From Nocardioidaceae bacterium (GTDB lineage Bacteria > Actinomycetota > Actinomycetes > Propionibacteriales > Nocardioidaceae), in contig JAUJOD010000004.1 in the NCBI GenBank assembly GCA_030447865.1, forward strand, positions 62,001 to 126,000: a stretch of DNA of 64,000 nt, read 5' to 3'. A model generated the notes under the pieces. It saw nothing but the letters and a program-made list of their open reading frames with translations. It made no database searches and was not told where the DNA came from. The position numbers were made by a program, and so were the translations under genes. Numbering within the stretch: the stretch's first letter is position 1; every line of letters starts with the position of its first letter. Below, piece by piece: positions 1-64,000 of the stretch.

Positions 1-285
1 CCGGGCCGAGTTGCCGAGAACCGAGCGCACCACGTCGATCGGCTGGCCGACCAGGGCAGCCTGGTGAGAAGGTGGCGGGTGCCCGGGACGACCAGCAATT
101 GGGGTTTGTGGGCTGCTGAGGACGCCACGTCGCTGCACCACGCGTTGGCCGGGTTGCCACTGTTCCCGTGGCTGCGCATCACCGTGCACGCGCTCGCGAA
201 ACACGACCTCGATCCGGGGCCGCCCACACGGGCCATGGTCGGCTCGGGACCCGGTCGGCGGGCTGAGACGTCGACCTGGCATGGG
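1..285. other. left-edge stretch with no supportable gene
   Basis: No reading frame here has recognisable motifs. It lies downstream of the ruined gamma-glutamyltransferase gene, which ends at the TAG at 286-288. A plus-strand frame runs across it and antisense to that gene, but I see no domain in it and treat it as a shadow. Confidence 0.4.
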
Positions 286-1137
286 CTACCGAGCGGCGGC
301 GTAGGCCTGTCGGCCGCGAGGGCCGGCGGCGGCGCGCAGGAACCCCCGCTCGCCTCCGGCCGCCACGATGCATACCTTGCTGCCGAGCGATTGCGGCGCG
401 ACGACCTGCACAGTGTGACCGCGGGCCTGCAGGTCGACGACTGCGGCGTCGTCATCCTCCGCCTCGACGACCACGAGACCGGGCCGGCTGGCCCGCGGCG
501 TGAACGACGAGGGGAAGTGGTTGGCGTGGAAGGCGGTGGCCTCCGTCGCCCGCTGAAGGTCCAGACCGAACTCGATGACCCCGAGGAACGTCTCCAGCGT
601 CCGCTGGTCCTGCCGGTCGCCGCTGGGGTTCCGAAGGCGAGATACGGTTCACCGTCCCGCAGCACCACCGTCGGGCTCAGCGTGGTGCGCGGACGCTTGC
701 GAGGCGCCAGGGAGTTGGGATGGCGTCCACCAGCCACATCGTCTGCGCGCGCGTGCCGAGCTGGAAACCGAGGCCGGGTGTGACGTGCGAGCTTTTGAGC
801 CAGCCCCCGCTCGGCACGGCGGACGCCAGGTTGCCGTGGCGGTCCACGACCGTGATGGTTGGTGCAGGTGTCGCCGGGTCGGGCCGTCGCCGCCAGCGCG
901 ACGCTCGGGAGCCCGCTCTGCAACTCGACCATCCAGGTCTCGCCATCGTCGGCCGGGTCCGGCGGCGCCGGCCCGGGCATCCAGGGTGACCCGCCATCCG
1001 CCGAGCCCGGCCGCGGGCCGATCAGTGCCCGGCGTTGCTCCCTGCTCGAGAACCCGCATCCCGGGCACGGTGGCCAACCACTGGGTCGACGCGACCGCAC
1101 CGAACGTACCGGCGAGCTCCGGCCGGCTGACGGTCAC
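286..1137 (-). pseudogene. gamma-glutamyltransferase-family (Ntn hydrolase) gene, internally deleted and frameshifted
   Basis: The N-terminus (GTG at 1137) reads GAVASTQWLATVPGMRVLEQG, the usual start of the GGT family. The C-terminal half reappears in other frames with ITVVDRHGNLASAVPSGGWL, NSLAPRKRPRTTLSPT and YLAFGTPGGD, ending at the TAG at 286. Family members are about 550-600 residues; about 280 codons remain, so some 300 residues are missing in the middle, and at least two further frame changes are needed. The GTG start overlaps the TGA of the TrpB-like gene (GTGA), so it was the last gene of the SARP-TrpB2-GGT operon. Relatives in lincomycin/PBD clusters (LmbA type) act in alkylproline formation; that role here is inference from the neighbours. 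It cannot make an active enzyme as read. Confidence 0.75.
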
Positions 1138-2462
1138 GTTACCCTCCCGAGCACCGGCTGCCCAGGCAGGTGGGCCAGCGCCGCCTCGATCTGGTGGTCG
1201 GTGGCCTCGGCGTCGACCATGGTGCCGTCCATATAGGACTCGTAGGCGGCCATGTCGAGCAGCCCGTGCCCGCTGACGCCCACGAGGATCACCGGCCGGG
1301 ATCCGGAGCGTTCGGCCCGCCGCGCCTCGATGGTCGCGCCATGGATCGCGTAGGCACTCTCCGGGGCCGGCAGTATTCCCTCGCTCTTGGCGAACGCGAG
1401 GGAAGTGGCGAATACTTCGCGCTGTCCACAGGCCAATGCGTAAATGAGCTTGCGGTCGTACAGCGCGCTGATCAGCTTGGCGGTGGCATGATACCGGAGG
1501 CCGCCCGCGTGGACCTCGGGCGGCACGAACCTGTGCCCCAGCGTGTACATCTTCTGCAACGGTGTCAGGCCAGACGCGTCGGTGAAGTCGTAGGCGTACG
1601 TTCCGCGCGTCAACTTCGGGCACGCGGCCGGCTCGACCGAGACGCACCTCACCCGATCGTCGTCGCGCACCACGAACTCCAAGAACGGCAGCGCCAGACC
1701 GCCGAAATTGCTGCCACCACCGATGGCGCCGATGACGACGTCGGCCGAACAACCCACCTCGGCCAACTGTTCGCGGGCCTCCAAGCCGATGACGGTCTGG
1801 TGCAGGAGCGCATACGTTTCCCCGCTACCAGTGCAGAACCGGGTCTCCGGCTCCTGCGCGTCGGCGAACGCCTCAGCGAGCGCGACCGCGAGGCTGCCCG
1901 GATTCGTGTCGCCGCCTGCCCGACGGCCGGGGTCGGTGTGCCCGCTCGGGCTCGGCACCACCGTGGCGCCCAGCATCTCCATGATGGTCTTCCGGTACGG
2001 CTTCGCGAGCAAGCTGGACCGCACCATGTAGACCGTGCAGTCCAGGCCGAACATCGAACAGGCGGCCGCCACAGCCGTGCCCCACTGTCCGGCGCCGGTA
2101 CCGACGGTCAGGCGCCGGACGCCGGCGCGCCGGTAGTAGTAGGCCTGCGCCACGGCCGTGTTCAGCTTATGGCTGCCGCTGAGGTTGCCACCCTCGTACT
2201 TGTAGAAGATGGGGCAACGGGTGCCCAACCAGTCCTCGAACGCCCGGGCCCGTCGCAGCGGGGTCGGGCGCCACTGCCGGTAGCGTTCGATCACCCCGGC
2301 CGGAATGGCCACCCGGCGCTCGCGGCTCATCTCCTGGCGAACCAGTGCAAGCGGCACCTGGGGCCGGATGCTCGAGCCCTCGCGTGACCGCGCCGGAAGG
2401 TCGGGTGGAAGCTCGAAGTCGAGGTCGGCGAGGATGTTGTACCAGTACTCGGGAACGGACAC
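1134..2462 (-). CDS. TrpB2-like PLP-dependent tryptophan synthase beta-chain homologue
   Basis: This is a 442-residue fold-type II PLP enzyme. The start is GTG at 2462, one base after the SARP stop (TGA-C-GTG), and matches the TrpB2 N-terminus (EYWYNILADLDFELPP). Signatures seen: RPTPLRRA (65-72), the PLP lysine in GGNLSGSHKLN (Lys99), and the phosphate-binding glycine loop GAIGGGSNFGG. TrpB2 enzymes condense indole with serine independently of TrpA. No TrpA or other trp gene lies nearby, and the gene is coupled to a SARP regulator and a GGT-like gene, so a role in a specialised metabolite (making a modified amino acid) is more likely than primary tryptophan supply; that is inference. A longer upstream start exists in frame but would overlap the SARP gene by about 100 bases. 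Confidence 0.85.
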   Translation of the reverse strand: MSVPEYWYNILADLDFELPPDLPARSREGSSIRPQVPLALVRQEMSRERRVAIPAGVIERYRQWRPTPLRRARAFEDWLGTRCPIFYKYEGGNLSGSHKLNTAVAQAYYYRRAGVRRLTVGTGAGQWGTAVAAACSMFGLDCTVYMVRSSLLAKPYRKTIMEMLGATVVPSPSGHTDPGRRAGGDTNPGSLAVALAEAFADAQEPETRFCTGSGETYALLHQTVIGLEAREQLAEVGCSADVVIGAIGGGSNFGGLALPFLEFVVRDDDRVRCVSVEPAACPKLTRGTYAYDFTDASGLTPLQKMYTLGHRFVPPEVHAGGLRYHATAKLISALYDRKLIYALACGQREVFATSLAFAKSEGILPAPESAYAIHGATIEARRAERSGSRPVILVGVSGHGLLDMAAYESYMDGTMVDAEATDHQIEAALAHLPGQPVLGRVT

Positions 2463-2463
2463 G

Positions 2464-4287
2464 TCAGCTTGCTCTGACCTGCCTGCTCCCGTCGGCCAGG
2501 CGTTCACGGGCATAGGCGTGAAGCACGACAGGCATGCGATACGTCGGCACGCCGCTGACCGGTCCGCCACAGCTGAGCAGGCCCTCGTGGATGAGCCGCT
2601 CGAGTTGACGGTCGGCCGTCGGCACCGGGAGCCGCAGCGCTTCGCCCACGTTGGCCGCCGTGATCAGCTCAGACGGACAGAGACCGCATGCCCAGAACGA
2701 CCGCCGGCTTTGGGCATCCAGGCTCGCGTAGCAGGTGTCGAAGAGCTGACGCAGTGACATCCCGTCCACCGACAGTTCGTCGAGCACGCGATCGTGGTCG
2801 CGCAGGCGGCTCGCCAGAAACCGAAGCGGATGGTGCGACAGCGCCGCGAGCCGGGCTCCGGCGATGCGAATGGCACTGGGAAGGCGACCACATCCCTCCA
2901 CAATGGACGCTGCTGCCTCCGGCTCACGTTCGACCCGGTCCGGGCCGATGAGTCGCGCTAGCATCTCCAACGCATCCGGTCGCGGGAGCGCCTCTAGCCG
3001 CAGATGAAGATCGGCCGCGACGCCGGTCAGCCATCGCCGACTGGTGACGATCAGCATGCTCTGCCCGAGGCCGGGCACGAGCGGCGTGACCTGCTCGGCA
3101 TTGGCGGCGTCATCCAGCATGATGAGCATTCGCCGCTCGACCAGGATCGAGCGGTACAGCGCGACGCGGTGCTCGAGACTGACAGGGATCGCGTCGGTCG
3201 ACAGACCCACGGCGGTCAGCACGTCGCCGAGCGCGGCGCCGGGGTCCTTCGGCTGTGCCGTCGATCCCCGTAGGTCGATCAATACCTCGCCGTCCGGGCA
3301 GGCCTGACGCATGTTCGTCCCGGCGGCCACCGCCGTGGCGGTCTTGCCCACACCCGGCGATCCGCTGACGAGGACGATCTGCACGTGGTCAAGAGCCCCT
3401 TCGGCCGCGCGTTCGGCCAGCGTCTGTATCCGAGTCAGTTCGGTGCGGCGTCCGACGAAGTCCGGCACGGCGGCCGGTAGCTGATGGAGCGCGAACACAG
3501 CCCGCGTCGTCGTCGCCCCAACGAAACTGGGAACGCCGAGCACCTCGGCGCCCTCCAGGACCGCCGCGTGGACACGCCGCAGGGCTGGTCCCGGTTCCAC
3601 ACCGAGCTCCGTCACCAGCAAGGTGCGGGCCCGCGCGAAGGCCGTCAGCGCATCGCAGGTGCGACCCACGGCATGGAGCACGCTCATGAGTGAGCACCAG
3701 AGCCCTTCGTCGAAGGGTCGCTCGCCGATGAGCTCCTGCAACGTCGAGACGAGCTCCGCCCGTTCACCGAGCGCGAGCCGCGTGTTGATCAGATCGCCCT
3801 GCACCTGCCAGCGGTGTTCCTCGAGCGCGGTGGTCTTGGCGCGCATGGCGGAGCCCAGCTCCAACTCGGCCAGCGGCGCTCCCCGCCACAGGTCGAGCGC
3901 GCTGGCCAGCAACGTCGCGGCGCTGCTGAGCGCGCCGGAGCCAAGGGCGTGGCGTCCGTTGGCGGCCTGCGTGGTGAATCGCTGCAGGTCCAGCTGTTCG
4001 GGCTCGACCCGGAGCCGGTATCCCCCGGGATGGCTCTCCAGCCGGTTGCGGTCAGACGGGTTTTGGCACATCGACCGCAACTGGAACACGTAGGTCCGGA
4101 CATTTTCGATCGCGGAGCGCGGCGGCTCATCGGGCCAGATGCCATCGATGATTCTCTCAAGCGGAACCACCCGATCCGCGTGCAGGAGCAGAACGCCAAG
4201 AAGCGCGCGAAGGCGCTTGGCCTTGAGGTCCACCGGCTGGCCTCCATCCGCGGTGACCTCCAGCGGCCCCAGAATGTAGTACTTCAT
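2464..4287 (-). CDS. SARP-family transcriptional regulator (OmpR-type HTH + BTAD + NB-ARC ATPase)
   Basis: The 607-residue protein has the AfsR/DnrI layout. An N-terminal winged helix (about 1-95: YILGPLEVTADG, LKAKRLRALLGVLLLHA) is followed by a bacterial transcriptional activation domain (about 100-245, ending ELGVEPGPALRRVHAAVL). A P-loop NTPase comes next, with Walker A GSPGVGKT near residue 310 and a Walker B-like MLIMLDDA. The C-terminus lacks the long TPR array of full-length AfsR. SARPs bind direct heptamer repeats near the -35 of antibiotic-cluster promoters. The gene is first in a tight operon with the TrpB2-like and GGT-like genes and divergent from a ruined LuxR regulator, so it is the likely pathway-specific activator of this locus. 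Confidence 0.88.
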   Translation of the reverse strand: MKYYILGPLEVTADGGQPVDLKAKRLRALLGVLLLHADRVVPLERIIDGIWPDEPPRSAIENVRTYVFQLRSMCQNPSDRNRLESHPGGYRLRVEPEQLDLQRFTTQAANGRHALGSGALSSAATLLASALDLWRGAPLAELELGSAMRAKTTALEEHRWQVQGDLINTRLALGERAELVSTLQELIGERPFDEGLWCSLMSVLHAVGRTCDALTAFARARTLLVTELGVEPGPALRRVHAAVLEGAEVLGVPSFVGATTTRAVFALHQLPAAVPDFVGRRTELTRIQTLAERAAEGALDHVQIVLVSGSPGVGKTATAVAAGTNMRQACPDGEVLIDLRGSTAQPKDPGAALGDVLTAVGLSTDAIPVSLEHRVALYRSILVERRMLIMLDDAANAEQVTPLVPGLGQSMLIVTSRRWLTGVAADLHLRLEALPRPDALEMLARLIGPDRVEREPEAAASIVEGCGRLPSAIRIAGARLAALSHHPLRFLASRLRDHDRVLDELSVDGMSLRQLFDTCYASLDAQSRRSFWACGLCPSELITAANVGEALRLPVPTADRQLERLIHEGLLSCGGPVSGVPTYRMPVVLHAYARERLADGSRQVRAS

Positions 4288-4881
4288 AGAAGTACCTGGT
4301 CGACCCGTTCACGCGTTACGCTGAAGTCGAGGTCAGCCTCGGATCCGGTGAGGCCGCTCTCCTCTCGGCCGGCGGCGTGTGCCTCGGCGGAGGCCACACT
4401 GGCCCGGCTTTCACCATGGCGCACGGCGATGATCTCCAGCGGCCAACACCGCCTCGTTCCGCCGTCCATCTCGGGAGCCCGGACCATAACCGGATCCTGC
4501 CGGTCAGCCCTACAGCCGACATACTTCTTCAACTCGCGCCCCCCCACGTGAGCGGTACATTCCCACGACTAAGCCACGACTCAGCCCTCCCCTGGGTGAG
4601 CGGTAGGCTACGCGAGTCGTCGAAACGCGTTGCACCGCGCGCAGGAGGCCGACAGCATGACCCGCGACCTGCCCGGCCATGAACATGAAGGCTCGAGCCG
4701 AGCATGCCTCGCCGCCCTCATACAACGGGCCCGCCATGAGCCACTCCTGGTCATGCGGTTGACACTGCTCGTGATGGCCGCCAGGCCACCGACGATGAGG
4801 CCCCCGCACGGCCCGGATAGCGGCCAGCGGACATCACCGGCAGTCGCGATCGGCCACAGGCACCGGCGGGGGAGGGCACAG
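4288..4881. promoter_or_regulatory. divergent intergenic region between SARP and LuxR-type regulator genes
   Basis: About 590 bases separate two divergent regulator genes. Frames crossing it show no domain. The LuxR-type gene is preceded by a purine-rich GGGGGAGG about six bases before its ATG. I could not identify convincing SARP heptamer repeats or a promoter by eye. Confidence 0.35.
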
Positions 4882-5574
4882 ATGACAAACGCGGTACCCG
4901 AGATGGTCAACGTTCTCGTGGCCGATCGCCAGCCTTGCCTGCGAAGGACTGGTCGCCGTCTCGACCGGGAGCCGGACATCAACGTCTTCGGAGCCGTGCA
5001 CACCGGCGTGGATCTCACGGACGCAGCCGACCGGAGCTGGCGATGGTCGCCGTCATTGGCCATGAGCCGCCGGTCCTCGACGGCGTGCAGATCGCGCGTG
5101 AGCTGCGCGGCCGGGTAGCGCCGGTTCTTCTCCTCGACGAGTACGGCGATCGCACGGTCGATGTGGTGCTCGGCGACGGCGGAGGCGCCATCCTCGACAA
5201 GGAGTACTCGGCCCAGTTGTTGGCCGGCGCCATCCGCAGTGTCGTCCACGACGCGACCGTGATCGTCCGCCCGGCCACGACCCAACCACTCACGGCCGCC
5301 ATGGCGCCGCAGCGCCCGACGCCCACGCCAGACGTCACCCTCGGTCTGTCCAAGCGCGAGGTGGAGGTGCTCCGACACGTCGCCCATGACCTGGCCAAAC
5401 CGGGAGATCGCCGAGGAGCTCATGGTGAGCACGGCCACGGTCAAGTCGCACGTCTATAACGCCTGCAGCAAGCTCGGCCTACGAGACCGGACTGGTCAGC
5501 CCGATCGCGCCGCCGCCACCCCGATCGGCCCGCACCCGCGGCCCACGACCACGCCGGCTCGACAACCTCGGTGA
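4882..5574 (+). pseudogene. LuxR/NarL-type response regulator, frameshifted, with degenerate receiver
   Basis: From ATG 4882 the first frame reads a receiver start (NVLVADRQPCLRR). Near 5035 it must change frame to continue (AMVAVIGHEPPVLDGVQIARELR), and near 5395 it changes back into the recognition half of the HTH (NREIAEELMVSTATVKSHV). LuxR_C_like signatures are clear on both sides (LSKREVEVLRHVAHDLAK). At the phosphoacceptor position the usual LMDV is replaced by VIGHE, so even the ancestor may have been a phosphorylation-independent regulator. Two frame changes make it a probable pseudogene unless they are sequencing errors. It faces away from the SARP gene and probably belonged to the same cluster. 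Confidence 0.7.
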
Positions 5575-5697
5575 GGTAGCCCCGTCCCCCGCCCAACGAC
5601 GCCGATGCGGCCGACGTATTGCCCGCGTTTCAACGGTGTTGAGCGTAAACCCGCAGCGAGCGGCCACGTCAGCGGCGTTCCCACGACGGTGGATGAC

Positions 5698-6510
5698 ATG
5701 TCGGCCAACCTGACACGACTGGTGCTCACCGATCTCCGAACGGGCGGTCGGTGGGACTTCGGCGGATTCACCTACGGCCTGGAGCCACTCACCCGGCCAC
5801 CGGCGCAGACGCTGGACGACGCGCCGGACGACCGCGTCGCGCCGGGACATCGCGCGGTGTGCCGGCGAATCCAAACGATCACCGAATGCGGGGTGCCGCC
5901 GGCATTCCGTCGAGGGCTACGGGGCCGAGGAGTGCCTGTACCGGTTCCGCTGGATCACCGGTCACCAGGTCAACTTCGTGTTGTGGCGGCTCCTCGGCCA
6001 GCTCCTGAACTACCTCTCCCACAGCCGGCGCTCGCCGGAATCCGTGGCGGCGCGGGTCCGCGACTACATCACCGGATGCTGCGCGATGCTGCTGTACACC
6101 GGATCCTGCCCGCCGAGCGTCTACGCCAACGTGATCCGGCCCAGCGTGCGCCTGCACCATCCGGCGTTCAGCGGCAGCTGGGCACCGGACTACCGGCCGG
6201 TCCGGGGCCTGTTCCGTTCGCGCCCGTCCGCGTTCGCCCATTCGGCCCAGGTGGTCCACGCGCTGCGGCTGAAGGCTGATCCACGCCGGCATCGCGGCGA
6301 AAGTCGTACCGGACGGCGTGTCGCTGCTCCAGGAGTCCAGCGTCCGACGCCAGGACATGCGTCTGCTGCAGGTCTCTACGACAGCTACTTCATAACCCCC
6401 GAGGCCCGGCGTCGCGTCGGGAGGTGGTGGCTCAGTTGCTTCGACGCCTCTTGGCCATCGCCCAGGACGCCGCAGTGAACGGAATGACGTGCTCGCTCCA
6501 CGGCTCCGCG
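5698..6510 (+). pseudogene. probable L-tyrosine 3-hydroxylase-like (LmbB2 type) gene, frameshifted
   Basis: Conceptual splicing of three frames gives a protein of about 270 residues: an N-terminal part with WDFGGFTYGLEPL and HRAVCRRIQTITECGVP, a frame change near 5912, then GAEECLYRFRWITGHQVNF, LLYTGSCPPSVYANVIRP and HHPAFSGSWAPDYRPVRGL. Further changes follow near 6270 and 6360, with remnants LIHAGIAAKVVPDG and LYDSYFITPEARR. I recall this pattern from heme-dependent tyrosine hydroxylases of lincosamide/PBD/hormaomycin pathways, which make L-DOPA from tyrosine; the match is from memory and needs a search. The VOC gene at 13290 would be the next enzyme in that pathway, which supports the call. 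The exact end is uncertain because the last frame runs on without a clear stop near 6478-6510. Confidence 0.5.
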
Positions 6511-6722
6511 CCCACTCCGGACCGCGGAGGTCGTGCAGTGCGTGGAGGACTTCGGGCCTCATCCTCACCCTCGTCGCGACGACAGCGTCCGGGCTCACCG
6601 AGGCGGTGGCTGCGGCGCCTACGCGGGCGTCGTCGGCGTTCGGCGGCTGAGCCACGTCGGCGCTTGGTCGGCCTCAGCCAGGTCGGCCGCCGAGTCGGCG
6701 TCGAACCGGTGCGCGAACCCGT

Positions 6723-7742
6723 CTATGCCTCCTCGCCCGGGTCATTCTCCTGGGAGAACCCGCGCCGGCGAAGGACGTCGTAGAGTCGTCGACCGGTTGA
6801 CGGCGGGCTGAAGAAGAAGCGGGTACCTTCCCGCCGGTTGAGCAGCCCGTGCACGACCAGGTCCTCGGCCGTCCGGCCCCAGTACCGGGGACCGAGCACG
6901 AGAAGAACGCGCATGTACTCCGAGAAGCTCTGCGGCTCGCCGAACCAGTGGTTGACGGAGATCGACGGCGTGCAGGCCCGGATGTCGTGCCAGCAGCCGC
7001 GGGGTATCAGCAGCACGTCACCCGGGCCGACGACCGAGCTGTAGAAGGTCGCCTTCCACAGTCGCGGGAATCTGGCCGCGTCCGGTGCGGCCAGGTCAAC
7101 CTGACTGTTCACGATGTTGTCCGTGAAGGGGTAGGCCGCCCTGGTGTCCCTCCACCGCAGGAGCGTCACGCTCTTCTGGCCCCAGACCTGGCAGAAGAGG
7201 TTGTCCTTCAGGTCCGAATGGAGCATGGACCGAGTACCCGCCGATCCGATCCAGACACGCGTCTCGCCGTCATCGAGCCCGGTCAGCGTGGTGAAGTCGT
7301 AGTCGGCACGGTCGAATATCTCGTGGGCCCTCTTGTACGCCAGATAGCAAGGTGCCGACGCGGACGCCGTCAACATCTTGTCGATGAAGTCGCCGAACGT
7401 CAGGGTTCGCTCGTACTCTTTCTGATCCTTCGGGTAGAGGACTCCGTCGCCCGGCAGGTCGACCAGGGCGGTCACCTCCCTGGAGGCGTACGCCCTCCGG
7501 AGGTTGTCCGGTGTCCACACGCTGAGCGCGGGCCAGACGTCGCAGAGCCCGCTGAACAGCATCGGTCCGGACCGGCCCGCGATGGCGCGCTGCAGGTCCC
7601 GCGGCGAGGCGCCATTCATCCGGGGAATCGGCCGGACGTCGAGACAAGCGTCGAACATCTCGCGCGCCGGGCTCTCCATGGGCCGTCCGGCCATGGGGTC
7701 GATGCGCGCGGTGGGAGGTGCGACGGGGCGGCGCGTGGTCAT
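6723..7742 (-). CDS. cupin_8/JmjC-like Fe(II)/2-oxoglutarate oxygenase
   Basis: This is a 339-residue protein whose ATG at 7742 overlaps the sulfotransferase TGA (ATGA). That selects this start over an upstream in-frame one that would cut into the sulfotransferase. The double-stranded beta-helix signature is present: HSD at 175-177 for the HxD iron ligands, and the second histidine in IPRGCWHDI (His252), which follows the family pattern GDVLLIPRGCWHxV. Cupin_8 members hydroxylate amino-acid side chains of proteins, free amino acids or carrier-bound substrates. Translational coupling to a sulfotransferase with a carrier protein upstream suggests that hydroxylation is followed by sulfation of the new hydroxyl, perhaps on a carrier-bound intermediate; this is inference. 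Confidence 0.8.
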   Translation of the reverse strand: MTTRRPVAPPTARIDPMAGRPMESPAREMFDACLDVRPIPRMNGASPRDLQRAIAGRSGPMLFSGLCDVWPALSVWTPDNLRRAYASREVTALVDLPGDGVLYPKDQKEYERTLTFGDFIDKMLTASASAPCYLAYKRAHEIFDRADYDFTTLTGLDDGETRVWIGSAGTRSMLHSDLKDNLFCQVWGQKSVTLLRWRDTRAAYPFTDNIVNSQVDLAAPDAARFPRLWKATFYSSVVGPGDVLLIPRGCWHDIRACTPSISVNHWFGEPQSFSEYMRVLLVLGPRYWGRTAEDLVVHGLLNRREGTRFFFSPPSTGRRLYDVLRRRGFSQENDPGEEA

Positions 7743-8656
7743 CGGGCCTGATCCTCCAAGACCGTCGTGGCCGGGCGCGGGTCGCTCGCCCGGGTCAGTG
7801 ATCGCCAGCGGGCCAGATAGCCCCCGCAGCGCCGTTCGATCCGCTGCACCTGAGCGGCCGGCAGCGTCCGCCGGTGGTAGCCGACGCGCGACGTGTTCAC
7901 CGGTTGTCCCCACAGGTCCGACCGCCAGGCACTCTCAGCCGTGCGGCTGCCTCGCAGATAGTCGAACTCGACGCCGTGCCATTCCTCGGTAGGATCGAAC
8001 TCGAGGTCGAGCCCCGACGCAGCGCGCAGGCGATCGATCGACAATCGTGGACTCGTCACCAGGGCTTCGTAGGACACGAGGTGCCAGGTCGACAACACGG
8101 TTTCGTCGTAGTAGCTGAGGAACCGGTCGGCCAGCGCGTCAACGACAGCGCCGCTGTGCCAGATCTCCTCCTCGTCGCTGTCCCCGGCGACGGTGCCGGG
8201 GGCCAGCATGGTGGGTGGGTACCCCATCCGGATCTCGCGGATGCTCGCCGACATCTGCAGCGCGATGACGTCGCACGCATCGCGCAGTATCGCGTAGCAC
8301 CGAGCCTCGGGGAGCACGGCCCGGATCGCAGCCGCCCGCAATGACAGCCCCGGGCTCTTCGTCACGACCGCCGCATTGCCGTGCCGGCCGGCCAGAGGCT
8401 CGAAGATCGACGAGACCGCGGCGCGAGCGACCTCCACGGCGGCGTCCGGGCTTGCGAAGTAGTACCGGGAATCGTCCTGCCAGGACGCCGTCACCTCGGT
8501 GTAGAAGTCCAGCAGCGAACAGAGAAAGGGGCACTCACCGAGCAACGGCGATGCCTCGGGCGCGGCCGAGAGCACCGCCTGCAGGAGCGTTGTGCCCGAT
8601 CGGGGAGCGCCGCCGATCAGGTGAAGCGTCGCCGCTCGGCCGAACCTGTCCATCAC
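7739..8656 (-). CDS. PAPS-dependent sulfotransferase-family protein
   Basis: The 305-residue protein has the sulfotransferase P-loop LIGGAPRSGTTLLQ (residues 14-26, 5'-phosphosulfate binding). The second PAPS-binding region is ILRDACDVIALQMSAS, matching the R...S pattern that grips the 3'-phosphate. It should transfer sulfate from PAPS to a hydroxyl or amine. It is followed with a 4-base overlap by the cupin oxygenase and preceded by the carrier protein, an arrangement typical of tailoring on a tethered or released natural product. The start is MMDRFG at 8656; the second ATG is equally possible. Confidence 0.82.
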   Translation of the reverse strand: MMDRFGRAATLHLIGGAPRSGTTLLQAVLSAAPEASPLLGECPFLCSLLDFYTEVTASWQDDSRYYFASPDAAVEVARAAVSSIFEPLAGRHGNAAVVTKSPGLSLRAAAIRAVLPEARCYAILRDACDVIALQMSASIREIRMGYPPTMLAPGTVAGDSDEEEIWHSGAVVDALADRFLSYYDETVLSTWHLVSYEALVTSPRLSIDRLRAASGLDLEFDPTEEWHGVEFDYLRGSRTAESAWRSDLWGQPVNTSRVGYHRRTLPAAQVQRIERRCGGYLARWRSLTRASDPRPATTVLEDQAR

Positions 8657-8749
8657 CGCATCGTCGCCGCCCCCCGTACAAGCTGAATACGCGCGTCGCC
8701 ACGTCGAGTTGCCCGCACGCGGCTGTGGATCTCCGGAGATGTGGACGCG

Positions 8750-9040
8750 TCACGCCGCGTCCGGCGGCGAGCGCTCGACGGACGATCGGACCATGCCGAC
8801 GATGTCGGCGACGGTGTCGAAGTCGGTCTCGAACATGGCAGCGTCCTCAAGCTCGACCCCCAGCTGCTCCTCCATACCCACGAACAGGCGGACGAGATCG
8901 AGCGAGGTGAGCTCCAGGCCACCCTCGGCCAGGGGCGTCGCGTTCGTGATGTTGATATCCGCGCTCGGGTGCTGATCCGACTCGAGCAACGCTGAAATCA
9001 TCGTGTGCAGGTCCCGATCGTTGATCACTGTGCGTCCCAT
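8750..9040 (-). CDS. acyl/peptidyl carrier protein
   Basis: A 96-residue four-helix carrier protein. The phosphopantetheine attachment site is Ser46 in GLELTSLDLVRLFVGMEE. The usual Asp before the Ser is Thr here, but the L-T-S-L-D context and the following VxxMEExxGVEL helix are standard. I start it at the ATG at 9040 (MGRTVIND) because the longer in-frame extension has no carrier similarity. It is the first gene of the ACP-sulfotransferase-cupin cluster. No ketosynthase or adenylation domain lies in this window, so its loading enzyme must be elsewhere or lost. Confidence 0.82.
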   Translation of the reverse strand: MGRTVINDRDLHTMISALLESDQHPSADINITNATPLAEGGLELTSLDLVRLFVGMEEQLGVELEDAAMFETDFDTVADIVGMVRSSVERSPPDAA

Positions 9041-9241
9041 CTCTGATGCCTCTGGCCCTCCGATGGCATGGACTACCTCAAGCCCGTCCAATACGCCTGG
9101 GCTACACCGCGTCTATCGCCCCACGTACATCGGCGCCTGGCGACCGCCCGGTGGAAAGCGTTGTACGGCACCTGTACCTTGCGGTGACACGGTACGCGGC
9201 GTTCCCCCTAGCTGCCGATCACGCCGAGAGGACTCGGGTAC

Positions 9242-10425
9242 ATGGCCGCCCACCCCGCCTGATATCGATCCATTCATCGCGCATGTGGGACCCGAGCCGG
9301 AGTCGATGTACGAACGGCTAAGGCAGGCCGGCCCGGTATCGTTCCTCAGCCGAGTAGGGGTATGGGTGGTGGTGCGCCCGGTCGAGATCCGGGCCGTGTT
9401 GTGGGATTACGAGACCTTCTGCTCCTCGGCCGGGATCGGATTGACGAACCTGCGGAGGGAAGCCTCGTGGCGAACGCCGAGCCTGTTGGCCGAGTCAGAC
9501 CCGCCGGTGCATACGCACATGCGGCGGATCACCACGCAGGTGCTGTCCGGGCGCAACCTGGCGCGGCTGCGGCCGGAATTCGAGCGCCGGGCCGAGCACC
9601 TGGTTACGAACCTCGCCAGCCGCGGCGAGTTCGACGGCGTGGCCGACCTTGCCAAGGCTTACACGCTCCAAGCGTTTCCCGATGCGGTCGGGGTCGGCCC
9701 GCGAGGGCCGGGAGAAGCTCATGAGGTACGGGAGCCTGGCCTTCAACGGCTGCGGCCCGCGCAACCACCTGTTCGACCAGGCGGCTGCGGCGGGCGCGGA
9801 CGCGACTGAGTGGGTCGCCGACCACTGCCGCCGCGAGGCGCTTGACTCCGGTGGGGTGGGCGCGTGGATTTACGGCGCGGTCGACCGGGACGAAAACGGC
9901 GAGGACGAGGCCGGCCGTCTGGTCCGTTCGCTGCTGTCGGGTGGCGTTGAAACGACCGTACATGCCCTCGCTGGACGATGTACCTGCTCGCCACCCACCT
10001 CGACCAGTGGGCGCGGCTTCGTGACGAACCGGCGCTGGCTCGCCGGGCGTTCGAGGAGACATTGCGCTATTCATCTCCGCTACAACTGTTCTTCCGCACC
10101 TCCACCCGCGACGCCCGCATCGCCGGTACCACGATTCCCGCCGGCGAAAAGATCCTCTGTCATGTCGGTGCGGCGAACCGGGATCCCGGCGAGTGGGAGC
10201 ACCCGCCACGCTTCGACATCGGCCGAACGCCGTACCCATCTGGCCTTCGGCTCCGGCATTCACGCATGCGTCGGGGCGGCCATCGTCCGCCTCGAGGCGG
10301 AGGCTTTGCTCTCGGCCCTGGTCCGGAGGGTACGTGCCCTGCACGTGGCCGCCGAACCGACCTACCAACCGAACAACATCGTGCGGGCGCTTGGCAGCGT
10401 GCCGCTGCGCATCGTCGCGGCTTGA
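9242..10425 (+). pseudogene. cytochrome P450, about four frameshifts
   Basis: The P450 fold is legible across several frames: ESMYERLRQAGPVSFL, then DPPVHTHMRRI (helix C), QAFPDAVG changing frame near 9690 to KLMRYGSLAFNGCGPRN, and the I-helix LLSGGVETTVHALA. A change near 9980 leads to the ExxR motif EETLRYSSPLQLFFRTS. A further change near 10225 reaches the heme loop LAFGSGIHACVGAAIVRLEA with the cysteine ligand intact. The probable start is ATG 9242 behind GAGAGG, with a first frame change near 9258. The FPDAVG...FNGCGPRN stretch resembles CYP199-like aromatic-acid P450s (recollection only). All signature residues survive although the frame is broken, so inactivation is recent or the breaks are sequence errors. 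Confidence 0.85.
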
Positions 10426-10448
10426 CCCGAGAAATTTCGCTTTCGGGT
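10425..10448. terminator. short bidirectional stem between convergent P450 and ABC genes
   Basis: ACCCGA (10425-10430) pairs with TCGGGT (10443-10448) in the 27-base space between the P450 stop and the convergent permease stop. Its placement fits a shared terminator; the stem is only six pairs. Confidence 0.4.
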
Positions 10449-10452
10449 GTCG

Positions 10453-11238
10453 CTAGGCCACCTCGAGCGTCGCATGTCGGCGGCTCTGCATCTCTTGGTA
10501 CCGCAGCGCCAGCAGGCCGACCGTGGTGTACCCAACGGCGAGGAGCAGCTCGCGCCCCACGAGGCCCGCGGCCCGATCGAACGAGGCACCGGCGGCGAGG
10601 AGCCTGGCCGCGGCGATCGCGTGCGTGAGCGGCAGCCATTCCGCGATCGCCGCCAACCACGCCGGCAGCGCCGCGAGCGGGACGTTCGCTCCGGACACGA
10701 TCAGCAGCACGCCATAGGTGATGTTCGTCAGCGTCGACGTGTCCCGCAACCGCAACGCGAGGGCGCCCAGGCTGAGCGCGAGCGCGCTGCACGACAGGCA
10801 GCCGACGAGCACGACGAGCGACACCGGCAGCCAGGCGCCGGCGTGAATCCCGACCCCGAGCAGCGTTCCGCCGACGAGCAGGCTGAACAGGGAACAGGCC
10901 CAGGCATTGGCCACGACCGGCAGGGCGCGACCGAGGAACATGGGTACCCGTCGGGCCGGGGTGACGAGTACGACGCCGAGCGTGCGTTCGTAGCGCTCGC
11001 CCGCGATCGCCATCGTCATGGCCGCAAGGCATGGCGTCGACGAGCTTTGAACCGCGTTGCCGATGACGTAGAACTCGTCCGACTCCAGCCCGGCGTGCCG
11101 GCCGACGAAGGCGAAGAGAAGGATCTGGAACACCGGCAGGACCAGCAGCGTGGGGATGAATATCCACGGGCTGAGCCAGCTGAACAGCGCCCGGTAGGCC
11201 AAGAGCCCGCCGATGAAGAAGACACGCACCGATCTCAC
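10453..11238 (-). CDS. ABC-2 type transporter permease
   Basis: This 261-residue protein has about six hydrophobic segments (for example IFIPTLLVLPVFQILLFAFV and the C-terminal LLLAVGYTTVGLLALRY) and the ABC-2 (DrrB/NodJ) pattern of a cytoplasmic AxxRYERTLGVVLVTPARR loop after the first helix pair. The GTG at 11238 is preceded by AAAGGGAAAGAG. It is the third gene of an ATPase-permease-permease operon and would form one half of the membrane pore of an efflux pump, probably for the product of the local cluster. Confidence 0.85.
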   Translation of the reverse strand: MRSVRVFFIGGLLAYRALFSWLSPWIFIPTLLVLPVFQILLFAFVGRHAGLESDEFYVIGNAVQSSSTPCLAAMTMAIAGERYERTLGVVLVTPARRVPMFLGRALPVVANAWACSLFSLLVGGTLLGVGIHAGAWLPVSLVVLVGCLSCSALALSLGALALRLRDTSTLTNITYGVLLIVSGANVPLAALPAWLAAIAEWLPLTHAIAAARLLAAGASFDRAAGLVGRELLLAVGYTTVGLLALRYQEMQSRRHATLEVA

Positions 11239-11254
11239 TATCGCTCTTTCCCTT

Positions 11255-12046
11255 TCAGGTCAACGACACGGTCGCGTGGCGGCGGGCGGAGTTGAGCACC
11301 GCCTCACTGATCAATCCCCCGATGGCGGCGTACGCGAGCCCCAGCCCGGCGCAGAACAGCAGCGCCCGCCACGGGTCCCCGCCGGCGGCGCTCTCCCGGA
11401 TCGCGGCCATGCCCCAGGTCGGGGCGAGCAGGTACGAGATCGGTGTGACCCAACCCGGCAGCAGCGTGAGCGGTACCAGAAAACCGCACAGCAGCCAGCC
11501 GGGGAACTCCAGCACGTTGCCGAGCGCCCACGCGGTCCGGTAGCGCACCACGGCCACAGAGAGCAGGAACCCCAGCAGCGCCATGGCGATGACGGTCACC
11601 ACGAGGCTGAGCACGAACTCGACCGGGCTGGCCACCGGGACGGTGATCCCGAACACCAGCCCCGCCCACAGCAGGGTCGCCCCCATGCTAGCCATGCCGA
11701 CGGTCGCCATGGCCAAGGCGATGGGAAGAAGGATCACGGCCAATGGCGTCGGGGCGACGACGATCAGCTCCAGTGTGCCCGCCCATCGCTGCGCCTGGAG
11801 CATGTTGCTCGCCGTGGTGGCCATGGCCGACCAGATCCCCATGGCAGCGGCGCCGAGTGTCGCGTAAATCAGCACCTGCTCGTCGGCGGTCACCCGGAAC
11901 ATCAGCAGCGCCGAGGTCGCGAAGATCAACGGCCAGACGATCTGCATCAATCCCCCGAACGCCGAGACCGCAAGCATCCGCAGGTGCAGCCACCACACGA
12001 CCAGCACCAGCCGGGGCATGCGGCCGAGCCGCTTCAGTCGGGACAT
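11255..12046 (-). CDS. ABC-2 type transporter permease
   Basis: A 263-residue integral membrane protein with six predicted helices. It contains the ABC-2 loop WAGTLELIVVAPTPLAVILLP after the second helix. Its ATG (12046) lies inside the 3' end of the ATPase gene (13-base overlap), so it is translationally coupled. It pairs with the following permease (16-base gap) as a heterodimeric channel energised by the ATPase. Drug or product export is the family role; the substrate is unknown. Confidence 0.86.
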   Translation of the reverse strand: MSRLKRLGRMPRLVLVVWWLHLRMLAVSAFGGLMQIVWPLIFATSALLMFRVTADEQVLIYATLGAAAMGIWSAMATTASNMLQAQRWAGTLELIVVAPTPLAVILLPIALAMATVGMASMGATLLWAGLVFGITVPVASPVEFVLSLVVTVIAMALLGFLLSVAVVRYRTAWALGNVLEFPGWLLCGFLVPLTLLPGWVTPISYLLAPTWGMAAIRESAAGGDPWRALLFCAGLGLAYAAIGGLISEAVLNSARRHATVSLT

Positions 12047-13023
12047 GTGCCGCTCACCAGTGCGACGTACGCGTCCTCCAGCGTGGGCTCGCGCGAGGAG
12101 ATCCGGCCGAGCCTGGCCCCGTGGAGGCAGGCAAGCACCGCCGGGGTAATGTCGACGTCGGTCGCGCTCTGCACCACGAGCACCTGGACATGGCCGCGCT
12201 CCTCGAGCGTGGCCGACTGGACCCCATCGAGCCGGCGCGCGTCGGCCGCGACCCGCTCGGGCGCGCCGTACAGCTCAATCTCCACCACATTGCCCTCGGT
12301 GACCAGGCTCTTGAGGTCGGCCGGCGTGCCTCGGGCGACGATCGCACCCTTGTCGATCACCGCGATCTGACCGCACAGCTCGTCGGCCTCGAACATGTAG
12401 TGCGTCGTGAGCACGATCGTCTTGCCGGCGGTGGCCAGCGTCGCGATAGTCCCCCGCAACGCCCGCGCCCCGACCGGATCGATGCCGATCGTCGGCTCGT
12501 CGAGAAAGAGGACCTCGGGGTCGTGCAGCAGGCCCCGCGCGATGTGGAGGCGTTGCCGCATGCCGCGCGAGAATCCCTCCACCCGCTCGCGCTCCCGGCC
12601 GGTGAGGCCCACCATCTCCAGCAGCTCTTGGATGCGTGCCCGTTGGCGCTCGGGCTCGACGCCGTACAGCTCCGCGAAGTAGCGAAGGTTGTCCCAGGCG
12701 GACAGGCGTTCGTAGAGGCCGCGGTCGCCACCGAAGACGTAGCCGACGCGCTGGCGCACGGCGCGCGGGTCCTTGGCCACGTCGATGCCCAGCACCCGGG
12801 CGGTTCCCGCGGTTGGGAGCAGCAAGGTAATGAGGATCTTGATGGTCGTGGTCTTGCCGGCTCCGTTCGGGCCGAGCAGGCCAAAAAGCTCGCCGCGCTC
12901 GACCGAGAAGCTCACGTCATGGACCGCCTCGATCGTCCGATGGCGTCGACGAAGGACACCGGTGGACGTCTCGTATATGCGGCGGAGACCCGTCACCTCG
13001 ACGACCGACACAATCACCTCCAT
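12034..13023 (-). CDS. ABC transporter ATP-binding protein (DrrA type)
   Basis: The nucleotide-binding protein (329 residues from ATG 13023) has Walker A GPNGAGKTTTIK, the signature SRGMRQRLHIARGLL, Walker B VLFLDEPTIGID and the switch His in VLTTHYM. The C-terminal extension after about residue 240 resembles the DrrA regulatory region. A further upstream in-frame start exists, but its extra 36 codons show no family similarity. It is the first gene of a three-gene exporter operon. DrrA-like pumps export antibiotics and confer self-resistance, which suits a metabolite cluster. Confidence 0.9.
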   Translation of the reverse strand: MEVIVSVVEVTGLRRIYETSTGVLRRRHRTIEAVHDVSFSVERGELFGLLGPNGAGKTTTIKILITLLLPTAGTARVLGIDVAKDPRAVRQRVGYVFGGDRGLYERLSAWDNLRYFAELYGVEPERQRARIQELLEMVGLTGRERERVEGFSRGMRQRLHIARGLLHDPEVLFLDEPTIGIDPVGARALRGTIATLATAGKTIVLTTHYMFEADELCGQIAVIDKGAIVARGTPADLKSLVTEGNVVEIELYGAPERVAADARRLDGVQSATLEERGHVQVLVVQSATDVDITPAVLACLHGARLGRISSREPTLEDAYVALVSGTCPD

Positions 13024-13289
13024 CTGTCTAGCGCAAACGCCTCCAGGGCAGCGGGAGGGACCGCCACACCATACCGAATGTCCGCCGCCGGGGGCAGTTG
13101 TAGCATCGACTTCCCGCAAGCGGGTGCCCATATGGTTCGATCAACGCGTGCCTTCACCTCACGACTGCGCGATACAGGCCACCTATGCGGCCCGCGTACC
13201 GGGCGCATAGGTCGTGCATGCAGCGTCGTCTCCGTGTTGGATACCAGCCAATCCCAGGGCGACGCCTCCTCGCGCCCGCCGCAGCCACC

Positions 13290-13748
13290 GTGCCCGGTCC
13301 ACGCTTTCATCACGTCGGTATCCAGACGAGTGACTTGGACAACGTCGTGGCATAATGCCGAGACTTCTTCGAGGGCCGTACGAGCTGGTCGCTGGACACG
13401 TTCTCGGAGCTGATCCCCAGTCGGTTGCCGGGCATCCACCGCCTCACCGAACTCGTCGTGGGGGACATCCGGCTACACCTGTTCGAGCGGGGCGGGCCGG
13501 GGGGTCAGCGATCCCACCTCCAGCCTGTCCCAGTGCCAGCACGTGTGACTGTCGTCGAGGCGCCCGACGACCTGGTCGCGTTCCGGCGGCGCTGGATCGA
13601 GCTGTTTGAGTCGGGCGGCTACGCGTACGCGCTGCCGGTACCGCCGACAGAGATCGTGGTCGATGCCGATGGCGTGCGCAGCTCCTACGCGTACGACGTC
13701 AATGGGCTCGAGTTCGAGTTCACCGATGTCCCAGCGGACGGTACGTGA
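13290..13748 (+). pseudogene. VOC-family (L-DOPA 2,3-dioxygenase-like) gene with an in-frame TAA
   Basis: From GTG 13290 the frame reads FHHVGIQTSDLDNVVA, then TAA at 13353-13355 where the family has a Trp-Tyr (AWYRDFF), then continues in the same frame with CRDFFEGRTSWSLD, RLPGIHRLTELVVGDIRLHLFE and NGLEFEFTDVP. Metal ligands expected for VOC dioxygenases are visible at the first His (HHVG) and the last Glu (EFEF). The middle QHVC segment around 13510-13550 is scrambled by what look like two compensating frame changes. LmbB1/HrmF-type L-DOPA dioxygenases open the DOPA ring after tyrosine hydroxylation. That this is one of them is inference from the tyrosine-hydroxylase-like and GGT-like relics nearby. 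Confidence 0.6.
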
Positions 13749-13828
13749 GGGCCCGCCGTACGGCGTCCAGCAACCGGACGTAGGGTTGGCGTATCGGTGG
13801 TGTAGCGCCCTAACCGACCGTGGTCACC

Positions 13829-13930
13829 GTGACGAAGAGACTGCTCGTGGTCGGCGCCAGCGCCTGCGGGCCGCCGCTTTCGCGACCTGGCAGCGGAAGG
13901 GGCTCGACGTCGTGCTCGTTGACGGGGCAC
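13829..13930 (+). pseudogene. 5' stub of a truncated gene (nucleotide-binding or ATP-grasp-like N-terminus)
   Basis: GTG 13829 begins TKRLLVVGAS; after one frame change the sequence continues AAFATWQRKGLDVVLVDG. This looks like the first Rossmann-type strand-helix-strand of an ATP-grasp or oxidoreductase protein. Similarity stops exactly where the tRNA-like segment begins (about 13934), suggesting the gene was cut when the element integrated. It is too short to name a family. Confidence 0.35.
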
Positions 13931-13933
13931 AGT

Positions 13934-13978
13934 GTAGCGGGGCAGGAATTGAACCTGTGACCTCTGGTTATGAGAGCG
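13934..13978 (-). tRNA. tRNA-Met-like (CAT) 3' half, probable attachment-site remnant
   Basis: Read on the minus strand, 13978 to 13934 contains TCATAACCAGAGG, then CAGGTTCAATTCCTG (T arm) and CCCCGCTAC (3' acceptor strand). This is the anticodon loop to 3' end of a tRNA with CAT anticodon. Upstream on that strand (13979-14005) GAGCGCGTCTGATT resembles the D-stem/anticodon 5' strand, but a six-base interruption lies in the anticodon loop and no matching GCGGGG acceptor 5' strand is present, so it is not a working tRNA. An integrase begins 165 bases away. Such 3' halves are typical att duplications left by tyrosine-integrase elements. Confidence 0.5.
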
Positions 13979-14142
13979 AAATCAGACGCGCTCCCGACCC
14001 CACAGCAAGCCACGCTCAATGTGAGCCGAAGTGAGGTATCATGGCAGGTCAGGACAGGTTTTTGAGTTTCCGCAGACTTTCAGGACCTTCGCCATCCTTC
14101 GTCAAGGTTTCCTGATTCTCTGCTGACATTGGAGGTAACGCG

Positions 14143-15077
14143 ATGGCCTGGGTGGTCCAGCGCAAGAAGGACGACGGAACGTCGCGTTTCCTGGCCCCGT
14201 ACCGGGATCCGGAGGTTCGCATCCGCTCGGCCGGCACGGACGGGTCGCGCCGAGCCGCCGAACGCGCTGGCAACCGCGAAGAGCAGCGGGTCCACGTCGG
14301 CTAGTGGTTCGATCGTTCACTCGGCTCCATCCCGTTCCAGCAGTACGTGGAGAAGCACTGGTTACCCAGTAAGCACATCGAGGCCACCACACGCGCCGCG
14401 TACATGCCCAACCTCTACAAGCACTTCTTCCCATTCTTCGGCAAGAAGCCGCTGTATCAGATCACCTCGTCACTGGTGCAGGACTGGGTGACGCAGGCTG
14501 CCGGCGAAGGGCTCTCCGCGAGGTCGATCCGCAGTACCACACGATGCTCCACTCGATCTTCAAGCGGGCGGTCCGCGACCAGCTGATCGTGACCAACCCG
14601 TGCGAGCACACGGAGGTGCCGAAGGTCGTGACGAAGAAGTCCCGGACGCTAACCCCGTACGAGTTCGACGTCCTCATCACCGCTGTTCCAGACCGCTATC
14701 GGCTCATGGTCGAGACCGCCATCGAGACCGGCATGCGCAGAGCCGCAGCCTGGACCGAGAGCATCTCCTCTTCACAACGACCGCCGGCACTCCGATCCCG
14801 CGCGACACATTCCGGACGCGCGTGTGGCTGCCAGCGGTGGCGGCCAGCGGCATCGGGTTCCACGTCCGGATGCACCTACGGCACGCCCACGCGTCGTGGA
14901 CCTTGGCGAGGGCTCGGACCTGAAGAGCGTCATGGACCGGATGGGCCATGCTCAGATCCAGAAACGCAGAAGTACCTCCACGCGCGGCCAGACGCCGACC
15001 GGAAGAACCTAAACGCCCCCGCACGGGCCCGGAGGCGTCAGTCGCAGGAGAGCAGCGATGTACGACGAGACGGATGA
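14143..15077 (+). pseudogene. tyrosine site-specific integrase, ruined
   Basis: ATG 14143 follows GGAGGT by six bases and reads MAWVVQRKKDDGTSRFLAPYRD, the SAM-like N-terminus of actinobacterial element integrases. An in-frame TAG lies at 14302-14304. The frame continues through the core-binding domain (QYVEKHWLPSKHIEATTRAAY, FFPFFGKKPLYQIT), changes near 14532 (MLHSIFKRAVRDQLIVTNP), reaches the catalytic-domain start ETAIETGMR (Arg I) and then loses about 50 residues. Later frames show FTTTAGTPI, HLRHAHASW (H-x-x-R) and TQKYLHA with the nucleophile Tyr. At least three lesions plus a deletion make it non-functional. Its place beside the tRNA-like segment suggests it once integrated the DNA to its right. 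Confidence 0.82.
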
Positions 15078-15142
15078 AGAGCTGACCAGCGCATCCTGCC
15101 CATGCTGGAGATCGACCACCAGTACGTCCGTCATGTCGAGGC

Positions 15143-15276
15143 ATGGAACCAGACTTCATCGCACAGATCCGCCGCTGCGGGCGCGCTGCGGACGCCAGCT
15201 GGGGTACCGCGTCCGCACCTTTCAGAGCGATCCGAACAAGCGGGAACACGGTCGAGTCGTCGTCATCGTCCGGTGA
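15143..15276 (+). pseudogene. small element protein remnant
   Basis: ATG 15143 reads MEPDFIAQIRRCGRAA and, after one frame change near 15195, GRQLGYRVRTFQSDPNKREHGRVVVIVR to the stop at 15276. The splice gives a plausible alpha/beta mini-protein of about 45 residues. Similar short proteins sit next to integrase genes in actinobacterial elements, but I cannot name it. The flanking 15277-15434 shows nothing. Confidence 0.35.
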
Positions 15277-15434
15277 CTCGGTCGACTCCCGACGAGGAGG
15301 AGCGCCTCCGCGAGCGGAACGAGCTACTTGCGCTCGACACTCTGAGGCGCGTGCGCCGCTGATCCGGCGCGGCGGGAGGCGGCCGCTCCAAGCTACGAGT
15401 GTCGACCAGACCAGGGCAGACCCGCTGCCCACCA

Positions 15435-18044
15435 TCAGACGCTGGGAGGAATCGCTGTGTACTTCTTCCCGTGGTTCTCGTACAGGCGCTTGATGGAGTC
15501 AGTGTCTGCGGGCGACTCGTAGACTGCACGCCGTACCTTCGAGTTCTTCAGGTCGAGGCCCAACAAGACGTCATCCCTCTCGACTCCGACCGCGATGATC
15601 CGATCGAACATGTCGCCGTACTCGTCGGCGTACTCGGCGAGCGCCTTCAGCTTCGGTGCGGAGTCGCCGAGGTGAGCGCCATGGGGGTCGATGATGGAAG
15701 GCAGCAGCTCAGCGTCGAAGTGAACGAATACGAAGTCCGGCTGGACCGATTTCCAGTTGTCCCCGGACTTGTGCGAGATCCGAAGCGAGTTCTTTCCGGG
15801 CGACGAGGGGTTTCGGTACCAGCCTTCGAGCGTGCCCAGGGCCTGCTCATGCTTGATGGTGGCGCGCTCCCAACGGTTCTTCGCCATCTTCAGCTCTAGC
15901 GGGTAGTCGCCGTCAGGGGTGGCGAGCAGGTGCTTGCTTTCTGTCGGCAGCGGCTTGCGGTCGGTGTCAACAGAGGCGACGCGCTCGTCGGTCTTGATGT
16001 CGATGGCAACCGGCTCGGGCTCCCGGGCCATGTCTTGGATGGCCCGGTAGGTGGGCTGGCGAGAGTCCGGCAGGTTCGCAATGTCCCTGGCCTTGGTCTT
16101 CAGCCACAGCTGGGTCAGCGCGTTCGCGGCATCCTCGACGGACTTCTGCACGTCGGCGTCGATAAGGCCGAGCGCAGCAACATTCGCGCGAATCGCGGTG
16201 ATGTCGACGGTTGACGGGTCTTCACCGCGCTCGACGGCCTCGTTGATGGCAGCCTGCATGTTCCGCGACAGATACCGGTTCACCACGGAGGTGGTGATTA
16301 GCCGGCGAAGGTGCCGAAGTGCGTCGTCGACCGTGGCGGCGTCGACGTCGCGCTGGGAGGTGTCGTCGGTTGCCTCCTCCTCCCCACGTTTGGCGAGGAT
16401 CCGGCGAATGTCGGCGGTCATGATCCGCTTGGTCTGCGCCTCAACGGCTTCCTGGTTCGCCTCGGTGATGGCATCGAGCACATCGAACATCGCCTCATGG
16501 GCAGTCTTGTCGGCGTCCGGAACCAGCTCGTCCTGTGCGAGCGCCTGGGCTGCCTTCAAGATGCGCTTGATGGGCTTTGGCGCCGCAGCCGGCTTAGCGA
16601 ACGACGGCAGGGCCTGGATCACCTTGAACACTTCGTCGGGGACGTCGTTGTTGCGAGTTACGGTGACCGGCTTGAGCATCACCTTCGCGACTGCTGCACC
16701 GCCCCCGGTGCGGGGCTCCCGCATCCCCATGATCTCTTCCGCCACGACCTTGGCAGTCTGCTTGTCGAAGTGCGGCAGGTAGCACGAAGCGGCGTTGAGA
16801 CGCTCGACGCTGGTCTGCTGTGCGAGCGGCGTCCGCACCATCCGTCCGAGCAGTTGCGTGACGTACGTGTCTTCCTTGCCTGGGCGCAGCGATACCAGGA
16901 CCTCGGCCCTGGGGCAGTCCCAGCCGGTGGAGACGGCGTCCTTGGCCAGCAGTACTCGGATCCTGTGATCGTGCTCGACATCCTGAGGCGCGACCTTGGG
17001 GATCTCATATGCGCCAACTTTGATAATCGCCCGGTCGCCGAGCACGTGCGCCACACAGTCCTCGGGCATGTCGGGCCAGTGCTTCCGGATCGTCTCCAGG
17101 ACGAGGTGGATGATCTCGTCCTCCTCCTTGCGGCCCTTCTCGGTGTCCTTCTCCCCCGCTGTCCTATTCGGGATCTGCGCCACCAGCAGCGGCATCACCG
17201 GGTCGATGCCCTGCTCATCGCAGTAGGCATCCCAGCGCTCGCACATCTCGACGAAGTCCAAGGTGGCATCCCGGACCATCGTGGTCGACATCTCAGCGTC
17301 CTCGTCGGGGATGTCGAGCGTCAGGGCGTTCTTCAAGAGACCGGAGTCCTGAACGGCCTTCGGGTCGATGACGACGTTCTTCTCCTTAGTGAACGCGTCC
17401 GCCTTGGCCATCGCCTCGTCGTATCGCTTTACGGTCGCCGAAATGCCCCACACGATCGGCACGGCGGGGTTCTCCCCGTTGCCGTTGATGATCTTCTGGA
17501 CGATGGTCTGCTCGCCGCTCGACTGATCCTTCATGCCCTCGTGAGCCTCGTCGAGGATCATATAGAGCGTCTTCTCCTCGTCCTTGATGGTGTTGGCGAG
17601 GATCTCCCAGAACGTAACGTGTCGGTCGTCGGTGTGCTTTACGAAGTCGGCGCTCTTGCCCAGCTTGTCCGGATTGATGAAGTAGACGGTCCGGGTCTGG
17701 AGGGACTCCTCTGCGAAGGTCTTGTCGAGCAAAACCAGGTCGCCTGCGGGGATGCGGTCGGCGCACTCGATAAAGCGGCTTCGCGTCTGGGCGTTGAGCG
17801 CCGGGTCCTTGGAGACCCACAAGACGACCGCCGACGGGTCGGACTCGACATCGAACTCATCACTGCCATGGAGCAGGGCCTCGATGACGGTCGCCGCGAT
17901 CACCGTCTTGCCGGAGCCGGTGGTAGACGACAGCGCGAACGCCGTCCGGCGCTGGCGACCGTGCCAGTCCTCGCGGGCGTAGCCGAGCGTGGTGAGGATC
18001 TTCCCGACGGCTTCTGTCTGGTAGTCCTTCAGCGTGAACCGCAT
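15435..18044 (-). CDS. res: type III restriction endonuclease Res subunit
   Basis: The 869-residue SF2 helicase-nuclease has motif I STTGSGKT (about 40-47), motif II DEAH (165-168), and motif VI region VTQLLGRMVRTP. The C-terminal part, where Res subunits carry a PD-(D/E)xK nuclease, includes the segment YPLELKMAKNRWERATIKHE with ELK as a candidate catalytic strand. The ATG at 18044 is three bases after the Mod stop, so the two are one operon. In type III systems Res joins Mod, translocates or slides on DNA and cuts when two unmethylated head-to-head sites meet. No frame lesion is present, in contrast with neighbouring genes. Confidence 0.9.
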   Translation of the reverse strand: MRFTLKDYQTEAVGKILTTLGYAREDWHGRQRRTAFALSSTTGSGKTVIAATVIEALLHGSDEFDVESDPSAVVLWVSKDPALNAQTRSRFIECADRIPAGDLVLLDKTFAEESLQTRTVYFINPDKLGKSADFVKHTDDRHVTFWEILANTIKDEEKTLYMILDEAHEGMKDQSSGEQTIVQKIINGNGENPAVPIVWGISATVKRYDEAMAKADAFTKEKNVVIDPKAVQDSGLLKNALTLDIPDEDAEMSTTMVRDATLDFVEMCERWDAYCDEQGIDPVMPLLVAQIPNRTAGEKDTEKGRKEEDEIIHLVLETIRKHWPDMPEDCVAHVLGDRAIIKVGAYEIPKVAPQDVEHDHRIRVLLAKDAVSTGWDCPRAEVLVSLRPGKEDTYVTQLLGRMVRTPLAQQTSVERLNAASCYLPHFDKQTAKVVAEEIMGMREPRTGGGAAVAKVMLKPVTVTRNNDVPDEVFKVIQALPSFAKPAAAPKPIKRILKAAQALAQDELVPDADKTAHEAMFDVLDAITEANQEAVEAQTKRIMTADIRRILAKRGEEEATDDTSQRDVDAATVDDALRHLRRLITTSVVNRYLSRNMQAAINEAVERGEDPSTVDITAIRANVAALGLIDADVQKSVEDAANALTQLWLKTKARDIANLPDSRQPTYRAIQDMAREPEPVAIDIKTDERVASVDTDRKPLPTESKHLLATPDGDYPLELKMAKNRWERATIKHEQALGTLEGWYRNPSSPGKNSLRISHKSGDNWKSVQPDFVFVHFDAELLPSIIDPHGAHLGDSAPKLKALAEYADEYGDMFDRIIAVGVERDDVLLGLDLKNSKVRRAVYESPADTDSIKRLYENHGKKYTAIPPSV

Positions 18045-18047
18045 CGA

Positions 18048-20171
18048 TCACACCCTCCCGGTGTTGATCTGGAACGTTCGCAAGTAGGTCTCGTAGAGCC
18101 GCACGGATTCAACCCCTTCGGGCAGCTGACCGGCCACGGCCTGGTACTGGGTCTCGTCGTCGGTGACGAGGTAGGCGATCCGCAGCCCCTCGGCCTTCTC
18201 AACGGCCGAAAGGAACGGCTTCGAGGCGTCCACGTTGAAAAGCACCGCGTAGGTGTCGGCCACGCCGAAGGTGTCGTTGCGCTGGTCAATACGGCGACCC
18301 TCAGAGCCGGCACGTATCCAGAGCAGCGGTGCGACCCGCTCGAAGGCCAGGTCCAGCTCGACCAAGGCCGGGTTCTCATAGGTCAGGGTAAAGAACTCAA
18401 CGTTCTCCTCGAAGCCATCCGACATCGGGAACTCGTCGGTGAACGTGTAGTTCTCCGCAATCGCCTTGCCGGCAGGTGTCAACCCAGTGACCGCTGCCTT
18501 GATCCTCGGCTTGGTGACGCGTTCACAGATGCCGGCCCGCTCCCATTCGTCATCCCCGGAGCGGAGACCCTTCGCAAGGAAGGCGTCTTCCTGATCGTTG
18601 ACCTCGTTGTTGGTTACGGAGATCGAGCGGCGCCGTCCCTCGTCCTGCTTGTTGAGCCGCATGACCGCGTGAGCAGTGGTTCCCGATCCAGCGAAGAAGT
18701 CAAGGACCAGGGCGTCGGGCTTGTCCTTCACAAAGAAGCGCAATGTGTCCTCGACCGCGTAGAGGGACTTCGGGAAAGGGAATGCGACGCCAGGGATGAA
18801 CTTCCGCAGGAGGCTGGAACCGTGGTCGGCGGCGGAGTGCGCCGTCAAGGTCCACTGCGTCGTCGGGATACGTGCTGACGACTCGGACCCGGTCTCAACT
18901 TCGATATGCCCGGCCTCGGTCACCGTCACTGCGCCGAATACATCGTTCTGCGCTTTACGCTGTTCCCCGGCCTTGAGGTACGAAACCGCCGTCGCCGTCC
19001 CCTTGAACTTGCCAATCCGGAGGTAACCCTTAGTGCGAAGTCGGCTCGCGGTCGCGGCCCCAACCTGCCAGCGGCCCTCCGAGCCGTCCTTGCGGATGGG
19101 CCAGATGGCAACCGTCCCTTCCGGTGGCTCAACCTTGGTTCTGGGCACATCGGGCGGGATCGCCTCGCCGATGCTATGGAAGGCACCGGTCTTGGCGTCG
19201 ACGAAAAACGGGTAGAACATCCCGTCGCGGTCCTCGCGCCCTGCGTCAGTCCCCGACCGCATGAGCCCGTTCCATCGGATCTTCTTCGTCGAGGTGCCCT
19301 TGCTGCCCTGCCACTCAGGTCCGAGATCCAGCGCAGCAGGCGCTGCGTCCCCGAACTTCACGAAGTAGGCGTACTCGTCGCTGCGCCGGAAAGCTCCTTC
19401 TCGACCTGCTCCCGAGGGACTGATTGCGATGCTGACCATCTGAATGCGTGCTCCAGGAAACGTCTGTTCCAGGAGAAGTCCGAGTCGCAGGTACTCCTTC
19501 TCATCGATCGTAACGATGAGAACGGAGTCGCGCGGGTTGAGCAGCCTCCGTGCCATTTTGAGCCGCCGCTCCAGAAACGCGAGCCACTTGCTGTGCGCGT
19601 ACGAGTCGCCGGGGTCAACGTAGTTGTTGTTGTACTTCCAATCGTTGTCCCGGGTGTTGTAGGGCGGGTCGATGTAGATGCAGTCGATCTTGCCCTGGTA
19701 GGTGAACAGGAGCGCCTCGAGCGCGTGGTAGTTCTCTGCGTTGATGACTGTGTGGAACGGCTTGTCGCCGCCGCGCAGCACTGGCTCACCGGAGCGCTTC
19801 AACCCCGGGTAGATCGGGTCGCGGAAGTCGGCGACGAACACCAGGTCCTCAAGGGCACGGGGCGCCTCTTCCTTGGTCTTGGGGTGGATCAGGCTGGCGA
19901 TCCGCTTGCCCTCTGGTCCGCTGATGCCGGTGACGAGCCAGGTCGCGTCCGACTCCGCCTTGGTTTCACCACGGGGCGGCAGGAACCGGACCTTGTCACC
20001 GACCGAGATCGGGCGGCCGGTGAGTGCGACCGACTCCGGCATGTGCCGCTCGAAGCTCAGCCCGAACTGGCGTCGGCTCTGCAAGGCGTCGATGTGCCGG
20101 CGAATCTCCTTCGCGATCTCCGGATCTTTGTCCTCAACGCGCGCCAGGAGCGATCTAAGTTCGTTGCTCAC
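18048..20171 (-). CDS. mod: type III DNA methyltransferase Mod subunit (N6-adenine, beta class)
   Basis: The 707-residue methyltransferase has the catalytic motif DPPYN (168-172) before the SAM-binding motif DFFAGSGTT (about 490-498); that order defines beta-class N6-adenine enzymes. The stretch between them holds the target-recognition region. The start is GTG 20171 preceded by GAGAGGG. Mod alone methylates one strand of an asymmetric site and provides specificity to Res, encoded three bases downstream. The operon sits just inside the presumed element boundary, where it could act as both defence and addiction module. Confidence 0.92.
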   Translation of the reverse strand: MSNELRSLLARVEDKDPEIAKEIRRHIDALQSRRQFGLSFERHMPESVALTGRPISVGDKVRFLPPRGETKAESDATWLVTGISGPEGKRIASLIHPKTKEEAPRALEDLVFVADFRDPIYPGLKRSGEPVLRGGDKPFHTVINAENYHALEALLFTYQGKIDCIYIDPPYNTRDNDWKYNNNYVDPGDSYAHSKWLAFLERRLKMARRLLNPRDSVLIVTIDEKEYLRLGLLLEQTFPGARIQMVSIAISPSGAGREGAFRRSDEYAYFVKFGDAAPAALDLGPEWQGSKGTSTKKIRWNGLMRSGTDAGREDRDGMFYPFFVDAKTGAFHSIGEAIPPDVPRTKVEPPEGTVAIWPIRKDGSEGRWQVGAATASRLRTKGYLRIGKFKGTATAVSYLKAGEQRKAQNDVFGAVTVTEAGHIEVETGSESSARIPTTQWTLTAHSAADHGSSLLRKFIPGVAFPFPKSLYAVEDTLRFFVKDKPDALVLDFFAGSGTTAHAVMRLNKQDEGRRRSISVTNNEVNDQEDAFLAKGLRSGDDEWERAGICERVTKPRIKAAVTGLTPAGKAIAENYTFTDEFPMSDGFEENVEFFTLTYENPALVELDLAFERVAPLLWIRAGSEGRRIDQRNDTFGVADTYAVLFNVDASKPFLSAVEKAEGLRIAYLVTDDETQYQAVAGQLPEGVESVRLYETYLRTFQINTGRV

Positions 20172-20355
20172 AAATTCCCTCTCGTGTGCCCGCGCCCATC
20201 CTGCCGGATGTGCCGGGGCAGCCGCAGCCGAAGCGCAGGCGGCTGACGCCCTCCGACAGGAGCACGATCGTCATCCTGGCGTGAACAGCCCACGAGTTGG
20301 CTCCATTCGATGGACGCTCGGATGCCGCGCGACCGCGAACCCCGATCAATAGCGG

Positions 20356-21252
20356 TCAGCGAGGAAGCGATCCGCGGGGCGGCCCGGCTCGCCGTTCGGG
20401 TCGGTGGCCGATCGACTCCCGAAGCTCCAGCCGGGTCTCCTGGGCTCCGGCAGGCGCCGCTGAAGCCGCCGGGACGGGCCGCAGCTCGCGCCGGACGAGG
20501 AAGGCGAGGTCCGTCTGGATGTGCGACGTGATCGGGACGTACGGCTCCCGCGCCGGGTTCGCCACGTGCGACGACTCGTCGACGATGCGCGGCGTCTCCG
20601 CACTGATGAGGTAGAGGCGCTCCGCCACTCCCTGCGCGATGATCGACGCCAGCCGGGCGTCGGTTCGGGTGGAACAGCCGGTCGAGGTCCTGAAAGGGCT
20701 CGGCACGAGTGATCTCGTCGACGTGAAGGCGACGCAGTCGACCGACGGCGTCGCCTGGCTTCCGCTGCCGCCTGCCCGCCGCTGCCGACCAAGCCGCCGA
20801 CGTTGCGGGTCTCGTCAATCAGCCGCGTGTAAGTCTGCTCCCACTCGAGCCACTTCTCGACCGGCCCGGTCGGACGTTCGGCGCGCGCCGGGCTGCCTCA
20901 TGGGAGAGGATCCGCTGTCCATCCATCACTCGACCGAGATTGAGCGCGTTCGGAAACTTCGCCAGGTGCACGAGCATGTTGTGCTCGGCTTGGAGTACGC
21001 CGATGCCGGGTACCGGTCCCCCGTCGACGGCGGCGCCAGCCTTCTGGTCAACCTAGTAGTCCGGCTCGTCCTTCCCGGCGAAGACCGCGCAAACCTGGGC
21101 CGAACGGTCGAGCCAGGCGCGCTCTCGGACTGGGATCCAGCCGGGGATGTTGTCGTACCGCTTGTCGAGAACGACAAGGGCGCGTGTCACCTCGGCCGCG
21201 TCCTTGAGGACCGACTTCGGCACGCCTGACGCGACAACGTCGCGCCACGACC
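20356..21252 (-). pseudogene. truncated, frameshifted paralogue of the 440-aa element protein at 31847-33169
   Basis: Fragments in three frames match the intact gene at 31847-33169 in order: SVLKDAAEVTRALVVLDKRYDNIPGW (versus TVLKDAADLTRALVILDRRYDNVPGW), QAEHNMLVHLAKFPNALNLGRV (versus QAQHNMLVHLSRIPNALNLRRV), VGGLVGSGG, and ERLYLISAETPRIVDESS (versus EKLYFVPVNDSRLMDEHV). The N-terminal third is absent; homology stops near 21252, about 110 bases from the IS110 transposase stop, so insertion of that element may have removed it. Function of the family is unknown. Confidence 0.75.
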
Positions 21253-21362
21253 TCTGTGGAGAAGGTGCTACGAAGCGACGGCTGTGAAATGTCTTACCGG
21301 CTCCCCTCTGTGTCAAGGCCGCGGTCTCGTCGCCTTTGAGGGTGCGCCGGCGCTTGTCGCCG

Positions 21363-22627
21363 TCAAGGTCGTTCGTCCGGTGGGGCGCTCCATCTTGACG
21401 GCTTCGGCGCGCGCCGGCGCGGAGGGCTGGCTGTCGAGGCCGCGTGGGGGTTCTGACGCCGGATGGGTGGGGGTAGCGTCGGTGTTGCGGGTCCGGGAAG
21501 TGGCTGATCCGAAGTGTCGATGTGCGGGGGCAGGTCGACCGCGCAGGATTGTTCAGACGCCCCCGCAGTGCCCTCCCCGGGGCCCGCCTGGACCGAGGCC
21601 TGTTGCACGGCGCGGGCGTCGGCGATGAGTTGGTGGTAGACGGCGTCGGAGATCCGGCGTTTGAGGCAGCGCATGGCCTCCATCCGGGTCTTGCCTTCGG
21701 CTTGCTTGCGTCGGTAGTAGGCGCGGCCTTCGGTGTCAAGCCGGATCTGGGTGGCTGCGGCGATGTGCAGCATGTGGTTCATCCGCCGGTTCCCTGCCCG
21801 CGAGAGCCGATGCCGGATCTGCTCCCCAGACGAGGCGTCGAGCGGTGCGGTGCCGGTCCAGGACGCGAACCGGTTGCGGTCGGCGAATCGGGCCACGTCG
21901 CCGACGTCGGCCAGGATCCTTGCGGCGACGACCGGTCCGACGCCGGGCAGGGTCATCAACGTCGAGCCCCGCGCGTGGACCATCGCCTTGAGCTCTTTGG
22001 TGAGGGCCTTGATCTTCTTCTCGACCGCCACCAGCTCAGTGAGCTGTTCGACCGCGAGCCGGCGGCGGGTCTTCCCGGCCAGGTCCCGGGGCCGCACCGA
22101 GGCGAGGATCGCCTTGGCCTGCAAGGCGGTGATGTCCTTCTTCGCCTGCCCCGGGGTCAGCTCGGCAAGCAGCCGCTGCAGCCGGTTGACGGTCTGGATC
22201 CGTTGCCGGGTGAGCTCCTCACGGCGGTCGACCAGCATCCGCAGCGTCTCGAGCTCGACGTCGTAGGACAGCACCCGCAGCCCCTGGGTGCGGGCAGCGA
22301 CCACCGCGACCGCGTGCGCGTCGTGGGCGTCGGTCTTGCGGTTATGGCCGGTGTCGAACAACCGCGCCCGGGCGGCCAGCTTCGCGGGCACGTCGACCAC
22401 ATGCTCGCCGTCAGCCAGCAACCGTTGCGCCAATGGGCGGCCGGCGCCGTTGCTGCCCTCGACCGCCCAGATCCGGTCTGGCCACGACGCGACGTGCTTG
22501 CGCATCGCGGCGTAGCCGGCTTGTCGGTACCGAACCGACCAGTCGCCAACACCGTCTCCCGGTGGTCGACGACCTCGATGGTTACCGACAACTTGTGGGG
22601 ATCGACCCCGATGAACACCTTCGCCAA
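21363..22627 (-). mobile_element. IS110-family transposase, one-base frameshift
   Basis: Translation from TTG 22627 gives AKVFIGVDPHKLSVTIEVVDHRE, then a one-base loss near 22530 shifts the frame to YAAMRKHVASWPDRIWAVEGSNGAG. The DEDD RuvC-like residues of the family are present (D in GVDPHK, E in AVEGSNG, two D in KTDAHDAHA), as is the C-terminal transposase_20 part LPGVGPVVAARI...ASWTGTAPLDASSGE. IS110 transposases excise and insert a circular form without terminal inverted repeats, guided by a bridge RNA. The single lesion probably inactivates it. The stop lies next to the truncated paralogue at 20356-21252. Confidence 0.85.
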
Positions 22628-23350
22628 AGCACTCGCCGCCCTCCGTCGTGGACCTCCAGGGAACGCGAGGCGGGCATTGCTACTACGAGCTGGGCAGTCC
22701 CCTCTGGAGCCACGCCTCGACACGGCACCCGACGGGTACGCAAACCGGTAGAGAGCCACACCCATGGCTGAGTGGGCAGCCGCGAGGAGAGCGACCCGCC
22801 GAGCACCTAGACCGAGTCTGGCCCGACGTCGGTCCTAACGGAATCGTCTAGTAGCCTGTAAGTGCAGGTTGGGGCGGCTGTCGTCGAGCTCGGCGATGAA
22901 CCGCTCGAGTTCGTTGCATCGGGACGCGACGCGTCATCGTTCTGAGAGGCCCGGCGAGATTCAAGGACCGCACCTGCTGGCTCAGTACGGTGATGCCCTT
23001 GTCGAAGGTCCCACCATGAGGACCCCCGTGCCAGGTAGTCGATACGAGCCGATCAGTTGCTTGGTGCGATCGGCTGGCCCCGTTGAGTCCACGGGCCGAT
23101 GCTATGCCGACGGGGCCTGGAAGGGCACGGAACGCCCGAGGCCAAGCAGCCTCGACCAAGCCGTCACCAAGGACCAAGCCCTAGCGGGCATCGAGTATGG
23201 GGTCCATGCCGGCCTGCAGGCTTCGCCCGACCATGGCGCAAACCGGTGCACTTGGTACCGAACTGCTGCGTAGGCTGCGGGAAGTTCCGGCACCGAGTAC
23301 CTGGCGAGTGCGACCGTGACTCTGCGGTCGAAGAGGCCGGCACCGCGCCG
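22628..23350. other. non-coding region upstream of IS110 transposase; possible bridge-RNA locus in its first part
   Basis: No frame in 22628-23350 has recognisable protein content. In the IS110 group the long untranslated segment before the transposase encodes the bridge (seek) RNA, so about 22628-22860 is where such an RNA would be expected. I could not fold it reliably by eye. The rest shows nothing I can name. Confidence 0.35.
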
Positions 23351-23389
23351 CGCCGTGGGACCGAGACACGTGACCTCGGTCCCACGGCG
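23351..23389 (-). terminator. strong 15-bp stem-loop terminator after the GIY-YIG gene
   Basis: The perfect arms at 23351-23365 (core GCCGTGGGACCGAG) and 23375-23389 enclose a nine-base loop. The hairpin starts 15 bases beyond the stop of the leftward GIY-YIG gene. There is no U-tract, as is common in actinomycetes. Confidence 0.6.
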
Positions 23390-23403
23390 GAGCTGACCGG
23401 CTG

Positions 23404-23883
23404 CTATCGCAGAGTCGCCTGCTGACCTAGGGCGATGATCTCGCTCAGGGTGCGGTCGACCGATGGGATCGGGTGGTAGGTGCCGTCGATCGGGCCGAGG
23501 CGTCGAGCGGCACGGCCCTCGCACTCTCTCGCGACCTCGTCGCCGAGCTCGACGCGCACGGGTAGAACCGTGACTCCGTACCAGGCGGCCCGTCGCTCGG
23601 CCTGGCGCAGGTGCTCTCGCATGCGGGAGGGGACGGCGGCTCGAGCCTTGGGCCGGTGCACGCTGCCGACGTAGCGGCAATGGCCGCGGGTGTCCCAGGT
23701 GATGTAGACGGCCGAGGCCGGCCCGCGACGCGTCTGCATCAGCCAGCTGATCGTCGTGGTCGCGCGCTGAAGACAATCGATGTCGACGACGCCGTCAACA
23801 TCAACCAGCGGCGCGACAAGAGCCGGGCGCAGAGCGTCGGCCGCGCGCACCACCAGAGCCTCCATCTGCACGTGTGACCTCAC
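23404..23883 (-). CDS. GIY-YIG-like nuclease domain protein
   Basis: This is a 159-residue protein (GTG 23883, overlapping the upstream stop as GTGA). Its central part reads AVYITWDTRGHCRYVGSV, matching the GIY...YIG beta-strands (VYI / YVGS). RMREHLRQ holds the expected catalytic-region Arg, and ARECEGRAARRLGP the Glu and the Pro-terminated helix. The first 50 residues are a separate helical region. GIY-YIG domains cut DNA. It is strictly coupled to the large unknown protein upstream, so the two probably act together; a defence or mobile-element role is inference. Confidence 0.6.
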   Translation of the reverse strand: MRSHVQMEALVVRAADALRPALVAPLVDVDGVVDIDCLQRATTTISWLMQTRRGPASAVYITWDTRGHCRYVGSVHRPKARAAVPSRMREHLRQAERRAAWYGVTVLPVRVELGDEVARECEGRAARRLGPIDGTYHPIPSVDRTLSEIIALGQQATLR

Positions 23884-26045
23884 GAGTCGACCTCAGTCGC
23901 GTTGTCGTCCTCGTCGTCCTCGTCGTCGAGGATCACGGGCGGCTTGGGGCCCATCGAGTTGAGCTTGTCGCGGGCATCTTGCAGCTGGGTCTTGACTTGG
24001 TCGACGGCCTCGAAAGAGCCGAACACGTCGGCTCCGCCCTTCCCGGACAGAATGGCGAGCTGGGTGACGGCCTTGAGGACTTCTTTGGCCCCGGCCTGCA
24101 TCTGCTGCCGCAGCAGCGCGGTTTGGTCCTTCGGCTTGTTCTTCTCGCCCTGGTCGTTCCCAGCAGCGGCGATCGCGTCGTCGGCCCGCTTCGTGTCCGC
24201 GGTCACCACGACGTCCCACTCGAGTTCGATGCTGGCGTGAGCTCCCGCGGCGTCGAGGAACGGGTCACCGTCGTGGAACGCGCCATCGGCGGCGTCGCGG
24301 GAGTGGAACCGCTTCGCCGGCTTGTTGCGGACGTGCCCGACGGCGATGGAGTGGAGTGTCCGGAGACCGCCCTTGGTGTCGAGGAGCGAGTCGATGATCA
24401 GATACGGCCGCGACCGGAACGGGACCTTGCGGGGGGTCCGCTTCCCATCGTTGGTCATCTTGGAGCCGCGGTCACGGGTCAACAGGCCGTCGAGCATCGC
24501 CGCCGTGCCGCCGAGCACACCGAGCTGGGCCTTGGCGTTGATCTTGTCAGCCGGGGACCCGTTGAGCGCCTTGTCCAGGATGACGTCGAGGACGTCAACG
24601 GGGTCATCCCCGGTCTCGAGTTCCCACCGAAAGTCCCACACGATGCGCGCGAGCGAGCCGCCATCGCTGTACGCGTTCACCGCGAGGGGAAGCGACTGCG
24701 ACGAGCGGTAGCCCGAGAGCGCGGTCGAGGCGATCTGCCTGCCGATCTCGATGCGCCGCGGGTTCTTGTAGTTGAACTCCTCGCGGAACAGGGCGCCGGT
24801 GCCGTCGGCGACGTACCAGGGGTTAAGCACGGCACGGACCGTGAGAGCGGTCGCCCACAGCCGGTGCGGCGGCACCCCGATGAGGTCGTGCATTTCGGAT
24901 GGCGTGCAGAAGCCCTCGATGATCCGGTACTCGTCGGACGTGATCAGGTTCTTGGCGGCCGCACGTCGCAGGAAACGGGACATGCCCTGCTCGGCTTGGG
25001 CCTCCTCGGACCACGGGGTGGCGTCAGTGTGGATCGTCGCGATGAGGTCCTCGCGGGCGGCGACCATGTCGGTGATCGGGTCGTCGCTATCGGTGGCGTG
25101 CCCCCCGACGACAACGACGCATGGTGCGGTCAGGGTGTGGCCGGCCCGGATGGTGTTCTCTGTGAGCTCGGTCTCAGCCAGGCCCTTGTTGACGATGTCG
25201 ATCTGGGCGGTGAGCCGGTCGCGGGTCTGCCGCTGGGTGGCGCGCTTCCAGGACTTTCCGCTCGGGGCGCCGATCACGGCCCTGACGCAAGCTGCGGCGG
25301 CCTCGTCGACGTTCCCGCCGGTGCGGCCCTTCCACAGTGAGACCAGGCGGGAATTCCCGTCGGCGCTGACCAGGTAGTACTCGGGGTCCGAATTGTTGGC
25401 GAAGACCACCTTCATGACGACCAGCAGGATCGGCTCCTTGACTCCCGACTGGAGGATGCTGTCGGTGTAGTCGTTGCCGGTCGTGGCGAGATCGGGAACG
25501 GTCTTGTGGAACGCCTCGACGATTCGGTCGGCGAGTTCCTCGTGGTCCTCGACGTCGAGCTGGAGCATGGCCCACGCGCCGCCAGACTCCGTCGCGGTGC
25601 TGAGCTTCGCGACCGGCAGGCTGGCCACGACCACGTCGAGCTGGTTGTGGAGGGTGTGCGCCCAGCGTGCGCCACCGACGTCGGGCAGGACGGCCATGTC
25701 AATCAGCCGGTCGTGCTGAGGCGTCACGAACATGACCCCCTCGCTGACCCGCTTGCGGTTGAGCAGGGAGGTGCTCTGGCCGTTGGGGCCCGGGTGAGTC
25801 TCGGTGAGCATCCGGAACCGGGCAGGGTCGGCCAGGCCGGCGGTGACGATTCCGGCGGCATCGTCCGGCAGGTTCACGTCTGGGTTCTTGAGGAGCGCCG
25901 CCCGAACAGGGGCAAGTGTCTTGGCGGCCGGCGGCGGCGCCAGGTGGGGAGGGCGGTGCTTGAGCACCGGGAAGGTGCGGTCGGACTCGGTCTTCTGCGG
26001 GTTCTTCTCGCTGCCGAGGTTTTGCACGGACTGCTGGATGTTCAC
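23880..26045 (-). CDS. uncharacterised 721-aa protein with a ParB/DGQHR-like 'DGNSRL' segment
   Basis: I do not recognise the full-length family. A central segment (EPILLVVMKVVF... YYLVSADGNSRLVSLWKG) resembles the ParB/sulfiredoxin-type 'D-G-N/H-R-R-L' strand-helix used by ParB-like and DndB/DGQHR proteins. The C-terminus ends in an acidic tail (DDEDDEDD). There are no membrane segments. I prefer GTG 26045, seven bases after AAAGG; an in-frame ATG at 26060 lacks a convincing ribosome site. It ends in a GTGA overlap with the GIY-YIG gene and forms a two-gene operon closed by the hairpin at 23351-23389. Intact frames among broken neighbours indicate selection. A DNA-sensing or ATP-independent regulatory partner to the nuclease is one reading. 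Confidence 0.7.
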   Translation of the reverse strand: MNIQQSVQNLGSEKNPQKTESDRTFPVLKHRPPHLAPPPAAKTLAPVRAALLKNPDVNLPDDAAGIVTAGLADPARFRMLTETHPGPNGQSTSLLNRKRVSEGVMFVTPQHDRLIDMAVLPDVGGARWAHTLHNQLDVVVASLPVAKLSTATESGGAWAMLQLDVEDHEELADRIVEAFHKTVPDLATTGNDYTDSILQSGVKEPILLVVMKVVFANNSDPEYYLVSADGNSRLVSLWKGRTGGNVDEAAAACVRAVIGAPSGKSWKRATQRQTRDRLTAQIDIVNKGLAETELTENTIRAGHTLTAPCVVVVGGHATDSDDPITDMVAAREDLIATIHTDATPWSEEAQAEQGMSRFLRRAAAKNLITSDEYRIIEGFCTPSEMHDLIGVPPHRLWATALTVRAVLNPWYVADGTGALFREEFNYKNPRRIEIGRQIASTALSGYRSSQSLPLAVNAYSDGGSLARIVWDFRWELETGDDPVDVLDVILDKALNGSPADKINAKAQLGVLGGTAAMLDGLLTRDRGSKMTNDGKRTPRKVPFRSRPYLIIDSLLDTKGGLRTLHSIAVGHVRNKPAKRFHSRDAADGAFHDGDPFLDAAGAHASIELEWDVVVTADTKRADDAIAAAGNDQGEKNKPKDQTALLRQQMQAGAKEVLKAVTQLAILSGKGGADVFGSFEAVDQVKTQLQDARDKLNSMGPKPPVILDDEDDEDDNATEVDS

Positions 26046-26060
26046 GTGGCCGCCTTTCAT

Positions 26061-26872
26061 GCGGTCCCACGCCTGCGGCTGATGCCGCGGGTCAAGACGG
26101 ACGTCTCGACCCCGCTGCTACGACCTAGTTGGGTCGAGCATCCAATCCATCGCGTCCTGGCTCATGTCTCCAGTTCGCTCCGGGCCGGCTCGACTTGATC
26201 TAGGCCCGGGGCGACGGCTGGTCAACCGGCACGGGTGCCGGGAGAACCGCCCAAAAGCGGCGCCAGCCTTCGCGCGACGCCGGAACTCAAGGTGTCCCAA
26301 CGCCCGAACTTCGAGACTGTCGAAGCGGTAGCGCGATCGAAACCGTGAGGTCTCGACGAACAAGAGCATACGCGGCCCGTCGCAAGGAATCGAAGCCAAG
26401 GTCGTCGGGCGAGCCCGTTGAGCCTCCGTACACCCTTCCGTGCGGGCACGTGCCGACCCGCGTCACTCCGGCAATCGTCTAGCAGCCGCGTATGACAGTC
26501 AAGCGATGGCGCGGAGAGGATGAGAAGATCCTTCCGAACTTGCTCAGCACTTACCGCCGACAACCAACATCGGTGATGTGCACTCCCCCGCTCAACACCG
26601 ACAGGACCGTCGAGGGTAAACCTCACCCGCCAGCATGCGAAAGGGAGTGTGCAAGCCTGCTGGTGGTCGCTGTGGGCCATCGACCCCGAAGCCTTCACCC
26701 AACACGGAAGGCCTGCCGTTGCGCGTCCGGAAATTTCTCACCGCGCGGCGTGCTCCTCCGCCGTGCGTCATTGCGCATATAAAGGCTCAGTGGGCGTGCC
26801 TCGCACTCCGACGACGCGGGTCTCGGTGCGCTGGTTCCCACATGGCGCAGCTGGCTCGGGCACGATGGTCCC
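26061..26872. other. 812-base region without a supportable gene
   Basis: Several overlapping frames exist on both strands but none shows a domain or consistent codon bias. It separates the leftward 721-aa/GIY-YIG operon from the rightward TIGR02391-like fragment and must contain both promoters. Local base composition is less GC-rich around 26440-26800. Confidence 0.35.
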
Positions 26873-27391
26873 ATGTCGAAGTTGGATCCGCAGTGGGCAA
26901 TCAATGGCATCGACCAATTCCTGCACGTGACCGAGCAGGTTGTTCCAGACATGGGGCCCGCGATCGCCTACTTCGGCACAGTGACGCCGGGTCAGGAAAC
27001 CGAGGCCTCAGCTCGGGCGCATGTCGTTGAGCAGATCCTCGACCGCGTGCTGCCTGGTTGGCGCAGCGATCCACCGAAAAACGATGAGGACTACGACTGG
27101 CTGCGCCACCAAGCGCCGCGGGCGAAGGCGGCTCTTCAGCGGCAGTCGGAGCTTGCACAGAAACTAGGAGACAACGCGCCTGACATGGATGCCGCCAATC
27201 TCCACCCATGGCGTGGGAGAACGGCAGGACCGGCGAAGTCGAGCCTCGTTGCCCTTCACCGTCGCCTCCTCCCAAAGAGATCGTCCACGACGCTCGGCGG
27301 GGGGAGCCTGGCTCCTCGGGTACCGCAGCACCAAGTCGGACCCGTGCCGCGAGAGCAGATCAGTCATCCCGACTCGGCCGGTCGGTTGTGA
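26873..27391 (+). pseudogene. TIGR02391 (Ymh)-like protein, C-terminal domain lost
   Basis: The ATG at 26873 gives SKLDPQWAINGIDQFLHVTEQ, then a plausible helical linker and DMDAANLHPW. In TIGR02391 proteins the conserved domain starts with LHPxVWxAA, so the reading breaks exactly at its first residues. Downstream, another frame holds LLGYRSTKSDPCRE, which resembles the late PGxxSxKTWxxR part. About 50 residues appear deleted and the frame changed. Family members occur in defence islands as HEPN-like or phage-exclusion proteins; that is recollection. The reading-through product of 172 residues would be aberrant. Confidence 0.5.
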
Positions 27392-27584
27392 CCGCGCGCC
27401 CGACAGTCGAGTTGCGGAACAGGGCTCAGCCGCTCCTCCTTGCGACGTATGGCTTCGACCAGGTGTTCCTCTGTGCTTTCGAGCGCAAGTCCGCGCTCGC
27501 CCCCATCGTTTACGGCTCCCGAGGGGCGACTAGCGAGCAGATCGTCGCGAGGTGTCGTCTCCGTAGCGCTCGCGCACCTCGACA

Positions 27585-27846
27585 ACCGGCCCGGTACAGA
27601 CCGAAGCCCCCACGGCGCTTTCCATCGGCCGCAAACCTGGCCGGAGTTGACTTGCGCGGTCGAGGCAGCAACGGCGTTGGCCACGCATTGCCGCAGCGGC
27701 TGCTGGCTGACGGCGAGCATGTGGTTGACGTTCCGGCCAACCTGGCTGCCGGGCGCGGTTGTTCGACACCGCCACAATCGCAAAACCGGCGGGCCGTGGC
27801 GGGCAAGCCCCGTCTTCCCGAATGCGAAGTCATCGTTCGGCAGTAG
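27585..27846 (+). mobile_element. IS110 transposase relic
   Basis: GSNGVGHALPQRLLADGEH and VVDVPANLA match GSNGAGRPLAQRLLADGEH and VVDVPAKLA of the transposase at 21363-22627, on the opposite strand; the N-terminal and C-terminal parts are gone and frames shift around 27650 and 27770. It marks the left flank of the RiPP cassette. Confidence 0.7.
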
Positions 27847-28219
27847 CAAACCGCTACGCATTGCGCATCTTGAACCGTCCACGGGTTCTCTGCCGCTTCT
27901 AGTGTGGGTTGCTCGTGCGGCTTGAGGGCAGCGTGGACCTGCTCGAACTCATTGGTGGGCTCGCGGTGGACGACCGCTCAGATACTGCTTGGACGTAGCG
28001 AATCTCTAATCGTCGAGCCGGGCGCATGCTAGCCTGGATCGCGTGTGCATGGCTGCAGAGAAAGCGTCGGAGGATGACCGTCCGGCTCTAGCCCCGGCAT
28101 CGGACGCATAGTACTTGCGAGCGCGCCGTGGTTTGCCGACATTCTGGGGTTCGCCGGTCCCGACCGGCCTGATATGCGGCTCTCGCAGGGTAACCCGGCG
28201 CAGCGCTGTGGAGGTGTGC
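27847..28219 (+). promoter_or_regulatory. presumed promoter region of the RiPP operon
   Basis: There is no supportable gene in these 373 bases. A TTGAAC around 27868 with a TAGTGT about 18-20 bases downstream could serve as a sigma-70-like promoter. The E1 gene at the right end has its own GGAGG at 28210-28214. Confidence 0.3.
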
Positions 28220-29377
28220 TTGAGCAACGGCTTTCGCCCGGAGGATATTCTCCGGCCCTTGGTCAGGGCGCCGCACGCCCCATACCGCGTCGAGGAGGGA
28301 CGACGGATCCGCCTGGGTGGCGTCGTGGCGGGGGTCGCGGCGGAGCTGAAGGACGACACGGGTGCAGTCTGGAAACTGCTTGAACTCATGGACGGGACAC
28401 GCGAGCGGCCTGAGCTCGTCGACGCCCTGAAGGCCAGTTTTCCTCACCTGCAGGCGAGGTCAATCCTTGCCGCAGTTGACGGCCTGATCATGGGCGGATA
28501 CGTCGAGGACGCGAGCGCACCGCAACCCAACCTCTCCGTACGAGAGCTGGAGCGCTACGACCGAAGCATGAGCTACTTCCGCTGGACCGACCGCGAACCC
28601 AGCCGCTCACCCTGGAGGTCTCAGCTGATGCTGAAGCACTCCCGTGTGTCGCTCCTCGGGCTGGGCGGGACAGGTGGTGTGGCGGCTTCCGCGCTAGCAA
28701 TGAGCGGTGTGGGAACGCTACGGGTCTTCGACGCCGACTGCGTCGAAGTCAGCAATCTCAACAGGCAGGTTCTGTACAGCGAAGACGACGTGGGGAGTCT
28801 CAAGGTCGATGCGGCTCTCGCTCGGCTCCGATCGCAGAATCAGGACATCGAGATAGACGGCGCGTGCGTTCGGGTTGAACGGAGAGAAGACTTTGATCCT
28901 CTGTTGTCAGACTGCGATCTATTCGTCCTGTGCGCGGACACCCCGCGGGACCTCCGCAGATGGGCTAATCAAAGCGCAATACAGGCACAGGTGCCTTGGG
29001 TCGACGCCGGTTACCACGGCCCGCTCACGCAGGTCGCGCTGTACGTTCCGGGCGACGGCCCGTGCTGGCGATGCAACCTCTACGACCTTGAGGCCCGCCA
29101 CGCCGCCATCGGAGCTCGACCACTCGACGGGCGCGATATCCGTGCCCCTGCGACAGCGCGGGCGGTCAACGCTGTTGCCGCGTATATGTCGGGGACCCTC
29201 GCGGCGCACGCGGCGCTTGCGTTCCTGACGGGCTCTCCTCCAATGCAGTATGGACTGGTCACCGGCATCAACCTCATGAAGTTGACGGCTCCGCCTGTCG
29301 TTTCCTCCGGCGCGCGTTGGACCGAATGCCCCGAATGCGCCCAGTTGGCGGCACGCAAACCACAGAACGATCATTAG
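28220..29377 (+). CDS. RRE-fused ThiF/E1-like adenylating enzyme (RiPP maturase)
   Basis: TTG 28220 is five bases after GGAGG (28210-28214), giving 385 residues. The first 100 form a small winged-helix PqqD/RRE-like domain (PHAPYRVEEGRRIRLGGVV, ILAAVDGLIMGGYVED) of the kind that binds precursor leaders. The E1/ThiF Rossmann domain follows: SLLGLGGTGGVAAS (about 145-158), RVFDADCVEVSNLNRQ with the Arg used in adenylation. Two CxxC pairs, CWRC (282-285) and CPEC (370-373), should hold a structural zinc. E1-like RiPP enzymes (MccB, PaaA) activate a carboxylate of the peptide as an AMP ester for cyclisation or AMP transfer. The TAG stop is 13 bases before a 32-codon gene, so that peptide is the obvious substrate. 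No second modifying enzyme is seen, as in minimal PaaA-like systems. Confidence 0.85.
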   Translation: MSNGFRPEDILRPLVRAPHAPYRVEEGRRIRLGGVVAGVAAELKDDTGAVWKLLELMDGTRERPELVDALKASFPHLQARSILAAVDGLIMGGYVEDASAPQPNLSVRELERYDRSMSYFRWTDREPSRSPWRSQLMLKHSRVSLLGLGGTGGVAASALAMSGVGTLRVFDADCVEVSNLNRQVLYSEDDVGSLKVDAALARLRSQNQDIEIDGACVRVERREDFDPLLSDCDLFVLCADTPRDLRRWANQSAIQAQVPWVDAGYHGPLTQVALYVPGDGPCWRCNLYDLEARHAAIGARPLDGRDIRAPATARAVNAVAAYMSGTLAAHAALAFLTGSPPMQYGLVTGINLMKLTAPPVVSSGARWTECPECAQLAARKPQNDH

Positions 29378-29390
29378 GGAGGAGGTTCCC

Positions 29391-29489
29391 ATGGACGACA
29401 CCGACGAGCTGGAGTTCGATCTCCGCATTCTCGACGAAACGGAGTGCAATGTTAACAGCACTGCCGACGCTAACCCCAACAGCGACTGA
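29391..29489 (+). CDS. candidate RiPP precursor peptide, 32 residues
   Basis: The 13-base gap after the E1 stop contains GGGAGGAGG, an unusually strong ribosome site ending five bases before this ATG. The peptide is acidic. Residues 1-16 look like a leader with EFDLRIL (8-14), similar to the FDLD/FNLD boxes of other RiPP leaders bound by RRE domains. Residues 17-32 are a core-like tail rich in Asn, Asp, Ser and Thr with a single Cys19 in TECNVN, Asn at 20, 22, 28 and 30, and ending NSD. E18-C19-N20 recalls the E-E-N core that PaaA turns into pantocin A, and C-terminal Asn/Asp residues recall MccB substrates. Which residues are modified cannot be told. Confidence 0.72.
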   Translation: MDDTDELEFDLRILDETECNVNSTADANPNSD

Positions 29490-29507
29490 TTAGCGACCAG
29501 TTGGGTG

Positions 29508-29546
29508 GGTGCCCGGGTGCTGGCTCGGCTGCCGGCCCCGGGCACC
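29508..29546 (+). terminator. stem-loop between precursor and exporter genes
   Basis: GGTGCCCGGG (29508-29517) is perfectly complementary to CCCGGGCACC (29537-29546), with a 19-base loop. It lies 18 bases after the precursor stop and 21 bases before the exporter start. Partial terminators or processing hairpins here are usual in RiPP operons, where they raise precursor transcript over exporter transcript. Confidence 0.6.
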
Positions 29547-29567
29547 TGGCGCGGAGGAGACGTGGGG

Positions 29568-30857
29568 ATGTCAGACGGCCGAGCGAAGGATCTTCCTGTG
29601 CTTGGTGACCGCGCCGCTTCGTGCCTGTGGGTGGGCCAGGTACTGAGCACTCTAGGGAGCCAGGTCTCGTTCTTTATCATCCCCACGGTCGCGATCACCT
29701 ACTTGCATGCGAGCGAGAGCGATGTCGGCGTTCTCAATGCGGTGGGGTCGGTTGCTTTTCCCCTGCTCTATCTTGTCGCCGGTCCGTTTGTGGGCAGATG
29801 GCGCCTACTTCGTGTCATGTACGTGTCGGATATTGCCCGAGCTGTCGTATTCGCTGTCATTCCACTCGCCTTGGCGGCGGGCTACGCTTCGATGCCCCTG
29901 CTGTACGGTGTAGCGTTGGTTTCGAGCGTGTTCTCAGTGCTCTTCGACCTTGCCTATTCAGCCCTTTTGCCCCGGCTGGTTCGCGGCGAGGAGCTCGAAA
30001 GGCAGAACGGCCGACTCCAGCTCGCGTTCACGATGGCGCGGCTCGTGGGGCCACCGGTGGGGGGGCTCATGGTGAAAGTCGCTGGGGTTGTCGCCAGTTT
30101 GGCGTTGAACTCAGTGAGTTTCGTCGCCTCCGTGATCAGTGTCGTAGTCACCGGCCGGATGGTCCCAGGCACTGACACACCTGTAGAAGCGCCGCGGCGA
30201 GTTACGCGCTCCGATCTCATGGCTGGCTTTCACTTTCTGTGGCGGATCCCCATCTTGCGGCGGGCGACAGTCGCCTCGTCTCTGCACAACCTCGGTATGA
30301 ACGCGGCCCGAACGGCGCTGCTTCTCTTCCTCTACCGGGGTCTTGATCTTTCGGCGGCGGAAGTGGGGCTGCTATTTGCGGCCGAGGCGCTCGGCGCAAC
30401 CGTCGGGGCTGCACGGTCAACGCAGCTGATTCGGAGGCTGGGGGTGGGTGGCAGCCTGCTCCTGGGTCCGCTCGAGAGCATCTTGTGGCTGTTATTTCCG
30501 ATCGCGGTCATTGGCCATGGTGCAGCGGTTGCCACTGCCATCCTCTTCGTCTCAGCCGTCTGGCTTCCCATCTGGAACGTCACGATCACGACGCTGCGGC
30601 AAGAGATAGTGCCTCCTGACATCTTGATGCGCGTGCACGCGGCCAGCCGCACCGTCGTGCTCGGGACTATCCCGTTGGGATCGCTTCTCGGTGGCGTCGG
30701 AGCCGGTGCGTTGGCCAGCCGGTTCGGAGACGCTTGGGGTTTGTCGATTGCTGTCGCGTTGGGCGCCCTCGTCGCGACCGCCGCGCTGCAACCATTGGCC
30801 TCCCGGGACGTTTTCCGAGCGAAGGACTACGCCGATTACCGTCAGGAAGTCTCCTGA
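29568..30857 (+). CDS. MFS exporter of the RiPP cassette
   Basis: A 429-residue major-facilitator protein with 10-12 hydrophobic segments. Its DHA3/MFS_3-like features include VGQVLSTLGSQVSFFIIP at the start, the loop-2 region AGPFVGRWRLLRVMYVSD, and RLQLAFTMARLVGPPVGGLMV in helix 5. The ATG at 29568 follows GGAGGAG by eight bases. Pantocin-type and other small RiPP clusters carry MFS exporters that also give self-immunity. Its place directly after the precursor and its E1 enzyme makes export of the mature product the likely job. Confidence 0.85.
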   Translation: MSDGRAKDLPVLGDRAASCLWVGQVLSTLGSQVSFFIIPTVAITYLHASESDVGVLNAVGSVAFPLLYLVAGPFVGRWRLLRVMYVSDIARAVVFAVIPLALAAGYASMPLLYGVALVSSVFSVLFDLAYSALLPRLVRGEELERQNGRLQLAFTMARLVGPPVGGLMVKVAGVVASLALNSVSFVASVISVVVTGRMVPGTDTPVEAPRRVTRSDLMAGFHFLWRIPILRRATVASSLHNLGMNAARTALLLFLYRGLDLSAAEVGLLFAAEALGATVGAARSTQLIRRLGVGGSLLLGPLESILWLLFPIAVIGHGAAVATAILFVSAVWLPIWNVTITTLRQEIVPPDILMRVHAASRTVVLGTIPLGSLLGGVGAGALASRFGDAWGLSIAVALGALVATAALQPLASRDVFRAKDYADYRQEVS

Positions 30858-30887
30858 GCAGACGGTCGGCATAGCGTCGTCCGGCAG

Positions 30888-31240
30888 GTGGAGGTCGACC
30901 GCTTCTACCCGCTGTGGCTCCGGCTGGTGATCACCGGATTACGACGCGGCGAGCTTGCCGAGCTTGCGGCTCACGACGTTGATCTCTATCACGGTCGGGT
31001 GTCCCCCAGCGTGCCGCGGGTCGTCGTCGCCGGGCACGCCACCGATTCAGAACCTAAGGACGACCAGGGGTCAGCGCACCCTCGCACTCGACCCTGTAAT
31101 GAGCGAAGGCTTGAGAACGTACGTCCAAGACCGGCAAGAGGAACGCCGGGTCTTGGGCAATCCCACGGAGCTTCTCTTCGTGTGGCCGGATGGTCGCCCG
31201 CTTCACCCAGACATCATCACAGCCATCTTTCACAGCGGCG
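30888..31240 (+). pseudogene. tyrosine integrase core-domain relic
   Basis: LWLRLVITGLRRGELAELAAHDVDL carries the catalytic-domain start with the first Arg (TGLRRGE). After a frame change near 31060 the sequence reads QRTLALDPVMSEGLRTYVQ and PTELLFVWPDGRPLHPDII, the part preceding the H-x-x-R box, which is missing. It has no N-terminal domain. It begins 30 bases after the exporter stop and so closes the right flank of the RiPP cassette. Confidence 0.75.
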
Positions 31241-31321
31241 GCTTAGCGGGTCTGTGGTGGGCTAGCAATGGGGTTCCGCTCATCCGTACGAACCGTGGAT
31301 CGACTTGCCAGGGAGAGCGTG

Positions 31322-31588
31322 ATGGGCCGACGAACCGTGACCACTTACTACTCGGATATGACAGGCACAGCGATCAACGAGAAGGAGCCCGGCACTCGGT
31401 TCAGCCTGGACGGCGTCGACTACATGATCGATCTCACTCGATCGGAGCAGGCGGCGCTTCGCGATGCCCTTGAACCCTTTACGTCCGCTGCGCGCAAACT
31501 CACCACGCCATCGCACGGTGGCCGTCTGAGCGGACTCGAGGTCGACGTCTGGTGGTCGGGCTCGCAAGACTCCGCTGCCTGTCGATGA
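31322..31588 (+). CDS. Lsr2-like protein lacking the DNA-binding domain
   Basis: From ATG 31322 (GGGAGAG upstream) the 88-residue product begins MGRRTVTTYYSDMTGTA, then TRFSLDGVDYMIDLTRSEQAALRDALEPFTSAARK. This is the Lsr2 N-terminal beta-sheet and oligomerisation domain. Normal Lsr2 continues through a linker into a C-terminal AT-groove binding domain with an RGR motif; here residues 56-88 are unrelated and end with a stop. Lsr2 silences AT-rich foreign DNA in actinomycetes. A dimerisation-only form could poison host Lsr2 filaments, as truncated H-NS homologues do in enterobacteria; this is inference. It could also be a simple 3' truncation. Confidence 0.7.
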   Translation: MGRRTVTTYYSDMTGTAINEKEPGTRFSLDGVDYMIDLTRSEQAALRDALEPFTSAARKLTTPSHGGRLSGLEVDVWWSGSQDSAACR

Positions 31589-31846
31589 GGGGCGCCGGCG
31601 CTGCTGAGGCCTATTAGCCGATCGCCAGCAGGCAGCCGACGAGCGTCCGCGCATCGCGGGCATGCCCTTCAACGGCGATCCGGTGGCGGAGCACAGCGGC
31701 GACGTCGTCGGCATCATTGAGCGGTGCGCCGCGACAGTCCGTGGCAGGAGCCGTTCGAGATCGTGGTGGTACGCCACGGCCTGGCTAAGGGCGGCCGCCT
31801 CATCGAACGCCTTGGTCCTATGCGCTTGGCGAATGTGACCGGAGCT

Positions 31847-33169
31847 CTATCGGTATTGGCGAGCATGACCTACTCCTCCCGCCTCCTGAGCCACTACTGC
31901 CTCATACGCTGTGCGGTGTTGCTGGGCTTCGGGAGTGACGACTGGGATCGCTACAGGCGGTCGGAGCCGGTCTCGCGTTATGCCAATCAGTGGGGACTGG
32001 GCGGGTGACGTCACGGGCAGCCAGCGCTGGTCGGCGGGATAGACACCAGTGACGTGCTCGTCCATGAGCCGCGAGTCATTGACAGGGACGAAGTAGAGCT
32101 TCTCGTGGAAGCCGTGCTCGATGGTGGCTCTGATCCGGGAGTCTGTGCGGGTGAAACGCCGAGCGAGTTCGCGAAGGGACCCCGCAGCCTCGACAGAGGC
32201 GTCTGTGGTGGGCGTCCTTTGGAGACGCAGCGCAGCGTTCTGGCTTTCGACTACCGCGTAGCCACCTCCACCGATCAGGCCACCGACATCGCGGCTTGCG
32301 CGTACGAGCTCCCGGTACAGCTCCGCCCGGGCGGTGAACCTGTCGACCAGGTCAGGCGCAACTGCCGCGGCGTGCTTCGCGGCCTCATGGGAGGCCAGGG
32401 CTTGGGAATGCAGGACCCGGCGGAGGTTGAGAGCGTTGGGAATGCGGCTCAGATGAACGAGCATGTTGTGCTGCGCCTGGGCAGCACCCGCCACACCGGG
32501 CAGGGCCGGTCCCTCGATGATCCCCGGCAGTGGTCGCCAACCGCGTGCGTCGACACTGAGGTCGCGACCGTCGTAGTCGGCCAGGGCCGAGGTAACTGCC
32601 GCCGCTCTGCCAAGTCGAGTGGCTTCCTTGAGGTGCTGCCACCCCGGGACGTTGTCGTAGCGCCGGTCCAGGATGACCAGCGCACGGGTCAGATCGGCGG
32701 CATCCTTGAGAACCGTCCGGGATTGTTCCGAGGTGAGGTGACCGAAGTTCACCCCATCCGTGAAGTCATGCTCCCCAAGCGCAGCTGCGCGAGCGGTGCG
32801 CTGCCATGCCCCCATCAGCTGGTTGCTGTGTCGGGTTGCCAGCAAGTCGATTAGACGTTCGCCGTGGCCGACAGTAGTGACGGCGTCGCGGAGCCGGTAC
32901 CGCAGCTGCTGCACCGGGTCCTGCGTGAGGTGTGAAGTATCGGACAGATCGATCTTCGGCGTCACCGCCGTCACGGCTTGGAGGCACCAGGTCAGGGTTG
33001 CGAGCCGGTATCGCTGGATGATTTGGCCCATCCGTTCCCGCTCGGTGTCGTCAGTCCACGCCTGACCAGTGTTCTGCCCGGGCCCGCCGAGCTGCTGGAG
33101 GATCCGGTGCCGACCGAGCAGCCACGCCATCGAGTCCCGCAACTCTTGCGAGTTCTCGCCGTACGTCAC
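31847..33169 (-). CDS. conserved element protein of unknown function (440 aa)
   Basis: I do not recognise a named domain. The protein is largely helical, with no signal or membrane segment. Conserved stretches shared with the broken copy at 20356-21252 are VLKDAADLTRALVILDRRYDNVPGW, QAQHNMLVHLSRIPNALNLRRV and GFHEKLYFVPVNDSRLMDEH, so these mark the important parts. The GTG start at 33169 overlaps the upstream stop (GTGA). It is the third gene of a leftward operon with a small protein and an HTH protein, divergent from traA, a position that suggests a role in conjugation, replication or its control. Confidence 0.7.
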   Translation of the reverse strand: MTYGENSQELRDSMAWLLGRHRILQQLGGPGQNTGQAWTDDTERERMGQIIQRYRLATLTWCLQAVTAVTPKIDLSDTSHLTQDPVQQLRYRLRDAVTTVGHGERLIDLLATRHSNQLMGAWQRTARAAALGEHDFTDGVNFGHLTSEQSRTVLKDAADLTRALVILDRRYDNVPGWQHLKEATRLGRAAAVTSALADYDGRDLSVDARGWRPLPGIIEGPALPGVAGAAQAQHNMLVHLSRIPNALNLRRVLHSQALASHEAAKHAAAVAPDLVDRFTARAELYRELVRASRDVGGLIGGGGYAVVESQNAALRLQRTPTTDASVEAAGSLRELARRFTRTDSRIRATIEHGFHEKLYFVPVNDSRLMDEHVTGVYPADQRWLPVTSPAQSPLIGITRDRLRPPVAIPVVTPEAQQHRTAYEAVVAQEAGGVGHARQYR

Positions 33170-33465
33170 GACGACTGATCCACGTCCCAGGCGGCCTCGA
33201 GCATGCTCAGACAGATGGCCAGCTGGAGCTTGTCGACGGGGTGCTCCTCGAGATTGGCCATTGCCGCCCGAGCGACGCTGAACAAGACGTCGCGGTCCCC
33301 GGTCGGGACAACCGTGATCGGCGGGACCGTGCCGCCGTGGAGCTCGTCGAGCTGCAGCAGGACCCGCTCGTACTCCAGCGCGGCATCGAAGCTGCCGGCA
33401 GTGTCGGCGAGGCGGGCCACATACGACCTGGCCTCGGCGAGCAGGACTGCGTGGGAGAGCAACAT
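33166..33465 (-). CDS. small helical protein of the element operon (99 aa)
   Basis: A mostly helical 99-residue protein (LSHAVLLAEARSYVARLADT, then a Pro-containing turn VPPITVVPTGDRDVLFS and another helix). Its ATG overlaps the stop of the HTH gene by one base (TGATG) and its stop overlaps the 440-aa gene start (GTGA). No family recognised; strict coupling suggests it works with one of them. Confidence 0.65.
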   Translation of the reverse strand: MLLSHAVLLAEARSYVARLADTAGSFDAALEYERVLLQLDELHGGTVPPITVVPTGDRDVLFSVARAAMANLEEHPVDKLQLAICLSMLEAAWDVDQSS

Positions 33466-33905
33466 CAGAGATTCCCTTCTTTCATAGCGCCGCGGGCGGT
33501 TTCGTTGGCTTCACCGTGGGCTCCGAAAGCGCCTCGTGGGTAACTGTCGATGAGTTCTGTGGACGGCGAGGCAGTTCCGTGGCCTGTGGCTTCGGCGGCG
33601 ACTCGAAGCAGCCGCTTGACCGCACTGCGCGAGAGACCGAACAGAACCGCCATGTCGCTTCGGGGCAGGCCTTCCGCGACGAGTCGTCGGATGGCGGCGC
33701 CGGCTGCCACCTCAGCTGCACGTCCTGCGCGTTGGGCGGAATCGCGCGCACGTAGCGCCCGGCGCGCCTCCTGCCTGGCGAATGTGATGCGTCGATCACG
33801 CGCGATTCGATCCGAACGCTGAGCGTCATACGCCGCCACCAGCCGGTCGACATCTGCGACCAGATCCCGCGTCCTCGTCTGTTGAACCCGAGCCGCTTTC
33901 ACCAT
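33465..33905 (-). CDS. coiled-coil/HTH protein
   Basis: The 146-residue protein has a basic, alanine-arginine-rich helix (ARDRRITFARQEARRALRARD) followed by a helix-turn-helix (GLPRSDMAVLFGLSRSAVKRLLR, about 79-101) and a polar tail. The pattern matches small element-encoded DNA-binding proteins. As the first gene of the leftward operon and only about 200 bases from traA, it may control both divergent transcripts or act as a relaxosome accessory protein. Confidence 0.7.
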   Translation of the reverse strand: MVKAARVQQTRTRDLVADVDRLVAAYDAQRSDRIARDRRITFARQEARRALRARDSAQRAGRAAEVAAGAAIRRLVAEGLPRSDMAVLFGLSRSAVKRLLRVAAEATGHGTASPSTELIDSYPRGAFGAHGEANETARGAMKEGNL

Positions 33906-34114
33906 CGATCCACTCCTCGATCCCGAATCTCCCCTGCGACCTGCACAGGCGAAGCAGGACCGAGTACTTGGACACCGAAGACCCGAAAACCGGCCTCACC
34001 ACTGGAAGCCGACCGAGCACGACACACCTGGTGCACCGAGTGATCGGGCGGGCTTCACTGCATCTGCTGCAACATGTCCACGTAGTGCCGTTCGCGGTGC
34101 CTGCGGCGGGTGTG
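33906..34114. promoter_or_regulatory. divergent promoter region between traA and the leftward HTH operon
   Basis: This 209-base spacer separates divergent conjugation genes and is a natural place for an origin of transfer, which often lies beside the relaxase gene. I see no clear inverted repeat or nic motif by eye, and an in-frame upstream extension of traA crosses it. Confidence 0.3.
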
Positions 34115-37100
34115 ATGGGTCTTCACAAGTTGACGGCGGGTGACGGGTACACATACCTGACTCGTCAAGTGGCAGCCCACGACTCGACCGAGAATGGCAG
34201 CGTCAGCCTCGGGGACTACTACGCCGAGAAGGGCGAGTCACCGGGTCAGTGGCTGGGAGCCGGACTCGACGGACTGGGCATTGCGGCAGGCGCACCAGTC
34301 ACCGAGCCGCAGATGAAGTCGCTGTTCGGCTTCGGACGCCACCCCAACGCCGACCGGTTGGCAGGCGCTGTGGCCTCAGCTGGCGGCAGCAACGGGGCTG
34401 CGCTCGCCGTGGGAGCACTCGGCCGGCCGTTCAACGTGTACGTCGGCTCCTCGAGGTTCCAGGTGCAGGTGGCTCGCGAGTTCACCTCCCACAACACTTA
34501 CCGCGGTCTGCCCTGGAATGCAGCGATCGCTGTCGAGGAGCGCGCGGCCATCCGCACCGCCGTCGCGACGCGGATGTTTACCCAGCAGCACGGTCGACCA
34601 CCCGAAGACGCCCGTGAACTCTCGGGCTTCATCGCCCGTGCCTCCCGCCAGACCACCACAGCGGTCGCCGGGTACGACCTGACCTTCTCGCCGGTGAAGT
34701 CGGTGTCGACGTTGTGGGCGTTGGCGCCGGTTGAGGTGTCTGAGCAGATCCGGCGAGCACATGACGCCGCGGTCAAGGACACGATCGGCTGGCTCGAACG
34801 CGAGGTGGCGTTCACCCGAGTCGGACGAGCGGGCGCCCGGCAGGTAGCCGTTCGTGGCCTCGTGGCGGCCGCGTTCACCCACCGCGACAGCCGCGCCGGT
34901 GACCCCGACCTGCACACCCACGTCGCGGTCAGCAACAAGGTCCAGACCCTCAACGCAGACGGGGCCGGTAGATGGCTCGCTCTCGACGGGCGAGTGCTCT
35001 ACCGCGCCAAGGTTGCCGCGTCAGAGCGTTACAACACCCGGCTCGAAGCCGAACTCGTCGCGCGACTCGGCGTTCGGTTCGCCGACCGCGAGGCGACTAG
35101 CGGCAAGCGGCCCGTCCGTGAGATCGAGGGCGTCAATCCGCTGCTATCGAGGTGGTGGTCGAGACGTCGCCGCGAGATCGACGTACGACGAGCCGACCTG
35201 GCCGCCGACTTCCAGGCTCGCCATGGCCGCCCGCCGACCGCTGTCGAGGCGCTCGGCCTGGCACAGCAGGCGACATTGGAGACACGTGAAGGCAGGCACG
35301 CTCCGCGCAGCGAGGCCGCGCAGCGCGCGGGCTGGCGCAGGGAGGCGAGCGAGATCCTCGGTGGGGGCTACGAGGTCACCGAGATGGTCCGCGACGCGCT
35401 CAGGCGTCGGCCAGCGATCCTGCGGTTGACCGACTCATGGGTCACCGACTGCGCCACCCGTGTCATCGCCGTGATGGAGGAATCGCGTGCCACCTGGCGT
35501 GTCTGGCATGTCAGAGCCGAAGCCGAACGTCAGGCACGCGCTGCAGGCATCGGACTGAAAGACCTCGACAACGCGGTCGACCGAGTGGTCCGCCACGCCC
35601 TCAACGAGCTCTCCGTCCGCCTTGGCAAACCCGATCCCGTCAGTGAACCGGCGGCGCTTCGACGGACCACCGGAGAGAGCGTGTACGACGTCCACGGCGC
35701 GACCAGCTACACCTCCGCCCGAGTCCTGGCCGCCGAGCAACGCCTGCTCGACGTTGCCCGAGCCACGGACGGCCGGAAGGTGTCGGACGCCAGGGTGGGC
35801 ATCGCGATCGCCGAGGAAGCCGCCAACCGCATCGAACTCAACGAAGCGCAGGCCGCGATGGTCCGCGACCTCGCTACCTCCGGGAGGCGACTCCAACTCG
35901 CGCTCGCCCCCGCGGGCACCGGGAAGACCACGGCGATGCGGGTGCTCGACCGCGCGTGGACCGAGGCCGGAGGGTGTGTCCTCGGCCTCGCCCCCTCCGC
36001 GGGGGCTGCGCAGGAGCTCGGCCGCGCGGTCGACGGTCACACCGACACCCTGGCCAAGCTGACCTGGACACTCGGCAACGCTTCGTGCGACGAGTGGCCG
36101 GTTTGGGTGAGCGGCGTCGGCTCACGGACGCTGGTGATCATCGACGAAGCCGGGCAGGCGGGCACGGCGGAGCTTGCCACGGCGGTCGACTTCATCACGG
36201 GACGAGGTGGGACGGTCCGGCTGGTCGGTGATGACCAGCAGCTCGCCTCCGTGGGCGCGGGCGGTGTTCTGCGCGACATCCAGCAGACCGGCGGAGCGGC
36301 CACTCTGTCTGAGGTACGCCGCTTCCACGACCACGCTGAAGCGGCGGCCACCCTCGCCGTACGCGCGGGCGACGCGAGCGCCCTCGGTTTCTACGCCGAT
36401 AACGGCCGCATCCACGTCGGCGACATCGGCTCCGTCGCCGATCAGGCGTACGCCGCTTGGGCCGCCGACCGCCGTGTCGGACTCGACTCCATCCTGCTCG
36501 CGCCCACTCGAGAGCTGGTCACCCAGCTGAACGCACGAGCACGCCGCGACCGGCTCGACTCACGTTTGGACGTCGCGCAGGTCGGTTTGGCCGATGGCAC
36601 CCAAGCCTCAGCCGGCGACACGATCGTCACCCGCCGCAATGAGCGCCGGCTCACCGTCTCAGCGAGCGACTGGGTCAAGAACGGCGACCGTTGGGCCGTC
36701 GAGGCCGTCAATCCAGACGGAAGCCTGAGCGTCCGCCACCTCCGGCACCGCAGGTCCGTCATCCTGCCCGCTGCCTATGTCGCCGAGCAGGTCCAACTCG
36801 GGTACGCCGTCACCGTCCACTCTGCGCAAGGCATGACCACTGACACCGCCCACGTCGTGGTCAGCGGCGAAGAAGCCCGTCAACTCCTCTACGTCGCCGT
36901 CTCTCGCGGACGGATCGCGAACCACATCTACCTGGCCAACACCCACGACGGTGACCCGCACAGCCTGATCCGAGCCGAGACTCTCCTGCCGCCCACCGCG
37001 ATCGACGTACTCACTCACATCCTCGACCGCGATGGATCCCACCATTCGGCCACCACAACGAGGCGCGAACTCGACTCCTCCGCCGTCCAGCTGCACCAAG

Positions 37101-39532
37101 CCGCAACCAGATACCACGACGCCCTCGGGTTCGCCGCGGAGCAGACCCTCGGCACTGACACCCTCACCGCGCTCGACCAACAGATCGAGGCCATCTGTCC
37201 CGGCGTCACCGCCGAGCCCGCCTACCCGACCCTGCGCGGCAACCTGGCTTTGCACGCGCTCGACGGCACAGACCCCCTTGCCCTCGTAGTGGATGCCGCA
37301 GCTTCACGGGAACTCGGCACCGCCGACGACATGGCCGCGGTCCTTGGCTGGCGCATCGGGAAATCACATGGCCACGGGCCACTCCCCTGGCTCGCTGCCG
37401 TCCCGGCCGCGTTGCAATCAGAGCTGGACTGGGGTCCCTATCTCACAGCCCGCGCGGCCCGCGTCAGTCGCTTGGCCGAACAGGTCCGTGCTGGCGCACA
37501 CGCCTGGACTCCGACTCAAACCCCGGCATGGGCTGCCCCGCTGACCGCGGGAGCTAACGCCGAACTGAGAGGCGACATCGCCGTGTGGCGCGCAGCGTTC
37601 GCCGTATCGGACACCGATACCCGCACCACCGGACCCCGCCAGCGCGCGATCGAAGCGGCGTCGCACCAACGGCAGCTGGACAACCGAGCACGGCACGCGA
37701 CCGGAAGTAGGCGTTCTTCACTCGCGTCGACAGCGTGGCACGAACTCATCCCCGACTGCGTCAACGCTGACCCTAGCTCAGGCGTCCTACGTGAGCGGCT
37801 CGAATCACTCACACGCGCCGGGGTGAGCATCCAAGAGTTGCTCACCAGCGCACTCGCCGAACCTCGTCCACTCCCCGACGAACACACATCGGACGCACTG
37901 TGGTGGCGCGTGGTTCGGCACCTCGGCCCAGCGGCCCTGCGCGCCAGTGGCGACTCCGGCGCCATCCTGCGGCCAGCCTGGACACGCACTCTGGTCGGAT
38001 GCCTTGGCTCGGCCGCCGCGGAGCGCGTGATAGCCGACCCTGGGTGGCCGGCCCTAGTCGCGGCGGTTCACGCCCGGCCGGCGGAATGGACCGTCGAAGA
38101 ACTCCTGTCGGCAGCCACAGCCGAGCGCGGGTCGCCTGTTCCTGTCGAGGAGCTCTGCTCGGCGCTGGTGTGGAGAGTCGCCACGCTCACCGACGTACCC
38201 GACGACCCCGACACTGTTGAGTCCGCGCCGCCCGACCCACTCGACCTCCAGACCGGACCCCCGGACGCTCTCGACCTCCTCGACCAGCCGGAGCCCTTCT
38301 CTGCACCGACGGGTGCGTCGACTGCCCGGATTGTCGAGCTCAACCGGGCCGCCCTTGACTACTACGCCGAAATGTACCCCCGGTCCTGGGCACCCGACTA
38401 TCTCCGCGAACGACTCGGCGCCGACCTCGCCGGCGAACCTCGCTTCACCGTCGGCTACGCCCCGCCAGGGCCGACCAGCCTCATTCGCCACCTCGCCGAG
38501 CGGGGCGCTGACGAGCAGGAGTTCCTTGACGCTGGACTTGCACGCCGCACCGACCGAGGGCACCTCGTCGACGCGTTCCGTGACCGGCTCGTCTTCCCCA
38601 TCTACAACGGACCAGAACTGGTTGGGTTCATCGGGCGCCGCAACCCGACCAAAGACCACTCCGAGTACGCAGGTCCCAAATACCTCAATACCAAGGCGAC
38701 GGCCGCCTTCACCAAAGGGAAGCAACTCTTCGGCCTTAGCGAGGGGGCCGAAGCATTGGCCGCAGGCGCGGCACCAGTCCTGGTTGAAGGACCGCTCGAC
38801 GCCATCGCAGTCACAGTCTCAACCGACGGCCGAGCCGTCGGCATCGCCCCACTGGGCACCGCGTTTACCCATCACCAAGCCGAACAGCTGAGGCGGTACT
38901 TCCGCGAGGATCCGTCGCGCATCGTCATCGCGACCGACCCGGACACGGCCGGTTGGAAGTCGGCTCAACGAGCCTTCTGGCAACTTGCGCGACACGGGGC
39001 TGACCCACGACACCTCACCCTTTCCGAAGGTCTCGACCCGGCGGATCTCCTACGATTCCAAGGGCGCCGGGCTGTCGCTGTGAGCTTTTCTCGAGCCACC
39101 CCGATCGCCCAAGCCCTCATCGATTCGCTGCTAGACGACCACCGCCCCGAGCTGGGCGCACCCGCCGCGCGGCTTCGCGTGGTCCGGCAGACCGGCCGAA
39201 TCATCGGCGCGCTTCCACCGCAGAGCTGGCTCACCCACATCGAGCACATCACCAACGAGCTTGGGCTTCCTCCCGGCATGCTCCACCTCGAGGTGGCCGA
39301 TGCAGGAGCAGCCTGGACCAACGACCCTGCAGCCCAAGCCGCGCGGCGGCTCGCCGAACTCAACAGGACAGCCTCCGCGGACTGGTCGTCGTCGTGGACT
39401 CCGCCCGCTGCAGCGAACGCGCACGAGGGTTCGGTCCCGCCGCCTCCGCCAGTCGCGGCCCCACCAGCCGACCCGAGGCGACCGGGGCAGTCCGTGCCAG
39501 TGTCTACCGTCGACAGCGGACCACGCAGGTAA
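34115..39532 (+). CDS. traA: TraA: MobF relaxase-helicase-primase fusion
   Basis: About 1805 residues from ATG 34115 (GLHKLTAGDGYTYLTRQV, the true TrwC-type N-terminus with catalytic Tyr); an in-frame start at 33968 adds 49 residues without similarity. Domains in order: TrwC relaxase (1-330) with the metal His triad in DPDLHTHVAVSN near 265; RecD/TraI-type helicase (about 570-960) with Walker A APAGTGKTTAM, IDEAGQAGTAE and VTVHSAQGMT; then a C-terminal DnaG-like primase (about 1400-1650) with YAPPGPTSLIRHL, IYNGPELVGFIGRRN, PKYLNTK and the TOPRIM LVEGPLDAIAV...ATDPDTAGW. The protein would nick the transferred strand, unwind it and prime the complementary strand in the recipient. A Pro-rich tail closes it. 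Confidence 0.92.
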   Translation: MGLHKLTAGDGYTYLTRQVAAHDSTENGSVSLGDYYAEKGESPGQWLGAGLDGLGIAAGAPVTEPQMKSLFGFGRHPNADRLAGAVASAGGSNGAALAVGALGRPFNVYVGSSRFQVQVAREFTSHNTYRGLPWNAAIAVEERAAIRTAVATRMFTQQHGRPPEDARELSGFIARASRQTTTAVAGYDLTFSPVKSVSTLWALAPVEVSEQIRRAHDAAVKDTIGWLEREVAFTRVGRAGARQVAVRGLVAAAFTHRDSRAGDPDLHTHVAVSNKVQTLNADGAGRWLALDGRVLYRAKVAASERYNTRLEAELVARLGVRFADREATSGKRPVREIEGVNPLLSRWWSRRRREIDVRRADLAADFQARHGRPPTAVEALGLAQQATLETREGRHAPRSEAAQRAGWRREASEILGGGYEVTEMVRDALRRRPAILRLTDSWVTDCATRVIAVMEESRATWRVWHVRAEAERQARAAGIGLKDLDNAVDRVVRHALNELSVRLGKPDPVSEPAALRRTTGESVYDVHGATSYTSARVLAAEQRLLDVARATDGRKVSDARVGIAIAEEAANRIELNEAQAAMVRDLATSGRRLQLALAPAGTGKTTAMRVLDRAWTEAGGCVLGLAPSAGAAQELGRAVDGHTDTLAKLTWTLGNASCDEWPVWVSGVGSRTLVIIDEAGQAGTAELATAVDFITGRGGTVRLVGDDQQLASVGAGGVLRDIQQTGGAATLSEVRRFHDHAEAAATLAVRAGDASALGFYADNGRIHVGDIGSVADQAYAAWAADRRVGLDSILLAPTRELVTQLNARARRDRLDSRLDVAQVGLADGTQASAGDTIVTRRNERRLTVSASDWVKNGDRWAVEAVNPDGSLSVRHLRHRRSVILPAAYVAEQVQLGYAVTVHSAQGMTTDTAHVVVSGEEARQLLYVAVSRGRIANHIYLANTHDGDPHSLIRAETLLPPTAIDVLTHILDRDGSHHSATTTRRELDSSAVQLHQAATRYHDALGFAAEQTLGTDTLTALDQQIEAICPGVTAEPAYPTLRGNLALHALDGTDPLALVVDAAASRELGTADDMAAVLGWRIGKSHGHGPLPWLAAVPAALQSELDWGPYLTARAARVSRLAEQVRAGAHAWTPTQTPAWAAPLTAGANAELRGDIAVWRAAFAVSDTDTRTTGPRQRAIEAASHQRQLDNRARHATGSRRSSLASTAWHELIPDCVNADPSSGVLRERLESLTRAGVSIQELLTSALAEPRPLPDEHTSDALWWRVVRHLGPAALRASGDSGAILRPAWTRTLVGCLGSAAAERVIADPGWPALVAAVHARPAEWTVEELLSAATAERGSPVPVEELCSALVWRVATLTDVPDDPDTVESAPPDPLDLQTGPPDALDLLDQPEPFSAPTGASTARIVELNRAALDYYAEMYPRSWAPDYLRERLGADLAGEPRFTVGYAPPGPTSLIRHLAERGADEQEFLDAGLARRTDRGHLVDAFRDRLVFPIYNGPELVGFIGRRNPTKDHSEYAGPKYLNTKATAAFTKGKQLFGLSEGAEALAAGAAPVLVEGPLDAIAVTVSTDGRAVGIAPLGTAFTHHQAEQLRRYFREDPSRIVIATDPDTAGWKSAQRAFWQLARHGADPRHLTLSEGLDPADLLRFQGRRAVAVSFSRATPIAQALIDSLLDDHRPELGAPAARLRVVRQTGRIIGALPPQSWLTHIEHITNELGLPPGMLHLEVADAGAAWTNDPAAQAARRLAELNRTASADWSSSWTPPAAANAHEGSVPPPPPVAAPPADPRRPGQSVPVSTVDSGPRR

Positions 39533-39549
39533 CCGTCGCCAACAGCGGA

Positions 39550-40086
39550 TCAGGGATCGTCGTATTGGCGCCGGATGCGACGTGCGGAGGAATCCTCCGC
39601 TCCCCGATACAGCGCGTTGCGCGCGTCGCCGGGACTGGGCTGGTGCCTGCCCGGTGGGCAGCCCGTCACACCGATCCGTTGAACAATCCGGTCCAGGAAC
39701 ATTGGCAGCGTGTAGCGGTGCCATTCCTCGAGCACAGCCGCGGTTACGGCGTACTCGGCTTCCCATCGCAGGCTGGCTACGGTCGCAAGCTCGTGAACGA
39801 TGTGGGGATGCTGCATCCAGCAGATCGGGATGAGGCGCTCGACCCTCCAGGTGTGTTCCTCGTTGATCCAGGCGACCACATGATCGAGCCAGGTATAGAC
39901 GAGTTGCCTCAGTTCCGGTGGGCAGGTGGGTGGATCCCACGGCCGCGGCAACATGGCCAGACGCCGCAGCCCGTTCTCCGATTCTGGCGGCGACACCGCG
40001 GCGAGTCTCAGTTCGTCGAGTGTGGCGTGGATCACAGGCGAAGGCGCCGGGAAGGGGTTGGCCATGGGACGCAGTTCATCGGTCAC
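39550..40086 (-). CDS. DUF4913-like protein
   Basis: A 178-residue protein whose GTG 40086 overlaps the coupling-protein stop (GTGA), preferred over a longer reading that lies inside that gene. The segment LRQLVYTWLDHVVAWINEEHTWRVE...CWMQHPHIVHELATVASLRWEAE fits DUF4913, a short actinobacterial family found beside T4SS coupling genes. It is the last gene of the leftward coupling-protein operon and convergent with traA, 17 bases away. Its molecular role is unknown. Confidence 0.68.
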   Translation of the reverse strand: MTDELRPMANPFPAPSPVIHATLDELRLAAVSPPESENGLRRLAMLPRPWDPPTCPPELRQLVYTWLDHVVAWINEEHTWRVERLIPICWMQHPHIVHELATVASLRWEAEYAVTAAVLEEWHRYTLPMFLDRIVQRIGVTGCPPGRHQPSPGDARNALYRGAEDSSARRIRRQYDDP

Positions 40087-41468
40087 CGGCCGGTCCCCGT
40101 GCCGGTCGCGCTTTTGCCGAGGCGCCGACGTGCTTCTTCCTGGGCTCGCAGGAGCTCTCGCCCTTTGCGCCCATCGATGCACCGGCTCAGCTTGGCGATG
40201 AGGGGTGGCGCGTTCTCCGCGACCACCAGCGCATGCCGATCGGGCAGCTGCCGGATCTCTTCAGGGCGCAGGATCGGTACGTCCTCACCATGCACGCTGC
40301 TCCCCCATCCCCCGCGGCCGCGGTTGTAGGTCCGCCGGGTAACCCGAGTGGTTCCGACCAGCTCGGACAGTTCGCGATAGAAGGCCCCGTCCTTGCCGCC
40401 TCCGTACACGACGATGTTGTTGGTCAGTCCGAACAACGTCCGGGCTTCGTCCTCGCCGTAGGTGATGACCAACTGCCGCCAGCTCTGCGCGGCGTACAGG
40501 AACGAGAGCCCAAGGGCCCGCTCATTCGCCATCCGCGTGCGCAACGTCGGTAGCGGTGTCGTGGATGGGAGCTCGTCCAGACAGGCCAAAAAGGATGGAC
40601 ACAGCCGCCCGTACGGCGAAGCCATGGCCATCCGCAATGCCACGTCGAGCACATGCTCGGCAATGGCGGTCATGAGAGGGGACGCGGAGGCATACGGGTC
40701 CTCCCGACCGAGCAGGTAGATGGTTCCGTCGCGCTGGATCAGATCCACCAGGTTCGTGGCCAGCCGGCCCCGCCCTGGTGTGCAGCGGCGCCGGATCCGT
40801 TCTTGGAAGAACAGCGACATCGCCTGCTGAACGGTGGTGATCGTGTTACCGGCCGTCCGATCGTCGCCATGCAAAGCACCACGAAGGAGGCCATCCCAGA
40901 ATGGCGCCGCCTGCGGATGCGTGCGCAGGATCTCCTCTGGCTGGCCGGCGTTGTGCGGATCCGCTATCCATCCCAGCACGTCTTCGAGCGAGTGCTCTGT
41001 GAGTGCTGCGGCATGAAAATAGGCTTGCAGCACTTTGGCGCCTTCGGCGGCGTAGAACCTGGCAGCCTCGTCGCCGGCTCCCCGGGTGACCGCGCCCTTA
41101 ATGGTTCCCGCCGTGAACGCCTTCGCGCGCCGCTCGGCGAGCATCGAGTCCCCGCAACCAGCCACGGGATCCCACACCAGCTCCGGTGCGCCCGGCACCA
41201 GGTCGAACGGATCGAGCACGGCGACCGGCCGCCTATCCGAAGCCCTGCCGTCCAGCGTGAGCAACAGATCTTCGGGCTTCGTCAGGGTCACCAGTGCGGC
41301 GCCAGGAGTTGAGAGCAGGGCGGGCGTCAGCAGATCCAGCGTCTTGCCTGAGCCCTGGGGACCGTACACACCGGTCGTACGGTCGTACGGCACCCACAAT
41401 TCGACGCCGCGCGGAACGCTCGACCGGCCCAGCCGCCATCCAACATCGCCCGGTTTGTAGTCGTTCAT
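40083..41468 (-). CDS. traG: TraG/VirD4-type coupling ATPase (cytoplasmic part)
   Basis: This 461-residue P-loop ATPase has Walker A GPQGSGKT (36-43), the TraG/VirD4 sequence PGAALVTLTKPEDLL, Walker B FLACLDELPSTTPL and the sensor region RALGLSFLYAAQSWRQL. It hands the relaxase-DNA complex to the secretion channel. Unusually it lacks the N-terminal membrane helices, which are encoded by the overlapping upstream gene (ATGA at 41465-41468). Confidence 0.9.
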   Translation of the reverse strand: MNDYKPGDVGWRLGRSSVPRGVELWVPYDRTTGVYGPQGSGKTLDLLTPALLSTPGAALVTLTKPEDLLLTLDGRASDRRPVAVLDPFDLVPGAPELVWDPVAGCGDSMLAERRAKAFTAGTIKGAVTRGAGDEAARFYAAEGAKVLQAYFHAAALTEHSLEDVLGWIADPHNAGQPEEILRTHPQAAPFWDGLLRGALHGDDRTAGNTITTVQQAMSLFFQERIRRRCTPGRGRLATNLVDLIQRDGTIYLLGREDPYASASPLMTAIAEHVLDVALRMAMASPYGRLCPSFLACLDELPSTTPLPTLRTRMANERALGLSFLYAAQSWRQLVITYGEDEARTLFGLTNNIVVYGGGKDGAFYRELSELVGTTRVTRRTYNRGRGGWGSSVHGEDVPILRPEEIRQLPDRHALVVAENAPPLIAKLSRCIDGRKGRELLRAQEEARRRLGKSATGTGTGR

Positions 41469-41944
41469 CCGTCCAGCCCTGCCCGGAAACCGTGCCGCCG
41501 TCCGCCACAGAGATCCGGACGGATGGTGGTTCGACGTCGGCGGAGGTTGCTCGCACCAAGGACGCGCTCAACGTCGCACTTACTTGCTATCCCGGACTGG
41601 GACCCCGGACCGATCGTGCGCCACCAGATCCCAAAGCCCCAGACGGCAAAAGCGCCGAGGGGCAACTGAAGCAACGCGACCGCCAGGTATACGAGGACCG
41701 TGGGGGGGACGGCACCTACTCGGGTGTCCGGAAGCCCCTCGCCCGGTGCGCCGCTCAACAGTGCCACCACGCTCTCCACGAGGCGACCGGTCGGCCATGC
41801 GAATGGCTGTCCGACTGCGACGAACGCGACTCCTTGACCGAGAGGGAAAGCCAGGATCGCTAGAAGCAGCCATGTCCCGGCTGCTGCGACAGGGACCTCC
41901 CACGTCAAAGGAAGCGCGTCGGTCCGCGATCGTTGAACGCGCAT
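41465..41944 (-). CDS. membrane partner of the coupling protein
   Basis: A 159-residue protein with two hydrophobic segments (VAAAGTWLLLAILAFPLGQGVAFVAVG and VLVYLAVALLQLPLGAFAVWGFGIWW), followed by a basic cytoplasmic tail (NLRRRRTTIRP). The spacing of the two helices equals the N-terminal anchor of a one-piece VirD4. Its stop overlaps the ATPase start, so together they reconstitute a coupling protein from two chains. Confidence 0.7.
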   Translation of the reverse strand: MRVQRSRTDALPLTWEVPVAAAGTWLLLAILAFPLGQGVAFVAVGQPFAWPTGRLVESVVALLSGAPGEGLPDTRVGAVPPTVLVYLAVALLQLPLGAFAVWGFGIWWRTIGPGSQSGIASKCDVERVLGASNLRRRRTTIRPDLCGGRRHGFRAGLDG

Positions 41945-41963
41945 CAGGCCGTCGGAGCCCCAG

Positions 41964-42236
41964 TTAGGTCGAGCCTTCCAGAACCCATATCACCCCAGGC
42001 GTGTCGACTCCCGGTACGTGGACACCTTGAGTGATGGCCTGCTCAGACCCGAAACCGAACAGGACCCCTTCAGGATGACCCTGCCGCCTTCGGACGACGA
42101 GTGCGTTGCAGAACACAGCAGCCCTGGCGCGCATCAGCGCGCAGAGGCGGCGGTAGGACGCGGCCACCCAACGCTCCTGGAGCCGTCCCAGTCTCGTCTC
42201 CTTCATCAGCGGCATCGGCGTCGAGCGGCCCAGCAC
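41964..42236 (-). CDS. small hypothetical protein heading the coupling-protein operon
   Basis: The 90-residue frame (MLGRSTPMPLMKETRLGRLQERW) has actinomycete-like GC third positions in its first half and ends 19 bases before the membrane partner gene. A hydrophobic beta-rich C-terminus (GVLFGFGSEQAITQGVHVPG) is seen. No family recognised; a start further inside (MKETRLG) is possible. Confidence 0.45.
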   Translation of the reverse strand: MLGRSTPMPLMKETRLGRLQERWVAASYRRLCALMRARAAVFCNALVVRRRQGHPEGVLFGFGSEQAITQGVHVPGVDTPGVIWVLEGST

Positions 42237-42329
42237 CTCGTGAAGCTGGCTTGGCGGACTTGAGTGCCCCGCCCCTTCGGCTAGAGATGTCTACTACGAC
42301 GCGGTCGATGGGCCGGGCATGATGTTGCC

Positions 42330-43421
42330 GTGGCTGCGCCAGACCTTGACTCGCACATAACCACTCGCCTGCGCGCCTTGATGGATGGGGACAGTCTCGC
42401 GGTGCTGCTGGGAGCGGGTGCTTCAATGACGGCCGGCTTGCCTGACTGGGAAGCGTTAGCCGTAAGGATACTAAATCGAAGCGGGGTCATCTCGGATCCG
42501 GTAGTCGCGCGCACGTTTCTTAGCGGGCAAGACGTCATGTTGGCAGTCGAGGCAGCGCGTGGTGCGGTCAAGGCGACTGACTGGAACGACCTGCTGCGTC
42601 TGGCCCTCTATTCGGGCAGCACGCCATTCCCTTCCGCACTCCACCTTGCCGTGGCAGGTCTTGTGGCTCAACGCACCGATGAGACCAGGCTCTTCACCCT
42701 AAATTTCGATGTTCTGCTTGAGCAAGCCATGGATGGTGCGTTCGATGAGGTAGGTAGGAGAGAACGCGCATTCGTCCGCGCTACCGATTCTCCTCGAGGG
42801 AGCGCGGACACTGTTGAGGTTCATCACCTTCATGGAGTCATCCCGCCGGACACGAGTGGATCTCCCGGTCCGGTTGTGTTGGGGCTGTCGGACTTTGTAG
42901 GCATGCCAGCGCGAACCTGGCAGTTCGGTGAGCTGCAACAGGCTCTGCAACGGGGCCCGCTCGTCTTGGCTGGGACCTCTTACCGGGACCCAGATGTGCG
43001 CGACTGGGTCTACGAGCTAACGCGGGCGGGGGCTCCCTTCCCGGTAGTCGCCTTGTTGGCCCGGGCTGGGATGGGCCTGTCGCGCGGCCAGTTCACGGCG
43101 GTGAACGACGCGTTGGAGAAGCAGTGGGCGGCTGTTGGCGTGGCGCCGATTCTCCTGCACGATCATGCCGACGCCGCGCAGGTGATTCGAGAACTCCCTC
43201 GGGTTTCGGATGCGGACTATCGACCCCCAAGGGATCGAGCGGCGGGTCTCTGGACGGCGCTTTGCCGAGATTTTGAGGGCGCGCAGTCGCAACACTCGCA
43301 TGCTTTGATGGACGACCTGCGTGAGCTGCAGACGACCTTGGGTGCGGACACCAATGTCACCCTCTGGGTGGCCGACGGCGCCGGCTCCTTAGTTCGCTAC
43401 TCGGCTCCGGACAGAACCTAG
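42330..43421 (+). CDS. SIR2-domain protein (N-terminal part of a SIR2-GAF gene)
   Basis: The 363-residue product has the SIR2 NAD-binding signatures LLGAGASMTAGLPDW (26-40), FTLNFDVLLEQA (Asn125-Phe-Asp) and the catalytic-region HHLHGVI (near 165), plus LAGTSYRDPDVRDW. Bacterial SIR2_2 proteins usually serve as NAD-degrading abortive-infection effectors. The last about 55 residues (ALMDDLRELQTTLG, NVTLWVADGAGSLVRYSA) are the beginning of a GAF domain that breaks at the TAG at 43419-43421; the same frame continues to 43706. The start is GTG 42330. Divergent from the coupling operon and on its own transcript, it looks like defence cargo. Confidence 0.8.
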   Translation: MAAPDLDSHITTRLRALMDGDSLAVLLGAGASMTAGLPDWEALAVRILNRSGVISDPVVARTFLSGQDVMLAVEAARGAVKATDWNDLLRLALYSGSTPFPSALHLAVAGLVAQRTDETRLFTLNFDVLLEQAMDGAFDEVGRRERAFVRATDSPRGSADTVEVHHLHGVIPPDTSGSPGPVVLGLSDFVGMPARTWQFGELQQALQRGPLVLAGTSYRDPDVRDWVYELTRAGAPFPVVALLARAGMGLSRGQFTAVNDALEKQWAAVGVAPILLHDHADAAQVIRELPRVSDADYRPPRDRAAGLWTALCRDFEGAQSQHSHALMDDLRELQTTLGADTNVTLWVADGAGSLVRYSAPDRT

Positions 43422-43706
43422 CGCGACGCGCCGATGCTCAAGCGCGTTCCACTCGGGTTCGACAGCCCGTGGGTAGCTGGACAGTGCATGGCAGTCGACG
43501 ACGTAGTCGCCAGTGAGCCGCAGGAGGATCCGGACGCAACCAGAAGGTGGAGATCCGTCGTGGCTTCACCGATCACCGTGGAGTTGCCGGGGGGGCCGCC
43601 GTTCGTAACGGCAGTGCTGTCGTCGGCAACAGCCAGCCGGTTGGAAGATCACGATCTCGACGCCTGGTACGAGGTACTCGGCGAACGTGCTAACGCGTGG
43701 TCCTAG
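43422..43706 (+). pseudogene. GAF-domain remainder of the SIR2 gene, after an in-frame TAG
   Basis: In the same frame as the SIR2 gene, immediately after its TAG, the sequence reads RDAPMLKRVPLGFDSPWVAGQC, then WRSVVASPITVELPGGPPFVTAVLSSA and a closing helix. These are the second half of a GAF sensor fold (the typical ...G.V..a...P..i.D... then ..S.laVPi... layout). No ribosome site precedes the internal ATG 43434, so a separate protein is unlikely; nonsense inactivation, readthrough or a sequence error are the options. Confidence 0.6.
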
Positions 43707-43761
43707 AGACTCAAGGACGTCGGGGCGAAGGTGTAACTTTGGATGCGAGTAGAGGAGCGCC

Positions 43762-43920
43762 ATGAAGTCGACCGCCAAGACGTCCGTCCAGAGGATGGGC
43801 AACGGCACCTATCGGGTTGGCTCATCTCGAGGACGCAGCGCCATCAGTGGCCGGTTCGTGAAGCAGGCAACAGCGAGCAAGTCACCACGGACAACGGTCA
43901 AGGAATCGAAGAAGAAATGA
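43762..43920 (+). CDS. tiny basic protein with an SGRFV...SPRTTVKE motif (52 aa)
   Basis: ATG 43762 lies four bases after AGAGGAG. The product is rich in Lys, Arg and Ser and contains YRVGSSRGRSAISGRFV, then KSPRTTVKESKKK. The same pattern (SGR-F/Y-V, then SP-R/S-TTV-x-E) occurs twice in the convergent protein at 44113-44331, so these are paralogues. No named function known to me; charge and size suggest nucleic-acid binding. Confidence 0.65.
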   Translation: MKSTAKTSVQRMGNGTYRVGSSRGRSAISGRFVKQATASKSPRTTVKESKKK

Positions 43921-44065
43921 TCGCGATGGGTTCTCGGTGACCATCTCTAGGCTCCTTGTGCCTGAGGACGGCGACGACTCTGAGTCAGGTCAGCGCCGAG
44001 TAGTTGTATGCAGATCGGTGTAACGCACGGCCAGCCTTGTGCTGTTTTGGCACGTCGATGAATGG

Positions 44066-44099
44066 CTGCGGGCGCCGCTTGCGAAGTCGACGCCCGCAG
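44066..44099. terminator. stem-loop between convergent small genes
   Basis: CTGCGGGCG (44066-44074) pairs with CGCCCGCAG (44091-44099), loop 16 bases. It lies 14 bases beyond the stop of the leftward 72-aa gene and downstream of the rightward 52-aa gene, fitting a bidirectional terminator. Confidence 0.55.
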
Positions 44100-44112
44100 T
44101 GTTGGTGCTAGG

Positions 44113-44331
44113 TCAGCCGTTTTCGGTGACGGTGGTCGAAGGGTGCCGCTGAGCGGTCCCCTTCGTCACGTACCTGCCGCTGATCGCGGACCGGTACGCC
44201 TTACCCGAGCCCTTGTTGGAGCCCGACTCGACGACAGACGTGCGGGGACTCTGCTTGGCTGCCGCCTTTGAGATGTAGCGGCCGCTCTTCGCGGACCGAT
44301 ACGCCCTACCGGAACCTCGACCTCTTGCCAT
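44113..44331 (-). CDS. basic protein with two tandem SGRYV...TTVxE repeats (72 aa)
   Basis: MARGRGSGRAYRSAKSGRYISK opens the first repeat, closing with SPRTSVVES; a second copy reads KAYRSAISGRYVTKGTAQRHPSTTVTE. ATG 44331 follows GAGGAG by about seven bases. The paralogue at 43762 has one copy. Such Arg/Lys/Ser-rich mini-proteins recur in actinobacterial mobile DNA; I cannot name a function. Confidence 0.7.
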   Translation of the reverse strand: MARGRGSGRAYRSAKSGRYISKAAAKQSPRTSVVESGSNKGSGKAYRSAISGRYVTKGTAQRHPSTTVTENG

Positions 44332-44590
44332 TTGGAACTCCTCGGTCCTCGTGCAGCACCTCGTCGAGTAGTCTTCCCGCTGTTGACACGTGACGGCTCT
44401 TCGATTCGCTGCTGCGGCTTGAGGAGCCTCACCTGTTGTGGGGCTCCCGCTGGCAGGTCTGATGGGACCTGGCAGTTGCTTGGGTAGGTGTCGAAGGCTG
44501 ACACCTCAGCATCCGGATCTCGCGCTCCTCCTCGTCGGGGCGGTCGTCCTGGGCTTCGTTTCCTTCGGTATCGGACCAATCGGGCGGGCA

Positions 44591-45574
44591 TCAGTCAGAA
44601 CCTTCGGACGGAGGGGTAGTGCCGAGACTTTGGCGAAGGGCCTGCAAGAGTTCAGTTGCCTCATCAATCTGGTCGAGCACCTTGGGGTCGCCCCGCAGTT
44701 GTTGCACTTGGGTCCACGGCATCTGCCGGATGGCCTGCGTGGCGGCTGCCAATTCGTCGACCGGCCCCTTCCGTGAAGGGCTACCTCCCGCAAGTCGCAT
44801 CATTGCGGAATCGAGCGTCGAGTCTGGGTCCTCAAGAAAGTGCGACCGTGCGACGGGGTCCCGAAGGATCATCCTAAGTTGGCGAATGTCCTTTGAGTTC
44901 GTGATCAGTCGCCGGCTCACCTTCGAGGTCACCACGTCGACGACGGAAGGAGTGATGAGCGCTTTGCTCACCCCGTTCAGCTCGCGGGCCCAAGTGATCG
45001 CCGAGGCGGCCTCTGGGAGATTCTCGAAGCGCTCGGAAAGCTCGAAGATTTGGACTAGGCGGTCGAGCTCTCGCACCGTGATGCCGAGGATGTTGGCAGC
45101 GCTGGCGCGGCCGACGAGTTCGACCAGCCGGCAGGCCACCATCTCCTTCTCCTTGGCGTCCCACTCTTTGCGCTGGCGATGGATATAAATCCAGGCGCGC
45201 AGTCGTTCCTCGTCGGTCAGGACGCGGTCGGTGACCTCAGCTGGAAGCTGCCGATACTCGTCCTTTCCTTCGTCCACAAGTGCCCGCGAGTTCGTCCACC
45301 GGCGCTCACCGTCGATGATTCGAAACTTTCCGGGGAGGTCGGGATGGGGTTCAACCAGCAGCGGTTCGAACAGCCCGCTATTTGCTTCGATCTGGCGCTG
45401 CAGCTCCTCGTCTGCCTTGCTGCCCAGCCGAGGCTGGCGTTCATTTGCCACGAGCTCGTCGACATCGAGGAGCAGGCGGCGCGTTCGGAGCACCGTCGAA
45501 CCGAGGCGGCGCTCCTGAAAGCCCGCAACCGACGCCCGCGCGTCGGCTCTGAGCCCTGGCTCGGGCTGGCTCAT
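44591..45574 (-). CDS. ParB-like nuclease-fold protein
   Basis: The 327-residue protein begins with a ParB N-terminal domain: LLLDVDELVANERQPR, then LFEPLLVEPHPDLPGKFRIIDGERRW with the GERRW box. A helical HTH-like middle follows (ASAANILGITVRELDRLV) with a C-terminal helical region. Its start overlaps the DUF2130 gene stop (ATGA). The box II differs from chromosomal ParB (GxRR), and there is no ParA partner beside it, so it is more likely an effector or regulator tied to the DUF2130 protein than a partition factor. Confidence 0.8.
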   Translation of the reverse strand: MSQPEPGLRADARASVAGFQERRLGSTVLRTRRLLLDVDELVANERQPRLGSKADEELQRQIEANSGLFEPLLVEPHPDLPGKFRIIDGERRWTNSRALVDEGKDEYRQLPAEVTDRVLTDEERLRAWIYIHRQRKEWDAKEKEMVACRLVELVGRASAANILGITVRELDRLVQIFELSERFENLPEAASAITWARELNGVSKALITPSVVDVVTSKVSRRLITNSKDIRQLRMILRDPVARSHFLEDPDSTLDSAMMRLAGGSPSRKGPVDELAAATQAIRQMPWTQVQQLRGDPKVLDQIDEATELLQALRQSLGTTPPSEGSD

Positions 45575-46755
45575 TTGGCCTTCTTCAGAGGGACAACGGG
45601 CGCCGTCACGATTCGGTCGATTTCTGCGGCGAGCGTGGCCTGCGCCTGCTCCGATGCTCTGATGAGCTCGCCACGCTTCCTCCAGGTGGTGTCGTGTGTC
45701 CGCTTCTCCTTGACCTCGAGGTCAAGCATGTCCTCGGTAATGACGTTCATCTGCGAGAACAGCTGGCTGCAACGCTCGGAGGTGACGAAGTCGTACAAGG
45801 CAGCCATCTTCTCCGTCCTCGCGTGGTCACTGAGTCGCATGGTGGCGAGGTGGATCAAGTGCTTACGCAAGATGTGGACGAGGGCGACAACGCGTGCCGG
45901 GTTCGCGACAACAACGCCGTCCTGGATGTCAAGCTGGCGGTTGCCGGCGGGGAATACTGCACTGGCGAGGATCGCGTGGTCGGCCTTGGCCGCGAGCTGG
46001 TCGCTATGCAACTTGGTGACGTAGTCGTTCCGCCACGCGGTGCGGTTCTTTGAGTCGTACACGATGGTTCCGCACGCCCGCCCGGAGTCCATGACCCTAT
46101 GCACGATGTCCGCGCCTGGAGTGCCACGCTTCACACGCTGGATGTCATCGCCGACAAAGTTGCGCTTGAGCTCCTCGAGCAGATCGACCTCCGCGCCCTC
46201 GCCGAGCTCGTCGGCAGTCCTCTTCTGCAGTTGGCGTTGCACTCTTGCGAGTTGCTCCTCCAGCTTCTGACCCTCCTGGAACGCTCGAGCCTTTTCGGCA
46301 TTCAACTCGTGAAGACGGTGTTGCTCAAGCGCTTCGCGCTGCTCGCCCAAACGCGTCGTCATGACGCGCTCATTCTCGGCGCGGACCTGCGCAAGCTCGT
46401 TCCTGGCCTGCTGTTTCGCCTCGACCGCTGCCTGGAGCTCGGCGGCGTACTTCTCGGCGGCCGAGCCCTCGGCGGCGACCACGGAGGCCGCGGCCTCTTG
46501 CCGGATGCGGGTGATGGCAGCGACGTTGTCGCGCCCCATTCGGGTGATCTCGGCCTGATGTGCTGTCGCTGCGGCAGCCAGTTTCGTGTCCATCTCTTCG
46601 TTCAGCTTGCGTTCGATGGCCCGAGTCTGGGCACGCTCGTTTGCCTGGATGCGCTTACGGATCTCGGCGAGCTGCTCGTGCGGGATGACCTGCCCGCACC
46701 ACGGGCAGCTCTCCTCGAACGGGGGCATGGCCTGAGGTGAAGCAGCAGTGCCCAC
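45571..46755 (-). CDS. DUF2130 coiled-coil protein, probable PD-(D/E)xK-fold nuclease
   Basis: A 394-residue protein from GTG 46755, chosen because AGGAG lies five bases before it. Parts: an N-terminal Cys pair (CPWCGQ), a long alanine/glutamate-rich coiled coil (about 30-200), then a DUF2130 domain with NFVGDDIQRVKRGTPGAD and CGTIVYDSKNRTAWRNDYVTKL. The YDSK with following K/D residues and AKADHAILASAVFP fits the restriction-endonuclease-like fold assigned to this family. The ATGA overlap with the ParB-like gene makes a two-gene unit. A defence or DNA-maintenance role is inference; no experimental function is known to me. Confidence 0.72.
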   Translation of the reverse strand: MGTAASPQAMPPFEESCPWCGQVIPHEQLAEIRKRIQANERAQTRAIERKLNEEMDTKLAAAATAHQAEITRMGRDNVAAITRIRQEAAASVVAAEGSAAEKYAAELQAAVEAKQQARNELAQVRAENERVMTTRLGEQREALEQHRLHELNAEKARAFQEGQKLEEQLARVQRQLQKRTADELGEGAEVDLLEELKRNFVGDDIQRVKRGTPGADIVHRVMDSGRACGTIVYDSKNRTAWRNDYVTKLHSDQLAAKADHAILASAVFPAGNRQLDIQDGVVVANPARVVALVHILRKHLIHLATMRLSDHARTEKMAALYDFVTSERCSQLFSQMNVITEDMLDLEVKEKRTHDTTWRKRGELIRASEQAQATLAAEIDRIVTAPVVPLKKAK

Positions 46756-47086
46756 TATCGCTCCTATTAGGTCCTATTGACTCCTGGAGACAAGAATGGC
46801 AGTCGTACTCGGGGATGTCAACCCGACCGGCGCAGCGGTGCCCCGGCTGCCCCTGGGGGTGGCCAGGTAGGGAGCGTTCCTGGGCAGGTGCGCTTGAGGG
46901 GACGCCCGCAGAATTTGCTGGGAGCCGTGAGGAGGGGCACACATTGCGTCGCTCTAGGGAACAATTGGCGCACTATTTGGGCGGTTGGTCGCACCGGCGG
47001 GCTATCGGGGGCTATCCCATATAGGGGTGGCGTGATTCAACCCAGCGTGGCCACACGTCCTCGCCCATGCTCATTAACCCCGGTAC
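46756..47086 (-). promoter_or_regulatory. promoter/operator region of the DUF2130-ParB operon
   Basis: This holds no gene. On the minus strand, just before the GTG at 46755, the motif AATAGGA occurs twice ten bases apart (plus-strand TCCTATT at 46762-46768 and 46772-46778), the proximal copy overlapping the ribosome site. One helical turn spacing suggests an operator. Near 46998-47012 GGCTATC is repeated (GGGCTATCGGGGGCTATC). The wall-hydrolase gene of the T4SS ends at the right border. Confidence 0.4.
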
Positions 47087-48169
47087 TCAGGTCGGCGAAT
47101 GCATGTCACCGACGTGCTCGCGGAGCCAGATTGTGGGGTTAACCGGGTCTTCGTAAATGCTGCCTCCTTGGGGGTGAACCTCGAAGTGGAGGTGGCAGCC
47201 GTGCGAGTTGCCGAGGTCACCGACCTCACCGATCGGCTGACCACCGCGCACAACGCTGCCGTCGGGGACGAGTACCCGACGCATGTGGGCGTACCAGGTG
47301 GCTAGCTGCCCCGGACCGGTGGACACCTTGACCAACCATGGCCCGGCCCAGGACTCGACGGTGTCGATCTCGACGGTTCCTGACGTGCCGGCGAGCACGG
47401 GGGTGCCGCAGGCGACCGAGAAGTCCGTGCCGGTGTGCCAGCTCGACCAGCTGGAGCCGGTGTCGCCAAAGTTCATCTGGTCGACGTAGCCGGACCCTGC
47501 TGGGACCGGGAAGAAGACGGTTGTGTCGCCCGGCAATGATGCGCAGTTCGTCGAGACGCCGAAGATGCCGCCGCCGAGGTCGGCGAGCAGCCGTCGAGCG
47601 AGCGGTTCGTCATCGGCGTAGGCGTCGGGATAGGCGGAGTGCTGGACCAGTTGGGCGGCCACCGCGACCGGCAGCTTTTGCCAATCGGGCACTTGTGCCA
47701 GCGCGTTGAAGAAGAGGCCAGCCGACGTAGCGGGATCCATGAGGTCACGCATGGACCCCCACCATGGCCACTGCTGCTGAAAGATTCCGAGGCTGCCATG
47801 GTCACTGCCAACTGCCTTGTGCGGCAGTCGCAGGGAGGCTGCAACCCCCTCTTGATCGGCTGCGAGGTCACCTCCCAGACCGTCGTTGGCGTAGATGCGG
47901 AGCCGGGACTCCTGCAACGCCGTGGAGAGTGCGACGACGATGCCCTGGTCGGCGAACCCGCGAGCGCGACCGACCTGGATGATCGTGGCGGCGTGGCCCA
48001 GCTGAGTGGCATCGAGCTGGGCGGCCATCGAGGTGGAGGGGCTTACCGTCCCGTCAACGGACTCAACGCAGGTATGAGCGACCGACTCGGCCCCGCCGCT
48101 CATCACCATCAGCGGAAAGGCGGCGAGGAAGGCACCTGCCATGACTGCCCCGGCGGTCACTGCGTTCAT
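47087..48169 (-). CDS. T4SS cell-wall hydrolase: lysozyme-like plus M23 endopeptidase
   Basis: A 360-residue exported protein: signal-like N-terminus (NAVTAGAVMAGAFLAAFPLMVMSGG), a lysozyme-like domain (about 55-190) with ALSTALQESRL (candidate catalytic Glu) and GSLGIFQQQWPWWG, then an M23 domain with HTGTDFSVACGTPV (HxxxD), WYAHM and SHGCHLHFEV (HxH zinc ligands). Together these cut glycan and peptide bonds to open peptidoglycan for the conjugation channel, combining VirB1 and peptidase roles. I start at ATG 48169, ten bases after AAGGTG; an in-frame GTG at 48181 is possible. It is the last gene of the T4SS operon. Confidence 0.85.
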   Translation of the reverse strand: MNAVTAGAVMAGAFLAAFPLMVMSGGAESVAHTCVESVDGTVSPSTSMAAQLDATQLGHAATIIQVGRARGFADQGIVVALSTALQESRLRIYANDGLGGDLAADQEGVAASLRLPHKAVGSDHGSLGIFQQQWPWWGSMRDLMDPATSAGLFFNALAQVPDWQKLPVAVAAQLVQHSAYPDAYADDEPLARRLLADLGGGIFGVSTNCASLPGDTTVFFPVPAGSGYVDQMNFGDTGSSWSSWHTGTDFSVACGTPVLAGTSGTVEIDTVESWAGPWLVKVSTGPGQLATWYAHMRRVLVPDGSVVRGGQPIGEVGDLGNSHGCHLHFEVHPQGGSIYEDPVNPTIWLREHVGDMHSPT

Positions 48170-48190
48170 GTATCGACACACCTTGGCAGT

Positions 48191-49726
48191 TCAGGCGATC
48201 CGGAGGGCTTCGTTGGTGTAGGTCAGATCTCGTTCGAGCGGAGTCAACCGGCACTCGACTTTGAACTGGCGTTCCCCGACCGTCCAGAGCGCGCGACCCT
48301 TGCCGCCCATGGCCCAGCCGGTCACCAGTTGCTGGGCGACCGCGTTAAGCCCGAGCAGATCGGCGAGCTCGTCGGCCACGGCCTTGTCCTGGCCATGCAG
48401 GACTCGGATGTCTGCGAGGTGGAGTAGGTCTTTGGCGATTGCGACGGCCTGGCTGTCCGCAGCGCCGGCCGAGAGCGGGTCGGACGGTTTGTGGTAGACG
48501 ACGAGTTGGACGTCGCCGACGTGCCGGGACAGCCGCAGGTTGGAATCGAGGGTCTTGACGGGCTCGAGACCGAGGCGCATCTGCTTCCAAGTCTCATCCC
48601 GTACGACGATGCGTACGTCGCCGCGCTCGGCAATCTCTCGCATGCCCTGTCCCCACGAGTTCAAGCACAGCAATGCGATCCCGACGGCTCCGTCGCCGGA
48701 CTTGTCGAGCCGCGACAAGGACAGCGACTGGATCGGTGCGCGCCAGTCCGGCTTTATGGTGGTGGGTTCGTCGAAGAGACCCTGCAGATGGCCTTTCACG
48801 AGTGCACCGAGGGCATCCCGCAACGTTCGAGTCTCGTCGTAGAACTGTCTCGGTGAGGCGAACCGGCACTCGTTAACCAGTTGGTCAGTGGGTTCGTCCA
48901 AGGCCGCCCACAGTTGGGGGACGGTGACTTCCCGCAGTCGGGTGCCGCCGTGCGTGAAGCCAGTAAGGAATCTCAGGGCGCTAGATACGGCGGTTTCGTC
49001 GCTAGGCCCGAACGGTACGGACTCGCTGCCGATCTTCTGTGAGCCGACCAAGCCGCGAATCAGCATTAGCCAGCGGTGAAAGACGATCGAGGCACGACGT
49101 GATGCCTCGGCAGCGTCGAGGCGCTCCCAACCACCGCCTAACGGCCCAATGTCGAGCGGGTTGACTCTGGCGGGCAGGCCATGGCCGATGGCGAACGGCT
49201 CGACGCCGAGCGCTAGGCACAAGCCTTCGTACTCGTCCTTGGTGTCGCCGAGGATGAGGACCCGGTAGCCGAAATCCATCATCCGCAGACAGAAGATCTT
49301 GACGGTGGCGGACTTTCCTCTGCCGGGCTTGCCGAAGACGAACATGTTGGGGTTTGTCACGCCGATCGCGTCGTCCTTCACCCAGCCCAGCGGGTCGCAG
49401 TAGAACGCTCCCCCGGAGAGCAGATCGATGCCCATCTGCGCTCCTGTCGGCGGGAGCCCTTGGGCGGCGGTCAGCGGCCAGAGCACGGGCGCCTGCTCCG
49501 ACGTCATCCGCCACATCGACAGTGGGGCCAGTGCGGGTGCCCATCCCGTCCCGCGGGCGCGGCGGCCTCGCGCGGAAACGAACTGGGTGAAGAGCCGGTC
49601 GTCGTCCAGTTGCACAGGGACTGCGGGTCGGGCCTGGAGTCCGGCTCCCATGTCGCTCAACAGGCCCGCGACGGACCGCGACGCCTGGGCGTGGCCTTGC
49701 CGGGACCGCCGGCCGCCGTGGCTCAT
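48191..49726 (-). CDS. VirB4/TraC-like conjugation ATPase
   Basis: The 511-residue ATPase has Walker A VFGKPGRGKSATVK (about 130), LILGDTKDEYEGL, Walker B RIVVRDETWKQM and a final HGQDKAVADELADLLGL. It powers substrate transfer or pilus assembly in the T4SS. It is shorter than VirB4 because the N-terminal domain is apparently supplied by the overlapping upstream SCO6880-like protein (ATGA at 49723-49726). Confidence 0.85.
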   Translation of the reverse strand: MSHGGRRSRQGHAQASRSVAGLLSDMGAGLQARPAVPVQLDDDRLFTQFVSARGRRARGTGWAPALAPLSMWRMTSEQAPVLWPLTAAQGLPPTGAQMGIDLLSGGAFYCDPLGWVKDDAIGVTNPNMFVFGKPGRGKSATVKIFCLRMMDFGYRVLILGDTKDEYEGLCLALGVEPFAIGHGLPARVNPLDIGPLGGGWERLDAAEASRRASIVFHRWLMLIRGLVGSQKIGSESVPFGPSDETAVSSALRFLTGFTHGGTRLREVTVPQLWAALDEPTDQLVNECRFASPRQFYDETRTLRDALGALVKGHLQGLFDEPTTIKPDWRAPIQSLSLSRLDKSGDGAVGIALLCLNSWGQGMREIAERGDVRIVVRDETWKQMRLGLEPVKTLDSNLRLSRHVGDVQLVVYHKPSDPLSAGAADSQAVAIAKDLLHLADIRVLHGQDKAVADELADLLGLNAVAQQLVTGWAMGGKGRALWTVGERQFKVECRLTPLERDLTYTNEALRIA

Positions 49727-51234
49727 TGTCGTCCTCGACGCTTCGGGACACCGACACCCAGCGGGATGGTGGCGGCGGCGAACGCCGAGTCCTGGGCGCC
49801 GTCGAGCCGCTGCGGAACGTAGCCGGCGAGTCGCACAGAGGCGTCCAGTCTTCTGCTGAATTCACCGATAGGCCAGTCGGCTGGGACGGTCAACGACACT
49901 GCTGCGCAGGGTCGGACCAGCGAACGCCCGCGGGCGAGCTTCTCGTCATTCGCCTTGATTTGGGTGACCGCGCGCCGTTCCTTGGCCCGCTCCAGCCTTC
50001 CGGTGCGGCGCCGAAGCTCCGAGCCGGTGATTGCCGACAGCTCCTCCCGACCGGTGATGCGATCGGCGGCCTGGGCAGACACAGGCGTGAAGAACACCGT
50101 GAGAGAGCGGCGTTCACCGGCGGCGGACGGCACGAGTACCGGGGCCAGGGCTCCGAGGATCGCGCCCTGTTCGGGCAGCAAGATGGTGGCGGTGACGCTG
50201 GCCCAGTCCCCGTGGGTGTACTGCCGAAGTTCGCTCACCGCGCGGGTTGGTCCGGTGGCAGCCAACGGAACACCGGTCGCGACTTTGGGGTTGGTGCGTC
50301 GGGCGATGTCGGCGCCGACGAGGGTCGCTCGGTCCCCGGGCTCGAATCCAGTGCGGATCGCGACGGCGAGCGCTGGCGAGTCGAGCCAGGTCACCCGATT
50401 GCAGCCCATCGGCCCGAGAAGCCGGGCTTCGATCTCGCTCAAAGCTCCATACAACACACGGGCCCGTCCCGCGACGCCGCCGCCGGCTCGCTTAGCGGCT
50501 CGCCCGATCCGATCCTCGCCGACGACGACGGTCACGAACGCCTCACTTCGTACCGAGGCGGGCATTAGCTGTTGAGTGAGCTGATCGTTGACCTGCCGGG
50601 CGAGCGCGGGTCCGCCCACTCTGCGGTGGGAGCGGACCCAGTGTTCTCTTTCTGCGCCGTCGTCTGGGACGGTCCGCACCTGAATCGCCACCACGTCGAC
50701 CAGTTCCGTCCGGGTCGCCGCCTCGCAGAGCTCGGCGAGCCCCGCGCCCATCCGGTCGCGCGTATCGGCTTCGGTGAGCCCGAGGCCCGGGTGTTCGATC
50801 CGGGCGGTCGCAGCCCAGGTCCGCCGTGCGTGGTGCTGGATCACCGCGACCCGACTCATCGAGGGCCCGTACGGCGGTCCGTCGTGGATCTGCACACCGG
50901 CGAGAACGCCGGGAAGGTCCGCCGCGTCGAGGTCGCCTGCGACTCCAGCGGCCACCTGCGACTGCCAATGAGTCCAGCCCATCAGTCCTCCCCATGCGTG
51001 TGCCATCAACAACCCGAGCCACTGCGCGGCCGACCAGCCCCGTACCGGCACCACAACCAGCAAGCCGACCAGTCCCCATAGCGGCAGCCACAGCGCCAGC
51101 CAGCCCCAACGGGACCCGTTGACCGCCACCCACACCGGGATTCCGGAGACAACCAGCAGCATCAGTTGGACACCGGTCAGGCCGAAGAACCAGCCGGTCC
51201 GGTCCCGCATGTAGTCCCCGTACGTCGCACTCAT
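49723..51234 (-). CDS. SCO6880-family conjugation protein (VirB3/VirB4-N-like)
   Basis: This 503-residue protein has two adjacent hydrophobic helices near residues 17-65 (GWFFGLTGVQLMLLVVSGIPVWVAV, WLALWLPLWGLVGLLVVVPV), then a long cytoplasmic domain with VAVIQHHARRTWAATARIEHPGL and RLDGAQDSAFAAATIPLG. That layout (VirB3-like anchor fused to a VirB4 N-terminal-like domain) is typical of SCO6880 proteins, always upstream of the VirB4-like ATPase in actinobacterial elements. The start follows the TrbL-like gene by 12 bases. Confidence 0.8.
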   Translation of the reverse strand: MSATYGDYMRDRTGWFFGLTGVQLMLLVVSGIPVWVAVNGSRWGWLALWLPLWGLVGLLVVVPVRGWSAAQWLGLLMAHAWGGLMGWTHWQSQVAAGVAGDLDAADLPGVLAGVQIHDGPPYGPSMSRVAVIQHHARRTWAATARIEHPGLGLTEADTRDRMGAGLAELCEAATRTELVDVVAIQVRTVPDDGAEREHWVRSHRRVGGPALARQVNDQLTQQLMPASVRSEAFVTVVVGEDRIGRAAKRAGGGVAGRARVLYGALSEIEARLLGPMGCNRVTWLDSPALAVAIRTGFEPGDRATLVGADIARRTNPKVATGVPLAATGPTRAVSELRQYTHGDWASVTATILLPEQGAILGALAPVLVPSAAGERRSLTVFFTPVSAQAADRITGREELSAITGSELRRRTGRLERAKERRAVTQIKANDEKLARGRSLVRPCAAVSLTVPADWPIGEFSRRLDASVRLAGYVPQRLDGAQDSAFAAATIPLGVGVPKRRGRQ

Positions 51235-51246
51235 CTGGGTCTCTTC

Positions 51247-52674
51247 TCAGACTTCGGCGGCGGCAGCCGCAGCGCCGGACCCTGTCGCAGCAGGGGCGGC
51301 GGCGGGGGGACCGGCTCCGGCTGGTGCCGCTGCCGGTCCCCCCGCCCTCGTGGGCGCGCCCAGCGTCGTGGTCGGCCGATCTGGAAGTGTCCCGCCTGGC
51401 ATGGGTGGTGGCGGTTCTCCGCCGGGTGGCGGTTCGTCCGCTCCGAATCCGGGACTTGTGTTCGATGCCTGCCTGCGGTTCTGGGAACGGTCGGGCACGG
51501 ACTGCGGATAGTACGGGTACTGGTGTCCGACTCCGGTGCCGCTGAGCACGTCACTGCCGACGCTGACAGCGCCCTGGGCGAGGGTGCCCATCCCTGCCAC
51601 AGCTGCGCCCGCTGCGGCGAATCGGCTCGTGGTCGTCGAATCCGCGCTCGCCTCGCCGGCCGAGCGGCCCGCACCGTCGTTGTGGCTGGCGGTCGAGCTG
51701 GCGCCTGTGGTACCGCCCGACAGCAGCCCGGAGACGCCGCCGTTGGCGGCCAAGGCGGTGCGCATCGCGGCGCCGCTGGAGGTGCCGGGTTCAACGAAGG
51801 CGAGAAGTCGGAACAGGATCAGCGGGCAGATCGCGCCGACCAGGATGAGAAGGCAGCCGACGACGGCCATCCCTACGGCCTTCGCGGTGTCCTCGCCAGC
51901 GCCGGACACGACCCCTTCGGCGATTTTCTGTCCCACCCCAAGCACCAGCGCGGCCAGTGGCGCGATCATCAGCGCGGCCACGAACCAGCGCAGGCTGCGC
52001 CAGAACCACGTTCTGCCCATCTCCGACATGAGCCCCCCGGCGGCGATCGGCGACGTCGCGGCCAGGAGCAGCAGCGCGGCCTCGCGAACCATCATGATGA
52101 GCAGATGAGCGATGGCGGCGGGCCAGATCAGCAACCACGCGCAGATGCCGAGCACTGTCGCGGTGGTGGTGTCTGTCACGTCCCGGGGCCACTCCGATCC
52201 GGGGGTGTATCCCGAGAATGCGTCGATCCCGAGTAATGCCTCCAGCAGGCCATGGGTCAGCCCGGACGCCGCCACCACCAGGGCACTGGCGACTCCGACA
52301 TACCCGAGCCAAACGGCACTGAACTGCGCTATCCCGATCATGACCCGTGACAGCGACTGGCCGTCGCGTTTGAAGGCCGCAACCCCGATCTGGGTGAACG
52401 CCATCACCAGCGCGACCATCAGGCCCAACCCGAACGTGTACGGATAGACGGCCTGCATGGGGCCATCGGCGGACAGGTCAGGAGAGGTGAAGGCATCCAC
52501 TCCTTTGAAAGCGAGACTCAGGATCCACAGCCCGGACGACCAGGCGGCCACCATCGCTGCGGTCCAGGTCTGCCCGACTGCCTCGGTGGCGGCGTCGCCT
52601 AGCCAGTTGAGCGGGTTCAGGTCCCCCCAGCCGAACATCGGCGGAGGTAGCGGGACAAGGGGCGGGCTATTCAT
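51247..52674 (-). CDS. TrbL/VirB6-like polytopic membrane protein
   Basis: 475 residues. The first 300 carry six or more membrane segments (for example YTFGLGLMVALVMAFTQIGV, VWLGYVGVASALVVAASG, VVGCLLILVGAICPLILFRLLAF). The last 170 are a Pro/Gly/Ala-rich, apparently disordered tail that ends in poly-Ala. A Trp-rich opening (MFGWGDLNPLNWLGDA) resembles TrbL-like proteins that form the inner-membrane channel. It overlaps the preceding gene by eight bases. Confidence 0.83.
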   Translation of the reverse strand: MNSPPLVPLPPPMFGWGDLNPLNWLGDAATEAVGQTWTAAMVAAWSSGLWILSLAFKGVDAFTSPDLSADGPMQAVYPYTFGLGLMVALVMAFTQIGVAAFKRDGQSLSRVMIGIAQFSAVWLGYVGVASALVVAASGLTHGLLEALLGIDAFSGYTPGSEWPRDVTDTTTATVLGICAWLLIWPAAIAHLLIMMVREAALLLLAATSPIAAGGLMSEMGRTWFWRSLRWFVAALMIAPLAALVLGVGQKIAEGVVSGAGEDTAKAVGMAVVGCLLILVGAICPLILFRLLAFVEPGTSSGAAMRTALAANGGVSGLLSGGTTGASSTASHNDGAGRSAGEASADSTTTSRFAAAGAAVAGMGTLAQGAVSVGSDVLSGTGVGHQYPYYPQSVPDRSQNRRQASNTSPGFGADEPPPGGEPPPPMPGGTLPDRPTTTLGAPTRAGGPAAAPAGAGPPAAAPAATGSGAAAAAAEV

Positions 52675-53467
52675 AGGTCAACGCCGAATAGCCCGCGCTG
52701 TAGGCGGCCTCGGTGCCCGGCCACACTGATGGCGGCTGCGCCGGCTCGGGCCCCGGACCGATCATCCACCGTCCGTCTGACCAGACCATCCGTTGGCAGT
52801 CCGCCGCAGCCACTCTGGCCGTGGTGGTCACGGTCGCAGTCACGACGAAGTCGACGCACGCGACCACGTATTCCGCGCCGAGGGTTCCCTTGACCAGTCC
52901 CATTTCAGGAGTGGCTGAGACCGTGAGCGAAGGCGACCCGGAGGCCGGCAGACCGGCCGAGGACAGCATTCCAGCGATGGCCTTCACGCCGGACCAGGAC
53001 TCCGCCGTAGGGCCGCCCGGGAGAGCCCAGTCTGTGATCACCGCCTGCGCACCAGGAACCGACGCGGACTGCAACGCCGCCTGATCGATCGCGATCAGCT
53101 GCGCCAAGGCCCCTTCCTCGGTCTTCGGGAAGCCCGTGGAGACGTCGGCGGCACCGAGCTCTTGGGCGCCCGGCAAGACCAGGACGTCGAACTGTTTTGT
53201 GGTCAGGGGGCCGGGGCGAGCGGCGTCTGGGGGTGCCGAGGGCATCGGCCGCTCGGCGAGAATGTCGCGCTGGTCTGAGGTGCCGGTGGGGACGGCTCCA
53301 GGTTGTGCCGACGATGGACCCCGCGTCGGCTGAAGTGTGTAGTAGATCGACAATCCGAGCCCCACCAGCAAGGCCAGCGCGCCGATCGCGCCGCCTACCA
53401 GGAGCAACAACAGCTTCTTGCGTCCCCAATCGGCGGGTTCGGCGACGCCTCGTCGTTGGCGAAGCAT
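52667..53467 (-). CDS. single-pass conjugal membrane protein (266 aa)
   Basis: The ATG at 53467 overlaps the previous stop by one base (TGATG). One membrane helix (KLLLLLVGGAIGALALLVGLGLSIYY) is followed by an extracytoplasmic domain with EEGALAQLIAIDQAALQSA and the closing motif MVWSDGRWMIGPGPEPAQPP. This resembles the conserved 'VirB8-like' position in actinobacterial T4SS operons, but I do not see enough to assign VirB8. The frame extends further upstream, where it only shadows the next gene. Confidence 0.72.
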   Translation of the reverse strand: MLRQRRGVAEPADWGRKKLLLLLVGGAIGALALLVGLGLSIYYTLQPTRGPSSAQPGAVPTGTSDQRDILAERPMPSAPPDAARPGPLTTKQFDVLVLPGAQELGAADVSTGFPKTEEGALAQLIAIDQAALQSASVPGAQAVITDWALPGGPTAESWSGVKAIAGMLSSAGLPASGSPSLTVSATPEMGLVKGTLGAEYVVACVDFVVTATVTTTARVAAADCQRMVWSDGRWMIGPGPEPAQPPSVWPGTEAAYSAGYSALTYE

Positions 53468-53772
53468 CAGCAACCCGCTCCGGTGATCCCCGTGACCACG
53501 GCGTAGATCGCGACGAACATGATCGCGCAGAGCACGGTGATCGCCAGGCCTATGGCGCCCACGCGGGAACCGTGCGGATGGGCGAACACCCGGCCGAGCA
53601 CGATGGCGCCGATAGAGACGAACCCAGAGATTGTGATCAGGGCCAGCGTGCCCCATTTGACCCAACCGAGAATCTGGTCGTCCCAAGCGTCCATGCCGGG
53701 AGGCGCCTCGGGGCACACATCTGCGACGGCGGTCGTGAACATGGCGATGTCAACGCCGCTGAGGAGATCCAT
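53467..53772 (-). CDS. small two-helix membrane protein, VirB2/TrbC-like
   Basis: The 101-residue protein has two hydrophobic helices (WGTLALITISGFVSIGAIVLG and AIGLAITVLCAIMFVAIYAVV) separated by a short basic loop (HPHGSR). This hairpin topology matches conjugative pilins. It starts one base inside the upstream ParA-like gene stop. A pilin role is inference from topology and position. Confidence 0.68.
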   Translation of the reverse strand: MDLLSGVDIAMFTTAVADVCPEAPPGMDAWDDQILGWVKWGTLALITISGFVSIGAIVLGRVFAHPHGSRVGAIGLAITVLCAIMFVAIYAVVTGITGAGC

Positions 53773-54611
53773 CAGGCTCGTCCCTTCGTTGGCTTAGTGG
53801 ATGCGGTCTGGAGAGCTGGCGGCCATATGAGGTCGAGCAACCGCATAGCTGCGGCGGTGAGCGCCTTGGGCAGTGGGTCGGCGTCGATGCCGTTGATTTC
53901 GAGTCGTACGTCGGCAGGCATGAGGGCGACGCGGCCGGCGTCGTGAGCAGCGCTCAGCAAGGGCCCAAACGTCGCGCGGACCGGACCCGGCCACCGCCTA
54001 GCGCCTACACCGACCACGACTGGGCGACCGGGTAGGTCGGCAACCACCCGCTCCGCGCGCCGTACGCCCGGGACGGTGGCTCGGCACACCAGCACGAGCG
54101 GGACGCGATGCACCAAGGCGGCGATCGGATTGGGAGCAGCCAGGAGCTCAGAGAACGGCCGACCGGCGTCGACCACGAGCCGGTCCGACTCGAAGGTTGC
54201 CAACTCAGGGAGATGCTCCGAGCTCTCCACGGCTGCTGTGATTCGGTGGATCTCCACCTCGCCGCGGAAGCCGATACGCCAGCCACTCGGGTCGACGCCA
54301 AGTTCCCGCTCCGCCGCGCAGATCAGGCCGGAGGTCGCCTGCGGCGCGGCGTCGACCAGCCGAACGGGAGCGCTTCCATCGGCTGCGTCGCGTCGAGCGG
54401 CTGCTTCGGCAAGGGCCAGAGCGACCACGCTCGAGCCGGCGCCGGGATGCGCGCCCAGGACCATGGCGGTCGTGGCGGAATCAGACTCGGCGTCGCCGCC
54501 GGGCATGGCCTTCTCATGCTTAGGTGGTGGCACAGTGCCGCGACGCTGGTCACTAATCGCTGCGACGAGTTCGGCCACCGTCACCGGGTCACGCTCCAGT
54601 GTCAGGCTCAC
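53772..54611 (-). CDS. degenerate ParA/MinD-like (TadZ-like) protein
   Basis: A 279-residue protein with a ParA-type fold: a P-loop region AMVLGAHPGAGSSVVALALAEAA, RLVDAAPQATSG, FESDRLVVDAGRPFSELL and PLVLVCRATVPGVRRAERVVADLPG. The Walker A lacks both signature lysines (GAHPGAGSS instead of KGGxGKT), as in the atypical ParA proteins (TadZ/CpaE) that place Tad pili at the pole. It is encoded in the T4SS operon, 5.6 kb from the Tad genes, and could localise either machine. Confidence 0.72.
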   Translation of the reverse strand: MSLTLERDPVTVAELVAAISDQRRGTVPPPKHEKAMPGGDAESDSATTAMVLGAHPGAGSSVVALALAEAAARRDAADGSAPVRLVDAAPQATSGLICAAERELGVDPSGWRIGFRGEVEIHRITAAVESSEHLPELATFESDRLVVDAGRPFSELLAAPNPIAALVHRVPLVLVCRATVPGVRRAERVVADLPGRPVVVGVGARRWPGPVRATFGPLLSAAHDAGRVALMPADVRLEINGIDADPLPKALTAAAMRLLDLIWPPALQTASTKPTKGRA

Positions 54612-54871
54612 AAGTGACTCCCCCGACGGCTTGACCTGACCTCAAGTCCCTGGCAAATGAGGCTCGGTTGGAGGGTGGCCAGGACTCGCCGGGCCTTTGC
54701 GGCCTTTCGCATCGGGCGGAGAATCGATTCGAAACCTGCGAGTGCTACTTCGAGGTCACCGTCGCGGATTGTGTCGAAGAGGTCCGCCACCCACTCGGGA
54801 TCCCCACCGTGGATGTCGCTCTCGTCATCAGCTGGACGCTCCGACTGAAAGTTCATCGTCATGCTGACCAC
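54608..54871 (-). CDS. small acidic-basic hypothetical protein (87 aa)
   Basis: I start at GTG 54871, six bases after AGGAAG; ATGs at 54862 and 54856 are alternatives. The N-terminal half is acidic (DDESDIHGGDPEWVADLFDTI), the C-terminal half basic (RPMRKAAKARRVLATLQ). The stop overlaps the ParA-like gene start (ATGA). No family recognised; probably an accessory of the ParA-like protein. Confidence 0.55.
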   Translation of the reverse strand: MVSMTMNFQSERPADDESDIHGGDPEWVADLFDTIRDGDLEVALAGFESILRPMRKAAKARRVLATLQPSLICQGLEVRSSRRGSHL

Positions 54872-54903
54872 AGGTGCTTCCTGAGTGTGTTCGTGGACAC
54901 GCG

Positions 54904-55713
54904 TCAGGCAACTTCTTGGAGGTATCGTCCGGAGGACTGGCGCAACGCGGCTACGATCCAGTCCCTGTGACGCCGTATCGTTTTTCCGCTGACGCCACGC
55001 TGTTCCGCAACGCTGTGAACCGCGGACTGAGAGCACACTCCGCGCTTCATCCATGGAGTGTCCTGGTCCGCCATGTCCTCACCGGCCGCGATGAGCTCCA
55101 GCAGGAGGCCGGCGTCAGCGCGGCCGATTACACCACTGGCGAGTGCCCAGTCGAGCAGTTCGACCAGCTCGATGGCCGTCTGCTCGGAGGACGGGATGGG
55201 CTCGTACCGGCTCATGACCTCCGGCGTGGAAAGCCACTCGACGAGTGGCGATTGGGGGTCGATGAGGACGCTCGATGAGCGGCCGCCTGGACGCCGCTCC
55301 CTCGCAGTGTCGAGAACGGAGGCCCGCGTGTCACGCATCAGGTTTGCCGCATAGGCCCGGCTACGACGTCGCCACGGGAAACACCGAATCTCCACCCACA
55401 ACGCGGCCATGACCATCTCGTCGATGTCGTCGGCCAGGTCTCGCAAGGTATGCATCAAGTACCGCGCACCCCGCTCCATCTGATGAGCCAGCCCGACCGC
55501 GGCCAACGAGTCGTCCCCGCCATCCTTGGCAGCGAGGCGAATCAGTGCGCCAAGCGGCGGGTCGTTGTCCAGGCCGCGGAGTCCGTGCAGCTCCGCCAAG
55601 CCCGCAAAGGCGCCAAGGTCCGGCTCCGCCTCGACCCAGCGGGCCCAGACGGGGCCCGAGACCTGCTCATTCAGTTCGTCGGGCGAGACACCCAACCATG
55701 CAACCGGATCCAT
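54904..55713 (-). CDS. HTH protein heading the T4SS operon (269 aa)
   Basis: From ATG 55713 (GAAGG nine bases upstream) the protein is helical, with CFPWRRRSRAYAANLMRDTR in the middle and a C-terminal helix-turn-helix (AVHSVAEQRGVSGKTIRRHRDWIVAALRQ). The layout recalls sigma-70-like or phage-type regulators in actinobacterial elements. As the first gene of the leftward T4SS operon, divergent from the NUDIX gene, it is the likely transcriptional switch for transfer. Confidence 0.65.
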   Translation of the reverse strand: MDPVAWLGVSPDELNEQVSGPVWARWVEAEPDLGAFAGLAELHGLRGLDNDPPLGALIRLAAKDGGDDSLAAVGLAHQMERGARYLMHTLRDLADDIDEMVMAALWVEIRCFPWRRRSRAYAANLMRDTRASVLDTARERRPGGRSSSVLIDPQSPLVEWLSTPEVMSRYEPIPSSEQTAIELVELLDWALASGVIGRADAGLLLELIAAGEDMADQDTPWMKRGVCSQSAVHSVAEQRGVSGKTIRRHRDWIVAALRQSSGRYLQEVA

Positions 55714-55955
55714 CTCCCCGGTCCTTCCGTGAGACGCACAAGGCATTCACGGTTGAACAGGGGCCTCACCACCCGGCTCACCAGATGGCTCACCACTGCG
55801 GAAGCGCGCGGGGGTAGATCTGCGGAAAGGCGCCTGTACAGGAATCCAGACCCGTCCAGGCCGAGCCATTGGGCCGGGGGCTTACGCGAGGTCCACGTGT
55901 CCCGGAGGACGGTAGTGGGTCAGTTTGAAGTCCCGTGGTGCGCGAGACTGAGGGT

Positions 55956-56423
55956 ATGCCGATCCCTGAGTTCGTTGTCGCGTTGCGACGGCATGTCGGG
56001 CATGATCCCCTGTGGCTGCCAGCCGTCACCGCCGTAGTCCTTCGCGGTTCTCAAGTGCTCTTGGTTCGGCGGAGGGATAACAGCGCCTGGGCGCCGATCA
56101 CAGGAATCATTGACCCCGGCGAGCAGCCAGCGGTTGCTGCCGCCCGTGAAGTGATGGAAGAGACCGGGGTAAGGATCCACGTCGAAAGCCTGGCGCGGGT
56201 CGGCGCGGCACATCTGACGGAGCATGCCAACGGTGATCAGGCGTACTACCTGGATCTTCTCTTCAAGTGCCGATACGACGGCGGTACTGCCTACATAGCG
56301 GATGAAGAGAGCGTAGACGTCGGTTGGTTCTCCGTCAGCAACTTGCCTCCGATGGGACCCGTGTACGTCGACCGGATCCAATGTGTGCTTGATTCTCGCC
56401 TAGAGACGCGCTTCGAGCGTTAG
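55956..56423 (+). CDS. NUDIX hydrolase
   Basis: 155 residues from ATG 55956. The complete Nudix box GIIDPGEQPAVAAAREVMEETGV (G-x5-E-x7-REVxEExGV) is present with all metal-binding glutamates, and the preceding strand VTAVVLRGSQVLLVRRRDNSAWAP is normal. It hydrolyses nucleoside-diphosphate-linked substrates. It is the only rightward intact gene in the T4SS/Tad block, separated from the T4SS operon by a 242-base divergent promoter region; a damage-sanitising role is the family default. Confidence 0.88.
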   Translation: MPIPEFVVALRRHVGHDPLWLPAVTAVVLRGSQVLLVRRRDNSAWAPITGIIDPGEQPAVAAAREVMEETGVRIHVESLARVGAAHLTEHANGDQAYYLDLLFKCRYDGGTAYIADEESVDVGWFSVSNLPPMGPVYVDRIQCVLDSRLETRFER

Positions 56424-56436
56424 GAGTGGTCTCCCT

Positions 56437-56590
56437 ATGCCTGACCGCTCACGCAAGCGCCCCACGGACCTGAACGCGGCTCGCCGGGTCCATCGCCTCC
56501 GGCGCGACCGAGGAGGACAAGCCTGCGGTAACCGACCACGGCAAGGACCGGGCAGCCGTGAAGGGCGGTAAGGCACGCGCGGCACCGGGA
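56437..56590 (+). pseudogene. small conserved actinobacterial protein (KGGKARA type), frameshifted
   Basis: MPDRSRKRPTDLNAA is read from ATG 56437 (AGGAG ten bases upstream). After a one-base change near 56480 the expected continuation appears: SIASGATEEDKPAV, then AAVKGGKARAA. Small proteins with this N-terminus and a GRKGGKARA box are common beside NUDIX-type genes in actinomycetes (recollection). The frame break makes it a probable pseudogene. Confidence 0.5.
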
Positions 56591-56986
56591 GGACTGCCAA
56601 TTGTCACGTGTGGCAATGGCGGATCCGCCGCAGGCGACGGAACGACTGGCCGTCAGCGATCAGCTCGCGCCTGAGACGTTGCCCGGAGTGCGCTCCGGGT
56701 TCTGGTCCAAAGCTGGCCGCTGAGTTCGAGGTGAGATCGTTGCCTACCCGCGATATGAACCGCCAGGACCGGCTCGAGGTGGGCCACGCGGCTCCTCAAG
56801 TCGTGGAGCTCACCGACGCTGAAGTCGACGTCGTGTCGCGCCGTCCCGCCGGGAGCGCATTCGCTGCAGGTAGGGACGCCTCAGCGTCACTCGTGCGCCG
56901 AGCAGCTCAGCGGCGCCAAAAGCCGGACATCAACTGCCGATGATTTGCCCGGAGGAGCTTGCCTGGACGCAGGTCAGGTCGCGCCT
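56591..56986. other. 396-base region without a supportable gene
   Basis: A plus-strand frame crosses it but has no domain, only an Arg-rich composition expected of an out-of-frame GC-rich reading. It is the tail region of the leftward LysM-BTAD gene and should contain its terminator, which I could not pick out. Confidence 0.35.
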
Positions 56987-59900
56987 CTACTCGGCACGGT
57001 GGCGCCACCCAAGCGCCTGGAGGACTTCGGTCATCCTGATCGACGGGTTCGGTGGTGGCCCGCCGTCGTCAGAGCGGTTGTGGATCTGCGCGGCCACATA
57101 CTCGTCGGCCTCGGCGGTGCGTCCTAGGACGGACAAAGCCCGTGCGAGGTCCAGCCTCGGCTTATCTTCTGAAGGAGCGGCTGCGATAGCTCGCTCACTG
57201 GCCCAAAGGGCGAGATCTCCGTCGCCGTCGGCCAAGGCGTGGGTCGCCACGATGTGAGCCACGTCGACAACGCCGGCGGTGAGGTACTGGTCGTGTGGCG
57301 CGTCCGCGAGCCAGCCGTACCCGCCCGGTCTGAGCTGGTCGAACGGCACGCCGTCAACGAGTCGCAGAGCGGCCACGAGGTCTTCCACGCCTGCCGGACC
57401 TCTCGCTTGCCCCCGCAGCCGTAGCCGCTTGAACAGACCCGCGTCGCAGAGGAGGCCGACTACTTCGTAGACCGGGACACCACGCGCCTTCCCAGACGGG
57501 GACAGCGTCGATTCCGGGAGGTACCAGTCCCCAGTGACCGGGTCGGTCCCAAGCCACTTGCGAAGAATGGCAATACGGCTGTGCAAAGTGTTGGTCTGCA
57601 CATGGAATGCCTCCGCTACCTGTTGCGGTGTGGCTCCATGGTCACGTGTGGCGAGGTAGGCGACAAGTTCGATGTAGTAGGCACCACGCCGATCAACGTC
57701 AGGCTTTCTCTCGCCAGCGGCGCGCAGTTCGACCGGTCCGAGCAGTCGCAAGCGTGGTCGCGACGACGCCGGGTCTGACCACGCGGCGAGGTCCTCGTCG
57801 AGTGAAGCCTCCAGGCTGAGCGCCCGGGATCGCGCCGCTCGGGGGACCTTCGGCGCGAGCGCAGCCAGGTCGGCCGGGGTTGTCGCGGCCGCCGCGAGGT
57901 ACTCCTCATCGGCAAGCGGCAGCAGCGACTCATCAGTGCCCTCCCCGTTCCGCGGCTCAGTGAGCTCGACTCGGAGCCCACCGGCGGCGTCGGAGACTTC
58001 CTCGAAGGGCTGGGCACCCGAGGCAGACGGCATCGGCTCATCCTCGGTGTGGTCAGCTGCATCAAGGAGACTCGCGATAACTCGGGCATCGGTGATGGTG
58101 AGTTGGTTCGCCGTCAACTGGACCTGCCAGGGTGATAGCTCGATCTTGCGATCCTTATCGACCCTCAAAGCCGTGCCACCCGACAGGAGAGCCGTGTCTC
58201 CGATCACCATGAGCGCGACCGCGTCCCGACCGGGCTGCTTCGCAAACTCATCGAGGAGCCGGTCGATGTCGTCGCGAAGCCGATGAGCCTCACCCCGCAC
58301 GTCAATCAGCTGGATCGTGGGCATCCAAGTGTCGCCTCCCCCTCCGTCCACGCGGCCGCCAAGCACGTCGCACCTCATCACCTGCTCGCCGTCGTGGACG
58401 CGACGCACGGCTTTGATGAGGGTGGCGACGTCGGGCTGGTCCGCGTATTGCAGGCGGGCGGGGTTCAGTCCGACAAGCTCCTCGGCAAAGCTAGCCAGCG
58501 TGACGTCAACGTCGTCGGACCACACGTTCAAAGCCAGTTCGGCGCCGATAAAGCGTGCGAGATCCTCGCAAACGCCGCGGTCGCCGACAAGCCGAACGAG
58601 TCCTGCGGCTTCGAGGTCCAATAGCCAGGTCGCGCCGTCATCCGCGGTGCCGATGGCCACGAGTGCGGGGTACGGCGCGAGGGCGTCGCAGTCCTCCAGC
58701 GATGCTCCACGGGTCAAGGTCCAGCGTTGTCTAGGGCCGTCTTCGGTCCACGGCACCGGCGGCTGCCCCGCAGGAGGTGAGGCGAGCAGCAGCTCTAGGC
58801 GGTCGTCACCGAGCCTCACCGCCGACACCTCGGGCAGCGCTGCGCCCATTCGTGCCAACCGGGATGAGAGGTCTCGCAGCGCTCGATCGAGAAAGCGAGC
58901 GGAGACTCCCCCGGCCGAACCCGTTGAGCGCAGTATCGCCTCGGCGGTCAGGAGTTCAGCCGGAGTCGACGCGATGGTGCGACCGGACCTTCGGGCGCGC
59001 AGCTGAGTGCGACGACGAGCAAGCAACACGGCGAGGGCGCCGCCCGCGAGGAGCCCGCCACCGCCCACCAAAGCTGCGGTCAAGTGTCCGTCGCCGGCCT
59101 GGTCTGAGGTTTCAGCACCGTCTGTTTCCGAGACGTGCTCAGGGCTAACAGGTGTCGTCTCTGGAGCCGCACTCGGGACGTCTTCGCCCGGGATCGCCTC
59201 TGGATAACGGGGTGGGGCTACCTCCGGCAAGTCCTGCGCCGGTGAAGTACTGGGAGGCCTCCTATCGCGGCGCTGCTCCGGCTCCGTTTGGCGGTCAGCG
59301 GAGGGGATGTCGCCGTTTGGAACGTCGAGCACCTGACCGGGATAGATCAGGTCAGGATCAGTGATCTGGTCTCGGTTGGCGTCGTATATGCGCGTCCAGT
59401 CGTGTCCATCGCCGTACGCCTCCTCGGCAAGGCCCCACAGAGTGTCCTCGGCAAGGACAGTGACCTCCGTAAGCTGCGTCGTAGCGGTGTGACCGCGTGG
59501 AGCGGGGAGAAGGAGCTGCCAGCCAGGTCGGATGGACGAGGCCTGGACGAATCGCTCGCCGTCCGGCATGAGCCTGCCGTCGTTGAGGTCGGCGATTCGC
59601 CGCCAATGTTCCCCAGAGCCAAGGTGTCGCTCGGCGATGGACCATAAGGTGTCGCCCTTGGTGACCTCGATGGTCCTGGTTCGTTGACGGTCCGGGTCTG
59701 ATCCGTTCGCGGGCAGCGCAGGAGTTGCCCGCTCTTTACTGGGGGAGTCGAACGCGGCGAACGCTGGTAGTCGCCCCCCAGCCGCGGATGCGACTTGGTC
59801 GATCGAGTCTGCGCGCGCAAAGCTCACAGTTGCCGGGGTAGCCACGGCAGCAGCGCCGATACCGACCGCGACGACTGCTTGCACGAGGACCCGGGCAAGA

Positions 59901-60217
59901 TTCTGCTGTGAACCGAAGGTTCCGGGTATTTTGGTCATCCAGTCGGCCGAGCGGCCGGCTGCGAGCCGGAGCTCTGCGGCCATCTCGATGAGCAGGCAGA
60001 CCATCATCTGGGCCCAGAACAGCCATGCGATCACCGCGATGAGACCGAGGATTGCTTCGTTAGTAACTGGTTGGGCCCAGCTCCAACCGCCGCCAGGGAC
60101 GGGGTTTGCGACCGTCTTCAGCAACAGCCACGGCACGCCCGCTGCGAGTGCCACGATCAGGATCAGGGCTGCGACGGCGCGCAGCCAGAGTCCAAGTTTT
60201 GCGATCCCCGATGTCAA
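56987..60217 (-). CDS. membrane LysM-BTAD regulator-like protein of the Tad operon (1076 aa)
   Basis: Domains in order: two membrane segments (about 10-32 and 52-80), a third near 112-130, and two LysM domains (IEVTKGDTLWSIAERHLGSG near 188, VTVLAEDTLWGLAEEAYGDG near 252). A Pro/Glu-rich linker leads to another membrane helix (VGGGGLLAGGALAVLLARR, about 390). A large cytoplasmic part ends in a winged helix (LRLLGPVELRAAG...GATPQQVAEAFHV) and a BTAD-type helical repeat domain. This couples a peptidoglycan-binding ectodomain to a SARP-like output. It follows the last TadE/F-like gene with a 4-base overlap, so its production is tied to pilus assembly. Similar proteins occur in streptomycete Tad-like loci. 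Confidence 0.85.
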   Translation of the reverse strand: MTSGIAKLGLWLRAVAALILIVALAAGVPWLLLKTVANPVPGGGWSWAQPVTNEAILGLIAVIAWLFWAQMMVCLLIEMAAELRLAAGRSADWMTKIPGTFGSQQNLARVLVQAVVAVGIGAAAVATPATVSFARADSIDQVASAAGGRLPAFAAFDSPSKERATPALPANGSDPDRQRTRTIEVTKGDTLWSIAERHLGSGEHWRRIADLNDGRLMPDGERFVQASSIRPGWQLLLPAPRGHTATTQLTEVTVLAEDTLWGLAEEAYGDGHDWTRIYDANRDQITDPDLIYPGQVLDVPNGDIPSADRQTEPEQRRDRRPPSTSPAQDLPEVAPPRYPEAIPGEDVPSAAPETTPVSPEHVSETDGAETSDQAGDGHLTAALVGGGGLLAGGALAVLLARRRTQLRARRSGRTIASTPAELLTAEAILRSTGSAGGVSARFLDRALRDLSSRLARMGAALPEVSAVRLGDDRLELLLASPPAGQPPVPWTEDGPRQRWTLTRGASLEDCDALAPYPALVAIGTADDGATWLLDLEAAGLVRLVGDRGVCEDLARFIGAELALNVWSDDVDVTLASFAEELVGLNPARLQYADQPDVATLIKAVRRVHDGEQVMRCDVLGGRVDGGGGDTWMPTIQLIDVRGEAHRLRDDIDRLLDEFAKQPGRDAVALMVIGDTALLSGGTALRVDKDRKIELSPWQVQLTANQLTITDARVIASLLDAADHTEDEPMPSASGAQPFEEVSDAAGGLRVELTEPRNGEGTDESLLPLADEEYLAAAATTPADLAALAPKVPRAARSRALSLEASLDEDLAAWSDPASSRPRLRLLGPVELRAAGERKPDVDRRGAYYIELVAYLATRDHGATPQQVAEAFHVQTNTLHSRIAILRKWLGTDPVTGDWYLPESTLSPSGKARGVPVYEVVGLLCDAGLFKRLRLRGQARGPAGVEDLVAALRLVDGVPFDQLRPGGYGWLADAPHDQYLTAGVVDVAHIVATHALADGDGDLALWASERAIAAAPSEDKPRLDLARALSVLGRTAEADEYVAAQIHNRSDDGGPPPNPSIRMTEVLQALGWRHRAE

Positions 60218-60636
60218 GGTGCTTCCTCCTCGGTGATCGCCCGTGCGGTCTGGCTTTCGCTGATGGGGAACGAATCAATGCCTATTACGCCGAGGATCTC
60301 CGTGTCGCTGCGACCGGTGACCGTCACCGTGACAGTGTCGCTGTCGATGCGGACGGTCCCGGTCATACCGGCGTCATACAGGTAAGACTTCGCACGTTGG
60401 ATGGCGGCGCCTGCGGTTACTTCGTCATGTCCGGACCTGACGCTGGCTTGAGACAGCGCGTCGGCGCCGACGCGGGCGGCCTGGGCTGCTGTGCGTGAAG
60501 ACTCAAGGCGGGTTTCGATTACCTTCCCGCCGTCGACCACGAGGCCGAGCAGGACAGTAAAGGCCCCGGCGGTGAGGAGCAACGCCCAGATCGAGGCGCT
60601 CCCCCGTTCGTTTCGACTCCACTGGCGCCTCGGCAT
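60214..60636 (-). CDS. TadE/TadF-like pseudopilin (140 aa)
   Basis: MPRRQWSRNERGSASIWALLLTAG shows the short basic leader, Gly-Ser and hydrophobic helix of TadE/TadF-type pseudopilins (RGSAS-IW). The C-terminal globular part contains SYLYDAGMTGTVRID and VTVTGRSDTEILGVIGI. ATG 60636 overlaps the previous stop (TGATG), which excludes the longer in-frame reading. Minor pilin or assembly role at the membrane. Confidence 0.78.
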   Translation of the reverse strand: MPRRQWSRNERGSASIWALLLTAGAFTVLLGLVVDGGKVIETRLESSRTAAQAARVGADALSQASVRSGHDEVTAGAAIQRAKSYLYDAGMTGTVRIDSDTVTVTVTGRSDTEILGVIGIDSFPISESQTARAITEEEAP

Positions 60637-61052
60637 CACAGCACCCGGTGTTCCTCGATGGGAACTACCGCGGTCGAGGTGAACGACTTGTGACCAGGAA
60701 GCCCGAAGCCGGTCAGGTCCGATAGGTCGGCGACGCAGGTGACCGTGGCTCGCAGTTGGCCACCGGGGTGGAACTCCCCCGCATCGATGCGCACAGTGAG
60801 GCGTGCGCATGCCTGCCCTCGCTCGGCGAGTGATCTTGAGGCGGCTTCGCGACCCGCGGCGACGGCTGCCTCTTGATTCTGGGTGAGTGAGGCGGCGCGT
60901 GCTGCGACGAAGGCGGCGCTAGAGGTCTGCGCGCGGGCGTCGACGTACCTAGCTCCGGCTGCTACTGCGAGGATGCAAGCCACCAACGCCGGGATGAGCA
61001 GGACCATCTCGATGGACATCGACCCGCGCTCGCCACGCACACGTGATTTCAC
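60636..61052 (-). CDS. TadE-like pseudopilin (138 aa)
   Basis: The N-terminus RGERGSMSIEMVLLIPALVA has the TadE pattern: basic residues, processing Gly, and a Glu five residues into a hydrophobic helix. The remainder is a small exported domain (RLTVRIDAGEFHPGGQLRATVTCVADLSDL) with two Cys. Its ATG overlaps the upstream gene (ATGA at 61049-61052). TadE-like pseudopilins are processed by the TadV-type peptidase and help to build the Flp fibre. Confidence 0.82.
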   Translation of the reverse strand: MKSRVRGERGSMSIEMVLLIPALVACILAVAAGARYVDARAQTSSAAFVAARAASLTQNQEAAVAAGREAASRSLAERGQACARLTVRIDAGEFHPGGQLRATVTCVADLSDLTGFGLPGHKSFTSTAVVPIEEHRVL

Positions 61053-61456
61053 GGCGATGCCCCGGTGGACTCTTCGACGAACCGTTCTACGGGCCCCTCA
61101 ACGCGCACGTTCACACTGATCGAGAGGAACGGGATCAGTTGGTCGACGTTCCCGGATACTGTGACGGTGGCCGACGTGGCGTTGCGACTAGCGTCGACCG
61201 TGGTGGTGTTGAGTCCGGGGCCGAGCCTGGTCAGGTAATCCAGGGCCACGCGTTCGGCATCAGCGGCGGTGCCGTCGTAGGTCGCTGCGGCGGCCAGTCC
61301 CTCCTCGGCAGCGGCGGCTGCGATGCGTTCGGCGTGGGCTCGTACGGCGTACTGCAGCATGAGTAGGAACACCACAATGAGCATGCTGATTACCAGCATG
61401 AATTCGATCGCGACGACACCCCGCTCGTCACGACACTTCGAACGCGCTGCTCTCAC
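61049..61456 (-). CDS. tadE: TadE-like pseudopilin (135 aa)
   Basis: CRDERGVVAIEFMLVISMLIVVFLLMLQY is a textbook TadE N-terminus: RG/VVAIEF with Glu at the fifth position after the Gly, then a hydrophobic helix. The exported part is Ala- and Thr-rich with VTVSGNVDQLIPFLSISV. It follows the Flp pilin by 15 bases and overlaps the next TadE-like gene by four, giving three pseudopilins in a row. Confidence 0.87.
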   Translation of the reverse strand: MRAARSKCRDERGVVAIEFMLVISMLIVVFLLMLQYAVRAHAERIAAAAAEEGLAAAATYDGTAADAERVALDYLTRLGPGLNTTTVDASRNATSATVTVSGNVDQLIPFLSISVNVRVEGPVERFVEESTGASP

Positions 61457-61471
61457 GTCAGGCTCCCCCGA

Positions 61472-61654
61472 TCAAGGGCTCCCAAGTTTGTTGGATTGCC
61501 CAGTCACGTACGCCTGAACGGCCGCTACTGCGATCCCAGCAATGGTGATCACTCCGAGTGCGATGAGCAGCCACTCGACAGCGGTGAAGCCGCGCTGGTC
61601 ACGTAGCGCAACATGTGCCCTGAGCCAAGCGGCCCACACCTGGATTGCTTCCAT
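61472..61654 (-). CDS. flp: Flp-type major pilin
   Basis: The 60-residue protein starts at ATG 61654, eight bases after GGAGAG; an upstream in-frame start overlaps the TadC gene. The class IVb prepilin site is QRG|FTAVEW (Gly22/Phe23, Glu27 at +5) followed by the helix LLIALGVITIAGIAVAAVQAYV and a very short tail. It is the pilus subunit polymerised by TadA/B/C. Confidence 0.88.
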   Translation of the reverse strand: MEAIQVWAAWLRAHVALRDQRGFTAVEWLLIALGVITIAGIAVAAVQAYVTGQSNKLGSP

Positions 61655-61680
61655 TTGCGATCTCTCCTTTCCCCTTGCGG

Positions 61681-62583
61681 TCACCCGGCGAACAGCCGGG
61701 CGATGGACGGATAAAGCTCATAGGCGAGAAAGACGAAAACCATGACGATAAGGGCGAACTTCATCGACTCGGTGGCCTGATTGGCGTCGGCTTCGGCGTC
61801 GGCGATCCGTTGCGCGCGCAGGGTTCCGGCTCGGGCGACCAACGTGGCTTTGACTTTGGCGCCGTCGTCGTTCGCTAGCCGCAACGACCCCTCGAGGTCG
61901 CTGAGCTCAGGCACCCCGAGCCGGTGTCCGAGCCGGCCAAGTGCGGCCCACGGGGTGATGCCGGAGAACCGGGCGCCGTGGATCGCGTCTGAGATGTCGG
62001 TGAACGCCCATCCGGTTCCGATCGCTGCCGCGGCCGGGAGGGCTTCGGCGTGCCCGCGACCAGCCTGCATCGACATGGCTACGAGATCGAGATAAATCGA
62101 CAAGGTACGACGAAACTCAGTTCGCAGTTTCCGGGCTGTCTCCTGCAGTTCGCGTTGTGCCACAACCACCATCACCCCAGCCAAAGCAATCCCAGCGGCA
62201 GGCGCAAATGGTGCGGGCAGCCGCAGACCTGCGACACCGAGGACGGTAAAGATCGCGATCGGTCCTAGCAGGCCAGCAAGAGCGAAGGTAAGAACCTTCG
62301 ACAGATGTATCTCCAGAGTGGTCCCAGCGATAGCAAGGTTCTGATTCAGTCCAGTCAGGTCCCGGCTTCGTCGGCTGAACTGCTCGGCGATCGAGCGGGC
62401 TAGCCGCTCACTGAACGTCCCGGCCTCCACAGTGCCGATGCGCTGCACCCGAGAGGCGCGACCGCGAGCCTGGTCCCAGCGACCGACCCCGGCGACCATG
62501 TCCGCACGCGCTGGGACGGCGAGCCGATAGGCGTGGAGGAGAGCGACGGCCACGCAGCCCGCCGCGAGCATGAAGGCGATCAT
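61681..62583 (-). CDS. tadC: TadC-like inner-membrane pilus platform protein
   Basis: The 300-residue protein has a GspF/T2SSF domain with membrane segments at the N-terminus (MIAFMLAAGCVAVALLHAYRL), middle (VLTFALAGLLGPIAIFTVLGVAGL) and C-terminus (FALIVMVFVFLAYELYPSI). The cytoplasmic helical repeat shows LYLDLVAMSMQAGRGHAEALPAAA and GVPELSDLEGSLRLANDDGAKVK, diagnostic for TadC. Its ATG overlaps the TadB stop (ATGA). Confidence 0.9.
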   Translation of the reverse strand: MIAFMLAAGCVAVALLHAYRLAVPARADMVAGVGRWDQARGRASRVQRIGTVEAGTFSERLARSIAEQFSRRSRDLTGLNQNLAIAGTTLEIHLSKVLTFALAGLLGPIAIFTVLGVAGLRLPAPFAPAAGIALAGVMVVVAQRELQETARKLRTEFRRTLSIYLDLVAMSMQAGRGHAEALPAAAAIGTGWAFTDISDAIHGARFSGITPWAALGRLGHRLGVPELSDLEGSLRLANDDGAKVKATLVARAGTLRAQRIADAEADANQATESMKFALIVMVFVFLAYELYPSIARLFAG

Positions 62584-63500
62584 GGCCGCTCCCTCACATT
62601 CACCAGCCGCGGCTTGAAGGACGCGATCTCGGTGACCGTCTCAGCCGAGGTGAGGAAACGAACCTGAGGCTGGCTTTCGGCCAGAGACCTCATCCGCATG
62701 AATGCCGCAAGGAACAACCCCATCAGCAGAACAAGCACCAGCTGACCTGTGGCGGTCGAGTACGGCTCGACCCAGCCTCGCGCGAACAGCGCCTGGAGTA
62801 TGGCGAAACCAGTGACCGCGCCCGCGATCCGTTGAGCCTGACGCCGCAGCCCGCGCCGTTCGAGCTCTACCTTGCGGCGCATCTCCAACTCCGCGCGGGA
62901 TGAGGTCGCCAGCGAGGTGAGGATCCGGTCGAGCCCACCTGCGCGCTGCCGTGCGTTGAGCGTCAGGGAAGCGACCACCATGTCCGCCGCCGGATCAGCG
63001 ACGTCGTCAGCGAACCGGGCGAGCGCCTCAGGCAGGGGGACCCGGCCGTCGAGTCGAGCAACCAGATCCCGCAGCGGACGCTGCAACAGGGGTGGCGAGG
63101 CGGCCAGTGTCGCGGGGATCGCCTGTTCCAGGCCAGCGGCGGCACCCGCAGTGTCGCGCAACGATTCTGTCCAGCTCGCAATGGCCTCGATCCTCGCCAG
63201 GTCACGTCGCCCGGCTGCAGCACCACCGAAGATCCGAGGACCGAGCAACATCAGCCCAGCTGCCGCCAGGCCAGCCACCGGCCAGCGGGTGAGGATGAGG
63301 ACGATCATCCCGACGGCTGCTGCCCCGGCATAAGTGCGCAGCACCTTGGGATCTGCTCGACGCGCAACCTTGCGTGGTCTCGGGATCAGCGAGTGTCCTC
63401 CGGCCAGCCGCGCCAGTCCGAGCACTCCGAACGCGAACGCGACAGCGAGCAGCATGAAAGCGAGCATCGACAGTGAGGATGAGCCGACCATCAGGTCCAC
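62580..63500 (-). CDS. tadB: TadB-like inner-membrane pilus platform protein
   Basis: 306 residues with four hydrophobic segments (MLAFMLLAVAFAFGVLGLARL, MIVLILTRWPVAGLAAAGLMLLG, and two near the C-terminus) around a T2SSF cytoplasmic domain (IASWTESLRDTAGAAAGLEQAI, DMVVASLTLNARQRAGGLDRIL). The start overlaps the TadA gene end by ten bases. With TadC it forms the platform on which the TadA ATPase works. Confidence 0.9.
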   Translation of the reverse strand: MDLMVGSSSLSMLAFMLLAVAFAFGVLGLARLAGGHSLIPRPRKVARRADPKVLRTYAGAAAVGMIVLILTRWPVAGLAAAGLMLLGPRIFGGAAAGRRDLARIEAIASWTESLRDTAGAAAGLEQAIPATLAASPPLLQRPLRDLVARLDGRVPLPEALARFADDVADPAADMVVASLTLNARQRAGGLDRILTSLATSSRAELEMRRKVELERRGLRRQAQRIAGAVTGFAILQALFARGWVEPYSTATGQLVLVLLMGLFLAAFMRMRSLAESQPQVRFLTSAETVTEIASFKPRLVNVRERP

Positions 63501-64000
63501 CCCTCACCCTCGGGACGCCATCCGGCATCGAGGAGGTCGTCCTGACAACGCACCTGCACGCCCTGGTTGCGGCGTACCTTTCCGCTCGCATGATGTCCCC
63601 AGAGCTCATTGGTGGCGAGTTGTCCGTCCTCGGTGATGCCGGCAACCTCACGAATCGACTCGACCACCCGCCGCTGCACGCCGTTACCACGCAACCGGCG
63701 GATGAAAACGATGAAGTCCAGACCTGACGCGACCAGTCGCACCGTTGCCTCCCAGGGCAGCCGCTCCGGTGCCTGAATCGCATAGGTCGCGATCTTTTGG
63801 ACGACGTCGGCCGAGGAGTTCGCGTGAATCGTGGACAACGACCCGTCGTTGCCTTGGGTCATCGCGTTCAGCATCGTGACAACCTCGTCGCCGAGAACCT
63901 CGCCCACGATCACCCGCGAGGGGTTCATCCGAAGGGTGTCGCGCACCAACTCAGCCATGGTCACCGCACCGGCACCTTCGGCGTTCGGGAGCCGCTCCTC
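63491..64000 (-). CDS. tadA: TadA/CpaF-type secretion ATPase, C-terminal part (runs off the window)
   Basis: The reading frame is open to the window's right edge (EERLPNAEGAGAVTMAELV), so the gene starts outside. Seen are the end of the type II/IV ATPase core: LRMNPSRVIVGEVLGDEVV (Walker B-like with catalytic Glu), MTQGNDGSLSTIHANSSADV and the C-terminal RLVASGLDFIVFIRR. It drives Flp pilus polymerisation. The VGE-V-L-GDEV sequence replaces the common VGEVRGxE, a minor variation. Confidence 0.9.
   Translation of the reverse strand, partial: EERLPNAEGAGAVTMAELVRDTLRMNPSRVIVGEVLGDEVVTMLNAMTQGNDGSLSTIHANSSADVVQKIATYAIQAPERLPWEATVRLVASGLDFIVFIRRLRGNGVQRRVVESIREVAGITEDGQLATNELWGHHASGKVRRNQGVQVRCQDDLLDAGWRPEGEGWT

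Follow-up and report, generated by a model that had tools for sequence, protein, structure and literature searches.

A putative M50-less RRE-ThiF RiPP cassette with an MFS exporter in a Nocardioidaceae bacterium

Our results support the model that the window, the whole 64,000-nucleotide stretch of Nocardioidaceae DNA analyzed here, contains an M50-less, MFS-exported variant of a family of RRE-ThiF RiPP loci for which we found no description in the literature. We consider it likely that three adjacent genes form an RRE-E1 RiPP cassette and that the 32-residue peptide encoded beside the E1 gene is the substrate of the enzyme. A sequence-only reading of this DNA had proposed such a compact cassette with an exporter, and homology, fold, catalytic residues and the leader-bearing open reading frames (ORFs) of relatives all support it. 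Its E1-only state, in contrast, is unusual rather than typical, because most relatives have a PqqD/M50 gene. The features are as follows.

28220..29377, + strand: RRE-E1 (ThiF-like adenylyltransferase), 385 aa; TTG start with GGAGG just 5'; stop TAG at 29375-29377
28253..28513, + strand: N-terminal RRE domain, E1 residues ~12-98, from the PaaA alignment and the predicted model
29377..29385, + strand: GGGAGGAGG, putative ribosome-binding site of the precursor gene, read directly from the sequence
29391..29489, + strand: predicted precursor peptide gene, 32 aa, MDDTDELEFDLRILDETECNVNSTADANPNSD; ATG at 29391, TGA at 29487-29489
29568..30857, + strand: predicted MFS exporter, 429 aa; GGAGGAG precedes the ATG, and the frame is open from a GTG at 29505 as well

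The E1 enzyme and its plasmid setting

The coordinates confirm the layout first read from the letters, in which the E1 stop is followed after 13 bases by the ATG of the 32-codon frame, that start being preceded, at a distance of 5 bases, by a strong ribosome site. The gene after the peptide ORF, which had been called an MFS exporter, occupies 29568-30857, and its product indeed matches MFS_3 (2.1e-20) and MFS_1 (4e-20) in Pfam. The E1 itself contains a ThiF domain (Pfam, 5.6e-43). A phmmer search of the PDB returned PaaA as the best match (4e-29) and MccB as the next (5e-27), with the PaaA alignment beginning at PaaA residue 6, inside the RRE region. An AlphaFold2 model built with 33 relatives (mean pLDDT 90.9) superposes on MccB with Z 32 over 334 residues and on PaaA with Z 27.9 over 317 residues, the RRE being included in both cases; strands and helices 13-97 of the model align to the N-terminal domains of these two enzymes, whereas ThiF and MoeB structures fit the catalytic domain only. 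MccB and PaaA are the nearest solved relatives over the whole length of the protein, and the N-terminal RRE and two CxxC pairs described from the sequence are borne out by the PaaA match, by the model and by the motifs CWRC and CPEC, whose four cysteines are invariant across 40 relatives. The suggested link to TIGR03882 did not hold up, the match being weak and below threshold. Phylogenetically, the window E1 falls inside a clade of 32 actinobacterial E1s (support 100/97). A scan of viral contigs found no relative.

Residues R182, K195 and D240 occupy the ATP site and are invariant across the same 40 relatives. Their spacing (13, 45) equals that of Arg167, Lys180 and Asp225 of EnfB, which bind ATP and Mg, and the first two match R174 and K187 of PaaA (PMC12250964). 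This invariance and shared spacing lead us to expect that the E1 should be catalytically active.

Another possible identity is a housekeeping sulfur-carrier enzyme of the MoeB/ThiF type with unrelated neighbors, and ThiF and MoeB models do match the catalytic domain, far below their cut-offs. We rejected this explanation as extremely improbable: the protein has an N-terminal RRE and resembles PaaA and MccB, a separate E1 homologue of the kind present in nearly all related genomes is encoded on C3, and among 342 genomes of the bacterial family just 3 have the cassette-type E1. Such a sparse distribution would also fit a mobile accessory trait. The 307-kb contig that carries the cassette resembles a conjugative plasmid and encodes both a coupling protein and a relaxase-primase fusion of the MobF type. 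Kribbella genomes, recognized by identical loci, belong to the order of the host, which agrees with a probable placement in Propionibacteriales.

The relaxase is a 1854-aa MobF (TrwC) protein fused to a helicase and a DnaG/Toprim primase (33968-39532), and the coupling protein is TraD/TraG-like (40083-41468); the nearest matches to this region lie in Paenarthrobacter and Nocardioides plasmids. Directly 3' of the MFS gene, at 30888-31265, is a weak tyrosine-integrase-like remnant that scores below the Pfam cut-off. Elsewhere in the window are a separate small-metabolite set (1134-13131: a PLP-dependent enzyme, a SARP/BTAD regulator, a cupin_8 hydroxylase-like protein, a sulfotransferase, a stand-alone PP-binding carrier and an ABC transporter), a ResIII helicase with an N6/N4 DNA methylase resembling a type III restriction-modification pair (15435-20171) and a SIR2_2-domain protein that is possibly a defence gene (42330-43421).

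The wider family and the 32-residue peptide

Relatives of the E1 were gathered from whole genomes, plasmids and genome contigs. In the neighborhood test named beforehand, a search for small leader ORFs next to E1 homologues, at least one small ORF with a ribosome site and the leader turned up within about 2.6 kb of 93 among 104 distinct E1s (without the window, 92 of 103), against none on either strand of 92 kb of distant flank. The family leader reads I-x-I/V-R-x-L-D/E-K-x-E-T-T, and the short tail behind it is in many cases Asn/Ser/Gly-rich; because the search pattern partly imposes the conservation of Arg, Leu, Asp and Glu in the sampled precursors, that conservation should not be over-read. 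An M50 protease gene is present at no fewer than 67 of 116 loci (at least that many), its product PqqD-like at the N-terminus in the single case called by Pfam. Several loci have an MFS gene, situated beside the E1 in L133, L052, L098-L100, L105 and L107, and others have genes for an M14 carboxypeptidase, a DUF6879 protein or a PadR protein. Members come from Actinomycetota and Cyanobacteria, and the cyanobacterial loci L067, L072 and L080 combine E1, M50 and precursor. Pfam and NCBIfam contain no model covering the precursor peptides, and a literature search for the family leader strings returned no paper. The family is apparently widespread and undescribed, and since a survey of RRE-ThiF loci counts 27,400 candidates (PMC12150305), it may sit unnamed among them.

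Individual loci vary in their cores. In L004 and L006, Kribbella-type precursors lie about 190-240 bases 5' of the E1 and carry, after the leader, a run of 8 or 9 Gly and then a conserved C-terminal CRDATCG. An M14 carboxypeptidase gene adjoins the E1 in the Streptomycetaceae loci L085, L086, L101, L125, L118 and L127, and at some of the Streptomycetaceae M14 loci the precursor is divergently encoded and has the core GDSNSNGT.

The peptide of the window can be divided into a leader, MDDTDELEFDLRILDETE, and a core, CNVNSTADANPNSD, with a putative boundary between them. It aligns without gaps to the family leader (FDLRILDETECN versus IxIRxLDKxETT), its motif stretch being FDLRILDETEC, and keeps the Arg, Leu, Asp and Glu positions. 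GC by codon position in the frame (0.59/0.31/0.78) is coding-like and resembles that of the neighboring genes. Scored with a BLOSUM-averaged profile of the family leader, the 32-mer reaches a shuffle p of 0.002 and places second among the window's 594 small ORFs; under a stricter log-odds matrix its p is about 0.04, with no clear separation from chance. The 32-codon ORF with its EFDLRIL box, as originally picked out, is present and coding-like, with a leader resemblance of the strength these two scores convey. Its BLOSUM score of 17 compares with at least 29 for family members, it has Phe and Leu where the family normally has Ile/Val, the residues around its motif are acidic rather than basic, and its C-terminal Asp is rare (2 of 70 motif-selected family precursors). 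Judged by sequence, the 32-mer is a divergent outlier among the family precursors.

This divergence bears on the idea that the locus is a genuine RRE-E1 RiPP locus whose true precursor lies elsewhere, the 32-codon ORF being a chance or decayed frame. The 32-mer is the weakest match to the family, and the flanks of the cassette look degraded, as the integrase-like remnant at 30888-31265 illustrates. We nevertheless regard this idea as improbable, given the strong ribosome site 5 bases from the ATG, the coding-like GC pattern and the comparable three-gene set described below for G900. Moreover, no other leader-like ORF with a ribosome site adjoins the E1 and no second precursor copy was found in the organism's own genome. 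A megablast search of plasmids found no close copy of the cassette region.

Two relatives connect the window cassette, with the 32-mer as its precursor, to the rest of the family. The closest E1 (50%) belongs to L052, where the gene order is E1, PqqD/M50, four precursors and MFS. Leu-Glu-Cys occurs in at least three of the four precursors (the remaining one, which starts with GTG, was identified by visual inspection), and Glu-Cys is common to these peptides and the 32-mer; one of the L052 precursors is MERIEIRKLDKLECTSQCGDYDSVPT. The second is G900, a genome from the same bacterial family as the window, in which the order is MQIDIRILDKSETLKYCEWCSV, E1 and MFS, with the precursor 5' of the E1, unlike in the window, and no M50 gene found near the E1. 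The 32-mer resembles the MQIDIRILDKSETLKYCEWCSV of L131 and L133. The order of precursor, E1 and MFS in G900 thus indicates that the three-gene set is not unique to the window. When the organism's own genome was queried with the family M50 protein, no copy of the PqqD/M50 gene was found, and the only M50 genes present are generic ones on contigs other than that of the cassette. The Glu-Cys precursors of L052 and the M50-free order of G900 together support our placement of the window cassette as an M50-less, MFS-exported RRE-ThiF variant.

Candidate chemistry

Comparison with characterized systems shows where the window cassette departs from each. It shares with the pantocin A system an RRE-fused E1 whose length and fold are comparable, PaaA being the best sequence match in the PDB, and its peptide resembles PaaP in a length of about 30 residues, an Arg-Ile in the leader and a Glu six residues past the Arg. 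The 32-mer lacks the Glu-Glu-Asn core, however, and the cassette has no PaaB-like oxygenase. The statement that an MFS exporter lies near the pantocin A genes was mistaken: that transporter is described as EamA-family (PMC12250964), so the MFS protein of the window is a further difference. Likeness to microcin C lies in the whole-length fold match to MccB and the ATP-site residues, whereas the window precursor has 32 residues ending in Ser-Asp, compared with MRTGNAN of MccA ending in Asn, and genes for MccD, MccE and MccF are absent from the cassette. The enterofaecin (EnfB, EnfA) and indolylamide (IndF, IndA) systems similarly pair an RRE-ThiF enzyme with a short precursor, and the (V/I)RKA leader of EnfA resembles that of the RRE-E1 family of the window; but the window peptide has no Trp and no C-terminal WWIVI or NWYFI, and no M16 peptidase is encoded. 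The Glu-Cys linkage catalyzed by GrcB in the GRC thiolactone system is one candidate reaction for the window, although the cassette has no radical SAM genes and Cys19 is internal rather than C-terminal. To the IxIRxLDKxETT family with PqqD/M50 the cassette is tied by E1 clade, Asn/Ser-rich core, a precursor beside the E1 and the MFS gene seen at several loci, with a leader that may be a remote form of the family motif; it differs in having no PqqD/M50 gene, an acidic and divergent leader, and a tail of 14 residues after the Glu versus the usual 10.

Which carboxylate the E1 activates is a point on which the readings differ. If the cassette reading holds, we see about an even chance that it is the C-terminal one. 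EnfB and IndF act at the C-terminal carboxylate (PMC12250964, PMC12150305), and a Nonomuraea-type subgroup of the family has Gly for Glu in 3 of 9 precursors while an SN end is present in all 9 and G(N/T)SN in 8. Because this subgroup keeps a C-terminal GNSN while the Glu becomes Gly, we favor C-terminal adenylation and ring closure. The main rival, which we judge possible but distinctly less probable, is that within the same cassette activation by the E1 falls on the Glu18 side chain, as with PaaA or GrcB, with Cys19 or a nearby amide capturing it to give a small E18-C19-N20 ring and a follower peptide. In the motif-selected set, 69 of 70 precursors carry Glu at R+6, the spacing from R10 to E16 in PaaP is the same, and E16 is the residue that PaaA modifies first (PMC12250964); in addition, the window 32-mer and the precursors of its closest relative share Glu-Cys, for which GrcB, which links Glu with Cys, provides a precedent (PMC12250964). 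Yet the Glu is replaced at loci that do have an E1 gene, by Gln in L087 and by Gly in L112, L116 and L124. An actinobacterium of the same order as the window (L027), a distant homologue locus, has an enterofaecin-like precursor, MEPMKNVTVRRAEKVEATVWWIIV, adjoining its RRE-E1; this EnfA-like WWIIV peptide shares the family leader and retains the Glu even though chemistry of the EnfB type is C-terminal. Both the E18-C19-N20 region and the C-terminal end had been put forward as the core of the product, and comparison tends to favor the end.

On the favored C-terminal reading, the EFDLRIL strand of the leader would dock on the RRE, as in enzymes of the MccB/PaaA type, and the E1 with ATP would adenylate a carboxylate of the peptide, most likely that of Asp32. 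A nucleophile of the core, be it the thiol of Cys19, the hydroxyl of a Ser or Thr, or an amide of the backbone, would then capture the carboxylate with net loss of water and so close a ring, for instance a thiolactone, a lactone or an imide. These binding, adenylation and capture steps are proposed by analogy with MccB, PaaA, EnfB and IndF (PMC12250964, PMC12150305). Since the usual dedicated PqqD/M50 gene is absent from the window, we speculate that an unlinked protease trims the leader; the MFS protein would export the product and probably protect the producer.

A broader proposal, which we advance tentatively and rate somewhat below even, is that the family, found in both Actinomycetota and Cyanobacteria, represents a new class of RRE-ThiF chemistry whose E1 cyclizes or caps Asn/Ser/Gly-rich C-termini mostly devoid of Trp or Lys. 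The window cassette would then be a pared-down, plasmid-borne version requiring nothing beyond the E1 and an MFS pump, with no dedicated protease and with Cys19 possibly serving as the nucleophile of a 14-residue thiolactone.

Significance of the family

RRE-ThiF enzymes each modify a short peptide at the expense of ATP, yet the products described for them differ, among them a phosphoramidate, a bicycle, a thiolactone, an imide and an indolylamide. Because the family described here combines a recognizable leader with many natural core variants, and neither a Pfam or NCBIfam model nor a paper on it was found, it offers a ready set of substrates for asking how such enzymes choose their carboxylate and their nucleophile. 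The window cassette is among its smallest forms, and with one enzyme and one 32-mer its reconstitution should be easy.
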